Assembly: GCF_019599145.1 (NCBI RefSeq)
Contig: NZ_CP080647.1
Span: 7,130,001-7,194,000, forward strand
Direction of reading: 5' to 3'
Length of the DNA: 64,000 nt
DNA from: Streptomyces akebiae
GTDB lineage: Bacteria > Actinomycetota > Actinomycetes > Streptomycetales > Streptomycetaceae
The position numbers and the translations under genes were made by a program. Of this stretch, positions 1-64,000 are shown piece after piece (position 1 is the stretch's first letter; every line of letters begins with the position of its first letter). The notes beneath the pieces are model-generated. The model saw nothing but the letters and a program-made list of their open reading frames with translations, had not been told where the DNA came from and did not search any database.

Positions 1-40
1 ATGGGTCTTGTCACCGGTGCGGGCGGCGTGCCAGTGTCCG

Positions 41-64
41 GGCCATGGTTACGTAACCATGGCC
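41..64. promoter_or_regulatory. 24-bp perfect palindrome, candidate LacI-family operator
   Basis: The 24 bases read identically on both strands, with core GGTTACGTAACC. A symmetric site with a central CpG is the usual form of a LacI/GalR-family operator. It lies about 108 bp upstream of the glucanase start, and the only LacI-family gene in the window lies just beyond that glucanase. Assigning it to that regulator is inference; no second copy was noticed near the regulator's own start. Confidence 0.6.
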
Positions 65-171
65 GGTTACACGGGCCCGAGTGTCTGTATCCGGACCCTG
101 GTTCATCACTGCCTCGGCTCAGGTGACGAACCCGCACCCCGCCCTCCGCGATTTCCGTCACTGGAGACGAC

Positions 172-1656
172 ATGACCAAGACCCCGACGCGGTCGAGAAG
201 ACTGGCCAGTGTGCTCATGGCCGGCTTCGGCGCGACACTCATGTTCCTGACCGCCCCCGCCCCCGCCCTCGCCCAGTCGTCCGCCGAGACGTCAGCCGCC
301 TCGTACGCGCCGGTGAAGCCCGGGGCGAAGGGCGGTACCAGTGACTTCCGCGGGGTGAACTGGGCGGACCCGCGGGACAACTACGCCAGTGACGCCGTGG
401 TCCCCAGCGGGCTGTCGGTGACCGACGACTACCGCACCGTGTACCGCACCACGGGTCGCATGGTGCGCGGCTTCAAGAAGAACCTGGGCGCCAACACCCT
501 GAGACTGCCGATCAACCCGGCAACCGTCGGCACCAACTGGTGGAAGTCCTACCGGGCGACGATCGACGCGGCCACGGCCCACGGCGACAAGGTCATCGTC
601 AGCTACTGGGAGGCCAACACCAGCAAGGACGGCCTGGTCGACGACACGGCCGCCTGGAAGAAGATGTGGAACACCGTGGTGCGGGAGTACAAGCACAACC
701 CACGGGTCTACTTCGAGCCCATGAACGAGCCGCACGGCTACACCCTGGACCAGTGGGTGTCCGTCACCAGTGGCTGGCTGGCCCAGCACAAGGACGTCCC
801 GCGCGGCCGTGTCGTGATCAGCGGTACCGGCTACAACGACAACGTCACCGGTGTCGGCGCGGCCCGCGAACTGCGGGGAACGCTGCTGTCGCTGCACTTC
901 TACGGCTTCTGGGCCAGCCACACCCAGCAGGCGGACTGGGTCGCCGACCTCGAAGCCCGGATCGGCGAGTACGCCGGCCGGACCATCATCGACGAGGCCG
1001 GCTCCCCGATGACCACCGGACTGAACTACGGCGCGTGGAACGGCAACATCTACACCTCGTACCTCGCGGCAGTGACCAACACCGCCCGCAGCAAGGGGAT
1101 GGGGCTGGTGTACTGGCCGGGCCTGAGGTTCGGCGACGCCTACTCGATCGAGTCGCTGGACTCCGAGGGCAACCTGGTGGACAACAACGCCAGCGGAGTC
1201 GCGCAGCTGCGCTGGGGCTACGGCTTCGGCAAGACCCCGCCGGTCAACGACCTGCCGCCCGCGCCTCCCGGTGAGGTCCTGCGCGGAGTGGGCTCCAACC
1301 GCTGCGTCGACGTGCCCGGCTTCAGCACGACCAACGGCACCCAACTCGACCTCTGGGACTGCAACGACGGCGGCAACCAGTCCTGGAACTGGAACGCGGA
1401 GAAACAACTCACCGTCTACGGCAACAAGTGCATGACGGTGGGGGGCACCGGAGCCACGGCGGGAGACCCCGTGGTCATCTCCGACTGCACCGGCGCGGCG
1501 GCCCAGCAGTGGAACGTGAACGCGGACCTCACCGTGACCAGCGTCGCGAACCCGGAGCTCTGCCTGGATGCAGCCGGAGGAGGCACCGGCAACGGCACGG
1601 CGGTCGATGTCTGGTTCTGCAACGGAAGCAGCAACCAGCAGTGGACCAGAAGCTGA
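172..1656 (+). CDS. Secreted GH5 endoglucanase/mannanase with C-terminal ricin-type (CBM13) domain
   Basis: This is a 494-aa secreted glycoside hydrolase that probably cuts beta-1,4-glucan or mannan outside the cell. Residues 1-35 form a signal peptide: an Arg-rich start, a hydrophobic core and an ALAQ-type cleavage site. The catalytic domain spans about 50-355. The acid/base is probably Glu186 in the MNEP motif and the nucleophile Glu275 in IIDEAG, as expected for clan GH-A family 5. After a Pro-rich linker, residues 367-494 form a beta-trefoil with three QxW-type repeats (NQSW, QQW, QQW) and paired cysteines, typical of CBM13. A GGAG ribosome site lies 5 nt before the ATG. A LacI-type regulator is encoded convergently downstream, and a large palindrome lies upstream, suggesting carbohydrate-induced expression. 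Substrate choice within GH5 cannot be read from the sequence. Confidence 0.9.
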   Translation: MTKTPTRSRRLASVLMAGFGATLMFLTAPAPALAQSSAETSAASYAPVKPGAKGGTSDFRGVNWADPRDNYASDAVVPSGLSVTDDYRTVYRTTGRMVRGFKKNLGANTLRLPINPATVGTNWWKSYRATIDAATAHGDKVIVSYWEANTSKDGLVDDTAAWKKMWNTVVREYKHNPRVYFEPMNEPHGYTLDQWVSVTSGWLAQHKDVPRGRVVISGTGYNDNVTGVGAARELRGTLLSLHFYGFWASHTQQADWVADLEARIGEYAGRTIIDEAGSPMTTGLNYGAWNGNIYTSYLAAVTNTARSKGMGLVYWPGLRFGDAYSIESLDSEGNLVDNNASGVAQLRWGYGFGKTPPVNDLPPAPPGEVLRGVGSNRCVDVPGFSTTNGTQLDLWDCNDGGNQSWNWNAEKQLTVYGNKCMTVGGTGATAGDPVVISDCTGAAAQQWNVNADLTVTSVANPELCLDAAGGGTGNGTAVDVWFCNGSSNQQWTRS

Positions 1657-1681
1657 TGTAGGCACCTGGTCCCCTAGACCA

Positions 1682-1712
1682 CTGATCCGACACTGATCCG
1701 ACACTGATCCGA
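1682..1712. repeat. 11-bp tandem repeat, nearly three copies
   Basis: The unit CTGATCCGACA is repeated with almost no change directly after the glucanase stop codon and just before the shared terminator hairpin. No function is apparent; it could be a slippage product. Confidence 0.85.
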
Positions 1713-1713
1713 A

Positions 1714-1753
1714 CCGTACGGGCCCGGCGAGTACCCTCGCCGGGCCCGTACGG
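1714..1753. terminator. Bidirectional hairpin terminator, 18-bp perfect stem
   Basis: Bases 1714-1731 are exactly complementary to 1736-1753 around a 4-nt loop (TACC). It sits between the convergent glucanase and LacI genes, only 3 bp from the LacI gene's end, so it can stop transcription from both sides. There is no clear U-tract, as is common for Streptomyces terminators. Confidence 0.85.
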
Positions 1754-1756
1754 GTT

Positions 1757-2818
1757 TCAGCGCCGCCGCGCTTCGCCTTCCGGCGCGGGCGGCGGCGCTC
1801 CGGTGCTCGCGCGGACCACCAGCCGGGTCGGGACCAAGGTCTTGTCGACCGTGTCGGGACCGGTGCGGCCGATCTTGCTCAGCAGCTTCTGAAGACTGAG
1901 CCGGCCGACCGCGGCGAAGTCCTGCCGCACGGTGGTCAGCGGTGGCCAGAAGGCATGGGTCTCCTCCATGTCGTCGAACCCCACCACGCTGATGTCGTCG
2001 GGAATCCGGCGGCCGAGTTCGTGCAGGGCACGCAGGACACCGAGCGCCATATGGTCGTTGGCGGCGAAGATCGCCGTGACCTCCGGCCTTCGCCCCAGAG
2101 CCAACCCGTGCTGATATCCGGACCGGGTCGTCCAGTCGCCGTACAGCACCGGGGGCGGGGCGACGCCGGCATCCCGCAGGGTGCGCCGCCAGGACTCGAC
2201 CCGATGGGCCGCGGAGAACGAGGTCGGGGGGCCGGCGATGTGCCACACCTGCCGGTGGCCGAGTTCCAGCAGGTGCTCCGTCGCCTGACGAGCGCCCTGT
2301 GCCTGATCGGTGTCCACCACCGTGTAACCGGGACCGGTGCCGGAGTCGACCACCACCATCGGAACCCCTGGTGGCAGGCTGAACTCCGCGGTGTCCAGGA
2401 GATGCGCCTCGAAGACGAGGATCACTCCGTCGACGGCTGCCTCGCTGAGTCGGTCGTAGGCACCGAAGACCTTGCCCATGGTCGGGTCCGGCACGGGGAT
2501 GAGGGTGACGGCGTACTTGGCGCGTGCGGCTTCCTGGGCTATGGCGTCGAGCGTGCGCGTGTTTCCGAACGTCCTGAGCGTGAAGGTGATGACACCGATC
2601 GTGTTGAACCGCCCGCTCTTGAGCGCGCGTGCGGCTCCGTTCGGCCGGTAGCCCAGCGCCCGCATCGACTCGACGACCCGCTGCCTGGTCGCCGGGTCGA
2701 CGTTGGTGTGGCCGTTGGACACGCGCGAAACCGTCTGCGGCGCGACACCGGCGTGACGGGCGACATCCGCCATCGACGGCCTGGACCGTCCGGACATGGT
2801 CTCGTCCCCCATCGCCAT
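1757..2818 (-). CDS. LacI-family transcriptional regulator
   Basis: This is a 353-aa sugar-responsive repressor. The N-terminal helix-turn-helix starts at MADVARHAGVAPQTVSRVSN (about residue 11), followed by the hinge helix segment YRPNGAARALKSG. The rest is a periplasmic-binding-protein-like sensor domain with the family's usual VVGFDDM and TTVRQD segments near the C-terminus. The open frame extends further upstream, but LacI proteins start just before this HTH, and a GGGGGA stretch precedes the ATG at 2818 (2812 is also possible). It is convergent with the GH5 gene, with which it shares a terminator. The 24-bp palindrome at 41-64 is a candidate target. The inducing sugar is unknown; an oligosaccharide released by the glucanase is a reasonable guess. 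Confidence 0.88.
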   Translation of the reverse strand: MAMGDETMSGRSRPSMADVARHAGVAPQTVSRVSNGHTNVDPATRQRVVESMRALGYRPNGAARALKSGRFNTIGVITFTLRTFGNTRTLDAIAQEAARAKYAVTLIPVPDPTMGKVFGAYDRLSEAAVDGVILVFEAHLLDTAEFSLPPGVPMVVVDSGTGPGYTVVDTDQAQGARQATEHLLELGHRQVWHIAGPPTSFSAAHRVESWRRTLRDAGVAPPPVLYGDWTTRSGYQHGLALGRRPEVTAIFAANDHMALGVLRALHELGRRIPDDISVVGFDDMEETHAFWPPLTTVRQDFAAVGRLSLQKLLSKIGRTGPDTVDKTLVPTRLVVRASTGAPPPAPEGEARRR

Positions 2819-3376
2819 GATCCCTTGCTTCCCCCGTTCCTCGGGCCCTGACAACAGCCTAGGCCCCCTTCCCGGGCGTCTGAGGCCCCGCGACTGTCGG
2901 CCATCGGCGCCGCACGGGTGATCTTGGCCAACCGCGCCCCCCGGGACACCGTGGCTCCGGGGACCCACGGCGAGCAGGTCTTCGCCGTCCCTCCCTGGCG
3001 CCGGAGGACGCGGTGCACTGCTGCGGGACCGGACCACTGCCGTACGCCCGGAGTTCCAGGTCACCGACGGCAACCGCGCCCAGGTCCTCCGGCGGCGCGC
3101 CGACCTGGACGGGCTGCCGCAGTGTGAGTCGACGCCTCGTGCTGCGCCTGGCGGTGAATGTGCCGGGACACGGCGTCCTTCGCGGCGACGGGGCTCGCTT
3201 CATGATCGCCTCGGCGTCGGCCGGGCTTGTCTTTCCGGGACCCGGTCGGGAGGTAGGTGGGACACAAGCATCGGCAAAGACCGGCAAGGGCCGAGAAGAG
3301 GTGAGGTGCGGTGCAGCGTCTGACCTGGTGGAACGGCCAAGATGAGCATGGATCGGCAAAGGCCGCCAAGATCCCC
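2819..3376. other. Non-coding region with possible decayed coding sequence
   Basis: I see no convincing intact gene here. The plus-strand frame around 3018-3125 reads as a plausible protein segment (RTTAVRPEFQVTDGNRAQVL, then RRRADLDGLPQ) with no start codon or domain context, so it is probably a gene remnant of unknown family. The part nearest 2819 must carry the LacI gene's promoter. Confidence 0.3.
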
Positions 3377-3423
3377 GAAGGACTCATAATCCGTCGGCCG
3401 TGGCTTCGAGTCCCCCGCCCCAC
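3377..3423 (+). other. tRNA 3'-half relic (CAU anticodon), probable attachment-site scar
   Basis: The sequence contains an anticodon-loop-like CTCATAA flanked by GGA/TCC, a variable-loop-like stretch, a T-loop TTCGAGT and an acceptor-like GCCCCACC. These follow the order of the 3' half of a methionine-type tRNA. The T-stem pairs poorly and no D-arm or 5' acceptor strand precedes it, so this is not a working tRNA. Actinobacterial integrative elements recombine into tRNA 3' ends and leave such fragments. The broken excisionase-like reading frame just to the right supports that interpretation. Confidence 0.55.
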
Positions 3424-3552
3424 CGAAGCCTCTCGGCGCAGGAACGTTCTCACCTGCGGAACCGCGTCGGCCCCTCCGTGGAGGCGGGCGGGACCAGGCA
3501 CGGGCCGTAGCGCGTCACGGCCGGGGCCGCTCCATGCCGTGGTGGCCGGAAC

Positions 3553-3900
3553 CTAGTCCTGGTCCAGGCGTCCGTGGGTCGTGGCCAGCGGGCTGGGGAC
3601 CTCTGGTGCTCGGGCTTCCGAGCGGCTTGTGGGTGCTGGTTGAGGGCGCAGTTGTACACCCGGATCGTGGTGCATGGATCGTCGCACGTGAAGCGGCTGC
3701 TTCGCCGCGCTGTCCGGGCGGCATGGCTCAGCCGCGTCCTTGGCCGCCATGACGTCGGCGACGCGGTAGACCGGGCGCTTGGGTGAGCCGCCGCAGTGGG
3801 CGAGGACACCACGGCGGACCCAGTCGCGGATGGTGGCTGGCTGTACGTCACAGGCGAGGGCTGCCAGGGAAGTCGTGAGCGTGCCGGGGGATGGGATGAG
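3553..3900 (-). pseudogene. Excisionase-like helix-turn-helix protein, no valid start
   Basis: The reading frame encodes a clear helix-turn-helix of the excisionase/MerR-like type: LAALACDVQPATIRDWVRRG followed by VLAHCGGSPKRPVYRVADVM, then a low-complexity tail. No ATG, GTG or TTG is available in frame between the preceding stop (3925-3927) and the domain; the ATG at about 3909 is one base out of frame. I therefore call it a broken gene. Its position beside the tRNA relic fits a decayed integrative element. It could be live only if a CTG start is used, which is unlikely. Confidence 0.55.
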
Positions 3901-3924
3901 GTACCACCATGCCCTCAGCTTGGC

Positions 3925-4140
3925 TCAGCTGCTGCGCAGCGCGGGGAGCGTCGGATCAGGCTCGCCGTGCGGGGAGCGGACGGTGAGGATGTGCTTGATG
4001 CCGTAGGTGGAGCCGCCGAGTTCCCGGTCGGTCTTGTGGTGGTGTTGCCCCACCTTGATGGCCATCTCGACGACTGTGGGGACAGTTCGATGCTGGTTGC
4101 CGCCGTCGCCGGGGTCTCTGGTAGGTAAAGTCTGCCCGAC
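3925..4140 (-). pseudogene. Fragment of unknown protein from a decayed element
   Basis: The minus-strand frame reads about 70 residues that look protein-like, including VEMAIKVGQHHHKTDRELGG and GIKHILTVRSPHGEPDPTLP, then a TGA. The frame continues upstream without a convincing start or ribosome site. I do not recognise the family. It lies directly upstream of the HTH fragment in the same frame and orientation, as expected if both are remains of one mobile element. Confidence 0.35.
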
Positions 4141-4258
4141 CGAGCGTCTATTCGGTCGCAGTGCTGGGGTAGCAGTGGGGTGGAAGCCATCGGGGGCGAG
4201 GCTCCCCGACGTTGGCGCCTCGCGGGGTGGGCGTGGCCTGAGTGAAGGGCATAGTGCA

Positions 4259-4897
4259 ATGTCCAGTAATCCATCGCCCTCAAGGGGCGAGGAGATTTCT
4301 CTGCTGACTTCCCTTTATCAAGCTGAACGCGCCGACACTGCAGCGGTGTTCACCAACACTCTCGCGATACTCGGTTTCGCCTTGACTTATATGGCGGCCA
4401 TATCTGCATACACGAGTGCAGCCAGCCCCCTTAACGGTAGCGTTCTTGCGTTCGCCCCCACTCCCGCATGTGCGCTTGTCGCTTACCATCAAGTTATGGT
4501 CGGGATGAATGGAGCAAGATCACATGCGGCGCTCCTGGTAGAGCGAAGGCTGGCGCAACTTGTGGCCATGGACCCTTCCCTGATTCAAAGTGTCCCGGTG
4601 CGGAAGAGCCTCACATGCCCGAGGAGGCCTTCGGGGGCGTTCCGATTTGGCGTAACTGTCGGTGAGGAATTCCTTGATCCTGGCGCCTGTTCGTGGGGGC
4701 GCTACACGGCCAATATGTTAATCTATGGCTCCATTCTGGCTATCGCCATAGCTTTCTCGGTTCATATTCTGTGGCTCTCTTTTCGTAACGCAGGCGGAGT
4801 TTTCAGCTATGTGGGATGTTTTCTTTGTGTGGTTCTCATTCTGTCAATAGCGTGGAACATGTGGTTGAATTTGAAGCGCCCGGAAGTGCATTGTTAG
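4259..4897 (+). CDS. AT-rich membrane protein of unknown function
   Basis: This is a 212-aa protein with about four hydrophobic segments: near residues 30-52 (ILGFALTYMAAISAY), 60-82, 150-175 (ANMLIYGSILAIAIAFSVHI) and 180-205 (YVGCFLCVVLILSIAW). I do not recognise the family; the architecture loosely recalls small SLATT-like or prophage membrane proteins. The ATG at 4259 has a GAAGGG ribosome site about 9 nt upstream. GC content is visibly far below the surrounding genes and A/T-ending codons are common, including a rare TTA at 4718-4720 (Leu154) that would need the bldA tRNA. Together with the adjacent tRNA relic and excisionase remnant this suggests recent transfer. Confidence 0.6.
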   Translation: MSSNPSPSRGEEISLLTSLYQAERADTAAVFTNTLAILGFALTYMAAISAYTSAASPLNGSVLAFAPTPACALVAYHQVMVGMNGARSHAALLVERRLAQLVAMDPSLIQSVPVRKSLTCPRRPSGAFRFGVTVGEEFLDPGACSWGRYTANMLIYGSILAIAIAFSVHILWLSFRNAGGVFSYVGCFLCVVLILSIAWNMWLNLKRPEVHC

Positions 4898-4942
4898 GGT
4901 GATTCCGATAAGGCGTGGTTGTGGGACGCGCCTCGCCCGTCT

Positions 4943-4954
4943 CGCCTTAAGGCG
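4943..4954. terminator. 12-bp palindrome after membrane-protein gene, possible terminator
   Basis: CGCCTTAAGGCG is a perfect palindrome between the end of the plus-strand membrane-protein gene and the convergent end of trxB. A GATAAGGCG stretch lies about 35 bp earlier. It could form a small hairpin terminator; support is weak. Confidence 0.35.
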
Positions 4955-5016
4955 ATCTGGCGGCACGGGCCGCACCAGGCGGCCGTCGAGAGCCGTGCCC
5001 TGGCTCCGGAAGGTGG

Positions 5017-6039
5017 TCAGAGGGCGGCCGTGACGGGCTCGACGCCCGCGGCTTCGGCGTCGCTGAGGGCGGCGAGGTACCGCTCGGCGTCGAGGGCCGC
5101 CGCGCAGCCGGAGCCCGCGGCGGTGATGGCCTGCCGGTAGGTGTGGTCGACCACGTCACCGGCGCCGAAGACGCCGGGGATGTTCGTGCGCGTGGAGGGG
5201 GAGGCGACCTTGAGGTGGCCCTCGCCGTCCAGGTCGAGTTGGCCGGTGACCAGTTCGGTGCGCGGGTCGTGGCCGATGGCGACGAAGAGTCCGGTGGCCG
5301 GGAGGCCGGAGGTCTCGCCGGTGACGGTGTCGCGCAGGGTGAGCCCGGCGAGCTTGCCGCCGTCCTCGTGGATCTCGGCGACCTCGCTGTTCCAGACGAA
5401 GGAGATCTTCGGGTCGGCGAAGGCGCGCTCCTGCATGGTCCTGGAGGCCCGCAGCGTGTCGCGGCGGTGGACGACGGTCACGGACCTGGCGAAGCGGGAG
5501 AGGAAGGTGGCCTCCTCCATCGCCGTGTCACCCCCGCCGACCACCACGATGTCGTGCTCGCGGAAGAAGAAGCCGTCGCAGGTCGCGCAGTACGACACCC
5601 CCCGGCCGGAAAGGGCGGCTTCGCCGGGCAGACCCAGCGTGCGGTGCTGCGAGCCCGTCGCCACGATGACGGCCTTCGCCCGGTGGACCGTACCCGCGCT
5701 GTCCGTCACGGTCTTGACCGCACCCGTGAGGTCGACCTCGACGATGTCGTCGGGGACGAGTTCGGCGCCGAAGCGTTCGGCCTGGGCCCGCATGTCGTCC
5801 ATCAGGTCCGGGCCCATGACGCCGTCACGGAAGCCGGGGAAGTTCTCCACCTCGGTCGTCTGCACCAGCGCGCCGCCGGCCGTGACCGCGCCCTCGAAGA
5901 CCAGCGGCTTCAGCGAGGCGCGGGCGGTGTAGAGGGCGGCGGTGTATCCGGCGGGGCCGGAGCCGACGACGATGACGTCGCGTATCTCCGTGCCAGTGTC
6001 AGTGCCAGTGCCAGTGCCAGTGCCGGTGCCGGTGCTCAT
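5017..6039 (-). CDS. trxB: Thioredoxin reductase of the arsenic operon
   Basis: This is a 340-aa NADPH-dependent flavoprotein that reduces thioredoxin, here probably to recharge the arsenate reductase. It has the FAD Rossmann motif [12 protein letters not shown] near residue 25, the redox pair Cys151 and Cys154 (CATC), the NADPH motif [11 protein letters not shown] near 166, and the C-terminal [11 protein letters not shown] motif. It starts inside the arsC stop codon (ATGA overlap), so the two are co-translated, the common Streptomyces arsC-trxB arrangement. The first 18 residues are an odd Thr-Gly repeat encoded by a tandem hexamer; normal family members begin close to the IRDVIVVG segment. 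Confidence 0.93.
5991..6037. repeat. 6-bp tandem repeat at the start of trxB
   Basis: About seven near-identical hexamers (CAGTGC/CGGTGC on the plus strand) encode the (Thr-Gly)n N-terminal tail of TrxB. Since the repeat length is a multiple of three, slippage would change tail length without breaking the frame. Confidence 0.85.
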
Positions 6040-6449
6040 GCCTGGGGCTCCGGCGCGATCTCCTTGATCAGGCCCTCGACCAGCACCTTGATCTCGTCAC
6101 GGATCGGACGCACGGCCTCGACGCCCTGGCCCGCCGGGTCCTCCAGCTGCCAGTCCAGGTACCGCTTGCCCGGGAAGACGGGGCAGGTGTCGCCGCAGCC
6201 CATGGTGATGCAGACGTCGGACTCCTTGACGGCGTCGACGGTGAGCAGCTTCGGGACCTCGGCGGAGATGTCGATGCCGACCTCGGCCATGGCCTCGACG
6301 GCGGCCGGGTTGACGCCCGCGCCCGGGTTGGAGCCGGCGGAGCGGACCTCGACGCGGTCCCCGGCCAGGTGGGTCAGCCATGCGGCGGCCATCTGGGAAC
6401 GGCCGGCGTTGTGGACGCAGACGAACAGCACGGAGGGCTTGTCGGACAT
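6036..6449 (-). CDS. arsC: Arsenate reductase, thioredoxin-coupled (LMW-phosphatase fold)
   Basis: This 137-aa cytoplasmic enzyme reduces arsenate to arsenite. The P-loop CVHNAGR (Cys11 to Arg17) is the CX5R motif of the low-molecular-weight phosphatase fold. Cys85 and Cys89, within MGCGDTCP, are placed like the second and third cysteines of the disulfide relay used by thioredoxin-coupled ArsC. Length is typical. It is first in a leftward operon with trxB and diverges from arsR across the operator region, so derepression by arsenite or antimonite is expected. Confidence 0.93.
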
Positions 6450-6502
6450 CGGAGGCTCTCTCTTGTCTCACGACGGCATCAGGTGCGAATGATGTCAGCA
6501 CC

Positions 6503-6523
6503 CAGTGGTGTCAGCCACCACTG
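6503..6523. promoter_or_regulatory. Inverted repeat in arsC-arsR divergent region, candidate ArsR operator
   Basis: CAGTGGTG and CACCACTG form a perfect 8-bp inverted repeat with a 5-nt spacer (TCAGC). The flanks carry several TGATGTCA/TGATGTGA-like half sites at 6490-6545. It sits midway between the divergent arsC and arsR starts, where one dimeric repressor could silence both transcripts. Confidence 0.6.
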
Positions 6524-6541
6524 ATGTGACAGTATCAGCAC

Positions 6542-6850
6542 ATGATGACGTCAGTCGACACTGATCTGATCCGGGTTCTGGCCGACCCGCTCAGGCTCCG
6601 GATCGTGACCCTGCTCGCCGAAGAGACGCTGTGCACCACCCACCTCGTGGAGGAGACCGGTGCCCGGCAGACGAACCTCTCCAACCACCTGAGAGTGCTG
6701 CGCGAGGCCGGGGTCGTGGAGACGGAGCCGTGCGGCCGGTTCACCTACTACCGGCTCAAGCCCGACGTCATCGCCTCCCTCGCGGGCCAGTTCGCCGACC
6801 TGGCCGAGTCCGCCCGCACCGCCGCCGACAACAAGCGGTCCTGCCCCTGA
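6542..6850 (+). CDS. arsR: ArsR-family metalloregulator
   Basis: This is a 102-aa winged-helix repressor that should release DNA when it binds arsenite. The core reads VLADPLRLRIVTLLAEETLC, then the recognition helix QTNLSNHLRVLREAGVV and the wing region RFTYYRLKPD. The canonical ELCVCDL metal-binding motif is changed here to ETLCTTHL, with one cysteine at that site. Further cysteines occur in EPCGRF and at the C-terminal KRSCP, so the arsenite site is probably of a variant type. No ribosome site is obvious before 6542/6545, so the message may be leaderless. The aquaporin gene follows after 40 bp. Confidence 0.88.
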   Translation: MMTSVDTDLIRVLADPLRLRIVTLLAEETLCTTHLVEETGARQTNLSNHLRVLREAGVVETEPCGRFTYYRLKPDVIASLAGQFADLAESARTAADNKRSCP

Positions 6851-6889
6851 CCCCTTGCTACCCCCGGCAACCGCACCAAGGAGTCCTTG

Positions 6890-7660
6890 TTGACCACCAC
6901 GCACGAGTCCGCCGCGGAGTCGGCCGTACCTTCCGCCGCGCCGCAGCCCGCTCCGGGCGCCACTCCGCCGCGTAGGCCGCTGGCGGCCCGCGCCGCCGCC
7001 GAACTGGTCGGCACCGCGGCCCTGGTCGCGGTGGTGATCGGCTCCGGTATCCAGGCCACGGAGCTCACGAAGGACGTCGGGGTGCAGTTGCTTGCCAACT
7101 CGCTGGCGACCGTCTTCGGCCTCGGTGTCCTGATCCTCCTGCTCGGGCCGGTCTCCGGCGCGCATTTCAACCCCGTGGTCACGCTGGCCGAGTGGTGGAC
7201 GGGCCGACGCGGCGGGGCCGGGGTGACGATCCGCGAGGCGGCGGTCTACGTCCCCGCGCAGATCGCCGGTGCGATCGCGGGCGCGATCCTGGCGGACGCG
7301 ATGTTCGGCGAGCCGCTGGTGGAGTGGTCCACGCACGACCGGTCCGCCGGGCACCTGCTGCTGGGCGAGGTCGTCGCCACCGCCGGCCTGATCCTGCTGA
7401 TCTTCGGCCTGGCCCGCACCGACCAGCTGCGGTTCGCCCCCGTGGCCGTCGCCTCCTACATCGGCGCCGCGTACTGGTTCACCTCGTCGACGTCCTTCGC
7501 CAACCCGGCGGTGACCATCGGCCGCACCTTCAGCGACACGTTCGCGGGCATCGCGCCCGGCTCGGTCCCGGGCTTCATCGGCATGCAGCTGGTCGGTGGT
7601 GTGGTCGGACTGGGGCTGGTGGCCCTCATCTTCACGCCCGACAGGGAAGCCGGCGAGTGA
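6890..7660 (+). CDS. aqpS: Aquaporin/MIP-family channel, probable arsenite channel
   Basis: This is an approximately 256-aa six-helix membrane channel with both pore half-helix motifs: HFNPVVTLA and SFANPAVTIGRTF (NPV and NPA). In several ars operons an AqpS-type channel replaces the ArsB/Acr3 pump and lets arsenite leave the cell. That role is inferred from position between arsR and the arsO-like remnant; glycerol or water transport is the alternative. Residues 1-30 are an Ala/Pro-rich cytoplasmic tail. Two TTG codons (6887, 6890) could start; the AAGGAG at 6878-6883 favours 6890. The next frame begins at a GTG overlapping this stop codon. Confidence 0.85.
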   Translation: MTTTHESAAESAVPSAAPQPAPGATPPRRPLAARAAAELVGTAALVAVVIGSGIQATELTKDVGVQLLANSLATVFGLGVLILLLGPVSGAHFNPVVTLAEWWTGRRGGAGVTIREAAVYVPAQIAGAIAGAILADAMFGEPLVEWSTHDRSAGHLLLGEVVATAGLILLIFGLARTDQLRFAPVAVASYIGAAYWFTSSTSFANPAVTIGRTFSDTFAGIAPGSVPGFIGMQLVGGVVGLGLVALIFTPDREAGE

Positions 7661-8206
7661 CACACACCGCGCGGGTGGTGGTGATCGGCGGCCAGGCAGG
7701 GCTCGCCGCCGGCTACCACCTGCGCCGTCCGGGCCTCGACTTCGTCATCCTCGACGCCCGGACCGCGGCGGGTGGGGCCTGGCAGCAGACCTGGGACTCC
7801 CCGCACCTGTTCTCCCCGGCCGCCCCTTCCTCGCTGCCCGGCCGTCCCATGCTTCCGCGGACCGGCCAGGAGTACCCCGACGCGCAGCACGGGGTGGAGT
7901 ACCTCGCCGAGTACGAGAAGCGGTACGAGCTTGCCGTCGAGCGGCCGGTACGCGTGCTCGTTTGTCCACCGCGACGGCGGGCTCCTGCGGGTGGAGACCG
8001 ACTCCGGCACCTGGCGCGCCCGGGCCGTGATCAGCGCGACCGGCACCCGGTGGCGCCCTTTCCTCCCCGCCGTCCCCGGCCGAGGGGATATCGCCGGCCG
8101 GCAGCTGCACACCGTCGATGGCTGCACACCGTCGATGAGTGACGGTCACGGCGCTGTGGGCGTACGTCCGGCCGCACCGGTGGGCCGGAACGGGCGCGGC
8201 CGATAG
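7657..8206 (+). pseudogene. arsO: Frameshifted, truncated ArsO-like flavin monooxygenase
   Basis: The frame starts with GTG overlapping the aquaporin stop and opens with an FAD Rossmann motif (VVVIGGQAGLAAGYHL), then the family's GGAWQQTWDSPHLFSP segment. At the TTT run near 7951-7953 one extra base moves the coding sequence to the next frame, which continues VHRDGGLLRVETDSGTWRAR and AVISATGTRWRPF, then loses similarity. Intact family members are about 350 aa; this one stops after roughly 180, before the NADPH-binding half. A 17-bp tandem duplication marks the break. It is named by resemblance to the putative monooxygenase ArsO found in arsenic operons. Confidence 0.75.
8104..8137. repeat. 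17-bp perfect tandem duplication at the arsO break
   Basis: GCTGCACACCGTCGATG occurs twice head to tail, exactly where the arsO-like sequence stops resembling its family. It may be the scar of the event that truncated the gene. Confidence 0.85.
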
Positions 8207-8228
8207 GACGCCATGTGGTCCCGGTCGG

Positions 8229-9347
8229 TCAGTCGGCGCCGAGGGGAATCCGCAGCCGCACCCGGTAGCCGCCCTCCGTGGTCGGGCCCGCCTCCAGGGT
8301 GCCGCGCAGGATGTCGGCCCGTTCCCGCAGGCCGACCAGACCGTGTTGTGATCCGGGCAGGGGCAGGGAGGGACGTGTGGGCGGGGTGTTGGCGACGGTC
8401 ACTCCGACGTCGTCGCCGTCCTGCCACAGTTCGACGCGGGCCGTGGCGCCGGGGGCGTGCTTGCGGACGTTCGTCAGCGCCTCCTGGACCGTGCGGTAGA
8501 GGGCGCGTTGGGCCGGTGTGCCCACGGTGGTCGGGAGTTCACCCGTCAACTGTGCGTGGGTGCCGCTGGACTCCACCAGTTCGTGCAGGTCGGCGAGTGT
8601 GGGCTGAGGCGTCAGCTCGGTGGCTCGGCCGCCGGAGGCGCGCAGCAGCGTGACCATGGTGCGCAGTTCGTCGAGTGTGGTGACGCTCAGCGAACGGATC
8701 GTGCGTGCGGCCTCCTTGGCGTCCAGGTCCTTGGCGGCGACCTGCATGGCTCCGGCCTGTACGGCGATCAGGCTGACCTGGTGGGAGACCACGTCGTGCA
8801 TCTCGCGGGCCAGCTGGGCGCGTTCGCGGGCGAGGACGGCCTGGGCGTGCAAGACCCGCTCGTGTTCCCTGGCCTCCTCGATCTCGACCAGCCGTCGCGC
8901 CAAGTCCCGTCGCGCCTGGAGAAGTTGTGCGATGAGGACCGGTGCGGCGGCGGTCGCCAGGCTGTACACGAAGGTGACCAGCGTCATGGTCCGGCCGACC
9001 TCGGTGAGGCCGGCCAGGGGCCACGGAGTGCTGTTGGCGACGGCGACCAGGGCGACGCACACCCCGAGGAGAGGGCGGTTGCGGGAACGCTCGGCCAGCG
9101 TGAACAGCGCCGCGAGCGGAGCGACGGCGACGGGCTGCGTCAGCGCGATGGGCAGGGTGAGCAGGAACACGCCGAGCGGAAATCGGCGCCGGAAGGCCAG
9201 CGCGGCGCAGCCGAGGGTGGCCAGTGCGACACCGAGGCGCGTGTCGTCCAAGAGGTTCAGCCACACGTCCACGGCCGCCGCGATCACCAGGACGAGGTCG
9301 ACGGCCGGCGCGGGCACACGCTCCCACAGCGCGCGGGCGCGATTCAT
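8229..9347 (-). CDS. Two-component sensor histidine kinase (NarL-partner class)
   Basis: This is a 372-aa membrane histidine kinase. Four to five hydrophobic segments in residues 14-140 form the sensor part. A coiled-coil-rich linker (RRDLARRLVEIEEAREHERV) leads to the HisKA_3 dimerisation box REMHDVVSHQVSLI with phospho-acceptor His184. The ATPase domain follows, with an N-box QEALTNVRKHA and a G-box HGLVGLRERADIL. It is translationally coupled to the upstream response regulator by a 4-bp overlap. The signal is unknown. Confidence 0.92.
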   Translation of the reverse strand: MNRARALWERVPAPAVDLVLVIAAAVDVWLNLLDDTRLGVALATLGCAALAFRRRFPLGVFLLTLPIALTQPVAVAPLAALFTLAERSRNRPLLGVCVALVAVANSTPWPLAGLTEVGRTMTLVTFVYSLATAAAPVLIAQLLQARRDLARRLVEIEEAREHERVLHAQAVLARERAQLAREMHDVVSHQVSLIAVQAGAMQVAAKDLDAKEAARTIRSLSVTTLDELRTMVTLLRASGGRATELTPQPTLADLHELVESSGTHAQLTGELPTTVGTPAQRALYRTVQEALTNVRKHAPGATARVELWQDGDDVGVTVANTPPTRPSLPLPGSQHGLVGLRERADILRGTLEAGPTTEGGYRVRLRIPLGAD

Positions 9348-10015
9348 CGCCCGGCCTGCGACCGCGGGCGCTCATCGAGCAGTCCGGCCCGCTGCGCCAG
9401 CAGCGCGGCCCGTACCCGGCTCGTCACCCGAAGCTTCGTCAGGATGGCGCTGACGTGGTCCTTGACTGTTCCGGCACCCAGGTGGACGCGCGCCCCGATG
9501 TCGGCGTTCGACAGCCCCTCCGCCACCAGGACGAGGACGTCGCGCTCCCGGGGGGTGAGCAGCCGGACCCGGGCGGCCTCCTCGTCGACGGCGGCCTCGG
9601 TGCCGGGGTGGCTGTGCAGCAGGCTCCGCGACGCCTTGGGGGAGAGCACCACGCCGCCCGCGGCGAGGGTGCGTACCAGGGGGGCGAGTTGCTCCGGCTC
9701 GGTGTCCTTGAGCAGGAAGCCGGCCGCACCGTGGTGCAGCGCGGTCAGGATGTACTCGTCGGCGTCGAACGTCGTCAGCATCGCCACCACCGGCGGATCC
9801 GGCATCGTCCGCAGCTCGCGCAACACGGTGAGCCCGTCGACGTCCGGCATCCGGATGTCCAGCAGCACCACGTCCGGCCGCTCCCGGCGCACGGCTTCCA
9901 CGGCTTCGCCGCCGCTCGCGGTCGCGACCACCTCGATGTCCTCCGACGCGCCCAGAATGAGTCGGAAGCCCGAGCGGACCAGTGCCTCGTCGTCCACCAC
10001 CACTACCCGGATCAC
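9344..10015 (-). CDS. NarL/LuxR-family response regulator
   Basis: This is a 223-aa response regulator, the partner of the overlapping kinase. The receiver domain has the acidic pair VVDDE near residue 8, the phosphorylated Asp in VVLLDIRMPDVDGL (about residue 53) and the conserved Lys in FLLKDTEPEQL. The C-terminal LuxR-type helix-turn-helix reads LTPRERDVLVLVAEGLSNAD and then AGTVKDHVSAILTKLRV. It is first in the leftward operon. The direct repeats at 10231-10280, about 215 bp upstream, lie closer to the divergent membrane-protein gene and could be its binding sites. Confidence 0.92.
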   Translation of the reverse strand: MIRVVVVDDEALVRSGFRLILGASEDIEVVATASGGEAVEAVRRERPDVVLLDIRMPDVDGLTVLRELRTMPDPPVVAMLTTFDADEYILTALHHGAAGFLLKDTEPEQLAPLVRTLAAGGVVLSPKASRSLLHSHPGTEAAVDEEAARVRLLTPRERDVLVLVAEGLSNADIGARVHLGAGTVKDHVSAILTKLRVTSRVRAALLAQRAGLLDERPRSQAGR

Positions 10016-10230
10016 GCGCGCTCCGCCTCACCTTCGTCCCTGCCGTCGTCCGGCTGTGCCGACTCGAAGACTAAAGCCAAGCGGAGCGTCGGCGGCCCGT
10101 CGAGCGGCAGCTCCCGCCACACGGCGGGGTGGCACCCACCGGTCGGCAGGGGCACCGCGGCCGACCGCGATCGCCCGGCGCGTGCGATGAGAGGGGGGCT
10201 CGCGGCGATGGCGACGGATGCGGCGACGGC

Positions 10231-10280
10231 ACATACGTACACGGAGGCGGGGATGGCACATACGTACCTGGAATACGTAC
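10231..10280. promoter_or_regulatory. Repeated ACATACGTAC motif, candidate regulator-binding sites
   Basis: ACATACGTAC occurs at 10231-10240 and 10258-10267, 27 bp apart, and a third TACGTAC core lies at 10274-10280. The spacing is near two and a half helical turns. The sites lie in the divergent region between the response-regulator gene and a membrane-protein gene. They could be operators for the neighbouring two-component system; this is inference. Confidence 0.45.
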
Positions 10281-10315
10281 TCCTACTGATGTGCCCCTGA
10301 CACCCGTGCCGTTTC

Positions 10316-10729
10316 ATGGCGTTCATGACGACACCGGGCATGAAAGCGCAGATGCCGAAGAACGTCAGGCTGGCGGTGGTCGGGATATGGGTCCAGGGCG
10401 TGCTGAACCTGGCGGCCGGCGCCCTGTTGCTGGCCGTGGTGAACGACGCGGCGGACCACGGTCAGGACGAGGGGGCCGGGCTGCTCCGGTTCGTGGCGGT
10501 GCTGTCGCTGCTGATCGCGGGTGCTCTGATCCTGTGCGGCGCCTTCGCGGGCAAGCGGTCGAACGGGGTACGTGTCACGGTCATCGTCATCGAGGCGCTG
10601 AGCCTGCTGAGCGGTCTGCTGGGCCTGTTCCAGGGGGGTGGCGTCTCGGTTCTTCCGGGCATCGTCTTCGCCCTCGTCGTGCTGCGGAGCTTCGGTTCCG
10701 CGGAAGCCAGGAACTGGTTCGACCGGTGA
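10316..10729 (+). CDS. Small integral membrane protein, function unknown
   Basis: This is a 137-aa protein with three to four membrane helices: about 19-42 (LAVVGIWVQGVLNLAAGALLL), 58-78 (LRFVAVLSLLIAGALILCGA), 86-108 and 112-125. I do not recognise a named domain. ATGs at 10316, 10325 and 10340 are all possible starts and none has a strong ribosome site; the hydrophobic part is the same for all. It is divergent from the two-component operon, and repeated TACGTAC motifs lie just upstream, so it may be the regulon target of that system. Confidence 0.65.
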   Translation: MAFMTTPGMKAQMPKNVRLAVVGIWVQGVLNLAAGALLLAVVNDAADHGQDEGAGLLRFVAVLSLLIAGALILCGAFAGKRSNGVRVTVIVIEALSLLSGLLGLFQGGGVSVLPGIVFALVVLRSFGSAEARNWFDR

Positions 10730-10820
10730 GGTACCCCGGCATCGACGACGTCCGCCGCTCTCCCACACCCTGAGCCTCTTCCGCGGGGCCGGGCGCGCGC
10801 TGACCTTCACCACATCAACA

Positions 10821-10851
10821 GGCCCTGCCCCAAGGACAGTCGGGCAGGGCC
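10821..10851 (+). terminator. Hairpin terminator, 10-bp stem
   Basis: GGCCCTGCCC at 10821-10830 pairs perfectly with GGGCAGGGCC at 10842-10851 around an 11-nt loop. It follows the membrane-protein gene by about 90 bp and precedes the secreted-protein start by 27 bp, so it probably terminates the former. A leader role for the latter is possible. Confidence 0.6.
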
Positions 10852-10877
10852 GCCCGACCTCATCATGGGGGAATCAC

Positions 10878-11735
10878 ATGCGTACACGCGCTGCGGCCAC
10901 CGTCATTTCCGGCGCCCTCGTCCTCTCGGCGCTCGTCCTTCCGAGTGCCGCCCAGGCGGCGGAGCACCGTGGGGCGGCGACGGATCTCAGAGCCCTCGCC
11001 TCGAAGAACGTCCAGCCGCAGGACGCCGTGGGCGGCACCACCTTCAAGAACGGGGTCGTCAACAAGGGCAAGGACATCGTTCTCGGTGTGACGGGCAAGA
11101 AGGCCGTTCCCGTCACGTTCACCGCCTTCGACGAGGAAGGCGTGGCCATCACCCAGGCCTTCCTGTGGCAGGGCACCGACAGTTCGAGCACGGACACCAT
11201 CACCGGCGCCCTGGAGTCGGACGAGTACCCCACCTGCACGGAGACGCCGGTCCAGGGCGGCTACAGCTACAGCTGCCGGACGGTCTTCACCATCGATCCC
11301 GCGGTCGCCTTCAAGGACGGCAACGGCACCGCGGGGACCTGGAAACTCTTCCTGGGCGCCTACGACCTCTACGCGAACGCCAGTTACGACGACGACGTCG
11401 CCAGGACCAAGATCAAGCGTGCCGCCCAGCTGACCGCCAACGCCTCCCCGGAGCCGGTGAAGAAGGGCAAGACCATCACGGTCACCGGCAAGCTGAGCCG
11501 CGCCAACTGGTCCACGGGCAAGTACGCCGGATACGCGACCCAGCCGGTGCGGTTGCAGTTCCGCAAGAAGGGCAGCAGCACCTACACGACCCTCAAGACC
11601 GTCAAGACCAGCGGCACCGGCGCCTTGAGCACCACCACCAAGGCCGGATCCGACGGCTACTACCGCTTCGTCTTCGCCGGCACCACCACGACCGGCTCAG
11701 CGACGGCGCCCGGCGACTTCGTCGACGTCAGGTAG
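10878..11735 (+). CDS. Secreted protein with C-terminal Ig-like domain, function unknown
   Basis: This is a 285-aa exported protein. Residues 1-29 are a standard Sec signal peptide (RTRAAATVISGALVLSALVL, then a PSAAQA cleavage site). Residues 30-165 form a beta-rich domain with two cysteines (PTCTETP and YSCRT) likely to be disulfide linked. Residues 185-285 look like a bacterial Ig-like/calcium-binding-type repeat (KKGKTITVTGKLSRANW and the ending GSATAPGDFVDVR), common in Streptomyces extracellular proteins. The ATG at 10878 is chosen because the signal peptide begins there; the frame upstream is not protein-like. Convergent with the LAL regulator gene. Confidence 0.75.
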   Translation: MRTRAAATVISGALVLSALVLPSAAQAAEHRGAATDLRALASKNVQPQDAVGGTTFKNGVVNKGKDIVLGVTGKKAVPVTFTAFDEEGVAITQAFLWQGTDSSSTDTITGALESDEYPTCTETPVQGGYSYSCRTVFTIDPAVAFKDGNGTAGTWKLFLGAYDLYANASYDDDVARTKIKRAAQLTANASPEPVKKGKTITVTGKLSRANWSTGKYAGYATQPVRLQFRKKGSSTYTTLKTVKTSGTGALSTTTKAGSDGYYRFVFAGTTTTGSATAPGDFVDVR

Positions 11736-11796
11736 GCGGCTTCCCGGCCGAGACCGCGGTGGCCGGTGCGCCGAGGCTCACCGATCACCGCCGAGG

Positions 11797-14772
11797 TCAC
11801 CCCGGCCACGGTCGGTCCCGCTCCGCGCGGGCGTCCCCGAAACGGATCGCGGCGCGGCGGCGGGCCATCAGCGTGGCCAATGCGGTACGCGAGGAGACCC
11901 CGGTCTTGCGGAAGGTGCGCGAGACATGGGTCTCGACGGTGCGCCGGCTGACGTAGAGCCGGTCCGCTATGGCCTGGCTGGTGAGCCCCTGCGCCACCAG
12001 TTCGGCTATCTCCAGCTCCCTGGCGGTCAGGCCGGCCAGCCGTTCGGTGAGTTCGGCGCGGTCCGGGGAACCGTACGGAGCCTCGGAGCCGTCACCGGGC
12101 GGACGGGTGGCGTCGGCGAGGCCGACCAGCATCCCGCTGCCGCCCGCCTCGGCGAGTCGGCGCCCCCTGAGCCAGGCGTGCGCGCCGCTCCGGCCGCGGC
12201 CCGCCGCCGCCTCCAGCGGGGCGCCCAGCAGCAGGGAGTGGGCCTCCCAGAAGACCGCGCCGCAGCGGGCGCTCTCCACCGCGGCCTCCGCGAACAGGTC
12301 CGCCGCCGCTGCCGTGTCCCCCTCCGCCAGCGGCAGATGGGCGGTGCTGCGCAGCGCGGAGGCCCGCTGCATCGGCAGCCCCAGTTGTTCCGCCTCCTTA
12401 CGGGCCCGCTCGGCCCAGCTCCGGGCCTCCTCGGGCCTGCCCGTCAGCAGGGCGGACGTGACCAGGATCTCCAGGTAGAGCGGCCGCATCGAGGGCTGCA
12501 TCCGCTGCAGTTCGGGGCCGCCCGCCCGGAGCATCGCGTCCCGGGCGCGGACCGGATCGCCGGCCATGAGCGCGGCCCAGCCGAAGATGCACCAGGCCGT
12601 GGAGGCCCACCAGTCGACCCCGTTGCCGGCCGCGGCCACCGCCTCCTCGGCGACGGCGAGGGGGCGCGGATCGCCCGGCGGACAGCCGGCGACGAGCGCC
12701 GCGGCCTTGCTCGCCAGGACGAACGCGAGCAACTGGTCGCTGCCGATCCCGCGGGCGATGTCCTCGGCCCGGTCGGCGAGTTCCAGCGCCGAGGGGATCC
12801 GGCAGGTCTGGACCCGGACATGGGACAGGCACAGCAGCAGATGGGGCACGACATACAGCTGACCGCTGCGGCGGGCGATGTCGAGGCCGCGCTCGGCGTG
12901 CCGCTCCGCGTCCGGGTAGTGCTCCAGGAACGCCTCCGCCCAGCCGAGCCGGGCCAGTGGTTCGCACAGCGCGGTGAGGTCGTTGTCGGGCAGGGAGTCG
13001 ACCAGGGCGGCGGCCTGCCGGGCGAGCCGGTGCGCCGCGGTCATGTTGCCCTCGTACGCCTCGCCCAGGGCGGCGACGGCGAGGACACCCGCCTCCCCGA
13101 CCTCGTCCCCCGTGGCGCGGGCCGCCGCGAGGGCCGCCTCGACCTCGGCGCGCACCTGGGCGTACGAGGTGTCGCTGTCCAGGGGCGCGGCCGAGCCGAG
13201 CTCCAGGCCGAGCCGGACGACGTGGCCCGGTGCGGGGCCGCGGGCCAGCTCGCGGCGCAGCAGCGCGACGGCCTCGGTGGAGCGTCCCAGATGACGCTCC
13301 ACCAGCGCGCACAGGACGACCGCGCGCACTCTGAGGCCCTGGTCCTCGGCGGTGACCGGGCCACCGGGCGACCGCTGCGGGGTGGCGATCAGCTCCTGGA
13401 GCAGGTCGCGGCTCTCGCGCAGGCCACCGCACGCGGCCAGTGCGCGGGCCCGCCTCAGGACCAACTCGCGCCGCCGGGGAGCGTGTTCGGGCGTGTCCGG
13501 CAGATGGCGGAGGGCCACGTCGAGCCAGTGGGCGCAGCTCGCCGGGGCCGTCCGGGCGGTGCGCGCGGCGGCCTCGTCCAGCACGGCCACCGCTGCCGGG
13601 TCCCAGCCGGTCAGCGCCTGTTCCACATGGTGGGCCCGCTCGGCGGCCGAGGCGCCGACGCGGGCCAGTTCCCGCGCGGCCAGTCCGTGGATCTCGACGC
13701 GCCGCAAGAAGGGCGTGCTTTCGTGGACGAGGGTGCGCACGACCGGATGCCGCAGGGTCAACAGGCCTTGCGGTGCCGGGCGCAGCAGGTCACGGCGGGT
13801 GAGAGCGTGGACGTCGTCGGTGAACGCGGTACCGGAGCGGCCGGTCACCCGGCTCACCATCGCCGGGGTGGCGTGCTCGCCCAGGACCGCCACGGCCTCG
13901 ACGATGGCGCGCCGGGAGGGGGCGAGCACGGTGAGTTCGTCCAGCAGCAGGGTGCCGAGGCCGGGCGGCGCCGACGACTCGGGCGTCGTCCTCTCGCGGT
14001 GGGCCTGAAGCAGGGTCAGGAAGTAGAACGGGTTGCCCTCGCTCGCGGCGTGCAGCGCGGCCGCCTCGGCGGGTGGCAGGTCGGGGCCGGCCAGTTCGGC
14101 GCAGTCGTCCGCGCTCAGCGGTCTCAGGCCGAGTCTGACGACCGTGCCGGCGTCGAGTCCTCGGGTGAGCCCGGCGGCGAGGGACTCGGGGCTCTGGCGG
14201 TCACGGCGGGTCACGGCCAGGACGACGGGGGCGTGCACGGGATGGCGTACGAGATGGTCCAGCAGCTCCAGCGACGCCGGGTCCGCCCAGTGCAGGTCGT
14301 CGAGGGCCAGCAGCAGCCCGGACGGGGCGGCGAGCCGGGCGAGCAGGGCGGCCGTGGACCGGTGCAGTCCGAAACGGTCGACCGCGCCGCTCCGCTGAAG
14401 GAGGGGCGCCACGGCGTCGGTCTCCTGGAAACCGTCCAGGGCGTGCGGGTCGAGGTGGGCGAGCGCGTCGGTGAACACCTGGAACGGCACCCGCCGCTCG
14501 TACTCCGTGGCCCTGCCGCGCAGTACCGTCATGCCGCGGCGGGCTGCCCGTGCGCAGACCTCGCCGAGCAGCCGGCTCTTGCCGATGCCTGCCTCACCGG
14601 TGATGTCGACGAGCCGGGAACGGCCGTCGTCGTGGAACTCCTCGCCCCCGGCCGGGCCGCGCGCGTCGCCTGCCGCACGGTCGAGCAGTGTGTCGAACCG
14701 GGCCAGTTCGACGGAGCGGCCCAGCAGCGGAGCCCCCTGGCCACGGTCCCCAACTACCCCGTCCGCTCCCAC
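11797..14772 (-). CDS. Large ATP-binding LuxR (LAL) transcriptional regulator
   Basis: This is a 991-aa regulator of the LAL/MalT type. An N-terminal AAA ATPase has the Walker A motif GEAGIGKSRLLGE (about residues 58-70) and a Walker B-like LLLALDDLHWADP near 155. A long helical TPR-like middle region (about 350-880) follows. The C-terminal LuxR helix-turn-helix reads LTARELEIAELVAQGLTSQA, then RRTVETHVSRTFRKTGVSSR. LAL proteins usually activate secondary-metabolism or sugar-use genes when a ligand binds the ATPase/TPR part. Its target is not evident here; it stands alone, divergent from a MarR gene. Confidence 0.92.
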   Translation of the reverse strand: MGADGVVGDRGQGAPLLGRSVELARFDTLLDRAAGDARGPAGGEEFHDDGRSRLVDITGEAGIGKSRLLGEVCARAARRGMTVLRGRATEYERRVPFQVFTDALAHLDPHALDGFQETDAVAPLLQRSGAVDRFGLHRSTAALLARLAAPSGLLLALDDLHWADPASLELLDHLVRHPVHAPVVLAVTRRDRQSPESLAAGLTRGLDAGTVVRLGLRPLSADDCAELAGPDLPPAEAAALHAASEGNPFYFLTLLQAHRERTTPESSAPPGLGTLLLDELTVLAPSRRAIVEAVAVLGEHATPAMVSRVTGRSGTAFTDDVHALTRRDLLRPAPQGLLTLRHPVVRTLVHESTPFLRRVEIHGLAARELARVGASAAERAHHVEQALTGWDPAAVAVLDEAAARTARTAPASCAHWLDVALRHLPDTPEHAPRRRELVLRRARALAACGGLRESRDLLQELIATPQRSPGGPVTAEDQGLRVRAVVLCALVERHLGRSTEAVALLRRELARGPAPGHVVRLGLELGSAAPLDSDTSYAQVRAEVEAALAAARATGDEVGEAGVLAVAALGEAYEGNMTAAHRLARQAAALVDSLPDNDLTALCEPLARLGWAEAFLEHYPDAERHAERGLDIARRSGQLYVVPHLLLCLSHVRVQTCRIPSALELADRAEDIARGIGSDQLLAFVLASKAAALVAGCPPGDPRPLAVAEEAVAAAGNGVDWWASTAWCIFGWAALMAGDPVRARDAMLRAGGPELQRMQPSMRPLYLEILVTSALLTGRPEEARSWAERARKEAEQLGLPMQRASALRSTAHLPLAEGDTAAAADLFAEAAVESARCGAVFWEAHSLLLGAPLEAAAGRGRSGAHAWLRGRRLAEAGGSGMLVGLADATRPPGDGSEAPYGSPDRAELTERLAGLTARELEIAELVAQGLTSQAIADRLYVSRRTVETHVSRTFRKTGVSSRTALATLMARRRAAIRFGDARAERDRPWPG

Positions 14773-14954
14773 AGTTGCCCCCTCGCCTTTACATTCCCCC
14801 CACAGGTCATTCTCTCCTGCTGATCGTCGTAACCGCCGCGCCGGCGAACCGGAACGGAGGGATGCCCTCTCGGCGTCATCGAGGTCGGTGCCGCTGGTGC
14901 CGCTCGTGCCGCGACGACGGCTGTCGGGCCGCTTGATGCGCGGCCCCCGCGATT

Positions 14955-14980
14955 ACCATGAATCATCCATGGAAGATGGT
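14955..14980. promoter_or_regulatory. Nested inverted repeat before MarR gene, candidate autoregulatory operator
   Basis: ACCAT (14955-14959) and ATGGT (14976-14980) bracket CATC-CATGGAA-GATG, giving two nested inverted repeats centred on CCATGG. The site ends 17 bp before the MarR start at 14998. MarR proteins commonly repress their own promoter through such a site. Confidence 0.5.
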
Positions 14981-14997
14981 TCTTCGGAAGACGAGTG

Positions 14998-15507
14998 ATG
15001 GCTGACCTGAAGCGGCTGTACCGGGAGTTGGTCTCGCTGGAGATCGAGCTGTGGGGTGGCATCGAGGAGCGGTTGCGGGCCGAGTACGACCTGCCGCTGA
15101 CCTCGTTCGAGGTGCTGCACCTGCTGCTGCGTCGTCCGGGGCGGCGGATCCAGGACATCGCGGAGGAGTTCTCCATCACGGTGGGCGGCACGAGCAAGGT
15201 GGTCGACCGTCTGGAGGCGGCGGGCCTGTGTGCGCGGCGGGCCAATCCGAACGACCGGCGTTCCTCGATCGTCGAGCTGACGCCCCAGGGGCGGAAGCTG
15301 GCGGACGGAGCGCTGAAGGTCTTCGAGGACGAGTTGGAGCTGCGGATCGGGTCGGTCATTCCCGAGCGGTCCGTGCGCGAGATGACGGAGGTGCTCGGCA
15401 CGCTGCGCGCAGCCGGGCGGGCGCTGGAGGCGGAGCGGAAGGCCGCCGGGCAGAGGCCGGTGGCGGGCATGCGGGCGCCGAAGCAGCCCGGCCGGCCGGC
15501 GTCGTGA
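14998..15507 (+). CDS. MarR-family transcriptional regulator
   Basis: This is a 169-aa winged-helix regulator. The DNA-binding core is RIQDIAEEFSITVGGTSKVV followed by DRLEAAGLCARRANPNDRRS, with the wing's DRR signature and the SIVELTPQG strand. Length is slightly above the usual 140-160 because of a basic C-terminal tail. GTG 14995 or ATG 14998 could start; a GGAAGACGAG stretch precedes both. The operator-like repeat at 14955-14980 suggests self-repression. Its ligand and targets are unknown; the convergent neighbour is a decayed PPOX gene. Confidence 0.87.
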   Translation: MADLKRLYRELVSLEIELWGGIEERLRAEYDLPLTSFEVLHLLLRRPGRRIQDIAEEFSITVGGTSKVVDRLEAAGLCARRANPNDRRSSIVELTPQGRKLADGALKVFEDELELRIGSVIPERSVREMTEVLGTLRAAGRALEAERKAAGQRPVAGMRAPKQPGRPAS

Positions 15508-15525
15508 GCCGCGACGGCTCACGGG

Positions 15526-15813
15526 TCAGTCGGCGATGCCGTCGAAGGCGATGACCTTGTCGACGCGGCCGCGGACGAGGAGGTTGCCGGGGCCGCCGTT
15601 GCGTGCCGCGTACTCCTCGGCGCGGTGGTCGCCCGTGTAGCGGGCGCCCAGGAGGCCGCCCCAGTGGAGCATGTCGTCGGGGTTGTCGGAGACTTCGGCG
15701 TGTCCTCGCAGCAGGACGAACGCGTACGGTGGCCGGTCCTCGTCGACGCAGAGGGCGAAGCGTCCGTCGCGGGCGAGGTTGCGGCCCTTGACGCCGTTCT
15801 TCTCTCCCGCCAC
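15526..15813 (-). pseudogene. 5'-truncated PPOX-class (pyridoxamine oxidase-like) flavin/F420 protein
   Basis: The last roughly 95 residues match the C-terminal half of the split-barrel PPOX family: KGRNLARDGRFALCVDEDRP, then YAFVLLRGHAEVSDNP and GNLLVRGRVDKVIAFDG. The N-terminal half, which normally carries the PVWF/LATV strands of the cofactor barrel, is missing. The upstream frame is non-protein-like Arg-rich sequence running into a terminator hairpin. A GTG at 15813 could start a fragment, but I consider it a remnant. Confidence 0.7.
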
Positions 15814-15868
15814 CGCTGCTCGGTCGTCTTCCGCAGGGGGCGGTGTCTTTCGTGTGCGTACGGACCGG

Positions 15869-15912
15869 CTCAGGGGTGTCCGAGGCCGAGTTCGGCCTCG
15901 GACACCCCTGAG
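15869..15912 (-). terminator. 21-bp perfect hairpin terminator with 2-nt loop
   Basis: Bases 15869-15889 are the exact reverse complement of 15892-15912, with only GT between. The hairpin begins 2 bp after the SnoaL-like gene's stop codon, so it terminates that leftward transcript. It also marks the breakpoint where the PPOX sequence stops resembling its family. Confidence 0.85.
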
Positions 15913-15914
15913 TC

Positions 15915-16307
15915 CTAGCCCCAGAAGGCGTCTTCGGCGGCCGGGTCGGCGGAGAAGAGCCACATCTCGGTGATCTTTCCGTTCTCGATGCGCAGGAGGT
16001 CGACGCCCTCCATGCTCATCGACGCCTTGTCGTGGCGGCCGCTGAAGTGGATGGTGGCGGCGACCAGATCGCCGTTGCCCATGAGCGTGCGGATCTTGTC
16101 GATGGCGAAGGTGCCGCCGCTCGTCTCCATCATGCCGCCGAGCATCTGGAAGACCGCGTCCCGGCCCTTGCGCTCGCCGGAGAACTGGTTGGCGCCCGGC
16201 TGGTGCCAGACGATGTCGGCGTGCAGGAGCTCGCCGAGCGTGGCCATGTCTCCCGTCTGGACGGCCTGGAAATAGGTGCGGGCGATATCGATGTTCGTGC
16301 TGGTCAT
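15915..16307 (-). CDS. SnoaL-like (NTF2 fold) protein
   Basis: This is a 130-aa single-domain protein of the SnoaL/NTF2-like fold. Typical segments are ARTYFQAVQTGDMATLGELL, then HADIVWHQPG, FSGERKGRDAVFQMLGGM and DLLRIENGKITEMWLFSADP. Such proteins act as small cyclases, isomerases or hydrolases, or have no known activity. The ATG at 16307 is the only start that gives the usual length. It lies 37 bp after the frameshifted metallo-hydrolase in the same direction and is followed at once by a strong terminator. Substrate unknown. Confidence 0.83.
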   Translation of the reverse strand: MTSTNIDIARTYFQAVQTGDMATLGELLHADIVWHQPGANQFSGERKGRDAVFQMLGGMMETSGGTFAIDKIRTLMGNGDLVAATIHFSGRHDKASMSMEGVDLLRIENGKITEMWLFSADPAAEDAFWG

Positions 16308-16344
16308 GTTCCCTGCTCCACGGGTTCTCGTACGGGGGCGGTGG

Positions 16345-17128
16345 CTATCGGGCGAAGTCGAGGCGGTCGGCCAGGCCGGCTTCGGTGAACGCGGCCTCGA
16401 TCTCGTCTCGGCCTTCCCTGAAGTGGGCCCAGCTGTCGAAGTGGGCGGGGACGACCCGGCGGGCGCCGAGCAATCGCGCGGCTTCGGCGCCCTGGGCGCT
16501 GTCGAGGGTGAGCAGGGCGCCTTCGAAGGCGAAGGCCATACGGGCGCCGCCGAGGAAGAGGATCGCGGTGTCGACGGGAGCGAACCTCTCGGCGATCTCC
16601 TTGACGTGCTCCAGCGCGGCGTTGTCACCGCTGACATGGACCGAGGGCAGGCCGACGGAGGTGAGCATGAAGCCGACGACGTCGCCGGTGACCGGTTCGC
16701 AGCCGGCCGGGCCGTGCCGGGCGGGCAGGCCGGTGACGGTCACGGTGGCGCCGTCGGGGCGCTTGAGCTCGGCGCTCTGCCAGAAGGCCAGGCCCCGCGC
16801 GTTGCCGCCCAGACGACCGGCGCCGGTGACCGTGGTGAAGACGACGGGCACCTCCGGCAGGAAGGCGCGACCGGAGGTGTCCAGGTTGTCGTCGTGCTCG
16901 TCGTGGGAGAGCAGGACGGCGAACGATGCGGCCCAGATCGGCGGCGGTCACCGGTGACGGCTCGGTCTTGACGAACTTGTGGTCGCCGGGGAGCGGCATC
17001 GGGTACTCGCCGGGCGGGTCGAAGGTGGGGTCGGTGACGAACCGGAGCCCGCCGTATTCGATCACGCTGGTGGGACCGCCGTGAACACGGACGGGGACCT
17101 TTTCGCTGGTGGCGCTGGCGCCGGACAT
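16345..17128 (-). pseudogene. Metallo-beta-lactamase-fold hydrolase (UlaG-like), frameshifted
   Basis: The N-terminal part from the ATG at 17128 reads VRVHGGPTSVIEYGGLRFVT, then DPTFDPPGEYPMP, typical of UlaG-like MBL-fold hydrolases. Near 16925 the frame must shift by one base to continue with VLLSHDEHDDNLDTSG (metal ligands in HDEHDD) and on to HVSGDNAALEHV and the ending VPAHFDSWAHFREG. The total of 784 nt is one more than a multiple of three, so one inserted base explains it. If repaired, it would be an intact protein of about 260 aa. It is either a young pseudogene or a sequencing error. Confidence 0.75.
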
Positions 17129-17227
17129 CGGAGAACCTCCAGGCGGTGAACAGTGCGGACGCGGCCCTGCGCGGCCGGTCAGGGCGACGCCGTGCTCGGC
17201 TGCCGCCAGCCAATCATTTATATTCCA

Positions 17228-17242
17228 AGGAAGCAACTTCCT
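17228..17242. promoter_or_regulatory. Short inverted repeat in AT-rich promoter region
   Basis: AGGAAG-CAA-CTTCCT is a perfect 6-bp inverted repeat within an unusually AT-rich stretch (about 17210-17260) upstream of the MBL-fold gene. It is a plausible promoter/operator for the leftward MBL-SnoaL transcript. Confidence 0.4.
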
Positions 17243-17390
17243 GAGATTATTGTTCCGGGTTGCAGAAGCATGGGGCCGCCCCGGACGCGGGCGGCCGACA
17301 GGAGGACCGAGCACCGCCGTCGAGCTGGCCCGCGAGGAACCGGCCAGGATGCCCGAGCACAAGCGCCACGGCCCTGCCCCGGGCGGAGGT

Positions 17391-17640
17391 CGGCACGACC
17401 GTGACCACCGCGGGCGACCAGGTCGGCCGCCGGCCGGAGGTACGCGCCCCGCTCGCCTCACGGCGCCCGCGCACCCTCGCGGAGCTGCGCGAGACCGGCA
17501 TCCCCACCTTCGCCTTCGTCGGCCCGCTCCTGCCCCACTCCGCCACCCGGCCCGAACTCCTGGACCACCTGAGGTGCGCGAGGCGTACGTCCAGGCCCGC
17601 GCCAAGGAGCACCGCGCGCGTTGGCGGGGCCTGAACGCGG
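17391..17640 (+). pseudogene. Fragment resembling a radical SAM / SPL-like protein
   Basis: The plus-strand frame reads TTVTTAGDQVGRR, then RRPRTLAELRETGIPTFAFV and GPLLPHSATRPELLDHL. The string LRETGIPTFAFVGPLLPH matches a segment typical of spore-photoproduct-lyase-like (Rv2578c-type) radical SAM proteins. The reading frame then shifts to EAYVQARAKEHRARWRG and ends. No radical SAM cysteine cluster or start codon is present, so this is an internal fragment of a lost gene. The rest of the gap 17129-17746 shows nothing else coding. Confidence 0.45.
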
Positions 17641-17746
17641 GCCCCAGGGTGACGGTGTTCCCACGCGGTGACGGCACCTCGGTGGGGCCGTGGCACATAA
17701 AATGGGGCCCGCTGTTCGTACGCCCTCCGATCCTGCGAGGTTCTCC

Positions 17747-18394
17747 GTGACCAAGCCCGTGGCCCGCGAGCCGCTGCGCCGTAATTCGCGGTCCAACCGG
17801 GCGCGCATCCTGGCCACGGCCCGTGAGGAACTGGGGCGGAACCCCGATGTCACGCTGGAGGAGCTGGCGCGGGCCGCCGGGGTCGTCCGGCGCACCCTCT
17901 TCGGTCACTTCCCGGGGCGGGCGGCGCTGTTGGAGGCGCTGGCCGAGGAAGCCGCCGAGACGTTGCGGAAAACGGTGCAGGCCGGGCCGGAGGCGGCGGA
18001 GTCGGCCGAGCGGGCGTTGGCGCGGTTCGTGCTGCGGATGTGGCCCGTGGGCGACCGCTACCGGATGCTGCTGGCGCTGGCCCGGCGGGACCTCGGCTCC
18101 GAGCGCGTCGCCGAGGTGCTCGCGCCGGCCCGTGAGGCCGCCACCGGCATCCTGGAGCGCGGGCAGCGGGACGGTGTCTTCCACCCCCAGCTGCCCCCGG
18201 CCGTGCAGAGCGCCGGCCTGGAGGCGATGTACGTCGCTCTCCTGGAGTCCGTCAACACCGGTGCGCTGGAGGACGACGGGACGCGGGTCGCCACGGCCAC
18301 CCTCATCGCGGCCGGCGTGGCGGAGAAGCGGGCGGGTGCGGTGGTCGAGGAGGTCGCGTCGGCGATGCGCGCGGCCCCGACCGACGACGTCTGA
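17747..18394 (+). CDS. TetR-family regulator (first of a related pair)
   Basis: This is a 215-aa repressor. The N-terminal HTH reads NRARILATAREELGRNPDVT, then LEELARAAGVVRRTLFGHFP, with the usual TetR GHF box. The ligand domain carries FVLRMWPVGDRYRMLLALAR and an AALIAAGV-like ending. The GTG at 17747 has a GCGAGG ribosome site 6 nt upstream; the upstream extension to 17690 is less likely. It resembles the convergent TetR gene at 18588-19433 (shared WPVGDRYR and domain order), so the two look like paralogues. No operator is evident. Confidence 0.85.
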   Translation: MTKPVAREPLRRNSRSNRARILATAREELGRNPDVTLEELARAAGVVRRTLFGHFPGRAALLEALAEEAAETLRKTVQAGPEAAESAERALARFVLRMWPVGDRYRMLLALARRDLGSERVAEVLAPAREAATGILERGQRDGVFHPQLPPAVQSAGLEAMYVALLESVNTGALEDDGTRVATATLIAAGVAEKRAGAVVEEVASAMRAAPTDDV

Positions 18395-18587
18395 CCCGGC
18401 GTACCGCCCGTTCCGTACGGTTCGATCGCCGGTAGCCGTGGACCCCGACGTCGGGCCGGGCGGGCGTGTCCATGCCCTCCCTGATGGCCCCGGCCGTACG
18501 GGACTCGATGCGTGGACTCCTCCAAACGGCTTCGAGGCGAAAGGAGTTCGGGCGGGAATTCGGGGGAGTGCGGCAGGAGTCCTGGTT

Positions 18588-19433
18588 TCAGAAGGGACTT
18601 GAGGGCGACCCGGTCCTCCGTACGTGATCGACCTTCGCGGCGGCGGTGTCGGGGGCGACCCCGGCGGCGATCAGGGCGGCGGTCGCGGCGCCGGTGCCGT
18701 CGTCGGACCAGGTGCCCTGGTTGACGCAGTCGAGCAGGGGCAGCAGATGGGCCTCGATGGCTCGGCTGAGCGGGCCGGGCGGGACGGTGGCCTGGAAGAC
18801 GCCCTGTCGGCGGCCATGGGTGAGGAGCCCGCTGACCAGGTCGCGGGCGGGGGCCAGCAGTTCGTCGACGTGGGCGGGGAGGAGGTCCTGGCCGCGGGCC
18901 AGTCGGATGAGGGTGCGGTAGCGGTCGCCGACGGGCCACACCGTGAGGACGAATCGCGCCAGGTCGGCGGCGGCGTCGGAGCTCGCGGCGGGAGCGCTGG
19001 TGACAGCGAGCCGGATCGCTTCCGCGGCCTCGGCGGCCAGGCCCTCCACGAGCGCTGCCCGGCCGGCGAAGTGGCCGTACACGGTGCGCCGGGCCACACC
19101 GGCGGCACCGGCGATGTCCTCCAGGCGGCTGTCGGGGTCGCGGGCCAGTTCCCGCCGTGCCGCCTCAAGGATCCGGGCCCGGGTGGCACGCGCGTCCCGA
19201 CGCCGGGCCGGAGCCGGAGCCGGAGCGAGAGAGGGAGACGGAGTGGGAGGCGAAGACGTGTCGCGGGGCTGTGCCGGAGGAGGTGTCGGCCGAGGCCGAG
19301 GCCGCGGATGTCGCCTCGGCCCAGGCCCAGGCCCAGGCGCAGGCGCGGGCCCAGGCGTCGGCGCTGGTCGGCTGGTCACATCGGCACCTCGGGAGCGGGT
19401 GAGAGGGAGGGGGTCACCGCGATAGTTGCACAT
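18588..19433 (-). CDS. TetR-family repressor divergent from MFS pump, Pro-rich N-terminus
   Basis: This is a TetR regulator of up to 281 aa. The HTH (TRARILEAARRELARDPDSR, then LEDIAGAAGVARRTVYGHFA) begins only near residue 80. It is preceded by a Pro/Ala/Gly/Arg low-complexity segment encoded by tandem hexamers. The ligand domain has FVLTVWPVGDRYRTLIRLAR and TAALIAAGVAPDTAAAK, similar to the neighbouring TetR at 17747. The ATG at 19433 overlaps operator-like site 1 (19425-19444), so translation may start downstream, for instance at a GTG before VTSRPAPT. It is divergent from a DHA2 efflux pump across two matching 20-bp sites and very probably represses that pump. Confidence 0.83.
   Translation of the reverse strand: MCNYRGDPLPLTRSRGADVTSRPAPTPGPAPAPGPGPGPRRHPRPRPRPTPPPAQPRDTSSPPTPSPSLAPAPAPARRRDARATRARILEAARRELARDPDSRLEDIAGAAGVARRTVYGHFAGRAALVEGLAAEAAEAIRLAVTSAPAASSDAAADLARFVLTVWPVGDRYRTLIRLARGQDLLPAHVDELLAPARDLVSGLLTHGRRQGVFQATVPPGPLSRAIEAHLLPLLDCVNQGTWSDDGTGAATAALIAAGVAPDTAAAKVDHVRRTGSPSSPF
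19316..19370. repeat. Hexamer tandem repeat in TetR N-terminal linker
   Basis: GGCCCA/GGCGCA hexamers repeated about nine times encode the (Pro-Gly/Ala)n linker ahead of the TetR DNA-binding domain. Unit length keeps the frame, so linker length can vary. Confidence 0.75.
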
Positions 19434-19471
19434 CGGTGGGCAACAAACTAGTCTGCACGCCGATGGGCAAT
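19425..19471. promoter_or_regulatory. Twin 20-bp TetR operator candidates
   Basis: Site 1 (19425-19444, GTTGCACATCGGTGGGCAAC) and site 2 (19452-19471, TCTGCACGCCGATGGGCAAT) share TGCAC..CG.TGGGCAA and are partially palindromic (TGC...GCA). Their centres are 27 bp apart, in the gap between the divergent repressor and pump genes. Paired operators of this kind are usual for TetR/EmrB-type modules. Confidence 0.7.
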
Positions 19472-19514
19472 TAAGTGATGACGCTTGTCCTCCCCGTCCC
19501 CTTAGGAGCTTCCG

Positions 19515-21149
19515 ATGCCCTTCCTCGCGAACACCCCCGTGGAGAAGATGACCGGGCCGTACGCACGGCGCTGGTGGGCGCTGCTGGTGCTGTGCCTGAG
19601 CCTGCTGATCGTGGTGATGGCGAACACGTCGCTGATCGTCGCCGCCCCGGACATGACCACCGACCTGGGCCTGAGCAGCAGTGATCTGCAGTGGGTCGTC
19701 GACGGCTACACCGTCCCGTACGCGGCGCTGATGCTGGTGCTGGGCTCGATCGGCGACAAGTACAGCCGGCGCGGCGCGCTGATCCTGGGCCTGCTGATCT
19801 TCGCGGGCGGTTCGGTGATGGGGAGCATGGTCGACTCGACCTCGCTGGTCATCGCGGCCCGCGCGATCATGGGCGTCGGCGCCGCGGTCGTGATGCCGGC
19901 CACGCTGTCCCTGCTGGTCGCGACCTTCCCCCGGAGCGAGCGGGTCAAGGCCATCACCGCCTGGACCGCGACCTCCGGCCTGGCGATAGCCGTCGGTCCG
20001 CTGGTCGCCGGCTGGCTGCTGGAGGACCACGCCTGGGGCTCGACCTTCCTGATCAACGTGCCGATCGCCGTGGCCGCCGTCATCGGCGCGCTCGCCCTGG
20101 TGCCGCCGTCCAGGGCGGAGGGCATGGGCCGGATCGACTACGTCGGTGGTCTGCTGTCGATCGTCTCCGTCGGCTCCCTGGTCTACGCCGCCATCGAGGG
20201 CCCGCACTTCGGCTGGGGCGTCGGCCCCGTCACCGCGGCCGTGGTCGCCGGAGTCGGACTGGTCGCCTTCGTCGCCTGGGAGCTGCGGCACCCGCACCCG
20301 ATGCTGGACGTCCGCAAGTTCACGCATCGGCCCTTCAGCGGCTCGATGCTCGCGGTGCTGTTCTTCTTCTTCGGCACGTTCGGCGCGATCTACTACTCGA
20401 CGCAGTTCCTGCAGTTCGTCCTCGGCCACGACGCGCTGGAAACCGGTGTACGGCTGCTGCCGCTGGCCGGTGCGGTGTTCCTCGGTGCCGTGGTGACCGG
20501 GAGGCTGACCCCGAAACTGGGCGTGAAGGCGATGGTCGTGACCGGCATGGTCGTCGGCACGGCGGGCGTGTTCCTGCTCACCCAGATCGACAAGGGTTCG
20601 ACGTACGGCGACTTCCTCGCGCCGATGATGATGCTGGGCTTCGCGATCGGTCTCAGCGTCTCCCCGGCGACCGACACGATCATGGACTCGTTCCCCGAGT
20701 CCGAGCTGGGCGTCGGCGGTGGCGCCAACGACACCGCGCTGGAGCTGGGCGGGGCGCTGGGCATCGCGGTGCTGGGCTCGCTGCTGGGCACGGCCTACCG
20801 GGACGAGCTGACCGACCTGGTCGGCAACCGCCTCCCGGCCGAGGCGATGGAGACGGCCAAGGACTCGGTCGGCGGTGGCCTGGCCGTCGCCGAGCGCGTC
20901 GCCCAGGACCCCTCCGCAGGTCCCCAGCAGGCCCAGGCTGTCGTGGAGGCCGTCCACGAGGCGTTCGCGCACGGCGTCGCCCAGACCAGTCTCGTCGGCG
21001 GCGTCATCATGGCCGCCGGAACGCTGATCGTCCTCGCGGTCCTGCCGGGCCGGCGGGGGTTCGCCGAGAAGGACGCCGAGCGGGCCGAGCGCGAGGCCCG
21101 GACGGCGAGCGAGGCGCGCGTACGGGAGCACGCCGGGTCCACCCGCTAG
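19515..21149 (+). CDS. MFS drug exporter, DHA2 (EmrB/QacA) family
   Basis: This is a 544-aa, 14-helix proton-coupled exporter of the inner membrane. It opens with WWALLVLCLSLLIVVMANTS and continues with the family signature LQWVVDGYTVPYAALMLVLG, then GDKYSRRGALILG (motif A) and ATSGLAIAVGPLVAGWLLED (the antiporter motif C region). The later GGGANDTALELGGALGIAVL is also typical. An AGGAG ribosome site precedes the ATG by about 6 nt. It is controlled, by inference, by the divergent TetR protein through the twin operators. Substrate unknown; a drug, dye or native secondary metabolite is likely. Confidence 0.93.
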   Translation: MPFLANTPVEKMTGPYARRWWALLVLCLSLLIVVMANTSLIVAAPDMTTDLGLSSSDLQWVVDGYTVPYAALMLVLGSIGDKYSRRGALILGLLIFAGGSVMGSMVDSTSLVIAARAIMGVGAAVVMPATLSLLVATFPRSERVKAITAWTATSGLAIAVGPLVAGWLLEDHAWGSTFLINVPIAVAAVIGALALVPPSRAEGMGRIDYVGGLLSIVSVGSLVYAAIEGPHFGWGVGPVTAAVVAGVGLVAFVAWELRHPHPMLDVRKFTHRPFSGSMLAVLFFFFGTFGAIYYSTQFLQFVLGHDALETGVRLLPLAGAVFLGAVVTGRLTPKLGVKAMVVTGMVVGTAGVFLLTQIDKGSTYGDFLAPMMMLGFAIGLSVSPATDTIMDSFPESELGVGGGANDTALELGGALGIAVLGSLLGTAYRDELTDLVGNRLPAEAMETAKDSVGGGLAVAERVAQDPSAGPQQAQAVVEAVHEAFAHGVAQTSLVGGVIMAAGTLIVLAVLPGRRGFAEKDAERAEREARTASEARVREHAGSTR

Positions 21150-21280
21150 GCGTCTCGCTCACGGGTGTTGCTGAGCCGACCGGGCGGTGGCCGTACGCGA
21201 AGCTGCCGCGGTCGGCCCTGCGAGATGCAGCACCTTCGCCAGGACACGCGGCCGGCGGGGATCCATTTCCACAAGCTTCA

Positions 21281-21329
21281 CTGTAGTGCTGCTTCAGTAA
21301 TTCTCGCTTGTGGTGAAGTGGCACTACAG
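21281..21329. promoter_or_regulatory. 9-bp inverted repeat upstream of cyclase gene
   Basis: CTGTAGTGC (21281-21289) and GCACTACAG (21321-21329) are perfect inverted copies separated by 31 bp. The left arm overlaps CACTGTAGTG, itself palindromic. The repeat covers the promoter/leader just before the cyclase ribosome site. It could be a pair of half operators bound by a looping or dimeric regulator. Confidence 0.5.
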
Positions 21330-21343
21330 GAAAGATGCGTGGC

Positions 21344-22051
21344 ATGAGCACCAAGCAACGGCGGATCGTCGACCTCAGCCACCCCATCAGACACGGGATG
21401 ATCACCTATCCCGGACTTCCCGGCCCCGAGATCGGCGAGCACCTCACCCGGGAGGCGTCACGGAGGATCTACGCGCCCGGCACCGAGTTCGCCATGGGCC
21501 GCATCTCGATGGTGTCCAACACCGGCACGTACGTGGACAGCCCGCACCACCGCTTCGACGACGGCCATGACCTCGCGGGCCTGCCGCTCGACCGGCTGAT
21601 CGACCTCGAAGGAGTCGTCGTGCGCGTCGAGGGTGTCGCCGACCGCGGCCGGGCCGTGGACCGTGCGGCGCTGCTGCCGTACGAGGTGAGCGGCCGGGCG
21701 GTGCTGGTTCACACGGGCTGGGACCGGCACTGGGGCACCGACCGGTACGGCCACGGCCACCCCTACCTCACCGCCGACGCCGTGGCCTGGCTGGTGGAAC
21801 AGGGCGCCGTCCTCGTCGGGATGGACACCCTCAACATCGACGACACCGACGATGGCACCCGCCCCGCCCACACCGGCCTCCTCGCCGCCGGCATCCCCGT
21901 CGTAGAACACTTGCGGGGCCTGGAGCAACTGCCCCCGCAGGGCTTCCGTTTCCACGCCGCGCCCCCGGCGGTCGAGAGCATGGGCACGTTCCCGGTACGG
22001 GCGTACGCGCTCCTCGACGAGTTCCCGACCCCAGGACTCTGTCTAGGCTGA
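21344..22051 (+). CDS. Cyclase-family metal hydrolase (kynurenine-formamidase-like fold)
   Basis: This is a 235-aa protein of the 'putative cyclase' family, which includes metal-dependent formamidases. It starts with IVDLSHPIRHGMITYPGLPG. The metal-site region is NTGTYVDSPHHRFDDGHD, then GRAVLVHTGWDRHWGT and VGMDTLNIDDTDDGTRPAHT. In classical members the first motif is HxGTHxDxPxH; here the first His is Asn and THxD is TYxD, while DSPHH is kept, so catalysis may differ or use fewer metal ligands. The ATG at 21344 is preferred because AGGAAAG ends just before the alternative ATG at 21335. Substrate unknown. Confidence 0.8.
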   Translation: MSTKQRRIVDLSHPIRHGMITYPGLPGPEIGEHLTREASRRIYAPGTEFAMGRISMVSNTGTYVDSPHHRFDDGHDLAGLPLDRLIDLEGVVVRVEGVADRGRAVDRAALLPYEVSGRAVLVHTGWDRHWGTDRYGHGHPYLTADAVAWLVEQGAVLVGMDTLNIDDTDDGTRPAHTGLLAAGIPVVEHLRGLEQLPPQGFRFHAAPPAVESMGTFPVRAYALLDEFPTPGLCLG

Positions 22052-22130
22052 CGCCGTGACCGACCTCGACATCAAGCGCGTGGACGGTGCGGCTGGGGAC
22101 GAGGAACTCGAAGCCTGGCGGCACGTCCAC

Positions 22131-23725
22131 CTTGCTTGTCGGGCGGAGTGCCCGGTCCTCCAGGGCTGAGGTGAATGCCCGTTCCCGCGTAGCGGGGCAG
22201 GGGAATGCCGGATCGCCGTCAGGGTGGTTCGGCGTCTGGGGAGGGACAACGGGTGGGGGTCGGCCGCAACCGTTCGTGGTGTCGGCGGGTCGGGGCCCTG
22301 TGGTTGGGGTTGTTGCCCTGGAAGGGATGAGTGTGCCGGTCACTCTCATGGGTGATGTGAGTCGAAGGGGTGCGCGGTGGGGGAACGGGGTGTCTAGTTT
22401 CGTGGCATGTCTCGTTTCCGGATGTATCCGTCGCTCGCGCAGGCCGAGCGGATGCTCACGCATTGCGCGCACGCGCGGTACGTGTGGAATCTTGCCGTCG
22501 AGCAGCACGCGTACTGGATGCCGGGTCGCAGGTCCGCGCCCGGTTTCGCGGAGCAGTGCCGTCAGCTGACCGAGGTCCGGCGGGAGAACGAGTGGCTGGG
22601 TTCGGGGAACGCGGATGTGCAGCAGCAGGCGTTGAAGGACTTCGCCCGGGCCAAGAGTTCCCGGTTCACGTCCGGGTTCGGTGAGCCGACCTGGCGCAGG
22701 AAGCACGTGCACGAGGGCTTTCGGGTCATCGGCACCGACCGCGTGCCGGAATATCACGTGGACGGGTCGCCGAAGGTGAACGCGAAGACCGGCAGGCAGG
22801 TCATGGGCCGCTCGGTGGTCGTGCAGAGGTTGAACCGGCGCTGGGCGCAGGTGAAGGTGCCCGGCTGCGGCTGGGTCCGCTTCCGCCTCAGCGCCAAGGG
22901 CAACGGGGCGCAGTTGCCGGAGGCGAAGACGTTCAGGGTCACCTTCCGCAACGGGCAGTGGCACATCGCCTTCGCCGTCATCCCCGACCCGGTCCCGGCG
23001 CCCGGCACGGATACGGTGATCGGCGTCGACCGGGGTGTCACGATCACCGCCGCCCTCTCCGACGGCCGGAGGCTGAACTGCCCCCAGCTCACCGTCAAGG
23101 AACGCGCCCGGATCCGCAAGCACCAGCGGCGGGCGGCCAGGGCCCCGAAAGGCAGCCCCGCCAAAGCGGCCGAGCGTGCGAAGGTGGCCGGGCTCAGGGC
23201 GCGGGAGGCGAACCGGCGCAAGGACTGGTGCGAGAAGACCAGCACCATGCTCGCCCGCTCCTACGGCCTGATCCGGTTCGAAAAGCTGAACATCAAGACG
23301 ATGACCCGCTCCGCGAAGGGAACCGTGGAGCAGCCCGGCAGTGGGGTGGCGCAGAAGTCCGGCCTGAACCGGGCGATCCTCGCCCAGGGCTGGGGCCTGC
23401 TGCGGCAGCGCACCGGGCACAAGGCCCCCGGCCGGGTCGAGGACGTTCCCGCCCCCTACACCAGCCTGCGGTGCAGTGCCTGTGGGTGGATCGACAAGAA
23501 CTCGCGCAAGAGCCAAGCCGGGTTCGTCTGTTCCTCCTGTGGCTTCACCTGCAACGCGGATACCAATGCGAGTATCAACGTCGCGGCAGGACAGGGCGGG
23601 ATCTTCCGCCCCCGGCGGACAGCCGGTGCCGGAGGGACGACACCGCCCAACCACCGGTCGAGCGTCCGTGAACCTCAACCCATATGGGTTGGAATCCCCC
23701 TCTTTTAAGAGGGGGAGGATGTCAA
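22131..23725 (+). mobile_element. IS605/IS1341-type transposon carrying only tnpB
   Basis: The ends are set by rejoining the interrupted acetyltransferase: left flank ...CACGTCCAC, right flank AACACGATC. The left end carries small hairpins (22140-22154 CGGGC-GGAGT-GCCCG and 22184-22196 CCCGC-GTA-GCGGG). The right end carries CAACCCATATGGGTTG (23676-23691) and a 9-bp hairpin at 23696-23715, then GGAGGATGTCAA. Subterminal hairpins, no terminal inverted repeats and no target duplication are hallmarks of IS200/IS605 elements. There is no Y1 transposase (tnpA), so movement would need one in trans. Confidence 0.88.
22407..23708 (+). CDS. tnpB: TnpB, RNA-guided nuclease of an IS605-type element
   Basis: This is a 433-aa OMEGA effector. 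The N-terminal half is the TnpB helix-turn-helix/WED region. The RuvC catalytic residues are all present: Asp208 in GVDRGV, Glu292 in RFEKLNIK and Asp385 in CNADTNAS. Between the last two lies the zinc ribbon CSACGWIDKN...CSSCGF. TnpB proteins bind an omega-RNA made from the element's right end and cut DNA that matches the guide next to a transposon-adjacent motif. The gene is intact and its stop codon lies inside the right-end hairpin, so message and omega-RNA overlap. The last 50 residues are extended by right-end sequence. It starts with ATG at 22407. Confidence 0.92.
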   Translation: MSRFRMYPSLAQAERMLTHCAHARYVWNLAVEQHAYWMPGRRSAPGFAEQCRQLTEVRRENEWLGSGNADVQQQALKDFARAKSSRFTSGFGEPTWRRKHVHEGFRVIGTDRVPEYHVDGSPKVNAKTGRQVMGRSVVVQRLNRRWAQVKVPGCGWVRFRLSAKGNGAQLPEAKTFRVTFRNGQWHIAFAVIPDPVPAPGTDTVIGVDRGVTITAALSDGRRLNCPQLTVKERARIRKHQRRAARAPKGSPAKAAERAKVAGLRAREANRRKDWCEKTSTMLARSYGLIRFEKLNIKTMTRSAKGTVEQPGSGVAQKSGLNRAILAQGWGLLRQRTGHKAPGRVEDVPAPYTSLRCSACGWIDKNSRKSQAGFVCSSCGFTCNADTNASINVAAGQGGIFRPRRTAGAGGTTPPNHRSSVREPQPIWVGIPLF

Positions 23726-23745
23726 AACACGATCATCCCGGCCCG
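23600..23745 (+). ncRNA. Predicted omega-RNA scaffold plus guide
   Basis: By analogy with ISDra2-type elements, the scaffold comes from the 3' end of tnpB and the right end, and the guide is the flank just outside the element. The scaffold would include the 23676-23691 palindrome and the hairpin 23696-23704/23707-23715 (loop TT), ending GTCAA at 23725. The guide would start at 23726 with AACACGATCATCCCGGCCCG. The 5' boundary is approximate. This guide matches the right half of the acetyltransferase insertion site itself. Confidence 0.6.
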
Positions 23746-24123
23746 CCCACCTCCTCTCCCTCGACGACGTCCGCGAGCGGGCCGTACGCCACCACCTCGA
23801 ACTCGCGTACGTCGACGGCGTCCTCGTCGGCAACTCCACCGTCCGTCCGCCCGAGGGGGACGGCGCCACGGCCACGGTGATCGCGCGCGTGCTCGCCGGA
23901 CACCGGCGTCGGGGGTTCGGCGAGCAGCTGTACGGGCGGGCGGTGCGGCGGGCGCGGGAACTGGGCGCCCGGGCGATCGAGACGTGCGTGCTGTCCTCGA
24001 ACGAGGACGGCCTGCGGTTTGCGCTCGCCCACGGTTTCGTGGAGACCGAGCGCTATCTGCTGGACGGCGACACGATCCCGTGGATCGACCTGAGGCTCGA
24101 CGACCCGGGCGCCGCTTCCTGAA

Positions 24124-24160
24124 GCCGCGGCACCAGCGCCGCGGCACCAGCGCCGCGGTG
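24124..24160. repeat. 14-bp tandem repeat between convergent genes
   Basis: GCCGCGGCACCAGC occurs twice in full and a third partial copy follows, ending at the flavoprotein stop codon. GCACC (24144-24148) can also pair with GGTGC (24157-24161), so the repeat may serve as a weak terminator between the acetyltransferase remnant and the flavoprotein gene. Confidence 0.65.
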
Positions 24161-25960
24161 CTAGAGCTTCCCGGCGATGTCCAGCGCGGCCACGTACCCG
24201 AAGGTCATCGCCGGTCCGATCGTCGAGCCGGCGCCCGCGTAACTGCGGCCCATCACGGCGGCGCTGGCGTTGCCCGCCGCATACAGGCCGGGGATCACCG
24301 TGCCGTCCGGGCGCAGGACTCGGGCGCGGGCGTCGGTGAGGAGCCCGCCCTTGGTGCCGAGGTCGCCGGGGACGATGCGCAGGGCGTAGTAGGGCGGCAG
24401 CCACAGGGGCGCCAGACAGGAGTTGGGGAGCACGGACGGGTCCGTGTAGTAGTGGTCGTACACGCTGTCGCCGCGCCCGAAGTCGGTGTCGTCGCCCTGC
24501 CGGGCGAGGGAGTTGAAGCGGTCGACGGTGGAGCGGAGGGCGGCGGCGGGTACGCCGATCGCGCCGGCCAGCGCGTCGAGCGTCCACGCCTTGTGGACGG
24601 CCCCCGCGTCGTACCACTCGTCGGGGAACGGGAAGGTCGGCGCGATGTCCTTGAACAGGTACCGGTTGCGGTAGTTCTGGTCGACGATCAGCCAGGCCGG
24701 GATGTGGGAGGCGGACGAGGTGTCCTTCTCGTACATGGTGTGGACGACATCGCTGTAGGGGCCCGCCTCGTTGACGAACCGCGCCCCGGCCCCGTTGACC
24801 AACAGCCCACCGGGCAGCGTGCGTTCGGCGAGGCAGAACCAGGCCTGGCCCGGGGTGTCGACGGCCGGCCCCCACCAGGCGTCGTCCATCAGCGCGAGAT
24901 CGGCACCGGCCCGCTGACCGGCCCGTATCCCGTCGCCGGTGTTCTCCTTGGCCCCCACCGACCACTGCGTCCCGATGGGCTGCTCCTGGTACTGCGCCCG
25001 CATGGCCGCGTTGTGCTCGAAGCCGCCGGAGCCGATGATGACGCCCCGGCGGGCACGGACGAGCCCGGCGGAGCCGTTCCTGGTGACGACCGCGCCCTTC
25101 ACGGTGCCGTTCTCCGAGTACAGGTCGGTGAGCGGGGTGTCGAGCCACACGGGAACGTCGGCGCCGAGCAGTCCGGCCCGCAGGCCGCCCGCCAGCGCCT
25201 GCCCCATCGTGAGCGGCTTCTGCCCGAGCAGGGCGGCCTTGGTGCCCCGGGCGAGGCACTCGGTGGCGACGGCCAGCCCCTTCACGCTCACGGCGGTCAG
25301 CGCGAGCCACTTGTAGTCGGCGCTGAACACCACCATCCCGGCCGGCGTGGCCAGATAGGCGGGATTCAGCCGCGCCAGCTCGTCCCCCAGCAGGTTCCCG
25401 TCGAACTGGTCCGGCTCGATGGACCGCCCGTTCGGCAGCCCGCCCGGCAGCTCCGGGTAGTAGTCGCTGTACCCCTCCATCCACCGGAACCTGAGCGGGC
25501 TGTTCGCCATGACGAACGACAGCATGGCGGGCCCGTGATCGAGGAACGCCTTCTGCCGGTCGGCGGGCACGTCGTCCCCGACCACGGCCGCGAGGTACTG
25601 CGCCGCCTTGGCCGGCGTGTCCGGCACCCCCGCCGCCTTGATCACGCTGTTGTTCGGCAGCCAGATCCCGGCGCCCGAGCGCGCCGCCGACCCCCCGAAC
25701 GTCGGCGCCTTCTCCACGACGACACAACTCAGCCCCTGCTTCGCCGCCGTGAGCGCGGCGGTCATCCCGGCCGCGCCGGAGCCGACGACGACCACGTCGT
25801 AGGTACCGAGGAGGGGCGGAGCGGCGGCGACGGCGGTCCCCGCGAGCCCACCACCCGCGGCGATCGCGGCCCCGGCCCCCGCGGCCGTCCCCAGCACCCG
25901 CCGCCGACTCGGGCCCGCCTCGGCCCCCGTACGTCTCTCAGGATCCGCGCTCATGGACAT
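24161..25960 (-). CDS. Exported FAD-dependent oxidoreductase, 3-ketosteroid dehydrogenase-like
   Basis: This is a 599-aa flavoprotein. Residues 18-50 contain a twin-arginine signal (SRRRVLGTAAGAGAAIAAGG, then an AVAAAPP cleavage region), so it is probably folded and exported by Tat. The FAD Rossmann motif DVVVVGSGAAGMTAALTAAK is followed by GGSAARSGAGIWLPNN, as in fumarate-reductase/KstD flavoproteins. The C-terminal YAAGNASAAVMGRSYAGAGS and TIGPAMTFGY match the KstD family. Family activity is 1,2-desaturation of 3-ketosteroids; steroid substrate is not proven, and most KstD enzymes are cytoplasmic, so an exported member is unusual. Start at 25960 (MSMS) is favoured by a GGAG about 9 nt upstream; 25954 is possible. 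Confidence 0.83.
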   Translation of the reverse strand: MSMSADPERRTGAEAGPSRRRVLGTAAGAGAAIAAGGGLAGTAVAAAPPLLGTYDVVVVGSGAAGMTAALTAAKQGLSCVVVEKAPTFGGSAARSGAGIWLPNNSVIKAAGVPDTPAKAAQYLAAVVGDDVPADRQKAFLDHGPAMLSFVMANSPLRFRWMEGYSDYYPELPGGLPNGRSIEPDQFDGNLLGDELARLNPAYLATPAGMVVFSADYKWLALTAVSVKGLAVATECLARGTKAALLGQKPLTMGQALAGGLRAGLLGADVPVWLDTPLTDLYSENGTVKGAVVTRNGSAGLVRARRGVIIGSGGFEHNAAMRAQYQEQPIGTQWSVGAKENTGDGIRAGQRAGADLALMDDAWWGPAVDTPGQAWFCLAERTLPGGLLVNGAGARFVNEAGPYSDVVHTMYEKDTSSASHIPAWLIVDQNYRNRYLFKDIAPTFPFPDEWYDAGAVHKAWTLDALAGAIGVPAAALRSTVDRFNSLARQGDDTDFGRGDSVYDHYYTDPSVLPNSCLAPLWLPPYYALRIVPGDLGTKGGLLTDARARVLRPDGTVIPGLYAAGNASAAVMGRSYAGAGSTIGPAMTFGYVAALDIAGKL

Positions 25961-26243
25961 GCAGGACGCTCCAGCCTCGCGAAGGGACGGGTGGCGGTGC
26001 TGATCCCCCGGCGGCAACGCTCCCGTACGCCCCGGGCTGTGTGCGGAGCCTCGAATCTGACGTGAAGGCATGGTGAAGTCAAGACACGCGTCGGGCATGG
26101 TGCTTGTGGGGTGCGAGCCACACGTACCGCTCCTCTCCCTCCGGGGTGGAGGAGCGCCGACGCGGTTCGTTTCACGGGGTGGGCGGCCGGGAAATGTTCC
26201 GGCAGCGTGTTCTCGGCCCGCGGGCCGAGGGAGGGGGAGCGCT

Positions 26244-27176
26244 GTGTATGACCTGGCACGGGCACCGACCCATGTCCGGGCGCCCGACGGGCGGTTGCTG
26301 AGGGTCGAGTGCTCGGGGGATCCCGCCGGGCGGCCCGTCTTCCTGTTCCACGGCATGCCCGGCAGCCGGGTGGGCCCCCGGCCGCGGCCGATGTTCCTCT
26401 ACCAGCGGGGGACCCGGCTCATCAGCTACGACCGACCGGGGTACGGGGGATCGGACCGCAGACCCGGCCGACGGGTCGTCGACGCCGTCGAGGACGTGAC
26501 CGTCGTCGCCGACGCGCTGGGCCTGGACCGCTTCGCGGTGGTGGGCCGGTCCGGCGGAGCCCCGCACGCCCTGGCCTGCGCCGCACTGCTGCCGCACCGG
26601 GTGACCCGGGCCGCCGCGTTGGTGACGCTCGCGCCGCAGGACGCCGTCGGACTCGACTGGTACGCGGGAATGGCCCCTTCCAACGTCCATGAGTTCCATT
26701 CCGCGCTCACCGACCCCCAGGGCTTCACGGCCCGGCTCATCCCGCGCTCCGCGGCGATCCGCTCCGATCCGGCTCGGCTGCTGGAGCAACTGCGCGACGA
26801 CCTCACCGACGAGGACCGGCTGATCGTCTCCGACAACGGCATCCGCTCGATGCTGCTGCGCAACTACCAGGAGGCAGTGCGCACGTCACCCTACGGATGG
26901 ATCGACGACGCCCTGGCGCTGACCTCCCCCTGGGGGTTCGAGCCCGGCGAGATACAGGTGCCGGTGCTGTTCTGGTACGGCGCGAAGGACGTGTTCTCCC
27001 CGGCGGCCCACTCCTCCTGGCTGGCCGACCGCATCCCCCGCGCCACCGCCGTCCTCGAACCCGCCGCCGCCCATTTCGCCTCGCTGCGTGCCCTGCCGGG
27101 GGTCCTGAGCTGGCTTCTCCGAGGCACACTGCTGCCCCTGGCCCCGCCGGTGAGACCGTCCGGAGCGGCCCCGTGA
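26244..27176 (+). CDS. Alpha/beta hydrolase
   Basis: This is a 310-aa alpha/beta-hydrolase-fold enzyme. The oxyanion segment is VFLFHGMPGSRVG, the nucleophile elbow GRSGGAPHAL (Ser), and the strand LISYDRPGYGGSD precedes it, all standard. The acid is probably Asp in WYGAKDVFSPA, and the His lies near AAAHFASLR. The GTG at 26244 has a GGGGGAG ribosome site about 6 nt upstream; the ORF upstream is not protein-like. It is divergent from the KstD-like gene and convergent with fxsT (8-bp gap). Substrate unknown; a peptidase or esterase are both possible. Confidence 0.85.
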   Translation: MYDLARAPTHVRAPDGRLLRVECSGDPAGRPVFLFHGMPGSRVGPRPRPMFLYQRGTRLISYDRPGYGGSDRRPGRRVVDAVEDVTVVADALGLDRFAVVGRSGGAPHALACAALLPHRVTRAAALVTLAPQDAVGLDWYAGMAPSNVHEFHSALTDPQGFTARLIPRSAAIRSDPARLLEQLRDDLTDEDRLIVSDNGIRSMLLRNYQEAVRTSPYGWIDDALALTSPWGFEPGEIQVPVLFWYGAKDVFSPAAHSSWLADRIPRATAVLEPAAAHFASLRALPGVLSWLLRGTLLPLAPPVRPSGAAP

Positions 27177-27184
27177 AGGAGCCG

Positions 27185-30100
27185 TCACACCGCCAGCGGT
27201 TCCAGGTCGCGGTAGACCCGCCGGCCCTGCGCCACCAGGTGTGAGACACCACTGCCCTCGCCCAACTGGCGTTTGAGCCTGCCCAGTTCGGCAGCCACGT
27301 CCTCGCGCAGCCGGTCCGCCTCCGACACCCGCCCCAGGGCGCGCAGCGTCAGCGAGGAGTTGGCGACCACGGCCAGGGCCTCCGGATGGTGTGCGCCGAG
27401 CACCTCCTTCAGGGCCTCACGGGAGGGCTCCTCCAGGACCCACGCCTCCTCCGCGCGGCCCTGCTCGGCCAGGACGTTGGCGTAGTTGGTGCGGCAGAAG
27501 AGCGTGTGGGGATGCTGGTCGCCCAGCACCTCGACCATGCGGAGCATCACCCGCAGGAACACCGTCTCCGCCTCCTCCGCGTCTCCGCAGGCCCAGTGGT
27601 AGACGCCCAGGTTGTTGAGCGCGGCCTGGGTGTAAGGGTGCTCCTCGCCCGGCACCTTCCGGTACTCGGCCAGCGCCTCCAGCGCGATCCGGCGCGCCTC
27701 CTCCCGCTTGTCGGCGGCGTACAGGTCGGCAGCCAGGTTCAGGTCGCAGGCGAGCGAGTCGGGGGTGTGGGCGTCGTACTGCGCGTGGTACTGGTCGCGG
27801 GTCGCCTGGGTCAGGCGGTGCGCGTCCTTGAACTCGCCGGCCCTTCTGAGCGACACGGCCAGCGACTTGGCGCAGCTGAGAGTGCCGGGGAAGTCCTTGC
27901 CGAGCACGCGCTTGTGAGCCTCGTACGCCCCCGACAGCAGCGTCACCGACTCGGTGTAGTGGCCCACCTCGCGCAGATCCCGGCCGAGACTGGAGGCCGA
28001 CGACAGGGTGTAGGGGTGGTCGGGGCCCAGAACGTCCCTGCGGCGGTGGTAGGTGTCCTGGTCGATGTCCCGGGCGTCGTCGTAGCGCCCGACCATGCGC
28101 AGGGCCAGCGCCAGGTTGTTCGCCGCGCTCAGCGTCCGGGGGTGCGAGGGATAGAAGGTGCGGCTGAACCCCTCGCGTGCCTCGCGGGCCAGCTTCTCCG
28201 CCTTGCCGTACTCGCCCAGGGCCGCGTAGTCGCTGGCGAGGGACGACGTGGTGATGTACGTGTGCGCGTCCGACGGTCCCAGCACCCGGCGCTGACGGTC
28301 CAGCAGATCCCGGTCGATCTCCTCGGCCTCGACATAACGCCCTTGCGAGCGGAGCACGTTGGCGAGTTGGCAGCGCAGGTACAGATACTGCCGGTGGTTC
28401 TCGCCCAGTGCGGGCTTCCAGTGGGTCAGCAGGTCGTCGGCGAGGCGCTGGGCGCCCGGGAAGTCCCCGCGCTTCCACATGTACCGGACGCGGTCGATGA
28501 GCAGCCGGCGGGGCTCCGACTCCGTGCAGTTGCGGATGTCCGAGGCGCGCAGATGAGGCCATATCACCTCGAACCGCGGCCAGTCCTCGGGATTGTCGGT
28601 GGGCTCGTCGTCGTCGGGCCGGGCGCCCGCGAGCACGGTGTGGACGACGTGCCGGGCGTGGCGCTGCTCCTCCTCGGTGAGCTGGGACCGGATGACCGCC
28701 TGCACCAGCCGGTGGATCTGGACGCTGTTGCTGACCTGGTCGACCTTGGCGAGGGCGAGCCGGGCGATCTCGCTGACGGCGCGGCCCACCATCAGGCTCT
28801 CCTGGAAGGCCGGGTCCACCTTGCGCAGTTCGTCCCGCATCTCCTTGCTGTAGAGCAGGCGGGACGAAATCGGTTCGGGGGCCATGAACGCGCACAGCTG
28901 CAGCAGCCGCACCGAGGCAGGGGAACGTTCCCGCAGTCGGGCGATGGAGATGTTCCAGGTCGCGGCCACCGTGGTGGGGTAGTCGGGGGGCTGGTTGAGG
29001 TCGAGCACCTGGGTGGTCTGTTCGGCGAGCTCGCTGAGGTACTCCTCGACCGGTGTGGCCGTCTCGGCGAGCCAGGCCGCGGCCTGTTCCACGGCGAGCG
29101 GGAGATCGCCCACCGCCTCCGCCACCCGGTCGGCCTCCTCGGGGCTGAGGCCGGGCGCCCGCAGGGAGAGGTGCTCCACGCTCTCCTGACGGAGGAACAC
29201 GTCGACGGGCAGGGACGCGCCCTGCTGCGCCCAGGCCTGGTTCCGGGAGGTGATGAGAATGTGCCCGCCGCCGCCCGTGGGGAAGAAGCGGGTGAGCTCC
29301 TCGGGGTTGTCGGCGTTGTCGAAGACCAGCAGCCAGCGCTTGGTCGGCACCCCCCGGGCCAGCATGCGTACGGTCTCCTGGCAGGCCAGGGCCATGTCGT
29401 CGCCGCCGGGGGCGCCGATCCGGGCGCCGAGCTCGGCGAGCGAGGCCACCACGTTGTCGATGTGCTCGGCGGAGACCCACCACACCAGGTCGTAGTCGGC
29501 CATGAACCGGTGCACGTACTCCAGCGCCACCTGGGTCTTGCCGACGCCGCCGAGCCCGAAGAGCGCCTGGGGGCGCGGCAGTACGACCGAGATGCCGCCG
29601 CGGAGCTGTTCACGGAGCTGGTCGAGGATCACGCTCCGGCCGGTGAAGGTGGTGTTGCGCTGGGGCGCGTCCCAGATGTCGGGGGCCCGGCCCGGGAACC
29701 TGGCGTCCGACCCGCCGGCGGTCACGGGCTCGGCCCGCAGCCGCAGAACCTCGTGGAGTCCGTCGGCGCCGTCCGCCTCGCCGAGGCGGTGCAGGTCCAC
29801 CACCTCGGTGTAGGCGCCGGTCGGCCGGACCTCGTCGACCCGGGCCAGCGCCGGCAGGGCGGCCGGGGAGTTCTGGACGGCCGTGGTGAGGGCCTGGCGG
29901 ACCGTGTCCGCGTGCCGGGACTTGTCGAAGGCGTGCGACAGCAGGAGCAGGACGCGGGTGTCCGGGGCGGGGGGCTCCGGCGGGCCGGTCGCCACGTCGT
30001 GCAGGGTGACGCGGCAGCCGGACCGTTTGAGTACGCCCTCCACCCACTCGGCCCACATCCGGTTCTCCGCCGCGTGGACCACCAGGACCTCCACGGCCTG

Positions 30101-31123
30101 CGTCTGCGGCAACTGCCGGGTGAACGCCTCCAGGCAGCGCAGCCGCACCTGTTCCGGTACGGGCGGCAGCGCGGTGACCTCGTCGTCGGAGAGCACCGAG
30201 GTGAGGCGTTCGAAGGCGGACAGCAGGGAGTTCGCGTTGCCGCTCTTGTCGCCGACGGTCGCGAGGGTCTCCTCGTAGGCGTAGTAGGGGCGGTAGGGGA
30301 TCTCGACCTTGCCCCAGTACGCGTTCAGCTCCTCGGGCGCCAGCTCCTCACGGTCGACCCCCTTGGGTAACCCCTCGAACTTCAGCCGCGCCAGCGCCCG
30401 TCCCGCGTCGGCCTTCTCCTTCTCGGCCTCGTCGACCCGCATCGGGACGGGCAGCACCCGGATCCACCGCTTGCCGTACCCCTTCTCGGCGCTGTGCGCC
30501 ACGGCGGCCGCGCCGTCCAGCGCCTGGCCGCTGAGCGTGAAGCAGTCGACCAGCACGTCGGGCATCTGGATGGTGCAGATGTCCGCGTTGTCGGACAGCC
30601 CCGTCCGGCTGTCGATGAGGACGTAGTCGTAGGACGCCTTCATGTCCTCGCGGAGGGTGTCCAGGAACAGCCCCCCGCCCAGCCGCTCGTAGAAGTTGTC
30701 CCACTCGAAGGACGACACCGTCGCCGAGTACTCGCGGTTCTGTCGCCCTGCCGACAGGAAGTCGAGCGAACCGCCCGCCGGGAAGGCCAGGTTGAGGCGC
30801 TCGGGGGCGAGCGAGATGGCATGGTCCTCGACGCGGGCGTAGTCCCGGTGCCAGGGTCCGGAACGCGGCCCACCGGTGGTCGCGGCCCAGCAGTACTCGG
30901 TGATGATGTCGATCACGCCCGAGGTGGCGGCGAGCACGTTGGGGTCCAGGAACGGCTCGAAGAAGCGGTGCAGACCCGGCGCCTCCAGGTCCCAGTCGAC
31001 CGTCAGGACCCGCTTGCCGTTCGCGGCGAGGATCCATGCCGTGTTGGCCAGGGCCATCGTGCGGCCCGTACCACCCTTGTACGAATAGAAGGTGATGATC
31101 CGTCCACGCTGCCCGGCCGTCAT
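27185..31123 (-). CDS. fxsT: FxsT: ParA-like/TIR-like/NB-ARC/TPR protein of FxSxx-COOH system
   Basis: This is a 1312-aa multidomain protein. Residues 8-200 form a SIMIBI/ParA-like ATPase with deviant Walker A YSYKGGTGRTMALA. Residues 350-470 look TIR-like (VEVLVVHAAENRMWAEWVEG). Residues 495-880 form an NB-ARC-type STAND ATPase (ALFGLGGVGKTQVALEYVHR near 520; kinase-2 RWLLVFDNADNPEEL). From about 930 to the end there are about ten TPR units with the HPYTL/HPRTLSAANNLAL signature. This composition matches the TPR protein named FxsT in FxSxx-COOH RiPP clusters. The start overlaps the fxsC stop (ATGA) behind a GGAGGAGA ribosome site. The role is unproven; STAND-TPR proteins often sense a ligand and assemble, which suggests signalling or defence. 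Confidence 0.88.
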   Translation of the reverse strand: MTAGQRGRIITFYSYKGGTGRTMALANTAWILAANGKRVLTVDWDLEAPGLHRFFEPFLDPNVLAATSGVIDIITEYCWAATTGGPRSGPWHRDYARVEDHAISLAPERLNLAFPAGGSLDFLSAGRQNREYSATVSSFEWDNFYERLGGGLFLDTLREDMKASYDYVLIDSRTGLSDNADICTIQMPDVLVDCFTLSGQALDGAAAVAHSAEKGYGKRWIRVLPVPMRVDEAEKEKADAGRALARLKFEGLPKGVDREELAPEELNAYWGKVEIPYRPYYAYEETLATVGDKSGNANSLLSAFERLTSVLSDDEVTALPPVPEQVRLRCLEAFTRQLPQTQAVEVLVVHAAENRMWAEWVEGVLKRSGCRVTLHDVATGPPEPPAPDTRVLLLLSHAFDKSRHADTVRQALTTAVQNSPAALPALARVDEVRPTGAYTEVVDLHRLGEADGADGLHEVLRLRAEPVTAGGSDARFPGRAPDIWDAPQRNTTFTGRSVILDQLREQLRGGISVVLPRPQALFGLGGVGKTQVALEYVHRFMADYDLVWWVSAEHIDNVVASLAELGARIGAPGGDDMALACQETVRMLARGVPTKRWLLVFDNADNPEELTRFFPTGGGGHILITSRNQAWAQQGASLPVDVFLRQESVEHLSLRAPGLSPEEADRVAEAVGDLPLAVEQAAAWLAETATPVEEYLSELAEQTTQVLDLNQPPDYPTTVAATWNISIARLRERSPASVRLLQLCAFMAPEPISSRLLYSKEMRDELRKVDPAFQESLMVGRAVSEIARLALAKVDQVSNSVQIHRLVQAVIRSQLTEEEQRHARHVVHTVLAGARPDDDEPTDNPEDWPRFEVIWPHLRASDIRNCTESEPRRLLIDRVRYMWKRGDFPGAQRLADDLLTHWKPALGENHRQYLYLRCQLANVLRSQGRYVEAEEIDRDLLDRQRRVLGPSDAHTYITTSSLASDYAALGEYGKAEKLAREAREGFSRTFYPSHPRTLSAANNLALALRMVGRYDDARDIDQDTYHRRRDVLGPDHPYTLSSASSLGRDLREVGHYTESVTLLSGAYEAHKRVLGKDFPGTLSCAKSLAVSLRRAGEFKDAHRLTQATRDQYHAQYDAHTPDSLACDLNLAADLYAADKREEARRIALEALAEYRKVPGEEHPYTQAALNNLGVYHWACGDAEEAETVFLRVMLRMVEVLGDQHPHTLFCRTNYANVLAEQGRAEEAWVLEEPSREALKEVLGAHHPEALAVVANSSLTLRALGRVSEADRLREDVAAELGRLKRQLGEGSGVSHLVAQGRRVYRDLEPLAV

Positions 31124-32457
31124 GCTTCTCCTCCGTGATCGGAACCCGCGGCGGGCTGCTGCGGGTAGGTGGGGCCCATGAGACGGGGCTGCGGCAACTG
31201 TGGGCCCTCGGGCGGATGCGCCTGCGCGTGCCTGAGGTACTGCCGGGTCGTGTGCGCCGCCAGAGCCGGCAGCACGTCGGCGAACACCTGGAGCGAGGGC
31301 ACGCCGTTGGCCGCGATCCGGCAGTCGGTCCGGCGCCCCCGCTCCAGGATCAGGGGGAGGGTGCGTTCCAGCTTCGCCTTGACCTGTCGTCCTTCCGCGC
31401 CTTGGCACTCCTCGTCGCTGTGGTTCCAGGGGACGATCGCGCCGACCCAGGGGCGGGCGTTCGCGTCGAACGCCTTGAGCCTGCGCCGCCGGTCCTCGTC
31501 GAGGACCGCCCAGCAGTCGACCAGCAGGATCGCCGGGTGGCCGGGCTCGGGCTCCTCGGCCCCGGGGTGTCCGTCGGACCCGCCGGCCGTCGGCTCGTCG
31601 GTGGTCGGGTCCTCGTTGTCGAAGTCGGAGACGGTGATCCGGTAGTCCAGCGACCGGATCAGTTCCTCCGCCAGCGTGGCGATGGGCCGCGGGGTCTCGT
31701 CGCCGTAGGGGTTCCACTGCAGGGAGTTCTCGCCGTAGCGGCCGTTCTTCCGGGATTCCGGGACCAGGTGACGGGCGGGTGCCGCCACGGTCAGATGGAT
31801 ACGGCGGGGCCCGTCGCCCGGGGGAGCGAAAGCACTCGGCGTGGACTCGAACGGCCGGGGGGTGCTCGACGGAAGCGGCGACTCCTCGGCGACCTGCACG
31901 ATCCGCTGGGCGAGCGTGAACACCGTCTCGTCGTACTCGTCCCGCAGCCGTTTGAGTTTGATCAACCCGTAGATCCCGTGGTCCAGATAGCGCTCGCAGT
32001 ACGCGTTCCGCTCCACCTGGAGGTGGCGCACGGACTCGGGCAGCCGGTCCATGCCGACGCGACTCCACAGCACCGGCACGATCGCCGGGATGTCTCCGGC
32101 GCCGGCGTCCCTCGCCTGGCGTATGCGGTCGCTGAACGCGAACCACTCCCGACCACAGGCCTCGCTGCTGAAGTACCGCGGGGAGTACAGCGGCACGAAC
32201 ACCCGGCAGTGCGCCAGGTTGTCGCTGAGCCGGTCCGGCCAGCCCTCTCCCGAGCGCATCTCCCGGTCCATGAAGCCCGGGGGTGTGCCCGCCGGCAGAT
32301 CGGTGATGGCCAGGATGTCGGCGCACAGGTCCTTGTAGAGCGTGTACACCCAGTGGTCCGGGTCCCCGCTGTCGGGTCCGGAGGGAGTGTGGGCATAGCT
32401 CAGAAAGAAGTAGGGCCGGTTGTCCGGTGCGCCTCGCCCTCGTACATGTCTGTTCAC
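31120..32457 (-). CDS. fxsC: FxsC, TIR-like protein of FxSxx-COOH system
   Basis: This is a 445-aa protein. The N-terminal 190 residues form a TIR-like domain that begins RPYFFLSYAHTPSG and contains FVPLYSPRYFSSEACGREWF, as in FxsC proteins of FxSxx-COOH clusters. A Pro/Ser linker (about 200-225) leads to a C-terminal domain of unknown fold with HPAILLVDCWAVLDEDRRRR and WVGAIVPWNHSDEE. It starts at GTG 32457. It is coupled to fxsT by ATGA overlap and is preceded by 111 bp after the AAC(3) gene, where no hairpin was noticed. Whether the TIR-like domain has NADase activity is unknown. Confidence 0.87.
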   Translation of the reverse strand: MNRHVRGRGAPDNRPYFFLSYAHTPSGPDSGDPDHWVYTLYKDLCADILAITDLPAGTPPGFMDREMRSGEGWPDRLSDNLAHCRVFVPLYSPRYFSSEACGREWFAFSDRIRQARDAGAGDIPAIVPVLWSRVGMDRLPESVRHLQVERNAYCERYLDHGIYGLIKLKRLRDEYDETVFTLAQRIVQVAEESPLPSSTPRPFESTPSAFAPPGDGPRRIHLTVAAPARHLVPESRKNGRYGENSLQWNPYGDETPRPIATLAEELIRSLDYRITVSDFDNEDPTTDEPTAGGSDGHPGAEEPEPGHPAILLVDCWAVLDEDRRRRLKAFDANARPWVGAIVPWNHSDEECQGAEGRQVKAKLERTLPLILERGRRTDCRIAANGVPSLQVFADVLPALAAHTTRQYLRHAQAHPPEGPQLPQPRLMGPTYPQQPAAGSDHGGEA

Positions 32458-32568
32458 GCGCCCCCCGCCTGTCGATGCCCTCTGTTCCCCCGCCGGAGAG
32501 TCATCTGGCCGGAACCAACAATGTGCCCGACCACCCCCGTGACCGCATGGCTTGTTTCACGTCATATG

Positions 32569-33351
32569 TCAGCGATATCCGGACATCAGTCGGGCTGCGG
32601 TGTCGACAGCGGCCCGCATCCCCAGGAGGAGGACGGGCTTCCCCGCCCATTCCCGCACCCTGAGGAGTTCTCGCGGCAACTGCGCCCCGATCTCCCCGAA
32701 GTCCCCGTCGAACAGGGCGAGATCCTCGTACGCGAACCAGTTGCCCTTCTCCTCCAGCACACAGCGGTACGTCCGTGTCGGCGGGGGCGGGCTGGTCCGG
32801 TACTCGGCGAGGTGGAACGCGGTGCACACCTCGAACCCCACGCGCAGCAGGAGTATCTGGGCGTCCGCCGCGTACAGCGTGGCCATCGGGGACCGCTCGC
32901 CGAGATGGCAGCGCGGATCGTGGCCGGCGAGCAGCTCCGCCGCGCGCGGGCCGAGTGCGGCGAAGGAGGTCTGCGGGTGGGCGCTGCGCACGGCCCCCGG
33001 TGTGCTGCGTACGCACTCGGCGAGCGCGCCCATCGCCGGGCAGGGTGTGGCGTCCTTCTCGAACGGCAGCATTCCGGCCCGGAACTCGGCCTTCTCCCGC
33101 TCGGTCATGCCTTCGGTGAACGCCTGGTACTCGCGGGAGGTGTCGGAGTTCTCCGGGGTGAAGGCGGGGACGACGAGGGTGCCGTCCGGGCCCAGGGCGC
33201 TCAGCAGCGCGTCGCGTACGGCGAAGGGGGACAGGCCGGTGCCGCTCAGCGAGGAGTGCACCATCAGGACGCCGCCACGGCGGACGCCCCACTCGGCCAG
33301 GTCGTCGGGAAATCGGGCCGCGAGGTCCTGCGGTCGAGTGGCGTCACCCAT
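32569..33351 (-). CDS. AAC(3)-family N-acetyltransferase within the FxSxx cluster
   Basis: This is a 260-aa member of the aminoglycoside 3-N-acetyltransferase fold: GGVLMVHSSLSGTGL, PDGTLVVPAFTPENSDTSRE, RSAHPQTSFAALGP, YAADAQILLLRVGFEVCTAF and HLAEYR, all in family order. AAC(3)-like genes recur beside fxsB, so it may acetylate the modified peptide or another cluster product rather than an antibiotic. That is inference; resistance cannot be concluded. The 8-bp overlap with the fxsB end supports a shared transcript. Confidence 0.85.
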   Translation of the reverse strand: MGDATRPQDLAARFPDDLAEWGVRRGGVLMVHSSLSGTGLSPFAVRDALLSALGPDGTLVVPAFTPENSDTSREYQAFTEGMTEREKAEFRAGMLPFEKDATPCPAMGALAECVRSTPGAVRSAHPQTSFAALGPRAAELLAGHDPRCHLGERSPMATLYAADAQILLLRVGFEVCTAFHLAEYRTSPPPPTRTYRCVLEEKGNWFAYEDLALFDGDFGEIGAQLPRELLRVREWAGKPVLLLGMRAAVDTAARLMSGYR

Positions 33352-35506
33352 GCAGCGTCACCCATTCTCTTCGTAGTTCCTCTGCCAAGTGAACTCCACT
33401 CTCGGTGAGTTGGGCATCCGGCAGAGCGGTGAGCCGGTCCAGGGTGTGGCGGGCGTGGAGCAGTTCCTCGGCGCGGGCGGCCCGGTCGGTCGACACGGTT
33501 GCCCGGCCGATGGCCTCGCTCGCCTCGTCCAGGAGGCGTCCGGCGCCGGTGCCGGGCACGTTCAGGTCCGCGACCTGGCGCAGGGCGGCGAGCCTGGACC
33601 GCCGTAGCAACCGCGGCAGTTCGCGGGCCAGTTCCTCGGGCTCGAAGTCGACGGCCACCCCCAGGGCACCCGGTGTGTCCGTTCCCGGCAGGAGCCCGGC
33701 GCCCGCCGCGAGGGGGGTGATCGTGGTGCAGAGGGACGCGTCCGGGACCGGCCGCCGACTCGGCTCGCGCTCGTCCTGCGGGTCGTACGCGGCGCGCAGT
33801 CGCTTGCCGAAGAGCGCCAGGTCGTCGGCGCTCAGCGGGGCCGCTACCGGCACCGGGTAACAGTCGCGGTACGGGTCGGCGTCGTCGATGAGGAGCGGCG
33901 GCCGGCCCGTGAGTTCCACCGGCGTCAACGGGCGCCACTCGACGCGCAGTTCGCCGCCGTCGCGGTCCGTTCCGGTCGCCCGGAGGCCGTCCGCCGTGAT
34001 CGCGCACTCGACCCGCCCGGGCGCCGAGAGGCGCAGCGTCCCGAGGGTCGGGAGGTACAGGTCCCGGTGCGGCTGCCACCAGGTGAGGGTGGCTTCCGTC
34101 TCCGCGAGTACGGCGGCCGCCACGGCGGTCGCCGTCAGCCGGGGGAGGTCGGCGTGACCCTCCAGAGCACGCACCAGCACGGTACGCAGATACGGGTGGG
34201 CGAGAACGGTCTCCAGGTGGGCCGCCGTGGCGGCGTCGGAGTCCAGTTCGACCAGGAGCCCCCAGGTCGCGTCCCAGTCCCCGTGCCCGGACAGTGCGGC
34301 GTTCGCCCGGGCCAACAGGTTCCGATTGAGCTCGACGTGGGCCAGCCGGAGGTCCTCGGTGTCCGTGACCGCCGGGTGCAGCTCGCGCTCGGTGATCCGC
34401 TCGGCGATGCCCTCGACCAGGCCGCGCAGGTCGGCGCAGAACACGGAGGGGTTGTCGAAGCCGCGCTCGCCGCTGTAGCGGTGGGCGTAGAGACCACCGC
34501 CGCAGGACTCCACGACCGGGCAGCGACGGCAGGTCTCGCTGACGCCCGCGATGCCCAGCTGGCGGGCCCGGACGCCGGGGTGCTCGGCGAACTCCGCGAA
34601 GCCGTGCCGGAAGACGTCGTAGCCGGTGGCGGGTGCGCCCTCGTACGCGGTCTTGAGGGAGTCGGCCTGCTCGAAGGTGCCGTCGGTCTCGATCACCGCC
34701 AGGTCCGACGGGGCGAGCCCCAGCGCCTCCGTCAGGCTGGGACCGCCGCGCAGGGTGCTGAGCACCGAGTCGAACGTCCTGACCGGCATGGGGCGGCCCT
34801 GCTCCTCCCAGCGGTCGAAGATCTTCAGCAGCCAGTCGGCGTAGGGCGTTCCCCGGCCGTGTCCGGGAGGGGGGCTGTCCCACGTCGAATGCGGGAGGAG
34901 GTAGTCGACGCGGGGCGGTTCGAGGGCGGTCAGCGCGTCGTGCACCGCGACCGGATCGTTGGCCACGTCCACGGTGCACAGCAGGCCCTGGAAGAGGTGC
35001 CGGTACTCCGGCAGGCGCAGGAGCCCGATCGCCCGCAGCACCCGGTCGTAGCTGCTGCGGCCTCGGCGGTCCAGCCGGTGCCGGTCGTTCGCCACCCGGT
35101 CACCGTCGAGTGAGATTCCGACCTTCACGCCGAATTCCCGGAAGACTTCCAGGTGCCGCTTGTTCAGTTGTACGCCATTCGTGTGAATGCGCAGGTCCAA
35201 TGTCGTGACCGGCGCCAATACACGGGTGAGTTCCGCACACATGTGCCGCAGCCGGGCCGGACCGGCGAGAAGCGGTTCTCCGCCGTGCAGAATCACGGCG
35301 ACGGATTCCAGTTCGCTGTCGGCCGCGTATTCCGCGAGGCGGCGGGCCACCTGGCCGAGGGTCTCCTCGGTGATCACCACCGGCCGCCCACGCCAGCTCT
35401 GGTCGGCGTGTTCGTACACATAGCAGTGGTCGCATGCCAGGTCGCAGCGGCTGTGCACCTTGAGGACCAGTTGCTGGATCGATCGCTGGCCGCGGAAGTC
35501 CGTCAC
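33344..35506 (-). CDS. fxsB: FxsB, radical SAM/SPASM maturase
   Basis: This is a 720-aa maturase for the FxsA peptide. The N-terminal radical SAM domain has the iron-sulfur motif CDLACDHC (Cys21, Cys25, Cys28 from the GTG start), followed by YVYEHADQSWRGRPVVI and the GGEP motif in ILHGGEPLL. A SPASM-like cluster follows at about 300-345 (CRRCPVVESCGGG, then a Cys in FCADL). The C-terminal 350 residues are the large family-specific extension. Such enzymes join ring carbons of aromatic residues to neighbouring side chains, forming cyclophanes. The GTG at 35506 is chosen because family members begin just before QLVLKVHSRC, and the TTG alternative at 35575 lies inside a stem-loop. Confidence 0.9.
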   Translation of the reverse strand: MTDFRGQRSIQQLVLKVHSRCDLACDHCYVYEHADQSWRGRPVVITEETLGQVARRLAEYAADSELESVAVILHGGEPLLAGPARLRHMCAELTRVLAPVTTLDLRIHTNGVQLNKRHLEVFREFGVKVGISLDGDRVANDRHRLDRRGRSSYDRVLRAIGLLRLPEYRHLFQGLLCTVDVANDPVAVHDALTALEPPRVDYLLPHSTWDSPPPGHGRGTPYADWLLKIFDRWEEQGRPMPVRTFDSVLSTLRGGPSLTEALGLAPSDLAVIETDGTFEQADSLKTAYEGAPATGYDVFRHGFAEFAEHPGVRARQLGIAGVSETCRRCPVVESCGGGLYAHRYSGERGFDNPSVFCADLRGLVEGIAERITERELHPAVTDTEDLRLAHVELNRNLLARANAALSGHGDWDATWGLLVELDSDAATAAHLETVLAHPYLRTVLVRALEGHADLPRLTATAVAAAVLAETEATLTWWQPHRDLYLPTLGTLRLSAPGRVECAITADGLRATGTDRDGGELRVEWRPLTPVELTGRPPLLIDDADPYRDCYPVPVAAPLSADDLALFGKRLRAAYDPQDEREPSRRPVPDASLCTTITPLAAGAGLLPGTDTPGALGVAVDFEPEELARELPRLLRRSRLAALRQVADLNVPGTGAGRLLDEASEAIGRATVSTDRAARAEELLHARHTLDRLTALPDAQLTESGVHLAEELRREWVTLHG

Positions 35507-35549
35507 TTTCCCGGAGTGTACGCGCCGACGGAACCCGTGGCGGCGGCGA

Positions 35550-35590
35550 GAGACCCCAACACCCTTGTTGATCAAGGAAGTTGGGGTCTC
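35550..35590 (-). terminator. Stem-loop between fxsA and fxsB, probable attenuator
   Basis: GAGACCCCAAC (35550-35560) pairs perfectly with GTTGGGGTCTC (35580-35590). Inside, CCTTG (35563-35567) pairs with CAAGG (35573-35577). It sits 17 bp after the precursor's stop codon and 43 bp before the maturase start. Partial termination here would give more precursor than maturase, a common arrangement in RiPP operons. Confidence 0.7.
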
Positions 35591-35607
35591 GGTGTCGTGC
35601 TCGGGAG

Positions 35608-35790
35608 CTAGATGGACGAGTTGAACTCGCTCGCTCCGGCGGGGCGCGACTCGCGAACCTCGGTCACCCGACCGGTGAACCGCTGGACGCGGGGCTCACG
35701 CGTGTCGATCGTCGCGAGTGTGGCCGTCCGCTCGGTAGCCGGTCGTGTCGCGCCCGGTCGGCGGATTGGCTTCGTGCCCGGAACGTTCAT
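35608..35790 (-). CDS. fxsA: FxsA, FxSxx-COOH RiPP precursor peptide
   Basis: This is a 60-aa precursor that ends EFNSSI, matching the FxSxx-COOH rule (Phe-Asn-Ser-Ser-Ile at the free C-terminus). The leader is basic and Thr/Arg-rich (MNVPGTKPIRRPGATRPATE), then RTATLATIDTREPRVQRF. FxsB is expected to crosslink the terminal Phe to a nearby residue. The ATG at 35790 has a GGAGG ribosome site about 11 nt upstream and gives the usual 55-65 aa length; the frame extends to 35910 but that part is not leader-like. It is first in the leftward cluster and divergent from the SLATT-type gene. Confidence 0.88.
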   Translation of the reverse strand: MNVPGTKPIRRPGATRPATERTATLATIDTREPRVQRFTGRVTEVRESRPAGASEFNSSI

Positions 35791-36048
35791 GGATTTCTCG
35801 TCCTCCTCAAGAGACCAATGCGTCATCAGCCCCTTGCCGACGAGATCCCGTGGCGAGGGCCTGGTCATTGAGGTTCGGACGACACTGTAGGGCATGGTTC
35901 TATCATGCACGCCCTATACCACGCACGCCTCCCACGGTAAAGGGTGCCTGTCCTCCGTCGTGTTCCCCGACAGGCGGCCTGGCGTGAATTCAAGATTGAC
36001 GAGAGCATGACCGTTCCGTTGATTCCCCGGCATCCGTATGAGGTCTGC

Positions 36049-36963
36049 ATGGCTGCGACGCCCGGCCCCAGCACTACGGTGAGTGATCGAGATCTGCCCC
36101 CGTTGTTCCAGGTGTGCGATGAGAAGGCGGTGACCCATCAGGGTGAGTCGTTCAAGGTCGTCCGTCTGCAACTGGTCGCCCTGCTGCTCGCGACCGCCAC
36201 CGCCTCACTCGCGGAGCGGGTCGGCAGTCGGGTGCCCTCGGCCGTCGCGGCCGTGCTGTACGCCCTGACCATAGGGATCGGCGTCTATGTGTCCCGTCGC
36301 CGTGCGCGGGCACAGTGGCAGGCTCACAGGGCGGCGGCCGAGGTGGTCAAGTCGCTGGCCTGGCAGTTCATGGTCCACGGCGGACCGTTCCCCTCACGGC
36401 TCGTCAACCCCGAGGCACGGTTCGCCGAACGGCTGGAGGAGCGGCTCAGCGAACTGCGCAAGGTGGGGTGGGAGGACCCGCGCGAGTCCGTCACCGAACT
36501 CGGGCTCGGGCAGATCACGCCGACGATGCGTACGGTGCGCGCCAAGGCCTTCGCGGCGCGGCGCGACATCTATCTCCGCGACCGGGTTCTGAACCAGCTG
36601 GCGTGGTACGGCGGCAAGGCCGGGCAGGCGCACCAGGCGTCCGTACGCTGGTCGGGCGTCACCACCACCCTCACCGCGCTGGCCCTGGTCACCGCCGTGG
36701 CCCGGGCCTCAGGTGTCATCGGCAGCCGCTGGGACCCGACCGGGGTCCTCAGCGCCGCCGCCGCGGCCGGTGTCGCCTGGCAGGAGGTACGACGGCACCG
36801 CCCGTTGACGTACGCGCACAAGCTCGTCGAACAGGATCTGGACACCCTGCGCGTCACCATGACCACCACCGTCACCGAGGACGGGTGGGCCGACGCGGTC
36901 GCGGAGGCGGAGCGGCTGGTCTCGCCGCAGCACACGGACTGGCTGGTGCGGTTCGGGACCTGA
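36049..36963 (+). CDS. SLATT/DUF4231-type membrane protein
   Basis: This is a 304-aa protein with two N-terminal membrane helices (VVRLQLVALLLATATASL and SAVAAVLYALTIGIGVYVS), a soluble helical middle, two more helices (GVTTTLTALALVTAVARASG and VLSAAAAAGVAWQEV) and a helical tail. This 2TM-soluble-2TM layout is that of SLATT/DUF4231 proteins, proposed pore-forming effectors paired with nucleotide-sensing SLOG proteins. ATG 36049 has GAGG 5 nt upstream; 36007 and 35944 are alternatives. It diverges from the fxsA operon and converges, 29 bp apart, on a SLOG-like gene, so the pairing is suggestive. Confidence 0.72.
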   Translation: MAATPGPSTTVSDRDLPPLFQVCDEKAVTHQGESFKVVRLQLVALLLATATASLAERVGSRVPSAVAAVLYALTIGIGVYVSRRRARAQWQAHRAAAEVVKSLAWQFMVHGGPFPSRLVNPEARFAERLEERLSELRKVGWEDPRESVTELGLGQITPTMRTVRAKAFAARRDIYLRDRVLNQLAWYGGKAGQAHQASVRWSGVTTTLTALALVTAVARASGVIGSRWDPTGVLSAAAAAGVAWQEVRRHRPLTYAHKLVEQDLDTLRVTMTTTVTEDGWADAVAEAERLVSPQHTDWLVRFGT

Positions 36964-36992
36964 CGGGGCGGCGGACACGTCGGGCAGGAGGG

Positions 36993-37484
36993 TCAGGCGC
37001 GGCGTACGCCCGGACTCCACAGCACCGTCACCGGGACGCCCGTGAGACGTGCGTAGTCGACGATGTCGGCCGTGCCGCCCCGGCCGCGGGCGGGGGCGCC
37101 GTCCCAGACGGCGATCATGCGGTCGGTGTGGTCGACGATGTAGCGGCCGGCGGCGTAGTACGCCTCCTCGTGGGTGCGTTCGTACGGCAGTTGCTCGCGT
37201 GCGGCGCAGCATTTGAGGAGACGGCGGTAGGCGGCGCGGACCTGGTCGTCGCCGAGGTGGGTCTCGTAGTCCATGCCGGGGATGACGGCGGTCAGTTGCA
37301 GGCCGCTCTCCAGGGCGATCTCCGCGAAGAGCTGGTCGGCGCCGGCGGCGAGGCTGCTGAGGGCCCGGGTGGTGGAGGGGCGACCGCGCAACTCCGCCCG
37401 GATGCCCGAGCGGACGGCGGACAGGGCGGCTTCCGGGATCTCCCGGTGTCCGGTGATACCGATCCGGGTCACGGGCCCTGGCAT
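36993..37484 (-). CDS. SLOG-like (Rossmannoid nucleotide-sensor) protein
   Basis: This is a 163-aa protein starting RIGITGHREI, then RALSSLAAGADQLFAEIALE, AVIPGMDYETHLGDDQ, YIVDHTDRMIAVWDGAPARG and GGTADIVDYARLTG. The GITGH, LAAGAD and VWDG strings are the usual binding-site loops of the SLOG/LOG-like superfamily, which bind or cleave nucleotide-derived messengers. ATG 37484 follows GGAGGTGAGC. It converges on the SLATT-type gene (29-bp gap), a pair described in predicted nucleotide-signal conflict systems. A general LOG-like hydrolase is the alternative. Confidence 0.72.
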   Translation of the reverse strand: MPGPVTRIGITGHREIPEAALSAVRSGIRAELRGRPSTTRALSSLAAGADQLFAEIALESGLQLTAVIPGMDYETHLGDDQVRAAYRRLLKCCAAREQLPYERTHEEAYYAAGRYIVDHTDRMIAVWDGAPARGRGGTADIVDYARLTGVPVTVLWSPGVRRA

Positions 37485-37758
37485 CCGTGCGCTCACCTCC
37501 GTGGCCGTGTTCCTCCAAGTAACCCTAGCGGCGGGGGACTTCGGCGAGAACGACACGTACGGGTGTTCGGTGAGGCGTCACGGGCTCACAGGCTCACGGG
37601 GGCGACCGCGAGGAGACCGTCGTGGTGGCGACCGCCCTCGCGTGCCCCGGGTGCCGCCACTCGCGGGCATGTTCGGAGAAGTGTTCGTAGGGGTGGCGGC
37701 GAGGCGGCCTCGGACGCGGGCCGGTCCGGGCGCGCCGGGGCGACCGCGGGCGCGTCGG

Positions 37759-38805
37759 TCAGTCGCCCACCGGGTCCAGGCTGATGGGTTCGATCCGGCC
37801 GTCCAGCATGGCGCCGACGCCGAGTGCGGCACAGACGTCGGGACGCTCGGCGATGTGGACCGGCATGCCGGTGGCGTGCCGGAGCATCTGGTCGAAGCCG
37901 GGGAGCAGGGCGCTGCCGCCGACCATCATGATGCCGCGGTCGGCGAGGTCGGCCACCAGGTCGGGCGGGCAGTCGCGGAGCACCTTGCCGATGCCGTCGA
38001 CCACGGCGGTGAGGGGGGTCTGGATGGCGTCCCGTACGGCAGCGGTGTCCACCTGCACGGAACGCGCCAGCCCCGTCGCCACGTCCAGGCCGTGGATCTC
38101 GGTGGAGGTGGGGCCGTGCGGGGTGAGGCCGTTGCCCGACAGGGCCAGTTGGAGCGGCCGTACCGACTGGCTCGGCAGCGTCAGTTCGTGGCGCAGGCGC
38201 AGGTGCTGCACGATCGCGTGGTCGATGGTCTCGCCGCCGACGGGGATGCGTACCGCGCTGACGACCGAGCCGAGCGAGAGGACGGCGAGTTCGGTGGCCC
38301 CCGCCCCGCACACCATGATCATGGTGGCCTCGGGCTGCTCCACCGGCAGACCGCAGCCGACCGCCGCGGCGATGAGGGTGTCCACCAGTTCCACCCGGCG
38401 CGCGCCGAGGCCCACCAGGGTCTCGATCGTGGCGCGTTGGGCGAGCGGGTCCGCGCCGTGCGGGGTGCAGGCGGCGGCGCGCAGCACGGGCTTGCGGCGC
38501 AGGGTGCGGCGGACGCGGTCGCCCAGCAGCTGGCGCAGCATGCGCTGGGCCATCTCGATGTCGACCACCGTGCCGCCGGAGACGGGCCGGACGACCCGGA
38601 TGTAGTCGGGCGTACGGCCCGTCATCTTCTCCGCGAACTCCCCGACCGCGATCAGCGCGCCCGTCCGGGTGTTCACGGCGGCGACGCTCGGCTGGTCCAC
38701 GACCAGGCCCGCGCCCTTCACATACACCCGGGTCCGCGCGGCCCCGAGGTCGACGCCGAAGTGGCAGCGGCGCAGCTGCTCCAGACTGGCGGTCATCGCG
38801 GTCAT
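37759..38805 (-). CDS. mbl: MreB-like actin homologue (Streptomyces Mbl type)
   Basis: This is a 348-aa actin-fold ATPase. The phosphate-1 loop is HFGVDLGAARTRVYVK, the phosphate-2 loop MIMVCGAGATELAV and the adenosine loop GIMMVGGSALLPGFDQML; the ending SLDPVGD is short. Compared with classical MreB the phosphate-2 motif is less canonical (VCGAGATE rather than DIGGGTTE), as in the second, more divergent MreB/Mbl of Streptomyces, which works in aerial hypha and spore-wall assembly. It starts at 38805 with GGGAGG 8 nt upstream. A 19-bp palindrome lies 33 bp before the start. It stands alone, about 275 bp from the SLOG gene. Confidence 0.85.
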   Translation of the reverse strand: MTAMTASLEQLRRCHFGVDLGAARTRVYVKGAGLVVDQPSVAAVNTRTGALIAVGEFAEKMTGRTPDYIRVVRPVSGGTVVDIEMAQRMLRQLLGDRVRRTLRRKPVLRAAACTPHGADPLAQRATIETLVGLGARRVELVDTLIAAAVGCGLPVEQPEATMIMVCGAGATELAVLSLGSVVSAVRIPVGGETIDHAIVQHLRLRHELTLPSQSVRPLQLALSGNGLTPHGPTSTEIHGLDVATGLARSVQVDTAAVRDAIQTPLTAVVDGIGKVLRDCPPDLVADLADRGIMMVGGSALLPGFDQMLRHATGMPVHIAERPDVCAALGVGAMLDGRIEPISLDPVGD

Positions 38806-38837
38806 TGCGGATCCTCCCGAGAGCACGGACCGAACGG

Positions 38838-38856
38838 ACCGCCGACGGTCGGCGGT
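38838..38856. promoter_or_regulatory. 19-bp palindrome upstream of mbl
   Basis: ACCGCCGAC-G-GTCGGCGGT is a perfect 9+1+9 palindrome, 33 bp before the mbl start. It may be an operator or a leader hairpin. Confidence 0.55.
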
Positions 38857-38879
38857 TCCCTGGTTCCCTTTGCATCGTG

Positions 38880-39121
38880 CGGGGGGTGGGAGCCGGGTGC
38901 CTGTCGGGTGGGCCGGGTGGGGGTGCGGCCGGACGGGTGGTTCGGGGCGTGTCGACGGCGGGGGAGGTGCTGTCGGACGGTAAGGGGAGGTGGTTTCGGA
39001 CGGTGGATGAGGTGAGGGCCGGACGGGGGTGAGATGGGGCCGGACGGGGTGAGGTGAGGCCGGACGTCCGTGAGGTGGGGCGGGCGTCAGTCGGGTGGGG
39101 CTGGGCGTCAGTCGGGTGGGG
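38880..39121 (+). repeat. G-rich strand-asymmetric region with short direct repeats
   Basis: The plus strand has very many GGG/GGGG runs and almost no C runs. Repeated units include GGCCGGACGGGG (about 39018-39048) and the 19-mer GGGCGTCAGTCGGGTGGGG at 39082-39100 and 39103-39121, the second crossing the carboxyltransferase stop codon. No gene is credible here. The G-skew and spacing could support G-quadruplexes near the end of the mat-like operon. Confidence 0.6.
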
Positions 39122-40474
39122 ATGGCGTCGCGGGTTCGACGATCCCCCGTACGACGCCCAGCTCCACCAGGTCCTGCGGTCGTACCCGCAGTTCGTCCGC
39201 TGTGGCCCGGGCCAGGGTCTCCGGCCGCTTCAGGATCGCGGCCGCCAGTTCCGGGGCGATCACCGAGAAGTAGGAGTCGGGGGTGGCCCAGGTGCGGGCC
39301 GGGGCCGCGAGGGCGAGGGCTCCGCCGGAGCCGCCCTCGCCGATGAGGAGGGTGGTGACGGGGGTGCGGGCGGTGGCGACGGTGGTGAAGAGGGCGGCGA
39401 TGGCGGGGCCCGCGCCCTCGCGTTCGGCGTCGGCGTCGTTCGCGGCGCCGGGGGTGTCGACCAGGGTCAGGACGGGGATGCCGAGGCGGTCGGCGAGGCG
39501 GATGAGGCGGGTGGCGGTGCGGTAGCCGGCCGGGCGGGTCGGGGTGCCGCACTGGGCCGCGTAGGCGACGGTGCGGCCCTCGTGATCGCCGAAGCCGCAG
39601 AGCATGCCGGGGTCGGTGCCGCCGGCACGGTCACCGCTGAGGGGTGCGCGGCGGGTGAAGTAGGCGTCCAGGTAGGCCTCGGCCCGGGGGCGGTGGGGGG
39701 AGCGGGCGCGTTGCACGGCTTCCCAGCCGGTGGCGGGGAGGGGTGCTTCAGGGGGCGGGGGCCCCGGAGCGCGTGAGGCGGGGGCGCGGGGTCCGTGGAA
39801 GGGCTGGTCAGGAGAGACAGCCACAGGGACAGGGTGTCGCGCAGGTCGTCCGGGTGGACCACCGCGTCCACGGAGCCCGCCGTGACCTGGGAGTCCGCCG
39901 TGTACGCCGCGGGGTCCGCGTCCGGGGGGCGGACGCGGGAGCCGGCGAAGCCGATCTGGGTGGCGGGGAGGGCCAGGGTGATGTCGGCGCCGGCGCCGAG
40001 GGTGGCCCAGCCCCCGCCGGTCGTCGGGTCACGGAGGACCGCGATCTGGGGCAGGCCCGCCGCGTTCGTCAGCGCCGACTCGCGGGCCACACGCTGGAGT
40101 TGGGTGAGGGCGCGCATGCCCTCCTGCATACGGCTGCCACCCGTCGCGACGACGGAGACGACCGGCAGGCGGTGGGCGCGGGCGTAGGTGTGCGCCGCCT
40201 CCAGACGGTCGCCGGTGCGTTCGCCCAGCGAGCCGCCCAGGAAGCCGAACTCGAAGGAGATCAGCACGGCCTGAGCGGTGCCGATCGTCGCGCGGCCCCA
40301 CACCACCGACTCCTCCTCGCCGGTGCGCTCGGCGGCGCGGGCCCGTGCGGAGTCGTAGCCCTGCCAGGCGAGGGGACCGTCGGGGGCGTAGTCCCGTCGT
40401 GGGGTGGGGAGTTCGGTGAAGTCGTCGGTCAGGGCGGCGATGGCTTCGCGGGCCGAGAGGCGGCGGTCGGTCAT
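39108..40474 (-). pseudogene. Fused acyl-CoA carboxyltransferase (AccD/AccA-like), one-base frameshift
   Basis: The 5' part reads as an AccD-like carboxyltransferase half (IGTAQAVLISFEFGFLGGSL, then GGSRMQEGMRALTQLQR). The 3' part reads as an AccA-like half (AAQCGTPTRPAGYRTATRLI, then LVDTPGAAN and IGEGGSGGALALAAP). The two lie in different frames; 1,367 nt is one short of a multiple of three, and the break lies in a C-rich run near 39740-39800. If the missing base is an assembly error the protein would be about 455 aa and intact. It overlaps the upstream matB-like gene by 4 bp. It may carboxylate or decarboxylate malonyl-type CoA thioesters; inference from context. Confidence 0.8.
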
Positions 40475-41952
40475 CCGGCTTCGTCCGTCTTCAGCGCCCG
40501 CTTCATGATTTTGCCCATGTCGTTGCGGGGGAGGACGGAGAGGTAGTGGACGGTCCGCGGGCGCTTGTGGGGGGAGAGCAAGGTGGTGACATGGGCCGCC
40601 AACTCCTCCGCTGAGGGCGGGGATTCGGGGTCCTGCGGGACGATCCAGGCGACGACGCGTTCGCCGAGGTCGGGGTCCGGTGCGCCGGTGACGGCGGCCT
40701 CCCGTACGCCCGGGTGTTCGAGGAGCGCGTTCTCGATCTCGCCGGCGCCGATCTTGTAGCCGCCGCTCTTGATGAGGTCAGTGGCCTTGCGGCCGACGAT
40801 GCGTACGTAACCGTCGGGGTCGCGCACGGCCATGTCACCGGTGCGGAACCAGCCGTCGGCGGTGAACGCGGCGGCGGTGGCGTCGGGGCGGTTGAGGTAC
40901 TCGGTGAAGAGGTTCGGGCCGCGCACCTGGATCTCGCCGACCGACTCGCCGTCGTACGCGGTCAGAGGGGTGCCGTCGTCCTCGACCAGCCTCAACTCCA
41001 CGCCGGGCAAAGGGACTCCGACGGTGCCGGCGCGGGGTTCGCCGTCGGCGCGGACGCTGGTGTTCATGAGCGTCTCCGTCATGCCGTACCGCTCGATCAC
41101 CCGCCGGCCGGTCGCCGCCGCGATCCGTTCGTGGTCGTGCACCGGCAGCGCGGCCGAGCCGGAGACGAGGAGGCGGGCGCGGCCGAGCGCCTTCGCCAGG
41201 TCCGGGTCGGCGGGCAGGGTCTCCGCGATGCGGTGGTACATCGTCGGGACGCCGAACAGCATCGTCGCGCCCGCCGACAGCTCCCGGGCCACCGCGCTCG
41301 TGTCGAACCTGCCGAGGTGGCGGACCTCGCCGCCGCGCCGCAGCGGGCCGAGGACGCCCAGGATCAGGCCGTGCACATGGAAGAGGGGCAGGGCGTGGAC
41401 CAGTACGTCGTCGGCGGTCCACTGCCAGGCGTCGGCCAGCGCGTCCAGGGTGGTCGCGACGGCGCGGCGGGGGATGACGGCGCCCTTGGGCGGGCCGGTG
41501 GTTCCGGAGGTGTAGACGATGAGGGCGGGGGCCTCGGGAGCCGGTTCGTCAGCGAGCGGCCGCCTTCCGCCCGGGTGCGCCGTCGAGCGGTCCAGTACGT
41601 CGATGTCCAGGCGCTCCAACTCGGTGAGCGCCGCGGGGAGTTCGGCCTCGGGGGCGGTGAGGATCAGCGACGGGGCGCTGTCCTTCAGGATGTGCCCCAG
41701 CTCGCTCTGGCCCGACTTCGGGTTGAGTGGCACGGCGGGGACGCCGGCCCGTAGCGCGGCCACGACGCCCACCGCCGTCTCCAACGTCGGTGTCGCCCAG
41801 ACGGCCACGCGGCCCGCGTCGCGGATCCGCGCGGCGAGCGCGTCCGTCACGGCCGCGAGCTCCGCGTACGTCAGGGACCGGTCGCCGAAGCGCAGGGCGG
41901 GGCGTTCGAGGGTTCGGGCTTCGCCGGTGAGGGCCGGGAAGAGAGAGGACAC
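40471..41952 (-). CDS. matB: Malonyl-CoA synthetase-like acyl-CoA ligase
   Basis: This is a 493-aa ANL-superfamily enzyme that should activate a carboxylic acid with ATP and CoA. The ATP-binding P-loop is LIVYTSGTTGPPKGAVIPRR. The later motifs ERYGMTETLMNTS, WFRTGDMAVRDPDGYVRIVG and RKATDLIKSGGYKIGAGEIE are in order, and the catalytic Lys lies in RNDMGKIMKRAL. Malonate (or methylmalonate) specificity is inferred from the MatC-like carrier upstream, the GntR regulator and family resemblance to MatB. GTG 41952 with GAGGAG 9 nt upstream is preferred to the ATG at 42012, which would translate tandem-repeat DNA. Confidence 0.85.
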   Translation of the reverse strand: MSSLFPALTGEARTLERPALRFGDRSLTYAELAAVTDALAARIRDAGRVAVWATPTLETAVGVVAALRAGVPAVPLNPKSGQSELGHILKDSAPSLILTAPEAELPAALTELERLDIDVLDRSTAHPGGRRPLADEPAPEAPALIVYTSGTTGPPKGAVIPRRAVATTLDALADAWQWTADDVLVHALPLFHVHGLILGVLGPLRRGGEVRHLGRFDTSAVARELSAGATMLFGVPTMYHRIAETLPADPDLAKALGRARLLVSGSAALPVHDHERIAAATGRRVIERYGMTETLMNTSVRADGEPRAGTVGVPLPGVELRLVEDDGTPLTAYDGESVGEIQVRGPNLFTEYLNRPDATAAAFTADGWFRTGDMAVRDPDGYVRIVGRKATDLIKSGGYKIGAGEIENALLEHPGVREAAVTGAPDPDLGERVVAWIVPQDPESPPSAEELAAHVTTLLSPHKRPRTVHYLSVLPRNDMGKIMKRALKTDEAG

Positions 41953-41965
41953 GTTCTGGTACTCC

Positions 41966-42031
41966 TCGGTCGTCGGTCGTCGGTCGTCGGTCGTCGGTCG
42001 GTCATTGGTCATTGGTCGTCGGTCGTCGTAG
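41966..42031. repeat. 7-bp tandem repeat between matC-like and matB-like genes
   Basis: CGGTCGT (with TTGGTCAT variants) is repeated about eight times just upstream of the matB-like ribosome site. It would lie in the message leader; copy-number change could alter spacing or expression. Confidence 0.8.
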
Positions 42032-42088
42032 TTCGAGGTGCCGCACTGCCCTTGGGGTCACCTTGATTCACGGGGCTCCCCGGTGGGG

Positions 42089-43486
42089 TTACCCGAATCC
42101 CGGGACCACCAGCACCAGCCACACCACGGCGGGCACCACGGCCACCACGATCCCTCCGTAGATCATCAGCTGGCGGAAGAAACGCTCGCGGTCGACGTCC
42201 GGTGCGGCGGCCAGCACCAGCGCGCCGTTGGTGGAGAAGGGGCTGACGTCCACGACCGTCGCGGAGACGGCGAGTGCCGCGACCATGCCGACCGCGCCGA
42301 TCTCGCCCTGGGCCAGGAACGGTACGGCCAGGGGGATCAGGGCACCCATGATGCCGACGGAGGAGGCGAACGCCGAGACGACGGCGCCGATGTAGCAGAG
42401 GAGTACGGCGGCGAGGAGGGGGATGCCGATGCCGCCGACGCCCTCGCCGGCCCAGGTGATGGTGCCCATCTCGTCGAGTACGCCGACGTAGGTGAGGACA
42501 CCGCAGATGAGGAGGACCGTGGACCAGGCGATCTGGGTCACGGCCTTGCGGCTGTCGTCCGGCCAGAGGGCGCTGAGGAGGGCGGCGAGGGTGACGGCGG
42601 TGAGGCCGGCGTCCAGGTCGAAGGCGAGGACCGCGACGACCAGGGCGGCGAGGGAGGTGAGGGTGGCTGTGCGGGCGGGGGTGAGTGTGGGGGTGGTTTC
42701 GGCGAGGGTGGTGTCGGTTCCGGTTCCGGTGTCCGTCGCGGTGGCGGTGCCGGTGGGTTTCGGGTCCCCGGTGGTGGTGCCGGCCGGGGGGCGGGTCCGC
42801 TGCTCGGCGGGACGAGGTGTGGCTGCGCCCACCCGTGCCGCCCCGGCGGCACTGTCGCCCGCAGCCGGGTGCGCGGGGGCCGAGGTCAGCTTCAGGCCGC
42901 CGAACAGGACGAACACCACTCCCGCGATCACCAGGTTGGCGATGAGGGACGCCAGGAAGAGGAACAGTGCGTTGCCGGGCAGGTCTTCGCGTTCGACGAT
43001 GCCGTTGACGATCGTGCCGTAGATGCTGATGGGGGAGAAACCGCCCCCCTGCGCGCCGTGGACGACCATCGCGCCCATCAGCAGGGGACTGATGCCGTAG
43101 CGCGAGGCGAAGCTGAGGGCGATGGGGGCGACGATCGCGACCGCCGCCGGACTGACCGCGCCGATCGCCGTGAGCGCGCCGGTGAGGAAGAACATCACCC
43201 AGGGGATCAGCGCCACCCGCCCCCGTACGAGCCGGATCGAGGCATGGACGAGCCAGTCGGTGGTGCCGTTGGCGCGGGCGATCGCGAAGAGATAGGTGAC
43301 GCCGACGAGGACGACGAACAGGTCGCCGGGGAAGCCGGCGAAGATGCCGTCCGCGTCGAGGTCGGCGACGAGTTCGCCCACTCCGAAGGCGGCGGCGAAG
43401 GCCAGCGCGCCCATGTTCACGGAACGGGTCGTGGCGATGACGAACACCACGGCCAGGACGAGGATCGAGATCAGTTCGGGGGACAT
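42089..43486 (-). CDS. matC: MatC-like dicarboxylate/malonate carrier
   Basis: This is a 465-aa inner-membrane carrier with about 12 helices in two halves. The first half starts ELISILVLAVVFVIATTRSV and contains AIGAVSPAAVAIVAPIALSF and MGAMVVHGAQGGGFSPISIY. The second contains VSAFASSVGIMGALIPLAVP and VVDVSPFSTNGALVLAAAP. This pattern is that of the MatC N-terminal/ArsB-like anion carriers. Between the halves a 100-residue hydrophilic linker is rich in Ala/Pro and Thr-Gly repeats. It is upstream of matB-like and divergent from GntR, as in matABC-R malonate operons. Malonate as substrate is inferred; other dicarboxylates are possible. Confidence 0.82.
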   Translation of the reverse strand: MSPELISILVLAVVFVIATTRSVNMGALAFAAAFGVGELVADLDADGIFAGFPGDLFVVLVGVTYLFAIARANGTTDWLVHASIRLVRGRVALIPWVMFFLTGALTAIGAVSPAAVAIVAPIALSFASRYGISPLLMGAMVVHGAQGGGFSPISIYGTIVNGIVEREDLPGNALFLFLASLIANLVIAGVVFVLFGGLKLTSAPAHPAAGDSAAGAARVGAATPRPAEQRTRPPAGTTTGDPKPTGTATATDTGTGTDTTLAETTPTLTPARTATLTSLAALVVAVLAFDLDAGLTAVTLAALLSALWPDDSRKAVTQIAWSTVLLICGVLTYVGVLDEMGTITWAGEGVGGIGIPLLAAVLLCYIGAVVSAFASSVGIMGALIPLAVPFLAQGEIGAVGMVAALAVSATVVDVSPFSTNGALVLAAAPDVDRERFFRQLMIYGGIVVAVVPAVVWLVLVVPGFG

Positions 43487-43588
43487 ACGGGCTCCCGTCG
43501 TTGGGTCCCGGAGCGGCAGAGGGGGAGAGGAGGGGGAGAGTCTGACAACTGGGCGAGTGATGTGGGCGAGTGGAGTGGGCGAGTGGTC

Positions 43589-43605
43589 AAGTGGCTGAGC
43601 CACTT
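43589..43605. promoter_or_regulatory. 17-bp palindrome in matC-GntR divergent region, candidate GntR operator
   Basis: AAGTGGCT-G-AGCCACTT is a perfect 8+1+8 palindrome. A related half, TGGTTCAGCCACT, occurs at 43661-43673. Both lie between the divergent carrier and regulator genes. The surrounding GTGGGCGAGTG direct repeats (43550-43585) may be extra half sites. Confidence 0.6.
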
Positions 43606-43766
43606 ACGGTTGGTCAGCGTGGAGGCGCGGGGCGGTGGCGTCAAGGGGGTGCGCGGAAATTGGTTCAGCCACTCGGCCATCGGGCCACTGTCCCCGCCCC
43701 GGTGTTACGCTCCCGACGAGCGACGCCGGACGAGCGTTCCAGCCGTACAAGAACTCCAGCGGTACG

Positions 43767-43813
43767 AGCGGTACGAGCAGCACGAGCAGCACGAGCAGCA
43801 CGAGCAGCACGAG
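43767..43813. repeat. 9-bp tandem repeat before the GntR ribosome site
   Basis: GAGCAGCAC is repeated about five times (first unit degenerate, CGGTACGAG) and ends at the GAGGGGGAA ribosome site. It lies in the GntR leader; being close to the start codon, it could affect expression if copy number changes. Confidence 0.85.
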
Positions 43814-43821
43814 GGGGAATC

Positions 43822-44532
43822 GTGAGCGACGCCCTGCGGCCCATGGCCAAGCAGCGGCTCTACGAGCAGGTCCTCGACCGGCTGCGTCAGTACGTCGCCG
43901 AGGGCGGTCTCAAGGCCGGCGACCGGCTGCCGCCCGAGCGGGACCTGGCCCAGCGGCTGGGCGTGAGCCGGGCCTCGGTCAAGCAGGCCATCGTCGTGCT
44001 GGAGGTCCAGGGCCTGGTGGAGGCCCGCCACGGCGGCGGCACGTATCTCGTCCGGGACAGCCTGGACGTCGAGCCGGTCGAGCGGATGGTCGAGCGGCGT
44101 CGGCGGCTGCCCGACGTGCTGGAGGCCCGCGAGGCGTTGGAGACGAAGCTCGCCGAACTGGCCGCCGAGCGCCGTACGGAGGCCGACCTGGCCGCGATGC
44201 GGGACGCGCTCACCCACATGGCCGGGGAGATCGAGCGGGACGGGCACGGCATCGAGGGCGACCGGCTGTTCCACGCGGCGGTCACGGCGGCCGCGCACAG
44301 CAGTCTGCTCGCCGAGTTCATGCGCTCCATCGCCGACCAGATCGCCGAGAGCCGCACCGAGTCGCTGCGTCAGCCCGGCCGGCCCGACCGTTCGCTGGCT
44401 CAGCACCAGGCGATCCTCGACGCCATCGCCGCCCGGCAGCCCAAGCAGGCGGCCACCGCGATGCGCCGCCACGTCCGCACGGTCGCGAAGGTCCGCCTGC
44501 TGGACTGGGACCCGGGCGACTCGCCCTCCTGA
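43822..44532 (+). CDS. GntR-family (FadR subfamily) regulator
   Basis: This is a 236-aa repressor. The winged-helix domain (RLYEQVLDRLRQYVAEGGLK, then PPERDLAQRLGVSRASVKQA and GLVEARHGGGTYLV) is followed by an all-helical FCD ligand domain with the conserved RxxLE-like EAREALETKLAELAAERR and a HHAVTAAAHS-type metal-site segment (LFHAAVTAAAHSSLL). GTG 43822 has a strong GAGGGGGAA ribosome site. It is divergent from the malonate-type operon, as MatR is in matABC loci, so it probably represses that operon until malonate or malonyl-CoA accumulates. Confidence 0.87.
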   Translation: MSDALRPMAKQRLYEQVLDRLRQYVAEGGLKAGDRLPPERDLAQRLGVSRASVKQAIVVLEVQGLVEARHGGGTYLVRDSLDVEPVERMVERRRRLPDVLEAREALETKLAELAAERRTEADLAAMRDALTHMAGEIERDGHGIEGDRLFHAAVTAAAHSSLLAEFMRSIADQIAESRTESLRQPGRPDRSLAQHQAILDAIAARQPKQAATAMRRHVRTVAKVRLLDWDPGDSPS

Positions 44533-44643
44533 GCGCGGCCCACGGCCGCCGTGCCCGCCGTGCCCGCCGTGGCGCCGTGCCCGCCGTTGTCAGTGGTGGT
44601 CGGTACGGTCGGCGCCCGATCCGTAATCCGGTGTCGGCGGTCC

Positions 44644-45723
44644 CTAGCGCTCCCCGGTCTCCCTGCTGGGGCGCGGCACCACGTCCGCCACCACGCAGCT
44701 CACGTTGTCGGGGCCGCCCGCCTCGTTCGCCTCGGTGATGAGGGCGCGTACGGCGGTCTCGGGGTCCGCGGTCGAGGACAGGGTGCGCCGGACGGCCGGG
44801 TCGGGGACGACCGAGGAGAGACCGTCGGAGCACAGGAGGTACCGGTCGCCGGGTTGGGCGTCGTGGAGGCGCAGGTCGGGGGTGGCGGTGGTACCGCTGT
44901 TGGTCAACGCCTTCAGAAGCAGGGCGGGTTGGGGGTGGGTGGTGGCCTCCTCCGGGGTCAGGCGGCCCTCGTCGATCATCGACTGGACGACGGTGTGGTC
45001 ATGGGTGATCCGGAACAGTTCGCCGTTGCGCAGCAGGTACGCGCGGGAGTCGCCGATGTGGACGAGGGCGAGCTGCGAGCCGGTCCACAGCATCGCCGTC
45101 AGGGTCGTGCCGTCGTCCCCGGTCCCCGCGACCTCCCGTACGGCGTCGGTCGCGCCCCGCACCGCGTCCTCCAGCAGGTTCAGCACACCGCCCGCCGGGA
45201 GGGTGTCGCGGTCCAGGGTCCTCAGCGCTTCCACGGCGGCCGTGCTCGCGGGGGCCCCGGCGGGACCGAAGCCGTCGGCGACGGCGAGGACACGGGTGCC
45301 GGCGTAGGCGGTGTCCTGGTTGGCGGCGCGGACGAGGCCGGTGTCGGATAGGGCGGCGTAACGGAGTTCGAGCATCGCGGTGTCCTCCTCGGACGTGTGG
45401 GTGAGGTGGTCCACGAGGAAGGCCGCCAGGTCGCGTCGGGTCGCCGTCTCGGCCTCGACCCCGGCCCAGTACGCCCGGATCTCCCGGGCGGCGGGGCCCG
45501 GCTCCAGCGCGCACACCGTACGGATACGGGCCAGCGGCATGCCCAGTCGGCGGAGCCAGGCCACGAGCCGGGCCTGCTCCAACTGCTCGGCGGCGTAGTA
45601 GCGGTAGCCGGTGTCGGGGTCGACCCGGGTCGGCCGCAGCAACTCCAACTCGTCGTAGAGCCGCAGTGCCTTCGGTGACAGCCGACACGCCTTGGCGAAG
45701 GCCCCGATCGTCAGCAGTTCCAT
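44644..45723 (-). CDS. MerR-PP2C fusion: MerR-type HTH fused to PP2C phosphatase
   Basis: This is a 359-aa fusion. Residues 1-115 are a MerR-type HTH (LTIGAFAKACRLSPKALRLY, then ELELLRPTRVDPDTGYRYYA) with a dimerisation helix but no effector cysteines. Residues 120-350 are a PP2C Ser/Thr phosphatase with the metal motifs VADGFGPAG, LVHIGDSRAYLLRNG, LLCSDGLSSVV and GGPDNVSCVVAD. Fusing a DNA-binding domain to PP2C suggests that phosphatase output and transcription are linked, probably to Ser/Thr kinases. The start is the ATG at 45723; the upstream frame is not protein-like. Targets unknown. Confidence 0.87.
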   Translation of the reverse strand: MELLTIGAFAKACRLSPKALRLYDELELLRPTRVDPDTGYRYYAAEQLEQARLVAWLRRLGMPLARIRTVCALEPGPAAREIRAYWAGVEAETATRRDLAAFLVDHLTHTSEEDTAMLELRYAALSDTGLVRAANQDTAYAGTRVLAVADGFGPAGAPASTAAVEALRTLDRDTLPAGGVLNLLEDAVRGATDAVREVAGTGDDGTTLTAMLWTGSQLALVHIGDSRAYLLRNGELFRITHDHTVVQSMIDEGRLTPEEATTHPQPALLLKALTNSGTTATPDLRLHDAQPGDRYLLCSDGLSSVVPDPAVRRTLSSTADPETAVRALITEANEAGGPDNVSCVVADVVPRPSRETGER

Positions 45724-45905
45724 GGCTCCCCCTGGCTCTCCCGGTCGTGGCTCCCGGTCCTGGCGTTCCTCGTTCCGCGATCGATGCTGGGGCTTCACCG
45801 AAGGTGAAGGTCAAGCGGTGGTGCGGAGCCGAGTCGATCATCCGTTATCTTTTCGTGATCGATTCGGTCGCATCCGATCACATACTGATCACACTCTGAA
45901 GGAAC

Positions 45906-46865
45906 ATGGGCACGCATAAGGCAACACGTTCTCGCACCGGCACCGGCACCGGCACCGGCACCCGCACCCGCCGTCGGCGGAAGGCTCGCGTGCCGCGGGC
46001 GCGGGGGCCGCTGTGGAGCGGTCTCGGGGCGGTGGCGGTCGTCGGTGTCGCCGGGTTCACCGCGGTGGGGTGGATGAGCGGCGGCACGGGCGAGTTAGCC
46101 GGCGAGTCCGGAGCCACCGCGTCCGCCGAGTCCGGGGCCACCGCGTCCGCCGAGCCCTCGCCCGAGCGGTCCCGGCGCTCACCGGGTCCCGGTCGGAGCG
46201 CCGACGCCGAAACGGGTGGGTCCGGCAGTCCTTCCTCCTCGCCCAGTTCGTCACCGAGCGACTCGGGGTCGCCCTCCCCCGGCAACTCGCCGATCACCAT
46301 CCCGAGCACCGGGCCCGGCACCTTCACCACGGCCTCAGGCGGCAGTCCCAAGGTGGGGAAGGGCACGCCCCTGCGCTACCGGGTCGACGTCGAGAAGGGG
46401 TTGTCACTGTCGGCCGCCGATGTCGCCGAAGAGGTGGAGGCCGTGCTCGCCGATCCGCGCGGCTGGACCGCCGACGGCGAATCGGCGTTCCAGCGGGTCT
46501 CCCGCGGCCCCACCGACTTCGTCGTCAAGGTGGCGACCCCCGGTACGGTCGACGCGTTCTGCGGCCGGGTCGGGCTGAACACCCGCGGGGAGTACAACTG
46601 CCAGGCCGGTGACGACGTCATGGTCAACCTGGAACGCTGGGAGCTGGCGACCCCCGTCTACGCCGAGGCCGTCGAGGACTACCGCGCCCTGATCATCAAC
46701 CACGAGGTCGGCCACTTCCTCGACCACGGCCACGTCACCTGCCCGGGCAAGGGCAAGCCCGCTCCGGCGATGATGCAGCAGATCAAGGGCATGAAGGGCT
46801 GTGTCCCCAACGTCTGGCCGTACGACAGCGACGGCCGTTTCATCACGGGGCCCGCGGTGCCGTGA
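45906..46865 (+). CDS. DUF3152 membrane-anchored metalloprotease-like protein
   Basis: This is a 319-aa protein. An Arg-rich cytoplasmic tail containing a (Thr-Gly)n tract is followed by one membrane helix (LGAVAVVGVAGFTAVGW), then a Ser/Pro/Gly stalk (65-140) and a DUF3152 domain (145-315). The domain carries NHEVGHFLDHGH (His266, Glu267, His270, His276), a metzincin-like zinc site in which Asp replaces the usual Gly, and MMQQ, a possible Met-turn. Two cysteine pairs may form disulfides. A TTA codon at 46095-46097 (Leu64) makes translation bldA-dependent. The protease role is predicted only from the motif. Confidence 0.83.
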   Translation: MGTHKATRSRTGTGTGTGTRTRRRRKARVPRARGPLWSGLGAVAVVGVAGFTAVGWMSGGTGELAGESGATASAESGATASAEPSPERSRRSPGPGRSADAETGGSGSPSSSPSSSPSDSGSPSPGNSPITIPSTGPGTFTTASGGSPKVGKGTPLRYRVDVEKGLSLSAADVAEEVEAVLADPRGWTADGESAFQRVSRGPTDFVVKVATPGTVDAFCGRVGLNTRGEYNCQAGDDVMVNLERWELATPVYAEAVEDYRALIINHEVGHFLDHGHVTCPGKGKPAPAMMQQIKGMKGCVPNVWPYDSDGRFITGPAVP

Positions 46866-47019
46866 GCCGACCTGCGATGCCCCCACGTCACCCACGGTTG
46901 TTAGCCTGCGGCCGGAGGCCCGCTCCCCTGGACCCGCCGTCCCGGAGCCCCTCCGGGCGGCCCCCGGAAACCAGCCGCAGCCGCGCCGCAGACGTACGAG
47001 ATACGAGAATGGAGCCCCC

Positions 47020-47910
47020 GTGGCCCGCACAGCCGCCCCCCGCATAGCCCTCGCCACCTACGATCCCGGGCCCAGGGTCAACCACGACCGGGATCTGCCG
47101 GTGCTGGTGGAGGCACTGCGGGAGGCCGGGGCCGACGCGGTGGCCCTGCGCTGGGACGACCCGGCGGCCGACTGGGCCGGACACGACCTCGTCGTCATCC
47201 GGTCCACCTGGGACTACAGCTGGCGCGCGGCCGAGTTCGTGGCCTGGGCGGAGAAGACCGGTGAGGCCACCCGGCTCGCCAACCCGGCCGAGGTCGTGCG
47301 CTGGAACACCGACAAGCGGTACATCGGCGATCTCGCGCGGGCCGGTGTGCCCGTCGTGCCGACGGACTATCTCGCGCCCGGCGACCCCGTGCGGCTCCCC
47401 GAGGCGCACGAGTACGTCGTGAAGCCCACCTCCGGCGCGGGCGCCCGGTTCGCCGCCCGCTACACCCCCGACCAGCGGGAGACGGCGACCGCGCACGTCG
47501 AGCGGATGCGCGCCGAGGGGCTCACCGCGATGGTGCAGCCGTTCGTGGCCAGCATCGACACCGAGGGCGAGCGGGCCCTGCAGTTCTTCGGCGGCCGACT
47601 GCTGCACGCCAGCCGCAAGGGCGCGGTGCTCGCGCCCGGCACGGCGTACGACGCCGAGAAGACCGCCCACCCCGACCTGGTCCCCTGGACCCCGACCGAG
47701 GCCGAACTCGCTGTCGCCGAGCGGGCGTTGGCCGCCGTACCGGGACGGCCCGAGCTGCTGTACGCGCGCGTCGACCTGGTCACCGGGGCGGACGGGCAGC
47801 CGTGCGTGATGGAGCTGGAGCTCGTCGAGCCCAACCTCTTCCTGTGGCTGCACCCGGCCTCGCTGCCCCGTGTGGTCGAGGCGATCCTGACCGCGGCGAC
47901 CACCGGCTGA
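47020..47910 (+). CDS. ATP-grasp enzyme (RimK-like)
   Basis: This is a 296-aa protein with the ATP-grasp order: RIALATYDPGPRVNHDRDLP, LVVIRSTWDYSWRAAEFVAW, RWNTDKRYIGDLARAGVPVV, the ATP-binding VVKPTSGAGARFAARY, MVQPFVASIDTEGERALQFF and the metal site CVMELELVEPNLFLWLHP. Such enzymes form amide or peptide bonds on small molecules; substrate unknown. GTG 47020 follows GGAG by 5 nt. It follows the DUF3152 gene in the same direction, with 154 bp between, so it may have its own promoter. Confidence 0.85.
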   Translation: MARTAAPRIALATYDPGPRVNHDRDLPVLVEALREAGADAVALRWDDPAADWAGHDLVVIRSTWDYSWRAAEFVAWAEKTGEATRLANPAEVVRWNTDKRYIGDLARAGVPVVPTDYLAPGDPVRLPEAHEYVVKPTSGAGARFAARYTPDQRETATAHVERMRAEGLTAMVQPFVASIDTEGERALQFFGGRLLHASRKGAVLAPGTAYDAEKTAHPDLVPWTPTEAELAVAERALAAVPGRPELLYARVDLVTGADGQPCVMELELVEPNLFLWLHPASLPRVVEAILTAATTG

Positions 47911-48056
47911 CCACGACGGCGGCCCCGCCACCCTCCCGGCCCCGCACCCTCCCCTCACCCGAAGAGGCGGGAAATCCACGAAGCGGGCGTCCCGCCCGTG
48001 CCCGCTGCCTACCCTTCGGGGTTACAACAGCGCGTACGGGAACCACAACTGAGGGC

Positions 48057-50594
48057 GTGACCAGCATCGTGGGCGGATCGGAGTCGCGGCGCACTCCCGG
48101 TTTCCCGGCGGAGCTGACGAGCTTCGTGGGGCGACGGGACGAGGCGGCCGATGTCAGACGGCTGTTGTCGGCGGGCAGACTGCTGACGCTGACGGGACCC
48201 GGCGGGGTGGGCAAGACCCGGCTCGCCGGACATGTGGCGGGACAGGTGGCACGGGCCTTCCCGGACGGCGTGTGGCTCGTGCCGCTGGCCGCGTTGAGCG
48301 ACGAGGCGTTCGTCCCGCACGCCGTCAACGACGCGCTCGGTGTCCGCAACGAGACCGTGCGGCCACCGCTGGAGATCCTCGTCGACCATCTGCGCGAGCG
48401 ACGCTTACTGATCGTGCTCGACAACTGCGAGCACCTGCTGCGCAGTTGCGCGATCCTCGCCGGGACGGTGCTGGCGGCCACCGAGGGCGTACGGATCCTC
48501 GCCACCAGCAGGCACCGGCTGGGGCTGGCCGGGGAGCAGCTGTTCGAGGTGCCGCCGTTGCCCGCGCCCGCGCCGGAGGAGCTGACGCCCTCGGCGGTCG
48601 AGTCCTTCCCCGCGCTGCGGCTGTTCGCCGACCGCGCGGCGGCCGTGGTCCCCGGCTTCACCGTCGGCGAGGCGAACCAGCAGGCCGTGGCCCGGCTCTG
48701 CCGCCGCCTCGACGGGCTCCCGCTCGCCATCGAGCTGGCGGCGGTCCGGGTGCGGGCGCTCGGCGTGGACCAGCTCGTCGAACGCCTCGACGACCGCTAC
48801 CAGCTCCTGACCTGCGGCAGCCCGACCTCAGAGCCCCGCCACCGCACCCTGCGCTCCGCCGTCGACTGGAGCCATGAACTGTGCACCCCGCAGGAGCAGT
48901 TGGTGTGGGCGTGGCTGTCGGTGTTCGTCGGCGGCTTCGACCTGGCCGCCGCCGAGGCGGTCTGCGCCGGGAAGGACACCGGTACCGGGGAGAAGATCGC
49001 CCCGTGCGCGGTGCTGGACGCCGTCGCCGGCCTCGTCGACAAGTCGGTGCTCGTCCGGGAGGAGCACGCCGGTCAGGTCCGCTACCGGCTGCTGGTCTCG
49101 CTGCGCGACTACGGGCTGGAGAAGCTGCACGACCTGGGCGAGGCGGCCGAGACCCGGCGACGGCACCGGGACCACTTCGCGCGCCTCGGCGCCGAGTACG
49201 AGCAGGCCTGGTTCGGCCCCGACCAGACGGAGATCACCGAACGCATCCGGATCGACCAGGACAACTTCCGGGCCGCCCTGGACTTCTGCCTCACCACCCC
49301 CGGCGAGGCGCAAGCCGGGCTGCGGCTCGCCGCCGGGCTGTGGTTCCACTGGGTCGCGGGCGGCATCTGGGGCGAGGGACGGCACTGGATGGACGGCGCC
49401 CTGCGCGCCGGGGCCCGGCCCGACGTGGCCCTGACCCGTGCCATGTGGGCGGGCGCCCTGACCTCCCTGGTCCACAGTCGCTCCGCCGCCGTCCTGGCCG
49501 GCCTCGACCCGGTGCGGACCGCGGTCGACGCCGCCGGGGAACTCCCGGTGCCCGCGCCGCCGCCCGTGCCGGCCGGCGCCCTCGTCCCGGGCCGGGCCCG
49601 CGCCTCCACCGCCTTCGTCGTCCTCACCCGCGTCGAACTGGCCTGCACCCTCGTCAGCCGGGGCCGTGCCGACGAGGCGATCCCGCTGTGCGCCGAGGCG
49701 GTCGCCCTCTGCGAGGCCCACGGTGAACAGTGGGCCCGCTCCTGGGCGCTGCGCACCCTCGCCCTCGCGCACTGGTCGGCCGGGCAGTACGACCGGGCCG
49801 CCGAGCACGCCCGCGACTGTCTGCGGCTGCCGTACACCGTGAGCCAGCACCAGAGCCTCGCCCGCACCCTCGATCTGCTCGCCGCCGCCGAGGCGCTGGC
49901 GGGCGACGCCGAACGGGCCGGTGTGCTGCGCGGCGCCGTCGACCGGATCTGGCACGACATCGGCGGCAACCCCGTGGACGCCCTCCAGCCGGGCGGCCCG
50001 CGCGCCGCCGAACACCACGCCCGCCTCGCCCTCGGCGACCACGCCTACGCCCTGGCCCAGCGTCGGGGCGGCCGTCTGACGCCGGAGCAGGCGGTGGCCT
50101 ACGCCCTGGGCGAGCCGCGGGAGGGATCGGCCGGCGCGCGCACGGGCGGACGGCGGGACGGCGCGGGTTCGGCCTCGCGCACGGGTGTGCGGCGTGACGG
50201 CGCGGCCTTCGCGCCGAGGACGGACGACGGGCGGGACGGCTCGGGTCCCGGTGTGCGCGAGGGGGAGGTGTCCGCCGTACGCCGGAACGTGCGGGGCTCC
50301 TCCTCGGGCACGAGGGAGAGCTCCCTCACGGTCGGGGATCCGGCCCGCGCCCCGGTGTCGACGAAGGCCTCGCCCCCCGTCACCGTCCCCGTCGTCGACC
50401 CGGTCCCGCTGACCCGCCGTGAACTGCAGGTCGCGGCCCTCGTCGCCCAGGGCCGTACCAACAAGCAGATCGCCGACGACCTCGTCATCGCCCGCCGTAC
50501 CGCCGAGGGTCATGTCGAACGCATCCTCGTGAAGCTGGGCTTCCACAACCGCAGTCAGGTGGCGGCCTGGTTCAGCGCGCGGGCGGGGCTGTGA
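48057..50594 (+). CDS. LuxR-family regulator with N-terminal ATPase (AfsR/NB-ARC type), bldA-dependent
   Basis: This is an 845-aa regulator. The N-terminal STAND-type ATPase has Walker A LTLTGPGGVGKTRLAGHVAG, Walker B LLIVLDNCEHLLRSC, and RLDGLPLAIELAAVRVRALG (GxP motif). A helical repeat region (about 350-680) and a 100-residue Arg/Gly/Ser-rich linker follow, and the C-terminal LuxR HTH is PLTRRELQVAALVAQGRTNK then RRTAEGHVERILVKLGFHNR. A TTA codon at 48405-48407 (Leu117) links it to development through bldA. Its end overlaps the end of the convergent HATPase gene by 23 bp. Target genes are not evident. Confidence 0.88.
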   Translation: MTSIVGGSESRRTPGFPAELTSFVGRRDEAADVRRLLSAGRLLTLTGPGGVGKTRLAGHVAGQVARAFPDGVWLVPLAALSDEAFVPHAVNDALGVRNETVRPPLEILVDHLRERRLLIVLDNCEHLLRSCAILAGTVLAATEGVRILATSRHRLGLAGEQLFEVPPLPAPAPEELTPSAVESFPALRLFADRAAAVVPGFTVGEANQQAVARLCRRLDGLPLAIELAAVRVRALGVDQLVERLDDRYQLLTCGSPTSEPRHRTLRSAVDWSHELCTPQEQLVWAWLSVFVGGFDLAAAEAVCAGKDTGTGEKIAPCAVLDAVAGLVDKSVLVREEHAGQVRYRLLVSLRDYGLEKLHDLGEAAETRRRHRDHFARLGAEYEQAWFGPDQTEITERIRIDQDNFRAALDFCLTTPGEAQAGLRLAAGLWFHWVAGGIWGEGRHWMDGALRAGARPDVALTRAMWAGALTSLVHSRSAAVLAGLDPVRTAVDAAGELPVPAPPPVPAGALVPGRARASTAFVVLTRVELACTLVSRGRADEAIPLCAEAVALCEAHGEQWARSWALRTLALAHWSAGQYDRAAEHARDCLRLPYTVSQHQSLARTLDLLAAAEALAGDAERAGVLRGAVDRIWHDIGGNPVDALQPGGPRAAEHHARLALGDHAYALAQRRGGRLTPEQAVAYALGEPREGSAGARTGGRRDGAGSASRTGVRRDGAAFAPRTDDGRDGSGPGVREGEVSAVRRNVRGSSSGTRESSLTVGDPARAPVSTKASPPVTVPVVDPVPLTRRELQVAALVAQGRTNKQIADDLVIARRTAEGHVERILVKLGFHNRSQVAAWFSARAGL

Positions 50595-50991
50595 CGGGCG
50601 GCGTACGCACCGGGCCGGGCAGCGGGGCGGACAGGGTGACCGAGGTGCCGCAGGGGGTGTCGCGGACGTCGATCCGGGCGGGAGCGCCGATACCCGCGAT
50701 CAGGGACTCCGCGAGACGGGGGCCGTGCCCGTCGGGCCGTCCCCTGGGCGGGACGGCAGCGCCGTACGTCACCTCGCAACGCAACTCGCTGTCCCCTAGC
50801 CGCAGTTCGACGACCCCGGGGTCGGCGCCCCGGGCGGCGGCGTCCGTGGCGATCTCCGAAGCGGCCTGCCCGAAGGCACCCCGGGCGGAGGCGCTCAACC
50901 GGGCGCGCAGTGACGCCTCCTCCACCAGGGCGCGCACCAGGGGGAGTTCGGGACCGCGGAACTCCATGCGCAGCCTCAGCCCCTCGCTCAC
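50572..50991 (-). CDS. HATPase-fold anti-sigma-factor-like protein (degenerate)
   Basis: This is a 139-aa protein with the RsbW/SpoIIAB-like ATPase fold: LRMEFRGPELPLVRALVEEA, then GAFGQAASEIATDAAARGAD and GHGPRLAESLIAGIGAPARI. The usual N-box Asn (ExxxNA) is replaced (SEIATDA), and the G-box is poor, so ATP binding may be weak. The start at 50991 overlaps the MEDS-STAS stop, so the two are co-translated, as in anti-sigma/anti-anti-sigma pairs. The tail overlaps the convergent LuxR gene by 23 bp. Confidence 0.7.
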   Translation of the reverse strand: MSEGLRLRMEFRGPELPLVRALVEEASLRARLSASARGAFGQAASEIATDAAARGADPGVVELRLGDSELRCEVTYGAAVPPRGRPDGHGPRLAESLIAGIGAPARIDVRDTPCGTSVTLSAPLPGPVRTPPVTAPPAR

Positions 50992-51908
50992 CCGGCGTCC
51001 CCCTCGTCCTCTTCACCCTCCACGCGGACCAGCAGCTGGGGCACCTCGTCGGCGCCCAGCTGCTCCAGCACCAGCCCCAGCAGTTCGCCGCAGCGCACGG
51101 TGACCTCGCTGCCGGCGGGGAGCGAGGCGGCCAGGCTGATCAGCTGCCAGGCGCAGTGGGCCTCCATGAAGCACAGGTCGCGGAGGTCGAGGACGAAGTG
51201 GCTGGGCCCCGAGTCGTCACGGTGTTCCAGCGCCTCGCGCAGCGCCTCGACGAACTCGCTCCGGGTGCTCAGCTCGGCGGTGCCGGCCATCCGGCCGCCG
51301 TCCGGTGTCCCGGTGACCTCCAGGGAGTCCAGACGTTCCATGACCCGCAGCGGATGGACCTTGCCGACGCGGGAGGTCAGCTCGTCGTCGAAGCGCTGAC
51401 GGTCGTACCAGCAGATCGCGGTGAACAGCGGGTCCGCGAAGAGCGGTGCCACCGAGGCCTCGTAGTCGAGCAGCCGGTCGTGGCCGAGGCCCGCCCGGGG
51501 CGCCCAGCTCATGTCGGCGGTGACCCGCAGGCCCGCCCAGCCCTCGTCGCAGGCGCGGTCGACCTCGGAGGCGTAGGTGTCGATCGTGCGCCGCTCCTGG
51601 AACCGGCCGTCGGGCAGGTAGATCTCCGTGTTGCGCCTGACCGACAGCTGGCCGCTGTCCCGCGCCGCGGCCGCCTGCCCGCTGCCCCGGTCCAGCAGCG
51701 ACACCACCTCGTCGTCGCTCAGGTCGTCCGGGTCCATGACCAGCAGGACCTTCTCGCCGCGCGCCAGGCTCGTCCGGGTGTACGCGGTGAAGACCTTCCA
51801 CGGCGACTCCCCGGCCCCCTCCCGGTCCCCCGGCCCCATGCACGCGTGATCCCCCAGCCGCAGCCGCTCGACGGGCACGGTTCGCTCCGCGGGGTGCTGG
51901 GGCGTCAT
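50988..51908 (-). CDS. MEDS-domain sensor with C-terminal STAS domain
   Basis: This is a 306-aa protein. The N-terminal MEDS domain begins RLRLGDHACMGPGDREGAGE and contains EKVLLVMDPDDLSDDEVVSL and ICWYDRQRFDDEL. The C-terminal 95 residues are STAS-like (MAGTAELSTRSEFVEALREA, then FVLDLRDLCFMEAHCAWQLI) but lack a clear phosphorylatable Ser at the usual DxSG site (DLCFMEA). MEDS proteins are thought to sense redox or hydrocarbon signals and often pair with anti-sigma factors. It is coupled to the HATPase protein, so a sigma-factor regulatory pair is likely. Confidence 0.83.
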   Translation of the reverse strand: MTPQHPAERTVPVERLRLGDHACMGPGDREGAGESPWKVFTAYTRTSLARGEKVLLVMDPDDLSDDEVVSLLDRGSGQAAAARDSGQLSVRRNTEIYLPDGRFQERRTIDTYASEVDRACDEGWAGLRVTADMSWAPRAGLGHDRLLDYEASVAPLFADPLFTAICWYDRQRFDDELTSRVGKVHPLRVMERLDSLEVTGTPDGGRMAGTAELSTRSEFVEALREALEHRDDSGPSHFVLDLRDLCFMEAHCAWQLISLAASLPAGSEVTVRCGELLGLVLEQLGADEVPQLLVRVEGEEDEGDAG

Positions 51909-52080
51909 GAAGGGCCTTCCCGTGAGGATCAGAACTCTGCACGGACAGTAGGCCCACCGGCGTCCCCAGCGGCCGGATGATCGTCAATCTTCTGCTTGGG
52001 AGGATTTCAGGGCAGGTCGCGGAGAAGTCCGATCGTGAATGTGCGCTGTCTGAACGGGTGCGACCGGAGGTTTTCCGCTC

Positions 52081-52677
52081 TTAGGCGACCCTCTGCAACA
52101 AACCCCATGTGAACTCCGCGACGCACTCCCGCCGCACCCCGTCCCCGTCCGGCGCGACGAACCGCAACCCCCACCGCGTCGGCGCCGTCCCCTCCAACGG
52201 TCGTGCCGGCGGGAACGCCCGTGCCACCTCGTCCACCGTGCAGGACCACGGGGTCAGATCCTCCAGGGCGCGCGGTTCGGGCCCGGCCGCCCCCGGGGCC
52301 CGTACCAGCCACTCGTTCCACACCGCCCCGTTCGGCGCCAGCAGCACCTCGAACCGGAGGTCGTCCCACAACGGCACCGGCCACCGCCACGCCTCGCACT
52401 CCAGATCCCCGATGCGGCGCCGGGTCACGGACTCGGGCGCGCCCAGGACCGACCGGTACCGGGACGCCGACCCCCGGGCCCGGGGCGAGCGCACCATGGC
52501 CTGCCACCGTCTGTTCGCCTCGCGCATCTGCGCGATCGAGACGCCCAGCTCGCGCCGGGCGTCCTCGACGAGCTCCGGATTGTGGTCGGCCATCCGGCGC
52601 AGCAGCACGAGCTGGAAGTCGAGCGGGGTGAACGGGCCGGTGGGCCTATCGGGCCCGGGGCGCTTCGCGGAGGACAT
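52081..52677 (-). CDS. Conserved-type hypothetical protein
   Basis: This is a 198-aa protein I do not recognise. It opens with GPFTPLDFQLVLLRRMADHN, then VEDARRELGVSIAQMREANR, and contains a Trp-rich beta region (LECEAWRWPVPLWDDLRF, VLLAPNGAVWNEWLV). No signal peptide or membrane helix. The ATG at 52677 or 52686 could start. Its start overlaps the FkbM end by about 32-40 bp, so it is the last gene of the glycan operon. Confidence 0.6.
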   Translation of the reverse strand: MSSAKRPGPDRPTGPFTPLDFQLVLLRRMADHNPELVEDARRELGVSIAQMREANRRWQAMVRSPRARGSASRYRSVLGAPESVTRRRIGDLECEAWRWPVPLWDDLRFEVLLAPNGAVWNEWLVRAPGAAGPEPRALEDLTPWSCTVDEVARAFPPARPLEGTAPTRWGLRFVAPDGDGVRRECVAEFTWGLLQRVA

Positions 52678-53485
52678 GCCCTCCATGGTCGCCCACGGCG
52701 CCGGACGCGGGGGCCGGCTCACCCGGGCGGCGCCCGTCCGGCAGGAACAGCACCGAGTTGACGTACCGGGGCCCGGAGAACGGCAGGACCCGCCGGAGCA
52801 GCCCCTTGGACGCCATGTGCGACGTACGCGCCTGGTGGGCCTCCAGCGCGGCCGGGTCCAGAGGGAGCCAGGTTCCGGCGGGCAGGACCCAGCCGGCGTA
52901 GCCGAGGCCGGCGAGCAGGTCGACGACCGGGGCGATCGGCTGGATACGGGATTCCAGTTCGACGAAGAGCGCCGGGCGGTCCCGCGCGAGGAGGCCGGAC
53001 GCGCCGCGCAGGACGGCCAGTTCGTTGCCGTCGACATCGATCTTGACGAAGCCGACATCGGTCAGACCGAGCCCGTCGAGGGTCACACAGCGGACGTCCA
53101 GCGCGCGGGCGTGGATGTCCCGACGGACCAGGGACGACACACCGCGCCCCCCGTCGTCGCCCGGCGGCAGCCAGAGACGGGCCGTGCCCGGCCGGTCCGA
53201 GGCGGCGGCCTGGACGACACGGACGTTGCGGGGGACCGCCGAGACGAGCAGCCGGGCCAGCCGGGGCACCGGCTCGACGGTCACCACCCGCCCGGCGCGT
53301 CCCGCCAGCCGGCGCGTCCAGGGTCCGTACCAGCCGCCGACGTCCACGGCCGTACCGCACCCCGGCGGGCACAGTTCGTCGAGCCGGGCCAGCTCCGGCT
53401 CGAAGCGCGGGTAGACGAACCGGGCGGCCGCGGCGACCAGCCGGTCCGGGAGGAGCGGCGCGAGCCGCGCGGCGAGAGTGGTCAT
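52646..53485 (-). CDS. FkbM-family methyltransferase
   Basis: This is a 279-aa SAM-dependent methyltransferase of the FkbM type. The SAM motif is CGTAVDVGGWYGPWTRRLAG, then VVTVEPVPRLARLLVSAVP, and the FkbM hallmarks FVKIDVDGNELAVLRGASGL and RPALFVELESRI. FkbM enzymes O-methylate sugars or polyketides. It is coupled by ATGA overlap to the Trm112-like gene, and its tail overlaps the following hypothetical gene. Methylation of the envelope glycan is a reasonable guess. Confidence 0.87.
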   Translation of the reverse strand: MTTLAARLAPLLPDRLVAAAARFVYPRFEPELARLDELCPPGCGTAVDVGGWYGPWTRRLAGRAGRVVTVEPVPRLARLLVSAVPRNVRVVQAAASDRPGTARLWLPPGDDGGRGVSSLVRRDIHARALDVRCVTLDGLGLTDVGFVKIDVDGNELAVLRGASGLLARDRPALFVELESRIQPIAPVVDLLAGLGYAGWVLPAGTWLPLDPAALEAHQARTSHMASKGLLRRVLPFSGPRYVNSVLFLPDGRRPGEPAPASGAVGDHGGHVLREAPRAR

Positions 53486-53745
53486 GAGTCCGACTTCCTG
53501 AGCAGCGCGGAGAGCTTGACGTGCTCGTCCTCCGTCACCTGCTCGCCCGATGACGGCAGCAGTTGCGGAATGCCGTCGACGATGGGGTAACGGCGGTGCA
53601 GGCGGGGGTTGTACAGCGACTCCGGCGCTCGGGCGGCGTCGGCACCGGAGTGGCCGAGGCGTTCCTCCTCGTGGACCACCAGATGCAGCGGCCCCTTGTC
53701 CAGCGGGCACGCCAGGATCTGGAGCAACGGGTCGTCGGGGTTCAT
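53482..53745 (-). CDS. Trm112-like small protein
   Basis: This is an 87-aa protein of the Trm112/YcaR type, reading LLQILACPLDKGPLHLVVHE and ending RRYPIVDGIPQLLPSSGEQV. Most members have CPxC zinc ligands; only one Cys is present, so zinc binding is doubtful. Trm112-like proteins often partner with methyltransferases, and here it overlaps an FkbM methyltransferase gene (ATGA) and the upstream EamA gene. A cofactor role for the adjacent methyltransferases is inferred. Confidence 0.75.
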   Translation of the reverse strand: MNPDDPLLQILACPLDKGPLHLVVHEEERLGHSGADAARAPESLYNPRLHRRYPIVDGIPQLLPSSGEQVTEDEHVKLSALLRKSDS

Positions 53746-54668
53746 GGAGGGGTCAACTCCTTGGCTGGTGCGGAGGATGGGGAGGCCGGCGGGGGACTGT
53801 CGTGCTTGGGCATGCTCAGCAGCACGCCGACCGCCAGCACCGTGCCCGACAGCCGCAGCGTCAGCCGCAGGGGATCGTCGGGCAGCGACTCGCCGAACGA
53901 CAGCGTGCCGAGCACGGCCGTGAACAGACAGGTCACCGTCGTGCAGACCGGCACGATCAGTGAGGCCCGGCAGCGCTGGAGCGCCGCCTGCGACATCACC
54001 AGACCGAACGCGCCGGTGAACATCAGGAGATACGGGTACGGGGAGCGCAGCAGGCCGACGACCGCGTCCCCGAGCGCACTGGTCGTCAGATAGCTCGACA
54101 CGCCCTTGATCGCGAGCGAACTGACGCCGTACAGCAGGCCCACGGCCACGCCGTACTCGACACCCGTGGTCGGCAGCCGGTGCCGGTGCCGGGCGCGCCG
54201 CTCGGCGGACCGGTACAGCCCGACCCCCGCCGCCAGCGCGGGCAGACAGATCGTGAGGACCAGCGCGTACGGCGCCTCGTGGCTGACGGTGTCGGTGCCC
54301 TCGTCCAGCGACAGCACCACCATCAGCAGCGCGGCGAGGATCGCCCCGAGGGCGTACCGCTCCCGGCCCGTCGTCTCCTCGCCGAGCAGCCGCGCCGACA
54401 GCAGGACCAGCAGCACCAGGCCCGAGACGAAGATGCCCTGGGCGGCGGCGATCGGCAGCGTCCGGTAGACGGCCAGCTGGGCGGCGAACCCGGCGGCCAG
54501 CGACAGCGATCCGGCGATCCACAGCGGGCTGCCGACGACCAGCCGCAGCAGCCTCAGCGGCTCGCGGACCGTCACCTGCGGCATCGCGGTGAGGGCTCGT
54601 TTCTCCAGGACGAATCCCGTGCTGTACAGCGCGTTCGCCAGCAGGGCCGCGGCCACTCCCCACCACAT
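53742..54668 (-). CDS. EamA/DMT-family transporter
   Basis: This is a 308-aa membrane protein with about nine helices in two EamA repeats, starting GVAAALLANALYSTGFVLEK and containing LPIAAAQGIFVSGLVLLVLL and LIVPVCTTVTCLFTAVLGTL. The family includes metabolite exporters and carriers for lipid-linked sugars. In an operon for arabinosylated glycan a flippase role for a lipid-linked precursor is possible. It overlaps the Trm112-like gene by 4 bp and is 3 bp after the methyltransferase. Confidence 0.83.
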   Translation of the reverse strand: MWWGVAAALLANALYSTGFVLEKRALTAMPQVTVREPLRLLRLVVGSPLWIAGSLSLAAGFAAQLAVYRTLPIAAAQGIFVSGLVLLVLLSARLLGEETTGRERYALGAILAALLMVVLSLDEGTDTVSHEAPYALVLTICLPALAAGVGLYRSAERRARHRHRLPTTGVEYGVAVGLLYGVSSLAIKGVSSYLTTSALGDAVVGLLRSPYPYLLMFTGAFGLVMSQAALQRCRASLIVPVCTTVTCLFTAVLGTLSFGESLPDDPLRLTLRLSGTVLAVGVLLSMPKHDSPPPASPSSAPAKELTPP

Positions 54669-54671
54669 CGT

Positions 54672-55445
54672 CTACGTCCTCCGCGCGTGCAGCAGCAGGA
54701 TCGACGCCGCCGACGGGGCCGCGCAGGCCAGCCGGTCCAGCGGGCGCAGCGGACGCGGTACGCCGTGGAAGGGCGCCCCACGCAGCCGGACGACCTCGAA
54801 GCCGGACGCGGCCACGAACTCCCGTAGCGCGCGGGCGGTGTAGAGACGCAGATGGCCCACGACCTCCGTACCCGGGCGGCCGTGGATGCCGCGCAGGCTC
54901 ACCTCCGAGAACACCGGCTGGACGCCCGCGAGGAGCAGGGCGCGGTTGTACCAGGCGGCCAGATTGGGCGTCGACAGCATCAGATGGCCGCCCGGGCGCA
55001 GGACGCGGCGGATCTCGTCGAGAGCCGCGTCCGGGTCGACGAGGTGCTCGATGACCTCACTGAACAGGACCGCGTCGGCGGACTCCGACCGCAACGGCAG
55101 CCCGCCGTCCGCCAGTTCACCGCGGATCGCGTACGGGACGCGGGTGCGGGCGCGGCGGAGGGCGTCCTGGGACCAGTCGACGCCGATGATGCGGTGGCCG
55201 GGCAGGAGGGGCGCGGCGGTGGCCGCCGCCGTGCCGTCGCCGCAGCCGATGTCGAGGATCGTGCGGGGGCCGGTGCGGGCCGCCGGGCCCAGGGCGGCCG
55301 CCAGCATGCGGGCCTGGGCGAGGCTGCGGGGGGTGCCGGAGGCGACCGGGACGGCCGGGTCCTCGTAGAAGTCACGAAGTCCCTTCACCGGGGCCCGGGT
55401 CGAGGACTCGGTGGGCGAGGCGGAGCTGGACGAGGTGGTCGGCAT
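54672..55445 (-). CDS. Class I SAM-dependent methyltransferase
   Basis: This is a 257-aa methyltransferase with motif I TILDIGCGDGTAAATAAPLL, then HRIIGVDWSQDALRRARTRV, and the motif post-II DAVLFSEVIEHLVDPDAALD, EIRRVLRPGGHLML. The N-terminus is Ser-rich. Similar to the UbiE/Methyltransf_11 group that acts on lipids or glycans. Its ATG shares one base with the upstream condensation gene's stop (TAATG). Confidence 0.86.
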   Translation of the reverse strand: MPTTSSSSASPTESSTRAPVKGLRDFYEDPAVPVASGTPRSLAQARMLAAALGPAARTGPRTILDIGCGDGTAAATAAPLLPGHRIIGVDWSQDALRRARTRVPYAIRGELADGGLPLRSESADAVLFSEVIEHLVDPDAALDEIRRVLRPGGHLMLSTPNLAAWYNRALLLAGVQPVFSEVSLRGIHGRPGTEVVGHLRLYTARALREFVAASGFEVVRLRGAPFHGVPRPLRPLDRLACAAPSAASILLLHARRT

Positions 55446-56884
55446 TACTGGTTGTCCTCTTCCGTCGCGTGCAGATAGTGCTCGAAGAGGTCGCGGAGGT
55501 GGGCGCCGTCGCCGTGGCTGAGCAGGGCCCGGGACCAGCGCAGGGCCAGGTGGAGGCGGCCCGCCGTCGAGGCGGTCGTGACGGTGAGACCGCGGGGCAT
55601 ACGGGCGGGGGCCGAGAACCAGACGGCGTGGGCGCGGCCCGCCTCCTCGCCGAAGTCCAGCGCGTAGGGGATGCGGCCGATGTTGCTGAGCAGGGTGGTC
55701 GACGTCCAGGGCCCGGCTGCCCGGCGCAGGCCCCTGGTGAGGGCGGCACGCCAGGACACGGGGACCACCGGGGCGGTCAACAGGGACGCGCCGTGGCCGA
55801 GTTGGGGGCGGGGGAGGGATTTCAGGGCGCGGGTGCGGTCCGCCGTGCGGCGCAGGAGTACGGCGAGCGGGGTGGTGGATGGTTGCAACTCGGCCGGGAG
55901 GAAGGGGACTTCGACCAGGCGGGTGCCGTTGCCTATCGGCATGTCCGTGTCCCTCGGGCGGTCGTCCACCGGCATGGTGATACGGAGGGGGCGGGGGCGG
56001 GCGCCGTGCTCCCGGTTCCAGTGGGCGAGCATCAGGGCCGTGGTGACCATGAGCTGGTCGTTCACGGTGTACGGGGCGGACTTCGGGCGGCGGGGCACGG
56101 GCAGCTCGGTGACGAGCAGGCCGTTGCCGGGGGAGGGCTCGGGGGTGCCGCGGGCCACGCGGGCGGGGCGGGCCCAGTTGGACGGGTTCGCCGTCTCGAC
56201 CGGGGCCGGTTCGTCCTGGGCGGGGGTGGGGCGGACGGGCGGTGCGGCGGGGGCGTTGTCCTGTCCGCCGTACAGCTGCGCGGCGGTGGCGAGGATGCGC
56301 AGGCAGGCCGGGCCGTCCAGCGCGGTGTGGTTGATGGTGAGGAAGAGGACGGTGCCGTTGTCCTTCGGGCGCCCTCGGGCGGCGTCGGACGAGGGGTGTT
56401 CGCGCTGCTCGGCGGCGCGAGGTGCCGCCGCCCCCGCCCTGAGGCCGACCGCGTCCGACGCCTCGCTGCCCACCGCCGGGCCCGCTCCCTCCACCACCTC
56501 CAGGCGGATCGGTGGGGAGAGGGTCAGCGGCGGTGCCTCCATCAGGGCCCTGGTCCGTGCGTCCCGCAACGCATGGGACCCGGCGGACAGGAAGGTCACC
56601 ACCTCCACCTCCGGCTCCCGCGTCAACTCCCACTCGTAGCGGCGCCGGTACCAGCGCCCCGGGGCCTCGCGCATGAGGATGCGGGGGTGGTGGTGGAGCG
56701 CGCCGGTGAAGGCGGTGCGCAGGCGGTCGGGGTCGAGCCGGCCGGGGAGGTGGACCTCGATGTGGACGGTCTCGGGCTCCTCCTCCTGGAGGCAGTGGCG
56801 GGAGACCTCGTCCACCACCGGGAAGGGGATCCGCACGGGCCCCGGTGCGGCGTCGTCCCGCGCGGGACGGTCCAGCGCCGTCAT
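55445..56884 (-). CDS. Condensation-fold (C-domain-like) acyltransferase
   Basis: This is a 479-aa free-standing protein of the condensation/carnitine-acyltransferase-like fold. The active-site motif HxxxDG is NHTALDG at about residue 186. Family landmarks include PFPVVDEVSRHCLQEEEPET, LRTAFTGALHHHPRIL and TTTLLSNIGRIPYAL. There is no adenylation or carrier domain nearby, so it is not part of an NRPS. Such stand-alone proteins act as acyltransferases on glycolipids (PapA-like). It overlaps both neighbours by a few bases, so it may acylate the glycan; inference. Confidence 0.78.
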   Translation of the reverse strand: MTALDRPARDDAAPGPVRIPFPVVDEVSRHCLQEEEPETVHIEVHLPGRLDPDRLRTAFTGALHHHPRILMREAPGRWYRRRYEWELTREPEVEVVTFLSAGSHALRDARTRALMEAPPLTLSPPIRLEVVEGAGPAVGSEASDAVGLRAGAAAPRAAEQREHPSSDAARGRPKDNGTVLFLTINHTALDGPACLRILATAAQLYGGQDNAPAAPPVRPTPAQDEPAPVETANPSNWARPARVARGTPEPSPGNGLLVTELPVPRRPKSAPYTVNDQLMVTTALMLAHWNREHGARPRPLRITMPVDDRPRDTDMPIGNGTRLVEVPFLPAELQPSTTPLAVLLRRTADRTRALKSLPRPQLGHGASLLTAPVVPVSWRAALTRGLRRAAGPWTSTTLLSNIGRIPYALDFGEEAGRAHAVWFSAPARMPRGLTVTTASTAGRLHLALRWSRALLSHGDGAHLRDLFEHYLHATEEDNQ

Positions 56885-59800
56885 CCCGGCTCCCCCCTTC
56901 CCGTACCACCGCTTCCCGTACCACCGCTTCCCGTGCCGTCGTTCGCGGGACCGCCGGCGCCCGTACCGCCGTGCCCGGGGCCGTCGGCTCCCCTGCCACC
57001 GCCGTCCTCCGGAGGCGTCGCCCTGGACTTCGGCTTGGTGAAGGGGATGCGACGGGTCGGGGTGTCGGGGTCTCCTTGCAGGGAGCCCGGCCCGCGCGCC
57101 GAGATCGTCGGGCTCGCGACCGATCCGCCGCCCTCCGCGACCGGCCCGCCGTTCAGCCTCTTGCCTCCCCGTCGCCGCTGCGGCAACGGCTCCGTCGGTC
57201 CGTCCGCCCCCGGCGGACGCTCGAACTCCCGGGTGGCGCCCGGCCGTTCCGGCGAGGTCGCGACATCCGCGCCCACGCTCACCAGCGCCGCGAACAGGCC
57301 GACGAGCGCGAGGAGTTGGGCCACGGGCCCGAACGTGCCCTGGTCCGCCGCCACCGGCTCCCCCGCTCCGAACGCGGCGGCGACCCCGGCGCCGGCCAGC
57401 GCGAGGAAGGCGATCGGCACGAGCAGGGTGTGCCGTTTCCAGGCGAGGAGTGCCAGCAGCGGCACGAGGAGGGCGAAGAAGCCCGCGATGACGATGCCGA
57501 CGAGGGTGAGCGCGATCGTGCCGAGCCAGAGACCGGGGCCCGGCGGCGTCGGCTGCGGCGCGTCCGGGTTGGGCTCCTGCCGGCGCCAGAGGGCCAGTCC
57601 GATGAGGGCCACCAGGCCGACGCCCGCTCCGATCAGGCCGGCCTCGTACGTCACGGACGGCTCGTACGACAGCTTGACCGCGCCGCCCGCGCCGCCGGGA
57701 ACGCGCCAGCCCTGCTGCCAGCCGTCGAGCCGGACCGGCGTCAGCTCACGGCCGTTCAGGGTGGCCTTCCAGCCGTCGTTGAAGTTCTCGTACGTCGTCA
57801 GATAGGAGGCCGCGCCGTCGCCGACGGTGATCTCGCGGCGGTCGCCGAGCCAGTCCCGAATGCCCAACTCCCGGCCGGAGGAGGCCGGTTCGGTGACCGT
57901 TCCCCGGGTGAGCGTCACGGTCGTGACGGCCAGGGCGCCGGAGTCCTCGGACTCGAAGGTGTGCCGGTCGGCGGCGTCGAGCTCCAGCCCGCCGCCCGCA
58001 CGGTCGCCCTGGCAGAGCGTCAGCTCCACCGGCCGACGCTCCACCAGGTCCCGGACCGTACCCCGCGCGCTCGTCTCGTACAGCGTCCCGTCGACCTCGA
58101 CCACCGGGCCCTCGCCGCACGGGAGCTCGAAGTCCCGGGTCGGGGCGGGCTGCGGTGTGCGGTACTGGTCGAGGGCCGGGACGTACGCCTCGGTGAGCCC
58201 GACCGGGAGTTGCAGGTCGTCGTCGGCGACGGGGTTGTGGACGGTCATCGGGGCCGTCTCGGTGACGGTGATGTCGAGCTGGTCGGTGTTGATCGGGTCG
58301 AAGCGGACCCAGCCGTTCTCGTCGACCGCGGCGACGACCGCGCCGTCCGGAGAGCTGATCTCGACCTGGGTCGGACGGGCCGACAGTCCGCCCGCCGGCG
58401 CCAGGACGAGCGACCCGACCGGCCACTTGTCGCCCCAGCGGAGGTGGATCGTCGGCTCGTCGCCCGCGATCCACGCCGTGGTCAGGTCGCCGTCGGTCAG
58501 GTTGCGGGGCGACAGCCCGGCCCCGAGCGAGGCCGTGGAGTCGGCGGTCGCCGTCATCCTGGTCTGCTGGTCGGGGGCGACCTCGTACAGCAGCTTGTCC
58601 AGCTCGTCGCCCGGCACGGGCACGGCCGTCGCCTTCATCTCGTACGTCCCCGCCGTGGTGGTGGCGAACGTGCGGTGCAGGCCCGGTTCGGTGCCCGTGG
58701 GCGAGAGGCCGGTCGGGTCGGCGGCCCGCTGGAGCGAGATCACCTCGGCGGAGGCGGCCGTGCCCTCGGGGTCCTGGGCGTCCGTCGGCAGCCGCAGCAT
58801 CCGGGTGACCTTGACGCCGGGGAGGTCGATCTCGGCGAAGCCCGCGCCGACGAGACCGGTGTGCCGCTCCGCCGAGTCGAGAATCGTGATCTTCAGCCAA
58901 CTCGTCTCGCCGGGGCGGGCGTTGACGGTCTGCGTGGAGCCGTCGGGCTGGAGGTTCGTGGAGCGCGAGCCGCGCTCGGTCTCCACCTTGATCCGGGTCG
59001 GCGCCGACCGCACCCCGTCCTGCGGCAGCGGGGTGACCTCGAACGTCTCCGGGATGTCCTGGCTGCCGTCGAAGTCGATCCGCAGCCACTGCCCGTTCGC
59101 CGACCCGGCCGCGCCCTCCGCCCAGGCCGTGTCCCGGTCGCCGTCGAAGGCGTTCACCGGGTCGTACTGCGGCAGATGGAACAGCCAGTTGCCGCTCGTC
59201 GACGCGGTCACCGACTCGGCACCCCGCAGCTCGGCCACCGTCTGGTGGTCGAGCCCGGACACCGGCAGGATCTGCTTCGGCTGCTCACCGGCGTCCTGCA
59301 CACTCCCGCTCGCGTTCCGCTCGTCCGCCGTGTACGTGTACGACGTGTTGGCGTTGACCAGGCCGAACCGGGTGTCCGCCCGGCGCAGCCCGTCACCGAC
59401 CACCTGGACGGCCGGGGTGCCGAGGCCGGGATGGTTGTCGCCGGTCAGGACGGTGGCCCGGTCGCGCAGCTCCGGGTCGGCGGCCAGCGGCAGCAGCGAC
59501 TCGGGCCCGCCGGAGACGACGGCGGTGTCCGCGATTCGCTTCAGCCCGGCCTGCCCGGGACGCGGTACGTCCTCGGCGGGCCGGTAGATCTCCACGGCCC
59601 GCTGCCGCGCGTGCAGGCCCTCGACCTGCAGCGGGGTGCCCTCGGCGATCCGCCCGCCGGTCATGACCGGCCCGAGCCCGGTGACCCGCTCGTACCCCGA
59701 CTGCTCCAGGGTCCGCTTCACGGTCGTGGTCGGCACGGCGCCGACCTGGTCGGGGTCCAGGTCATTGCGGACGACGACGTAGTACAGGCCCGCTCGGCTC

Positions 59801-61386
59801 AAGTAGTCGGCCAGGCCCGGCACTTCGGCGCCCGTCAGCAGCGCCTGCTCGACGGCGTCCATCGCGCGCCGGTTGCCGGGGGTGCCGAAGGGCACGTAGT
59901 CGCGCTGCGCCCAACGGGACTCGGCGAGCACGTCGAGGGGCTGGTCGACGGTGGTGCCCCAGGTGTGGATGCCGTGCGCGGTGGCCGGCACGACCAGCGC
60001 CCGCGAGTCCGGCGAGTACTTCTCCAGCCAATCGGCCGTCGCCTGCCAGTACTTGGGCAGCTCCTGGAACGAACCGGGCTGCAGCACCGACCCGTTGAGG
60101 TACGGCCACAGCAGTCCGGGGACGACGAGCAGGGCGGCGATCAGCGGAGCGAACCGCCGCCCCCGCACCCGGCGGGCCCCGCGCGCCTGCGCGGCGACCC
60201 CCACCAGGTGCGCGAGCCCCAGCACGAGCGCCAGCGCCAGCCCGGTCTGGAACTTGTAGATGTTCCGGAAGGGCGCGAGGCCTCCGTTCAGCCAGTCCTG
60301 GACCACCCCGTGGAAGGGCGCCCCGAACGCACCGCCGTACCCGGCGAGCGTGATCAGCGCGACGACCAGCACGGTCAGCACCAGCCACCGCCGCTCCGGC
60401 ATGTCCCGTCGCGCGAGACCGGCGAGACCCAGCCCCGCCGCCAGCGCCGACGACAGGATCACGAGCACGGACGCGGCGACGGACCATCCGGCCGGCAGCC
60501 AGGGCTCACCGAAGTTCAGATACGCCACCCAGTTCCCGGCGCCCCGCAGCGCCTCGGTGGCCGACATCGTGGCCGTCGTGGTCTGCGAACTCTCCACGTA
60601 CGGAAGGAAGTTCTCCCCGTAGAAACCGAGCAGCAGCAGCGGGACCACCCACCACGCCGTCGCCAGGATCACTCCCGGCACCCACCAGGCGATCAGCCCG
60701 CGCTGCCGGGGTCCCGGCGTCCGGGTGAGCAGATACAGACCGACGGGCAGCAGCGAGGCCAGGGTCGCGGAGGCGTTGACCCCGCCCATGAACGGGATGA
60801 CCAGCGCCGACCGCAGGGCGGCCACGCGTGCGCTGTACCGCTCGTTCGTCAGCGGCAGCAGCACCCACGGCAGGAAGGCGCCGGGCAGCGCGGCGGCCGA
60901 GGTCGACCCGACGACCGTGGTGAACACGGGCCACAGCGCGTAGGCGCCGGCGGCCAGCAGGCGCGACGCAGAACTGCCGACCCCCAGCCGCTCCGCCAGC
61001 CGCAGCGCACCCCAGAAGGCCACCGTCACGATCAGCGACAGCCACAGCCGCTCCGCCAGCCACACCGGCAGCCCGACCAGGTCGGTCATCCCGTAGTACG
61101 GCAGCATCGGCCACAGATAGCCGACGTACTGGTCCTGGATGCCGCCGAACCCGCCCCGGTCGTGCCAGAGCTGCCCGAGGTCGGAGACGAACTGCCAGGG
61201 ATCGGTGGTGACCCCGAGCTTGGTGTCGAAGGTCTGCCGCCCCGGCTGCGCCGCGACCAGCAGCACGAACACCACGGCCCAGAACCCCAGCAGCCAGCGC
61301 CGCGACCGAGGGCCCTCGGGGGGTCCCTCGGTCGTGCCCGGCGGCCGTACCGGCGCGGGAGGTGGAGCCTGGACCGTGCTCGTCAT
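56881..61386 (-). CDS. aftD: AftD-like alpha-(1->3)-arabinofuranosyltransferase (DUF3367)
   Basis: This is a 1501-aa membrane enzyme. Residues 30-450 hold about ten helices of a GT-C fold (RWLLGFWAVVFVLLVAAQPG start; QDQYVGYLWPMLPYYGM loop). A large extracytoplasmic part (about 450-1260) includes a discoidin-like segment (DPVNAFDGDRDTAWAEGAAG, then GQWLRIDFDGSQDI). Three more helices (about 1260-1400) precede a Gly/Pro-rich tail. The layout matches mycobacterial AftD, which adds alpha-1,3 arabinose using decaprenyl-phosphoryl-arabinose. Streptomyces lack arabinogalactan, so the acceptor here is unknown. Start ATG 61386 (coupled to the methyltransferase stop); GTG 61395 possible. Confidence 0.86.
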   Translation of the reverse strand: MTSTVQAPPPAPVRPPGTTEGPPEGPRSRRWLLGFWAVVFVLLVAAQPGRQTFDTKLGVTTDPWQFVSDLGQLWHDRGGFGGIQDQYVGYLWPMLPYYGMTDLVGLPVWLAERLWLSLIVTVAFWGALRLAERLGVGSSASRLLAAGAYALWPVFTTVVGSTSAAALPGAFLPWVLLPLTNERYSARVAALRSALVIPFMGGVNASATLASLLPVGLYLLTRTPGPRQRGLIAWWVPGVILATAWWVVPLLLLGFYGENFLPYVESSQTTTATMSATEALRGAGNWVAYLNFGEPWLPAGWSVAASVLVILSSALAAGLGLAGLARRDMPERRWLVLTVLVVALITLAGYGGAFGAPFHGVVQDWLNGGLAPFRNIYKFQTGLALALVLGLAHLVGVAAQARGARRVRGRRFAPLIAALLVVPGLLWPYLNGSVLQPGSFQELPKYWQATADWLEKYSPDSRALVVPATAHGIHTWGTTVDQPLDVLAESRWAQRDYVPFGTPGNRRAMDAVEQALLTGAEVPGLADYLSRAGLYYVVVRNDLDPDQVGAVPTTTVKRTLEQSGYERVTGLGPVMTGGRIAEGTPLQVEGLHARQRAVEIYRPAEDVPRPGQAGLKRIADTAVVSGGPESLLPLAADPELRDRATVLTGDNHPGLGTPAVQVVGDGLRRADTRFGLVNANTSYTYTADERNASGSVQDAGEQPKQILPVSGLDHQTVAELRGAESVTASTSGNWLFHLPQYDPVNAFDGDRDTAWAEGAAGSANGQWLRIDFDGSQDIPETFEVTPLPQDGVRSAPTRIKVETERGSRSTNLQPDGSTQTVNARPGETSWLKITILDSAERHTGLVGAGFAEIDLPGVKVTRMLRLPTDAQDPEGTAASAEVISLQRAADPTGLSPTGTEPGLHRTFATTTAGTYEMKATAVPVPGDELDKLLYEVAPDQQTRMTATADSTASLGAGLSPRNLTDGDLTTAWIAGDEPTIHLRWGDKWPVGSLVLAPAGGLSARPTQVEISSPDGAVVAAVDENGWVRFDPINTDQLDITVTETAPMTVHNPVADDDLQLPVGLTEAYVPALDQYRTPQPAPTRDFELPCGEGPVVEVDGTLYETSARGTVRDLVERRPVELTLCQGDRAGGGLELDAADRHTFESEDSGALAVTTVTLTRGTVTEPASSGRELGIRDWLGDRREITVGDGAASYLTTYENFNDGWKATLNGRELTPVRLDGWQQGWRVPGGAGGAVKLSYEPSVTYEAGLIGAGVGLVALIGLALWRRQEPNPDAPQPTPPGPGLWLGTIALTLVGIVIAGFFALLVPLLALLAWKRHTLLVPIAFLALAGAGVAAAFGAGEPVAADQGTFGPVAQLLALVGLFAALVSVGADVATSPERPGATREFERPPGADGPTEPLPQRRRGGKRLNGGPVAEGGGSVASPTISARGPGSLQGDPDTPTRRIPFTKPKSRATPPEDGGGRGADGPGHGGTGAGGPANDGTGSGGTGSGGTGRGEPG

Positions 61387-62219
61387 GGTGGACACCGCCG
61401 GAGGATGAGAAGAAGGTTCCAGGTGGCGAACTCACGCAGACCCGGCGCCTTCACGACGGTCTCCGCGAGGAACGGCCAGTAGCGGGAGCGCGCCGACACG
61501 ATTGTCACGTCGTCCCGGTCGCGCACCTGCCGCAGAGTGCGTCCGATGTGCACGGCGAAGAGGTTCTCGCCGAGGGTGTGCTTGGCGTCCTTCCCGGTAC
61601 GGCGCCGATAGCGGGCCCGTGCCCGCTCCGCCCCCAGGTAGTGCCAGGGCGCCCACTCGTGACCGCCCCACGGGGACAGCCAGTTCGTGAACGAGACGTA
61701 GATCAGCCCGCCGGGCCGCGTGACCCGTACGAGCTCACTGATGAAGGTCGGCGGATCGGCGACGTGCTCCAGCACGTTGGAGGTGAAGGTGACGTCCGCG
61801 ACCCCGTCGGCCAGGGGCAGCAGATACCCGTCGGCGACGACGGCCCCGTCCGGCGGCTTCGTCCCCAACTCCCCCAGATCCGGCTCGAAGAGATAGGCCT
61901 GCGCCCCGCGCCGCCGGAACTCCTCGGTGAAGTAGCCGCTCCCGCCGCCGACATCGACCACGGTCAGTCCGTCGACGGGCCCGCCCCCGTACGCCTCGAC
62001 CTGGTCGACGGCGTCCCGGGCGAGCAGGGAGTAGCAGTACTCGGGATCGTCCTGCTCCCGCATGAAAGCGCGGAAGAGCGTGAGGGAGCGCCGAAAGGAG
62101 GGATCTTTGAAACGAGGGCCGACTGCCGCGCCCTCATAGGGGCGCGGGGAACTGCGCGACAAGCCACGACGCATCCGCTCTCGCCAACGCACCCTTGTGG
62201 CAACCCGTTTGGCGCTCAA
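61383..62219 (-). CDS. Class I SAM-dependent methyltransferase
   Basis: This is a 278-aa methyltransferase: motif I LTVVDVGGGSGYFTEEFRRR, AYLFEPDLGELGTKPPDG, DVTFTSNVLEHVADPPTFIS and ELVRVTRPGGLIYVSFTNWL. The start is TTG 62219, whose TGA overlap with the glycosyltransferase stop (TTGA) supports coupling. It probably methylates a sugar or lipid intermediate of the same glycan pathway. Confidence 0.85.
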   Translation of the reverse strand: MSAKRVATRVRWRERMRRGLSRSSPRPYEGAAVGPRFKDPSFRRSLTLFRAFMREQDDPEYCYSLLARDAVDQVEAYGGGPVDGLTVVDVGGGSGYFTEEFRRRGAQAYLFEPDLGELGTKPPDGAVVADGYLLPLADGVADVTFTSNVLEHVADPPTFISELVRVTRPGGLIYVSFTNWLSPWGGHEWAPWHYLGAERARARYRRRTGKDAKHTLGENLFAVHIGRTLRQVRDRDDVTIVSARSRYWPFLAETVVKAPGLREFATWNLLLILRRCPP

Positions 62220-63367
62220 GGAGACCAACCCCGCACGGCCTCCGCAGCCACCGCCCGGAACTGCCGCACCGTGCGATCCCACCGATAGTGCGCGGCGCGC
62301 TCCCGCGCCGCCTTCCCCATCAGTACCCGCCGATCGGTCGACAGGGTGAGCGCGCACCAGGCCGCCGCGAACGACGACTCGCCCCGGGCGAGCACACCGG
62401 TCTCCCCGTCCACGACGGAGTCCCGCAGGCCGGGCACGTCGAAGGCGACCGAGGGGGTCTCCCGCACGGCGGCCTCCGTGACGACCAGCCCCCATCCCTC
62501 CACCGAGGACGGATGCAGCAGCAGCCAGGCCGCACACAGCAGCCGGTGCTTCTCCTCCTCGGAGACATGCCCGGCGAACTCGACACCGGCCCCGGCCATC
62601 GCCTCCAGCCGCGCCCGCTCGGGCCCGTCGCCGACGATCACGAGCCGTCCGCCCGTGACCGGCCGTACCCGTTCCCAGAGCCGCAGCAGCAGATCGATCC
62701 GCTTGTACTCGACCAGCCTCCCCACCGCCACGAACAGCGGTTCGGGTGACCGATCGGCCCGCGGGCCGGGCTCTTCGACGCCGTTGTGCACGACCCGTAT
62801 CCGCTCCCGCTCGACACCGATCGAGCGGAGCGCGGTGGCCGTGGACGAGGAGACGGCGACCAGCAGGTTCCGGCGTTGCGCCGCCGTCAGCGACCAGTGT
62901 TCGAGTCTTCGGCCGAGCCGTGCGGCCGGGGCCAGCGGGCCGCCGAACCGCTGCTGCCACAGATCCGTGTGCACATGGTTGACCAGGCACATCGTCGGAC
63001 CGCGGTGCCACAGCGGAGCGAGGTAGGGCATGCCGTTGCACACCTCGACGAGGAGGTCGCAGTCGCCGACCTGACGGGCGAAGGTCGACTTGGCGCGCAG
63101 ATGGTGGCTCAGGTCGCCGCCGGCGGAGACGACCCGGTAGTCGCGGTAGGCCGCGGGGCCGCCGCACAACAGGGTGACCTGGTGGCCGAGTCCGGTCAGT
63201 CCGTCGGCGAGCCGGTCGACGAGGAGCTCGGAGCCCCCCGCCGCCGGATTACCCAGGTCACGGCGGGCGAGAAAGACGATCCGGCGCGGCTGTGGGGGGC
63301 CTGCCGAACGGTGCTGGTCCAGGCGCGGAAACACCTCGACCAGCGAGAACGGCACGTGCTGGGGCAT
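62216..63367 (-). CDS. GT4-family glycosyltransferase
   Basis: This is a 383-aa GT-B glycosyltransferase. The N-terminal acceptor half has IVFLARRDLGNPAAGGSELL; the donor half has FVAVGRLVEYKRIDLLLRLW, RLVIVGDGPERARLEAMAGA and the family 4 motif LHPSSVEGWGLVVTEAAVRE (the E-x7-E-like region). It is the first gene of the leftward glycan operon, so its promoter lies in 63368-63683. Donor sugar unknown. Confidence 0.9.
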   Translation of the reverse strand: MPQHVPFSLVEVFPRLDQHRSAGPPQPRRIVFLARRDLGNPAAGGSELLVDRLADGLTGLGHQVTLLCGGPAAYRDYRVVSAGGDLSHHLRAKSTFARQVGDCDLLVEVCNGMPYLAPLWHRGPTMCLVNHVHTDLWQQRFGGPLAPAARLGRRLEHWSLTAAQRRNLLVAVSSSTATALRSIGVERERIRVVHNGVEEPGPRADRSPEPLFVAVGRLVEYKRIDLLLRLWERVRPVTGGRLVIVGDGPERARLEAMAGAGVEFAGHVSEEEKHRLLCAAWLLLHPSSVEGWGLVVTEAAVRETPSVAFDVPGLRDSVVDGETGVLARGESSFAAAWCALTLSTDRRVLMGKAARERAAHYRWDRTVRQFRAVAAEAVRGWSP

Positions 63368-63486
63368 GGGTGCTCCAACTCGTCTCGGGGTGCGGAACTC
63401 AGCGGGGAGAAGGACGTTCGCTGTGGGGGATGTTCCGGTGGGCGGGGGGTCCGGATGGGTCTGTTGGTTCCGACGGCTTCTGCCGT

Positions 63487-63552
63487 CTTCTACGGTCTTC
63501 TACGGTTTTCGGCTGGCTTCGGCTGGCTTCGGCTGGCTTCGGCTGGCTTCGG
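63487..63552. repeat. 10-bp tandem repeats upstream of glycan operon
   Basis: CTTCTACGGT occurs twice (63487-63506) and GGCTGGCTTC four times (63511-63550), followed by a degenerate copy. They occupy the only long gap (63368-63683) in this part of the window, where the promoter of the leftward glycan operon must lie. I see no other gene or clear regulatory motif in the gap. Confidence 0.8.
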
Positions 63553-63683
63553 GTGGGGGTGGGTTCTTGTGGGCGAGGTGTGGGTGGGCTGTGCTCGGGT
63601 GGGGTGGACAGTTTTCGCCCAGCGGTTCGAAGCTGCTACTCACCGGCGTGACAATTTCCGGGGTTTATTGAACTGACGCCCTG

Positions 63684-64000
63684 TCACATCGTGAGGGGAT
63701 CCTGGGACGACTCGGGCGTATCGGGGCGCCGCCTCCCGCGCGTGACCAAAACGGCACCCGTCGCGGCGAGGGCGAAACCGAGCGCAGCGCTACCGATCGG
63801 TACCGTCCGCCCCACCAGTCGCAGCAGGCCGCTGTCCTTCTCCGCCTGGTCCACCGCGAACTTCTGCGTCGCCGGGGTGAACGCGAGCTTCCGGCTGTCG
63901 AGCAGCACCGCCGCGTCCTCGTCGCCGCCGGGGGCCCGCAGCGTCCGGCGCGGCCCGGTCTGCGCGTACAGCACACGTCCCGTGCTCTGGTCGACGACCA
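63684..64000 (-). CDS. DUF3068 membrane protein, C-terminal part (runs off window)
   Basis: About 105 residues are visible: VVDQSTGRVLYAQTGPRRTL, then KLAFTPATQKFAVDQAEKDS, a single C-terminal helix (IGSAALGFALAATGAVLVT) and a basic/polar tail. This is the end of a DUF3068 protein, a family of large actinobacterial envelope proteins (PorA-like family name) of unknown function, normally about 300-400 aa. The start lies beyond 64000. It lies immediately upstream of the glycan operon in the same direction and may be linked to it. Confidence 0.78.
   Translation of the reverse strand, partial: VVDQSTGRVLYAQTGPRRTLRAPGGDEDAAVLLDSRKLAFTPATQKFAVDQAEKDSGLLRLVGRTVPIGSAALGFALAATGAVLVTRGRRRPDTPESSQDPLTM

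Follow-up and report, generated by a model that had tools for sequence, protein, structure and literature searches.

An FxSxx-COOH cyclophane RiPP cluster of Streptomyces akebiae with recurrent SLATT, SLOG-like, hydrolase and AAC(3)-like partners

Related systems and the composition of the locus

The FxSxx-COOH family is already known (NCBIfam; PMC7159879), and the locus studied here, which lies in a window of 64,000 nucleotides (the whole stretch of Streptomyces akebiae DNA that was analysed), is one more member of it. As in the NCBIfam description of the family (TIGR04268, TIGR04269, NF040588, TIGR04276, NF040586), the same enzymes score above cut-off and the precursor has an F-x-S-x-x end; the window differs in that its FxsA falls below cut-off, in that FxsB has lost HExxH, a form covered by NCBI model NF040587, and in that AAC(3)-like, SLATT, SLOG-like and hydrolase genes are attached. 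The peptide systems of Kaur et al. (eLife 2020, PMC7159879), in the available portion of that study, also combine an FxSxx peptide with a radical SAM/SPASM enzyme and a TIR protein, and they share with the window an AP-ATPase-TPR protein bearing an inactive MinD/ParA-like domain. Their zincin-like partner is taken in that portion as a peptidase cleaving the peptide, whereas the zincin-type domain of the window is degenerate; SLATT proteins are described there with GTPase systems and not with FxSxx peptides, whereas the SLATT gene of the window stands beside fxs. The same portion proposes that the FxSxx peptide is a toxin or a signal. The MoxR AAA plus vWA/VMAP pair of ternary conflict systems was absent from the 19 scanned neighbouring frames of the window.

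Three further systems offer a comparison. The radical SAM/SPASM part of FxsB is related to ChlB, a proven cyclophane synthase according to the available text of the triceptide reports (PMC11002830, PMC12636437); the HExxH domain of ChlBH is given in the accessible part of one of them as an alphaKG-dependent hydroxylase (PMC12636437), and the window FxsB, unlike ChlBH, is without HExxH. In common with Thoeris, the window encodes a TIR protein whose predicted product is a nucleotide signal that acts on a membrane effector, but it adds a peptide and an NLR-like receptor; relatives of FxsC/FxsT elsewhere adjoin ThsA-Macro, and a search restricted to the Macro type gave no ThsA match in the window's genome. 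Finally, as in SLOG-SLATT nucleotide-signal pairs, the SLATT gene of the window adjoins a SLOG-like gene.

The initial annotation had described an FxSxx-COOH cyclophane RiPP cluster, and this filing is right, since FxsB, FxsC and FxsT exceed the NCBI model cut-offs. All of its five leftward genes were recovered on the minus strand at the positions it gave (Table 1), and each product bears out its description: a precursor of 60 aa with the C-terminus ...AGASEFNSSI; a radical SAM/SPASM enzyme with the CxxxCxxC motif CDLACDHC (TIGR04269, 597 bits against a cut-off of 370); an AAC(3)-like protein (PF02522, Antibiotic_NAT, 219 bits); a TIR-like protein (NF040588, 228 bits, cut-off 130; TIGR04276, 153 bits, cut-off 55); and a ParA/NB-ARC/TPR protein (NF040586, 1025 bits, cut-off 300). 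The overlapping gene ends that it had noted were seen at two of the four junctions (fxsB/AAC, 8 bp; fxsC/fxsT, 4 bp) and not at the other two, where fxsA and fxsB are separated by 101 bp holding a hairpin and the AAC(3)-like gene and fxsC by 111 bp. There is no mobile gene inside the five-gene block. The SLATT and SLOG-like genes on the fxsA side and the hydrolase gene on the fxsT side are neighbours that the initial annotation did not include. An imperfect inverted repeat, TAGGGCGTGCATG..CATGCCCTA (35888-35916, minus strand), lies in the fxsA-SLATT intergenic region and is a possible operator.

Table 1. Features of the fxs locus and its immediate neighbours (window positions)
Feature	Position	Strand	Description
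fxsA	35608..35790	-	60-aa precursor with end FNSSI; AGGAGG ribosome site upstream
hairpin GAGACCCCAAC...GTTGGGGTCTC	35550..35590	-	fxsA-fxsB gap; without U tract
fxsB (FxsBH form)	33344..35506	-	720 aa; radical SAM/SPASM cyclophane synthase (predicted); C-terminal HExxH-type domain, motif lost
AAC(3)-like gene	32569..33351	-	260 aa; Antibiotic_NAT acyltransferase, AAC(3)-fold, HPQTSF motif
fxsC	31120..32457	-	445 aa; TIR domain plus Rossmann/flavodoxin-like C-terminal domain
fxsT	27185..31123	-	1312 aa; ParA-like, weak TIR-like, NB-ARC ATPase, TPR array
SLATT_3/SLATT_1 2TM effector-type gene	36007..36963	+	divergent from fxsA; start 36007 or 36049; mechanical ORF from 35944
SLOG-like gene	36993..37556	-	187 aa, GITGHR...GADQLFAE; convergent with SLATT gene
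alpha/beta hydrolase gene	26070..27176	+	convergent with fxsT; recurrent fxsT neighbour

For comparison, we searched 200 genomes of the genus for FxsC; 80 had a match and 71 a match above cut-off. We took 100 regions, comprising all above-cut-off places outside the window's genome (91 after merging neighbours) and nine below-cut-off ones, the remaining below-cut-off matches being left out; with 15 loci collected earlier, this gave 115 loci (labelled L). These comprised 89 loci with FxsB, FxsC and FxsT, 11 with FxsC and FxsT but without FxsB, 11 with FxsC alone, one with FxsB and FxsC at a contig end, and three others. Some loci are near-identical and the site is inherited within clades, so the counts are not independent. 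A class-level search of 187 genomes (41 with a match, 21 above cut-off) yielded 20 regions, which were kept separate from the 89.

The precursor and its predicted modifying enzymes

FxsA scored 15.9 bits against TIGR04268, below a cut-off of 28 that is an annotation criterion and not a biological one, and profile positions 6-44 of 44 were aligned, i.e., to the end of the model. Of its seven close homologues, the three named ones from named organisms and the one named by JGI are annotated as 'hypothetical protein', and the others are hypothetical as well or unnamed. In the fxsB-bearing loci, F.S.. ends occurred at background level away from FxsB (17 of 9,728 small-ORF ends) compared with 76 of 548 around the FxsB start, defined as 900 bp upstream to 450 bp inside the mechanical start. 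Homologous systems mostly keep the terminal FxSxx: an exact F-x-S-x-x candidate stood beside FxsB or FxsC in 78 of the 89 complete loci (one chance match included), six loci had a precursor ending in FxS plus three residues or in WxSxx, and a search of the remaining five found no candidate. The chance match is FPSPT of L021, which was rejected as a precursor; the likely precursor of this locus has the end FASALL. Among the 78 exact candidates, position -2 was A in 53 and S in 19, and position -1 was L, I or V in 75; a leader element LxxI[D], a loose pattern, was found in 58 of 84 candidates. The C-terminal motif is thus conserved, and the remainder of FxsA varies.

The hairpin in the fxsA-fxsB gap is strong (z -5.6) and has a counterpart in L025 and L026. 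Of 78 loci, 12 had a stem of at least 12 pairs after fxsA, and nine of these 12 belong to the window's clade; the control stretches gave 6 of 252. The hairpin is possibly an attenuator or a stabiliser of the transcript end.

FxsB was above cut-off in 127 of the 200 genomes; the window's genome alone has seven such FxsB and five FxsB-FxsC-FxsT systems. In a further fxs system of that genome (L019/L020), two FxsB genes flank FxsC-FxsT, and one precursor candidate, with the end FESSIDFEAPMR, overlaps fxsB. The radical SAM/SPASM domain of the window FxsB aligns with ChlB 9gm3 (290 bits). In its C-terminal domain, RRSRL occupies the site where homologues have HEFQH, and the HExxH metal motif is gone; among 73 long FxsB proteins, nine kept the motif and 64 lost it. 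Because the window FxsB is without HExxH, hydroxylation would not be expected in this system, nor would peptidase activity be expected of the protein. MscB is another member of the FxsB family. The bond that it forms runs from Phe C4 to Ser Cbeta, according to the available text of two reports (PMC11002830, PMC12636437).

An intact AAC(3)-like gene was present in 46 of the 89 complete loci, on the fxsB strand in 44 and usually between fxsB and fxsC. The window protein has the HPxxS motif, and His125, His180, Glu183 and Cys197 are kept by all 46 homologues. The AAC(3) family is chiefly known for resistance; the window protein, however, reached at best 108.5 bits against aminoglycoside-acetyltransferase models, far below their cut-off of 270. 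Its nearest solved relative by sequence is FrbF (3sma; 155 bits), the N-acetyltransferase of FR-900098 biosynthesis, as compared with 99 bits for proteins named aminoglycoside N3-acetyltransferase. A fxsB-strand AAC(3)-like gene accompanied one of nine HExxH loci but 40 of 64 long HExxH-less loci, these loci being related, and because of this distribution the acyltransferase may substitute for the hydroxylase as a tailoring step.

Recurrent neighbours, peptide-free relatives and chromosomal sites

The SLATT protein matched PF18184 (SLATT_3, 163 bits) and PF18181 (SLATT_1, 132 bits), both with cut-offs of 26.3, and has two hydrophobic stretches that are weakly above a simple threshold. SLATT_3 gave 67 above-cut-off matches in the 200 genomes, and 53 of them lay within 12 kb of FxsC, as against 0.25 expected for 8.5-Mb genomes; two further SLATT genes stood beside FxsB on short contigs (L182, L183). 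A SLATT gene was found in 59 of the 89 complete loci, upstream and divergent in 46, downstream and co-directional in 11, and in overlapping long ORFs in two; the downstream cases are inversions of fxs between hydrolase and SLATT. SLATT is absent from the other 30 loci, among them the HExxH-bearing L017 and L018 of the window's genome, and is therefore not obligatory. SLATT is likewise next to fxs in two loci from other parts of the FxsT tree (L143, L149) and in two with short FxsB genes that are not placed on that tree (L203, L205).

The SLOG-like protein has 438 homologues. Among the 33 scanned, 11 matched YAcAr (best E 0.0029), eight DprA and four YpsA, all SLOG-type families and all below cut-offs; the window protein itself matched only DNA_processg_A (E 0.099), and a search of solved structures in the PDB returned no match. 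The profile matches thus point weakly to a SLOG domain in this 187-aa protein. All SLATT-bearing loci but L149 (58 of 59) have the SLOG-like gene, and none of the 30 SLATT-less ones does. Both genes also form a stand-alone two-gene pair, with no fxs within about 9 kb, in L179, L180 and L181.

The hydrolase, which scored 72 bits with Abhydrolase_1 and 33.6 bits with an S33 aminopeptidase model, is a neighbour of fxs in 73 of the 89 loci, and at 68 of 84 genomic places it lies close to FxsC. The paralogous system L018 has it too, as do fxs loci from other families of the class (L188, L189, L194, L199). With its S33 match, it could be a leader protease. No dedicated exporter was found among the scanned neighbours. 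In the open-licence texts searched, no link of FxSxx with SLATT, SLOG-like, AAC(3), hydrolase or Thoeris genes was found. New here are the SLATT/SLOG-like, hydrolase and AAC(3)-like partners, the peptide-free FxsC/FxsT contexts and the lost HExxH of FxsB.

In the core proteins, FxsT carries a variant P-loop KGGTGRT in its ParA-like domain and GLGGVGKT in NB-ARC, and its TIR part is weak (24 bits, below the Pfam cut-off of 28). The TIR fold of FxsC has an invariant Glu104 at the place of the catalytic Glu, making FxsC a candidate TIR NADase that may cleave NAD+; its C-terminal domain gave no clear family match. A PADLOC scan of FxsB, the AAC(3)-like protein, FxsC and FxsT returned no convincing named-system match, only partial domains of pVip (32 bits) and PDC-M28B (76 bits), and the best that it gave for the neighbours was a 2TM 'Effector' for SLATT (E 0.015) and ShosA for the SLOG-like protein (E 0.039).

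In several loci where FxsB is missing, FxsC has other neighbours. First, four of the 11 loci with FxsC and FxsT but without FxsB have a TIR gene beside FxsC (L112, L127, L128, L132), and in L112 and L127 ThsA-Macro adjoins FxsC as well. Since ThsA-Macro occurred at only 32 sites in 22 of the 200 genomes, two such adjacencies are very unlikely by chance, though two is a small number; L112 and L127 are possibly Thoeris-like systems with an NLR-like receptor, as judged from their gene content. Second, L136 and L148 of the same group also carry an AAA/SAV_2336 part; the others are at a contig end (L115) or damaged, partial or weak (L120, L141, L154, L155). Third, an AAA gene precedes an FxsC protein with a SAV_2336-type domain in 10 of the 11 FxsC-only loci, as detected by profile in L031, L071 and L133 and by tblastn in the rest; L071 has FxsT-like TPRs too, and L158 is the one locus without this arrangement. 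The FxsC-only/AAA loci and the peptide-free FxsC/FxsT loci agree with the conflict-system view taken in the available part of PMC7159879.

By their outer genes, the loci fall at two chromosomal sites, one with 15 loci, the window's included, and one with 40, and the only outer gene common to the window and the 40-locus group is the SLOG-like gene. From the common outer genes it follows that the locus was inherited in place within each clade, which counts against a defence island that moves freely; between clades, the set relocated as a unit.

The wider window contains several other features. The minus-strand genes at 39108-43603, which encode carboxyltransferase subunits, an AMP-binding enzyme and a MatC-type carrier, resemble a group for malonate uptake and malonyl-CoA; some of them serve as markers of the site that the window's clade occupies. 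At 22407-23708 (plus strand), about 3.5 kb from the cluster, is an IS605 OrfB/TnpB-like gene with a Cas12f1-like TNB domain, which had no match at E 1e-20 in the other compared loci, the flanks of which are of unequal extent. On each side of the cluster lies a large regulator of the LuxR type with AAA/TPR parts (11797-14772, minus strand; 47802-50594, plus strand), and an AftD-type arabinofuranosyltransferase of 1504 aa is encoded at 56881-61395 (minus strand).

A signalling reading and its alternatives

The initial annotation had suggested that the peptide may be a signal rather than an antibiotic. Gene context, namely the peptide-free FxsC/FxsT beside TIR, ThsA-Macro and AAA genes and the SLOG-like/SLATT pair, lends this suggestion support. 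Our favoured reading, held tentatively at just short of an even chance, is that the cluster is an intracellular peptide-controlled TIR/NLR-like signalling module with its output through SLOG-SLATT. What we observed is the gene content, the motif conservation, the co-inheritance and the recurrence of SLATT/SLOG-like, hydrolase and AAC(3)-like partners; the steps below are proposed from domains and relatives. FxsB would cyclise the C-terminal F-N-S of FxsA to a three-residue Phe-Ser cyclophane, as its family and MscB suggest, and the AAC(3)-fold enzyme would acylate an amine, which may be the peptide alpha-amine or a small molecule and presumably not a conserved FxsA lysine. The modified peptide, probably unexported, would be read by the STAND-type receptor FxsT via the fixed FxSxx carboxyl end, and FxsT would release or restrain the TIR enzyme FxsC. 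To judge from its motif and fold, FxsC would then cleave NAD+ or make a nucleotide signal, which the SLOG-like protein may sense or process, and the SLATT 2TM protein would open a pore by which the hypha is stopped or killed; the hydrolase, as a guess, trims the peptide or ends the signal.

Several observations stand against the signalling module: SLATT is missing from a third of the complete loci (30/89) and the SLATT/SLOG-like pair also exists away from fxs; the FxsC-Macro link consists of two loci, and a TIR gene accompanies only four of the 11 peptide-free FxsC/FxsT loci; the SLOG assignment is weak and has no solved-structure match; PADLOC names none of the four scanned cluster proteins; and the SLATT hydrophobic stretches are weak.

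Foremost among the alternatives is a resident circuit for stress or development, in which the same peptide-FxsT-FxsC circuit steers hyphal growth or differentiation instead of immunity. We consider it unlikely, but it is the alternative that survives best. The fixed, inherited sites, with outer genes common within clades of 15 and 40 loci, and the absence of a mobile gene from the five-gene block would suit such a regulator; however, the SLATT, SLOG-like, TIR, ThsA-Macro and MoxR-type contexts belong to conflict systems, the five FxsB-FxsC-FxsT systems of the window's genome look like a repertoire, and the set changed site between clades.

It is quite improbable, in our estimate, that the cluster is plain FxsABCT and that the AAC(3)-like, SLATT/SLOG-like and hydrolase genes lie beside it by accident, an explanation that is compatible with the other readings. 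Their absence from 43, 30 and 16 of the 89 loci, respectively, fits this explanation, as do the stand-alone SLATT/SLOG-like pairs and a linkage that is partly shared descent, but the AAC(3)-like gene mostly sits between fxsB and fxsC and keeps its four invariant residues, the linkage of SLATT is far above expectation and persists at different sites, and the hydrolase recurs beside the paralogous L018 and in other families. A peptide that is itself the toxic effector, restrained until an FxsT/FxsC signal, seems still less probable: toxin is one of the two options given in the available portion of PMC7159879, and the precursors vary except in their conserved C-terminal motif, yet TIR, plus SLATT in 59 of 89 loci, already supplies effectors, and the peptide is missing where FxsC/FxsT have other partners. 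Least likely, and very doubtful in our view, is a RiPP that is secreted as an antibiotic or bacteriocin-like agent, the AAC(3)-like protein giving self-protection and SLATT serving as immunity protein. This view could appeal to the small precursor with its modifying enzyme, to the resistance for which AAC(3) is best known, to the hydrolase as a possible leader peptidase (by its S33 match) and to an MFS gene 6 kb away (19515-21149), but that MFS gene is common to only three compared loci, the AAC(3)-like protein is far from the aminoglycoside models and nearest to FrbF, and FxsC/FxsT also exist without the peptide.

A more specific form of the signalling module would make the cyclophane RiPP a dedicated intracellular ligand or guard peptide of an NLR-like receptor that drives a TIR to SLOG-SLATT pore route, the FxsC/FxsT core having interchangeable inputs (a cyclised peptide, TIR plus ThsA-Macro, or MoxR-type complexes); in this full form we regard it as rather unlikely. 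As the synthesis of the peptide requires SAM and a reduced Fe-S enzyme, loss of the peptide in infection or stress could, on this view, itself be the trigger. If the signalling pathway is right, the AAC(3)-like genes of such clusters would not stand for aminoglycoside resistance, and RiPP chemistry would serve immune-type signalling as well as the making of antibiotics. The neighbourhoods described here give a testable pathway for FxSxx peptides, leading from the peptide through the putative receptor, TIR enzyme and SLOG-like sensor to the predicted pore.
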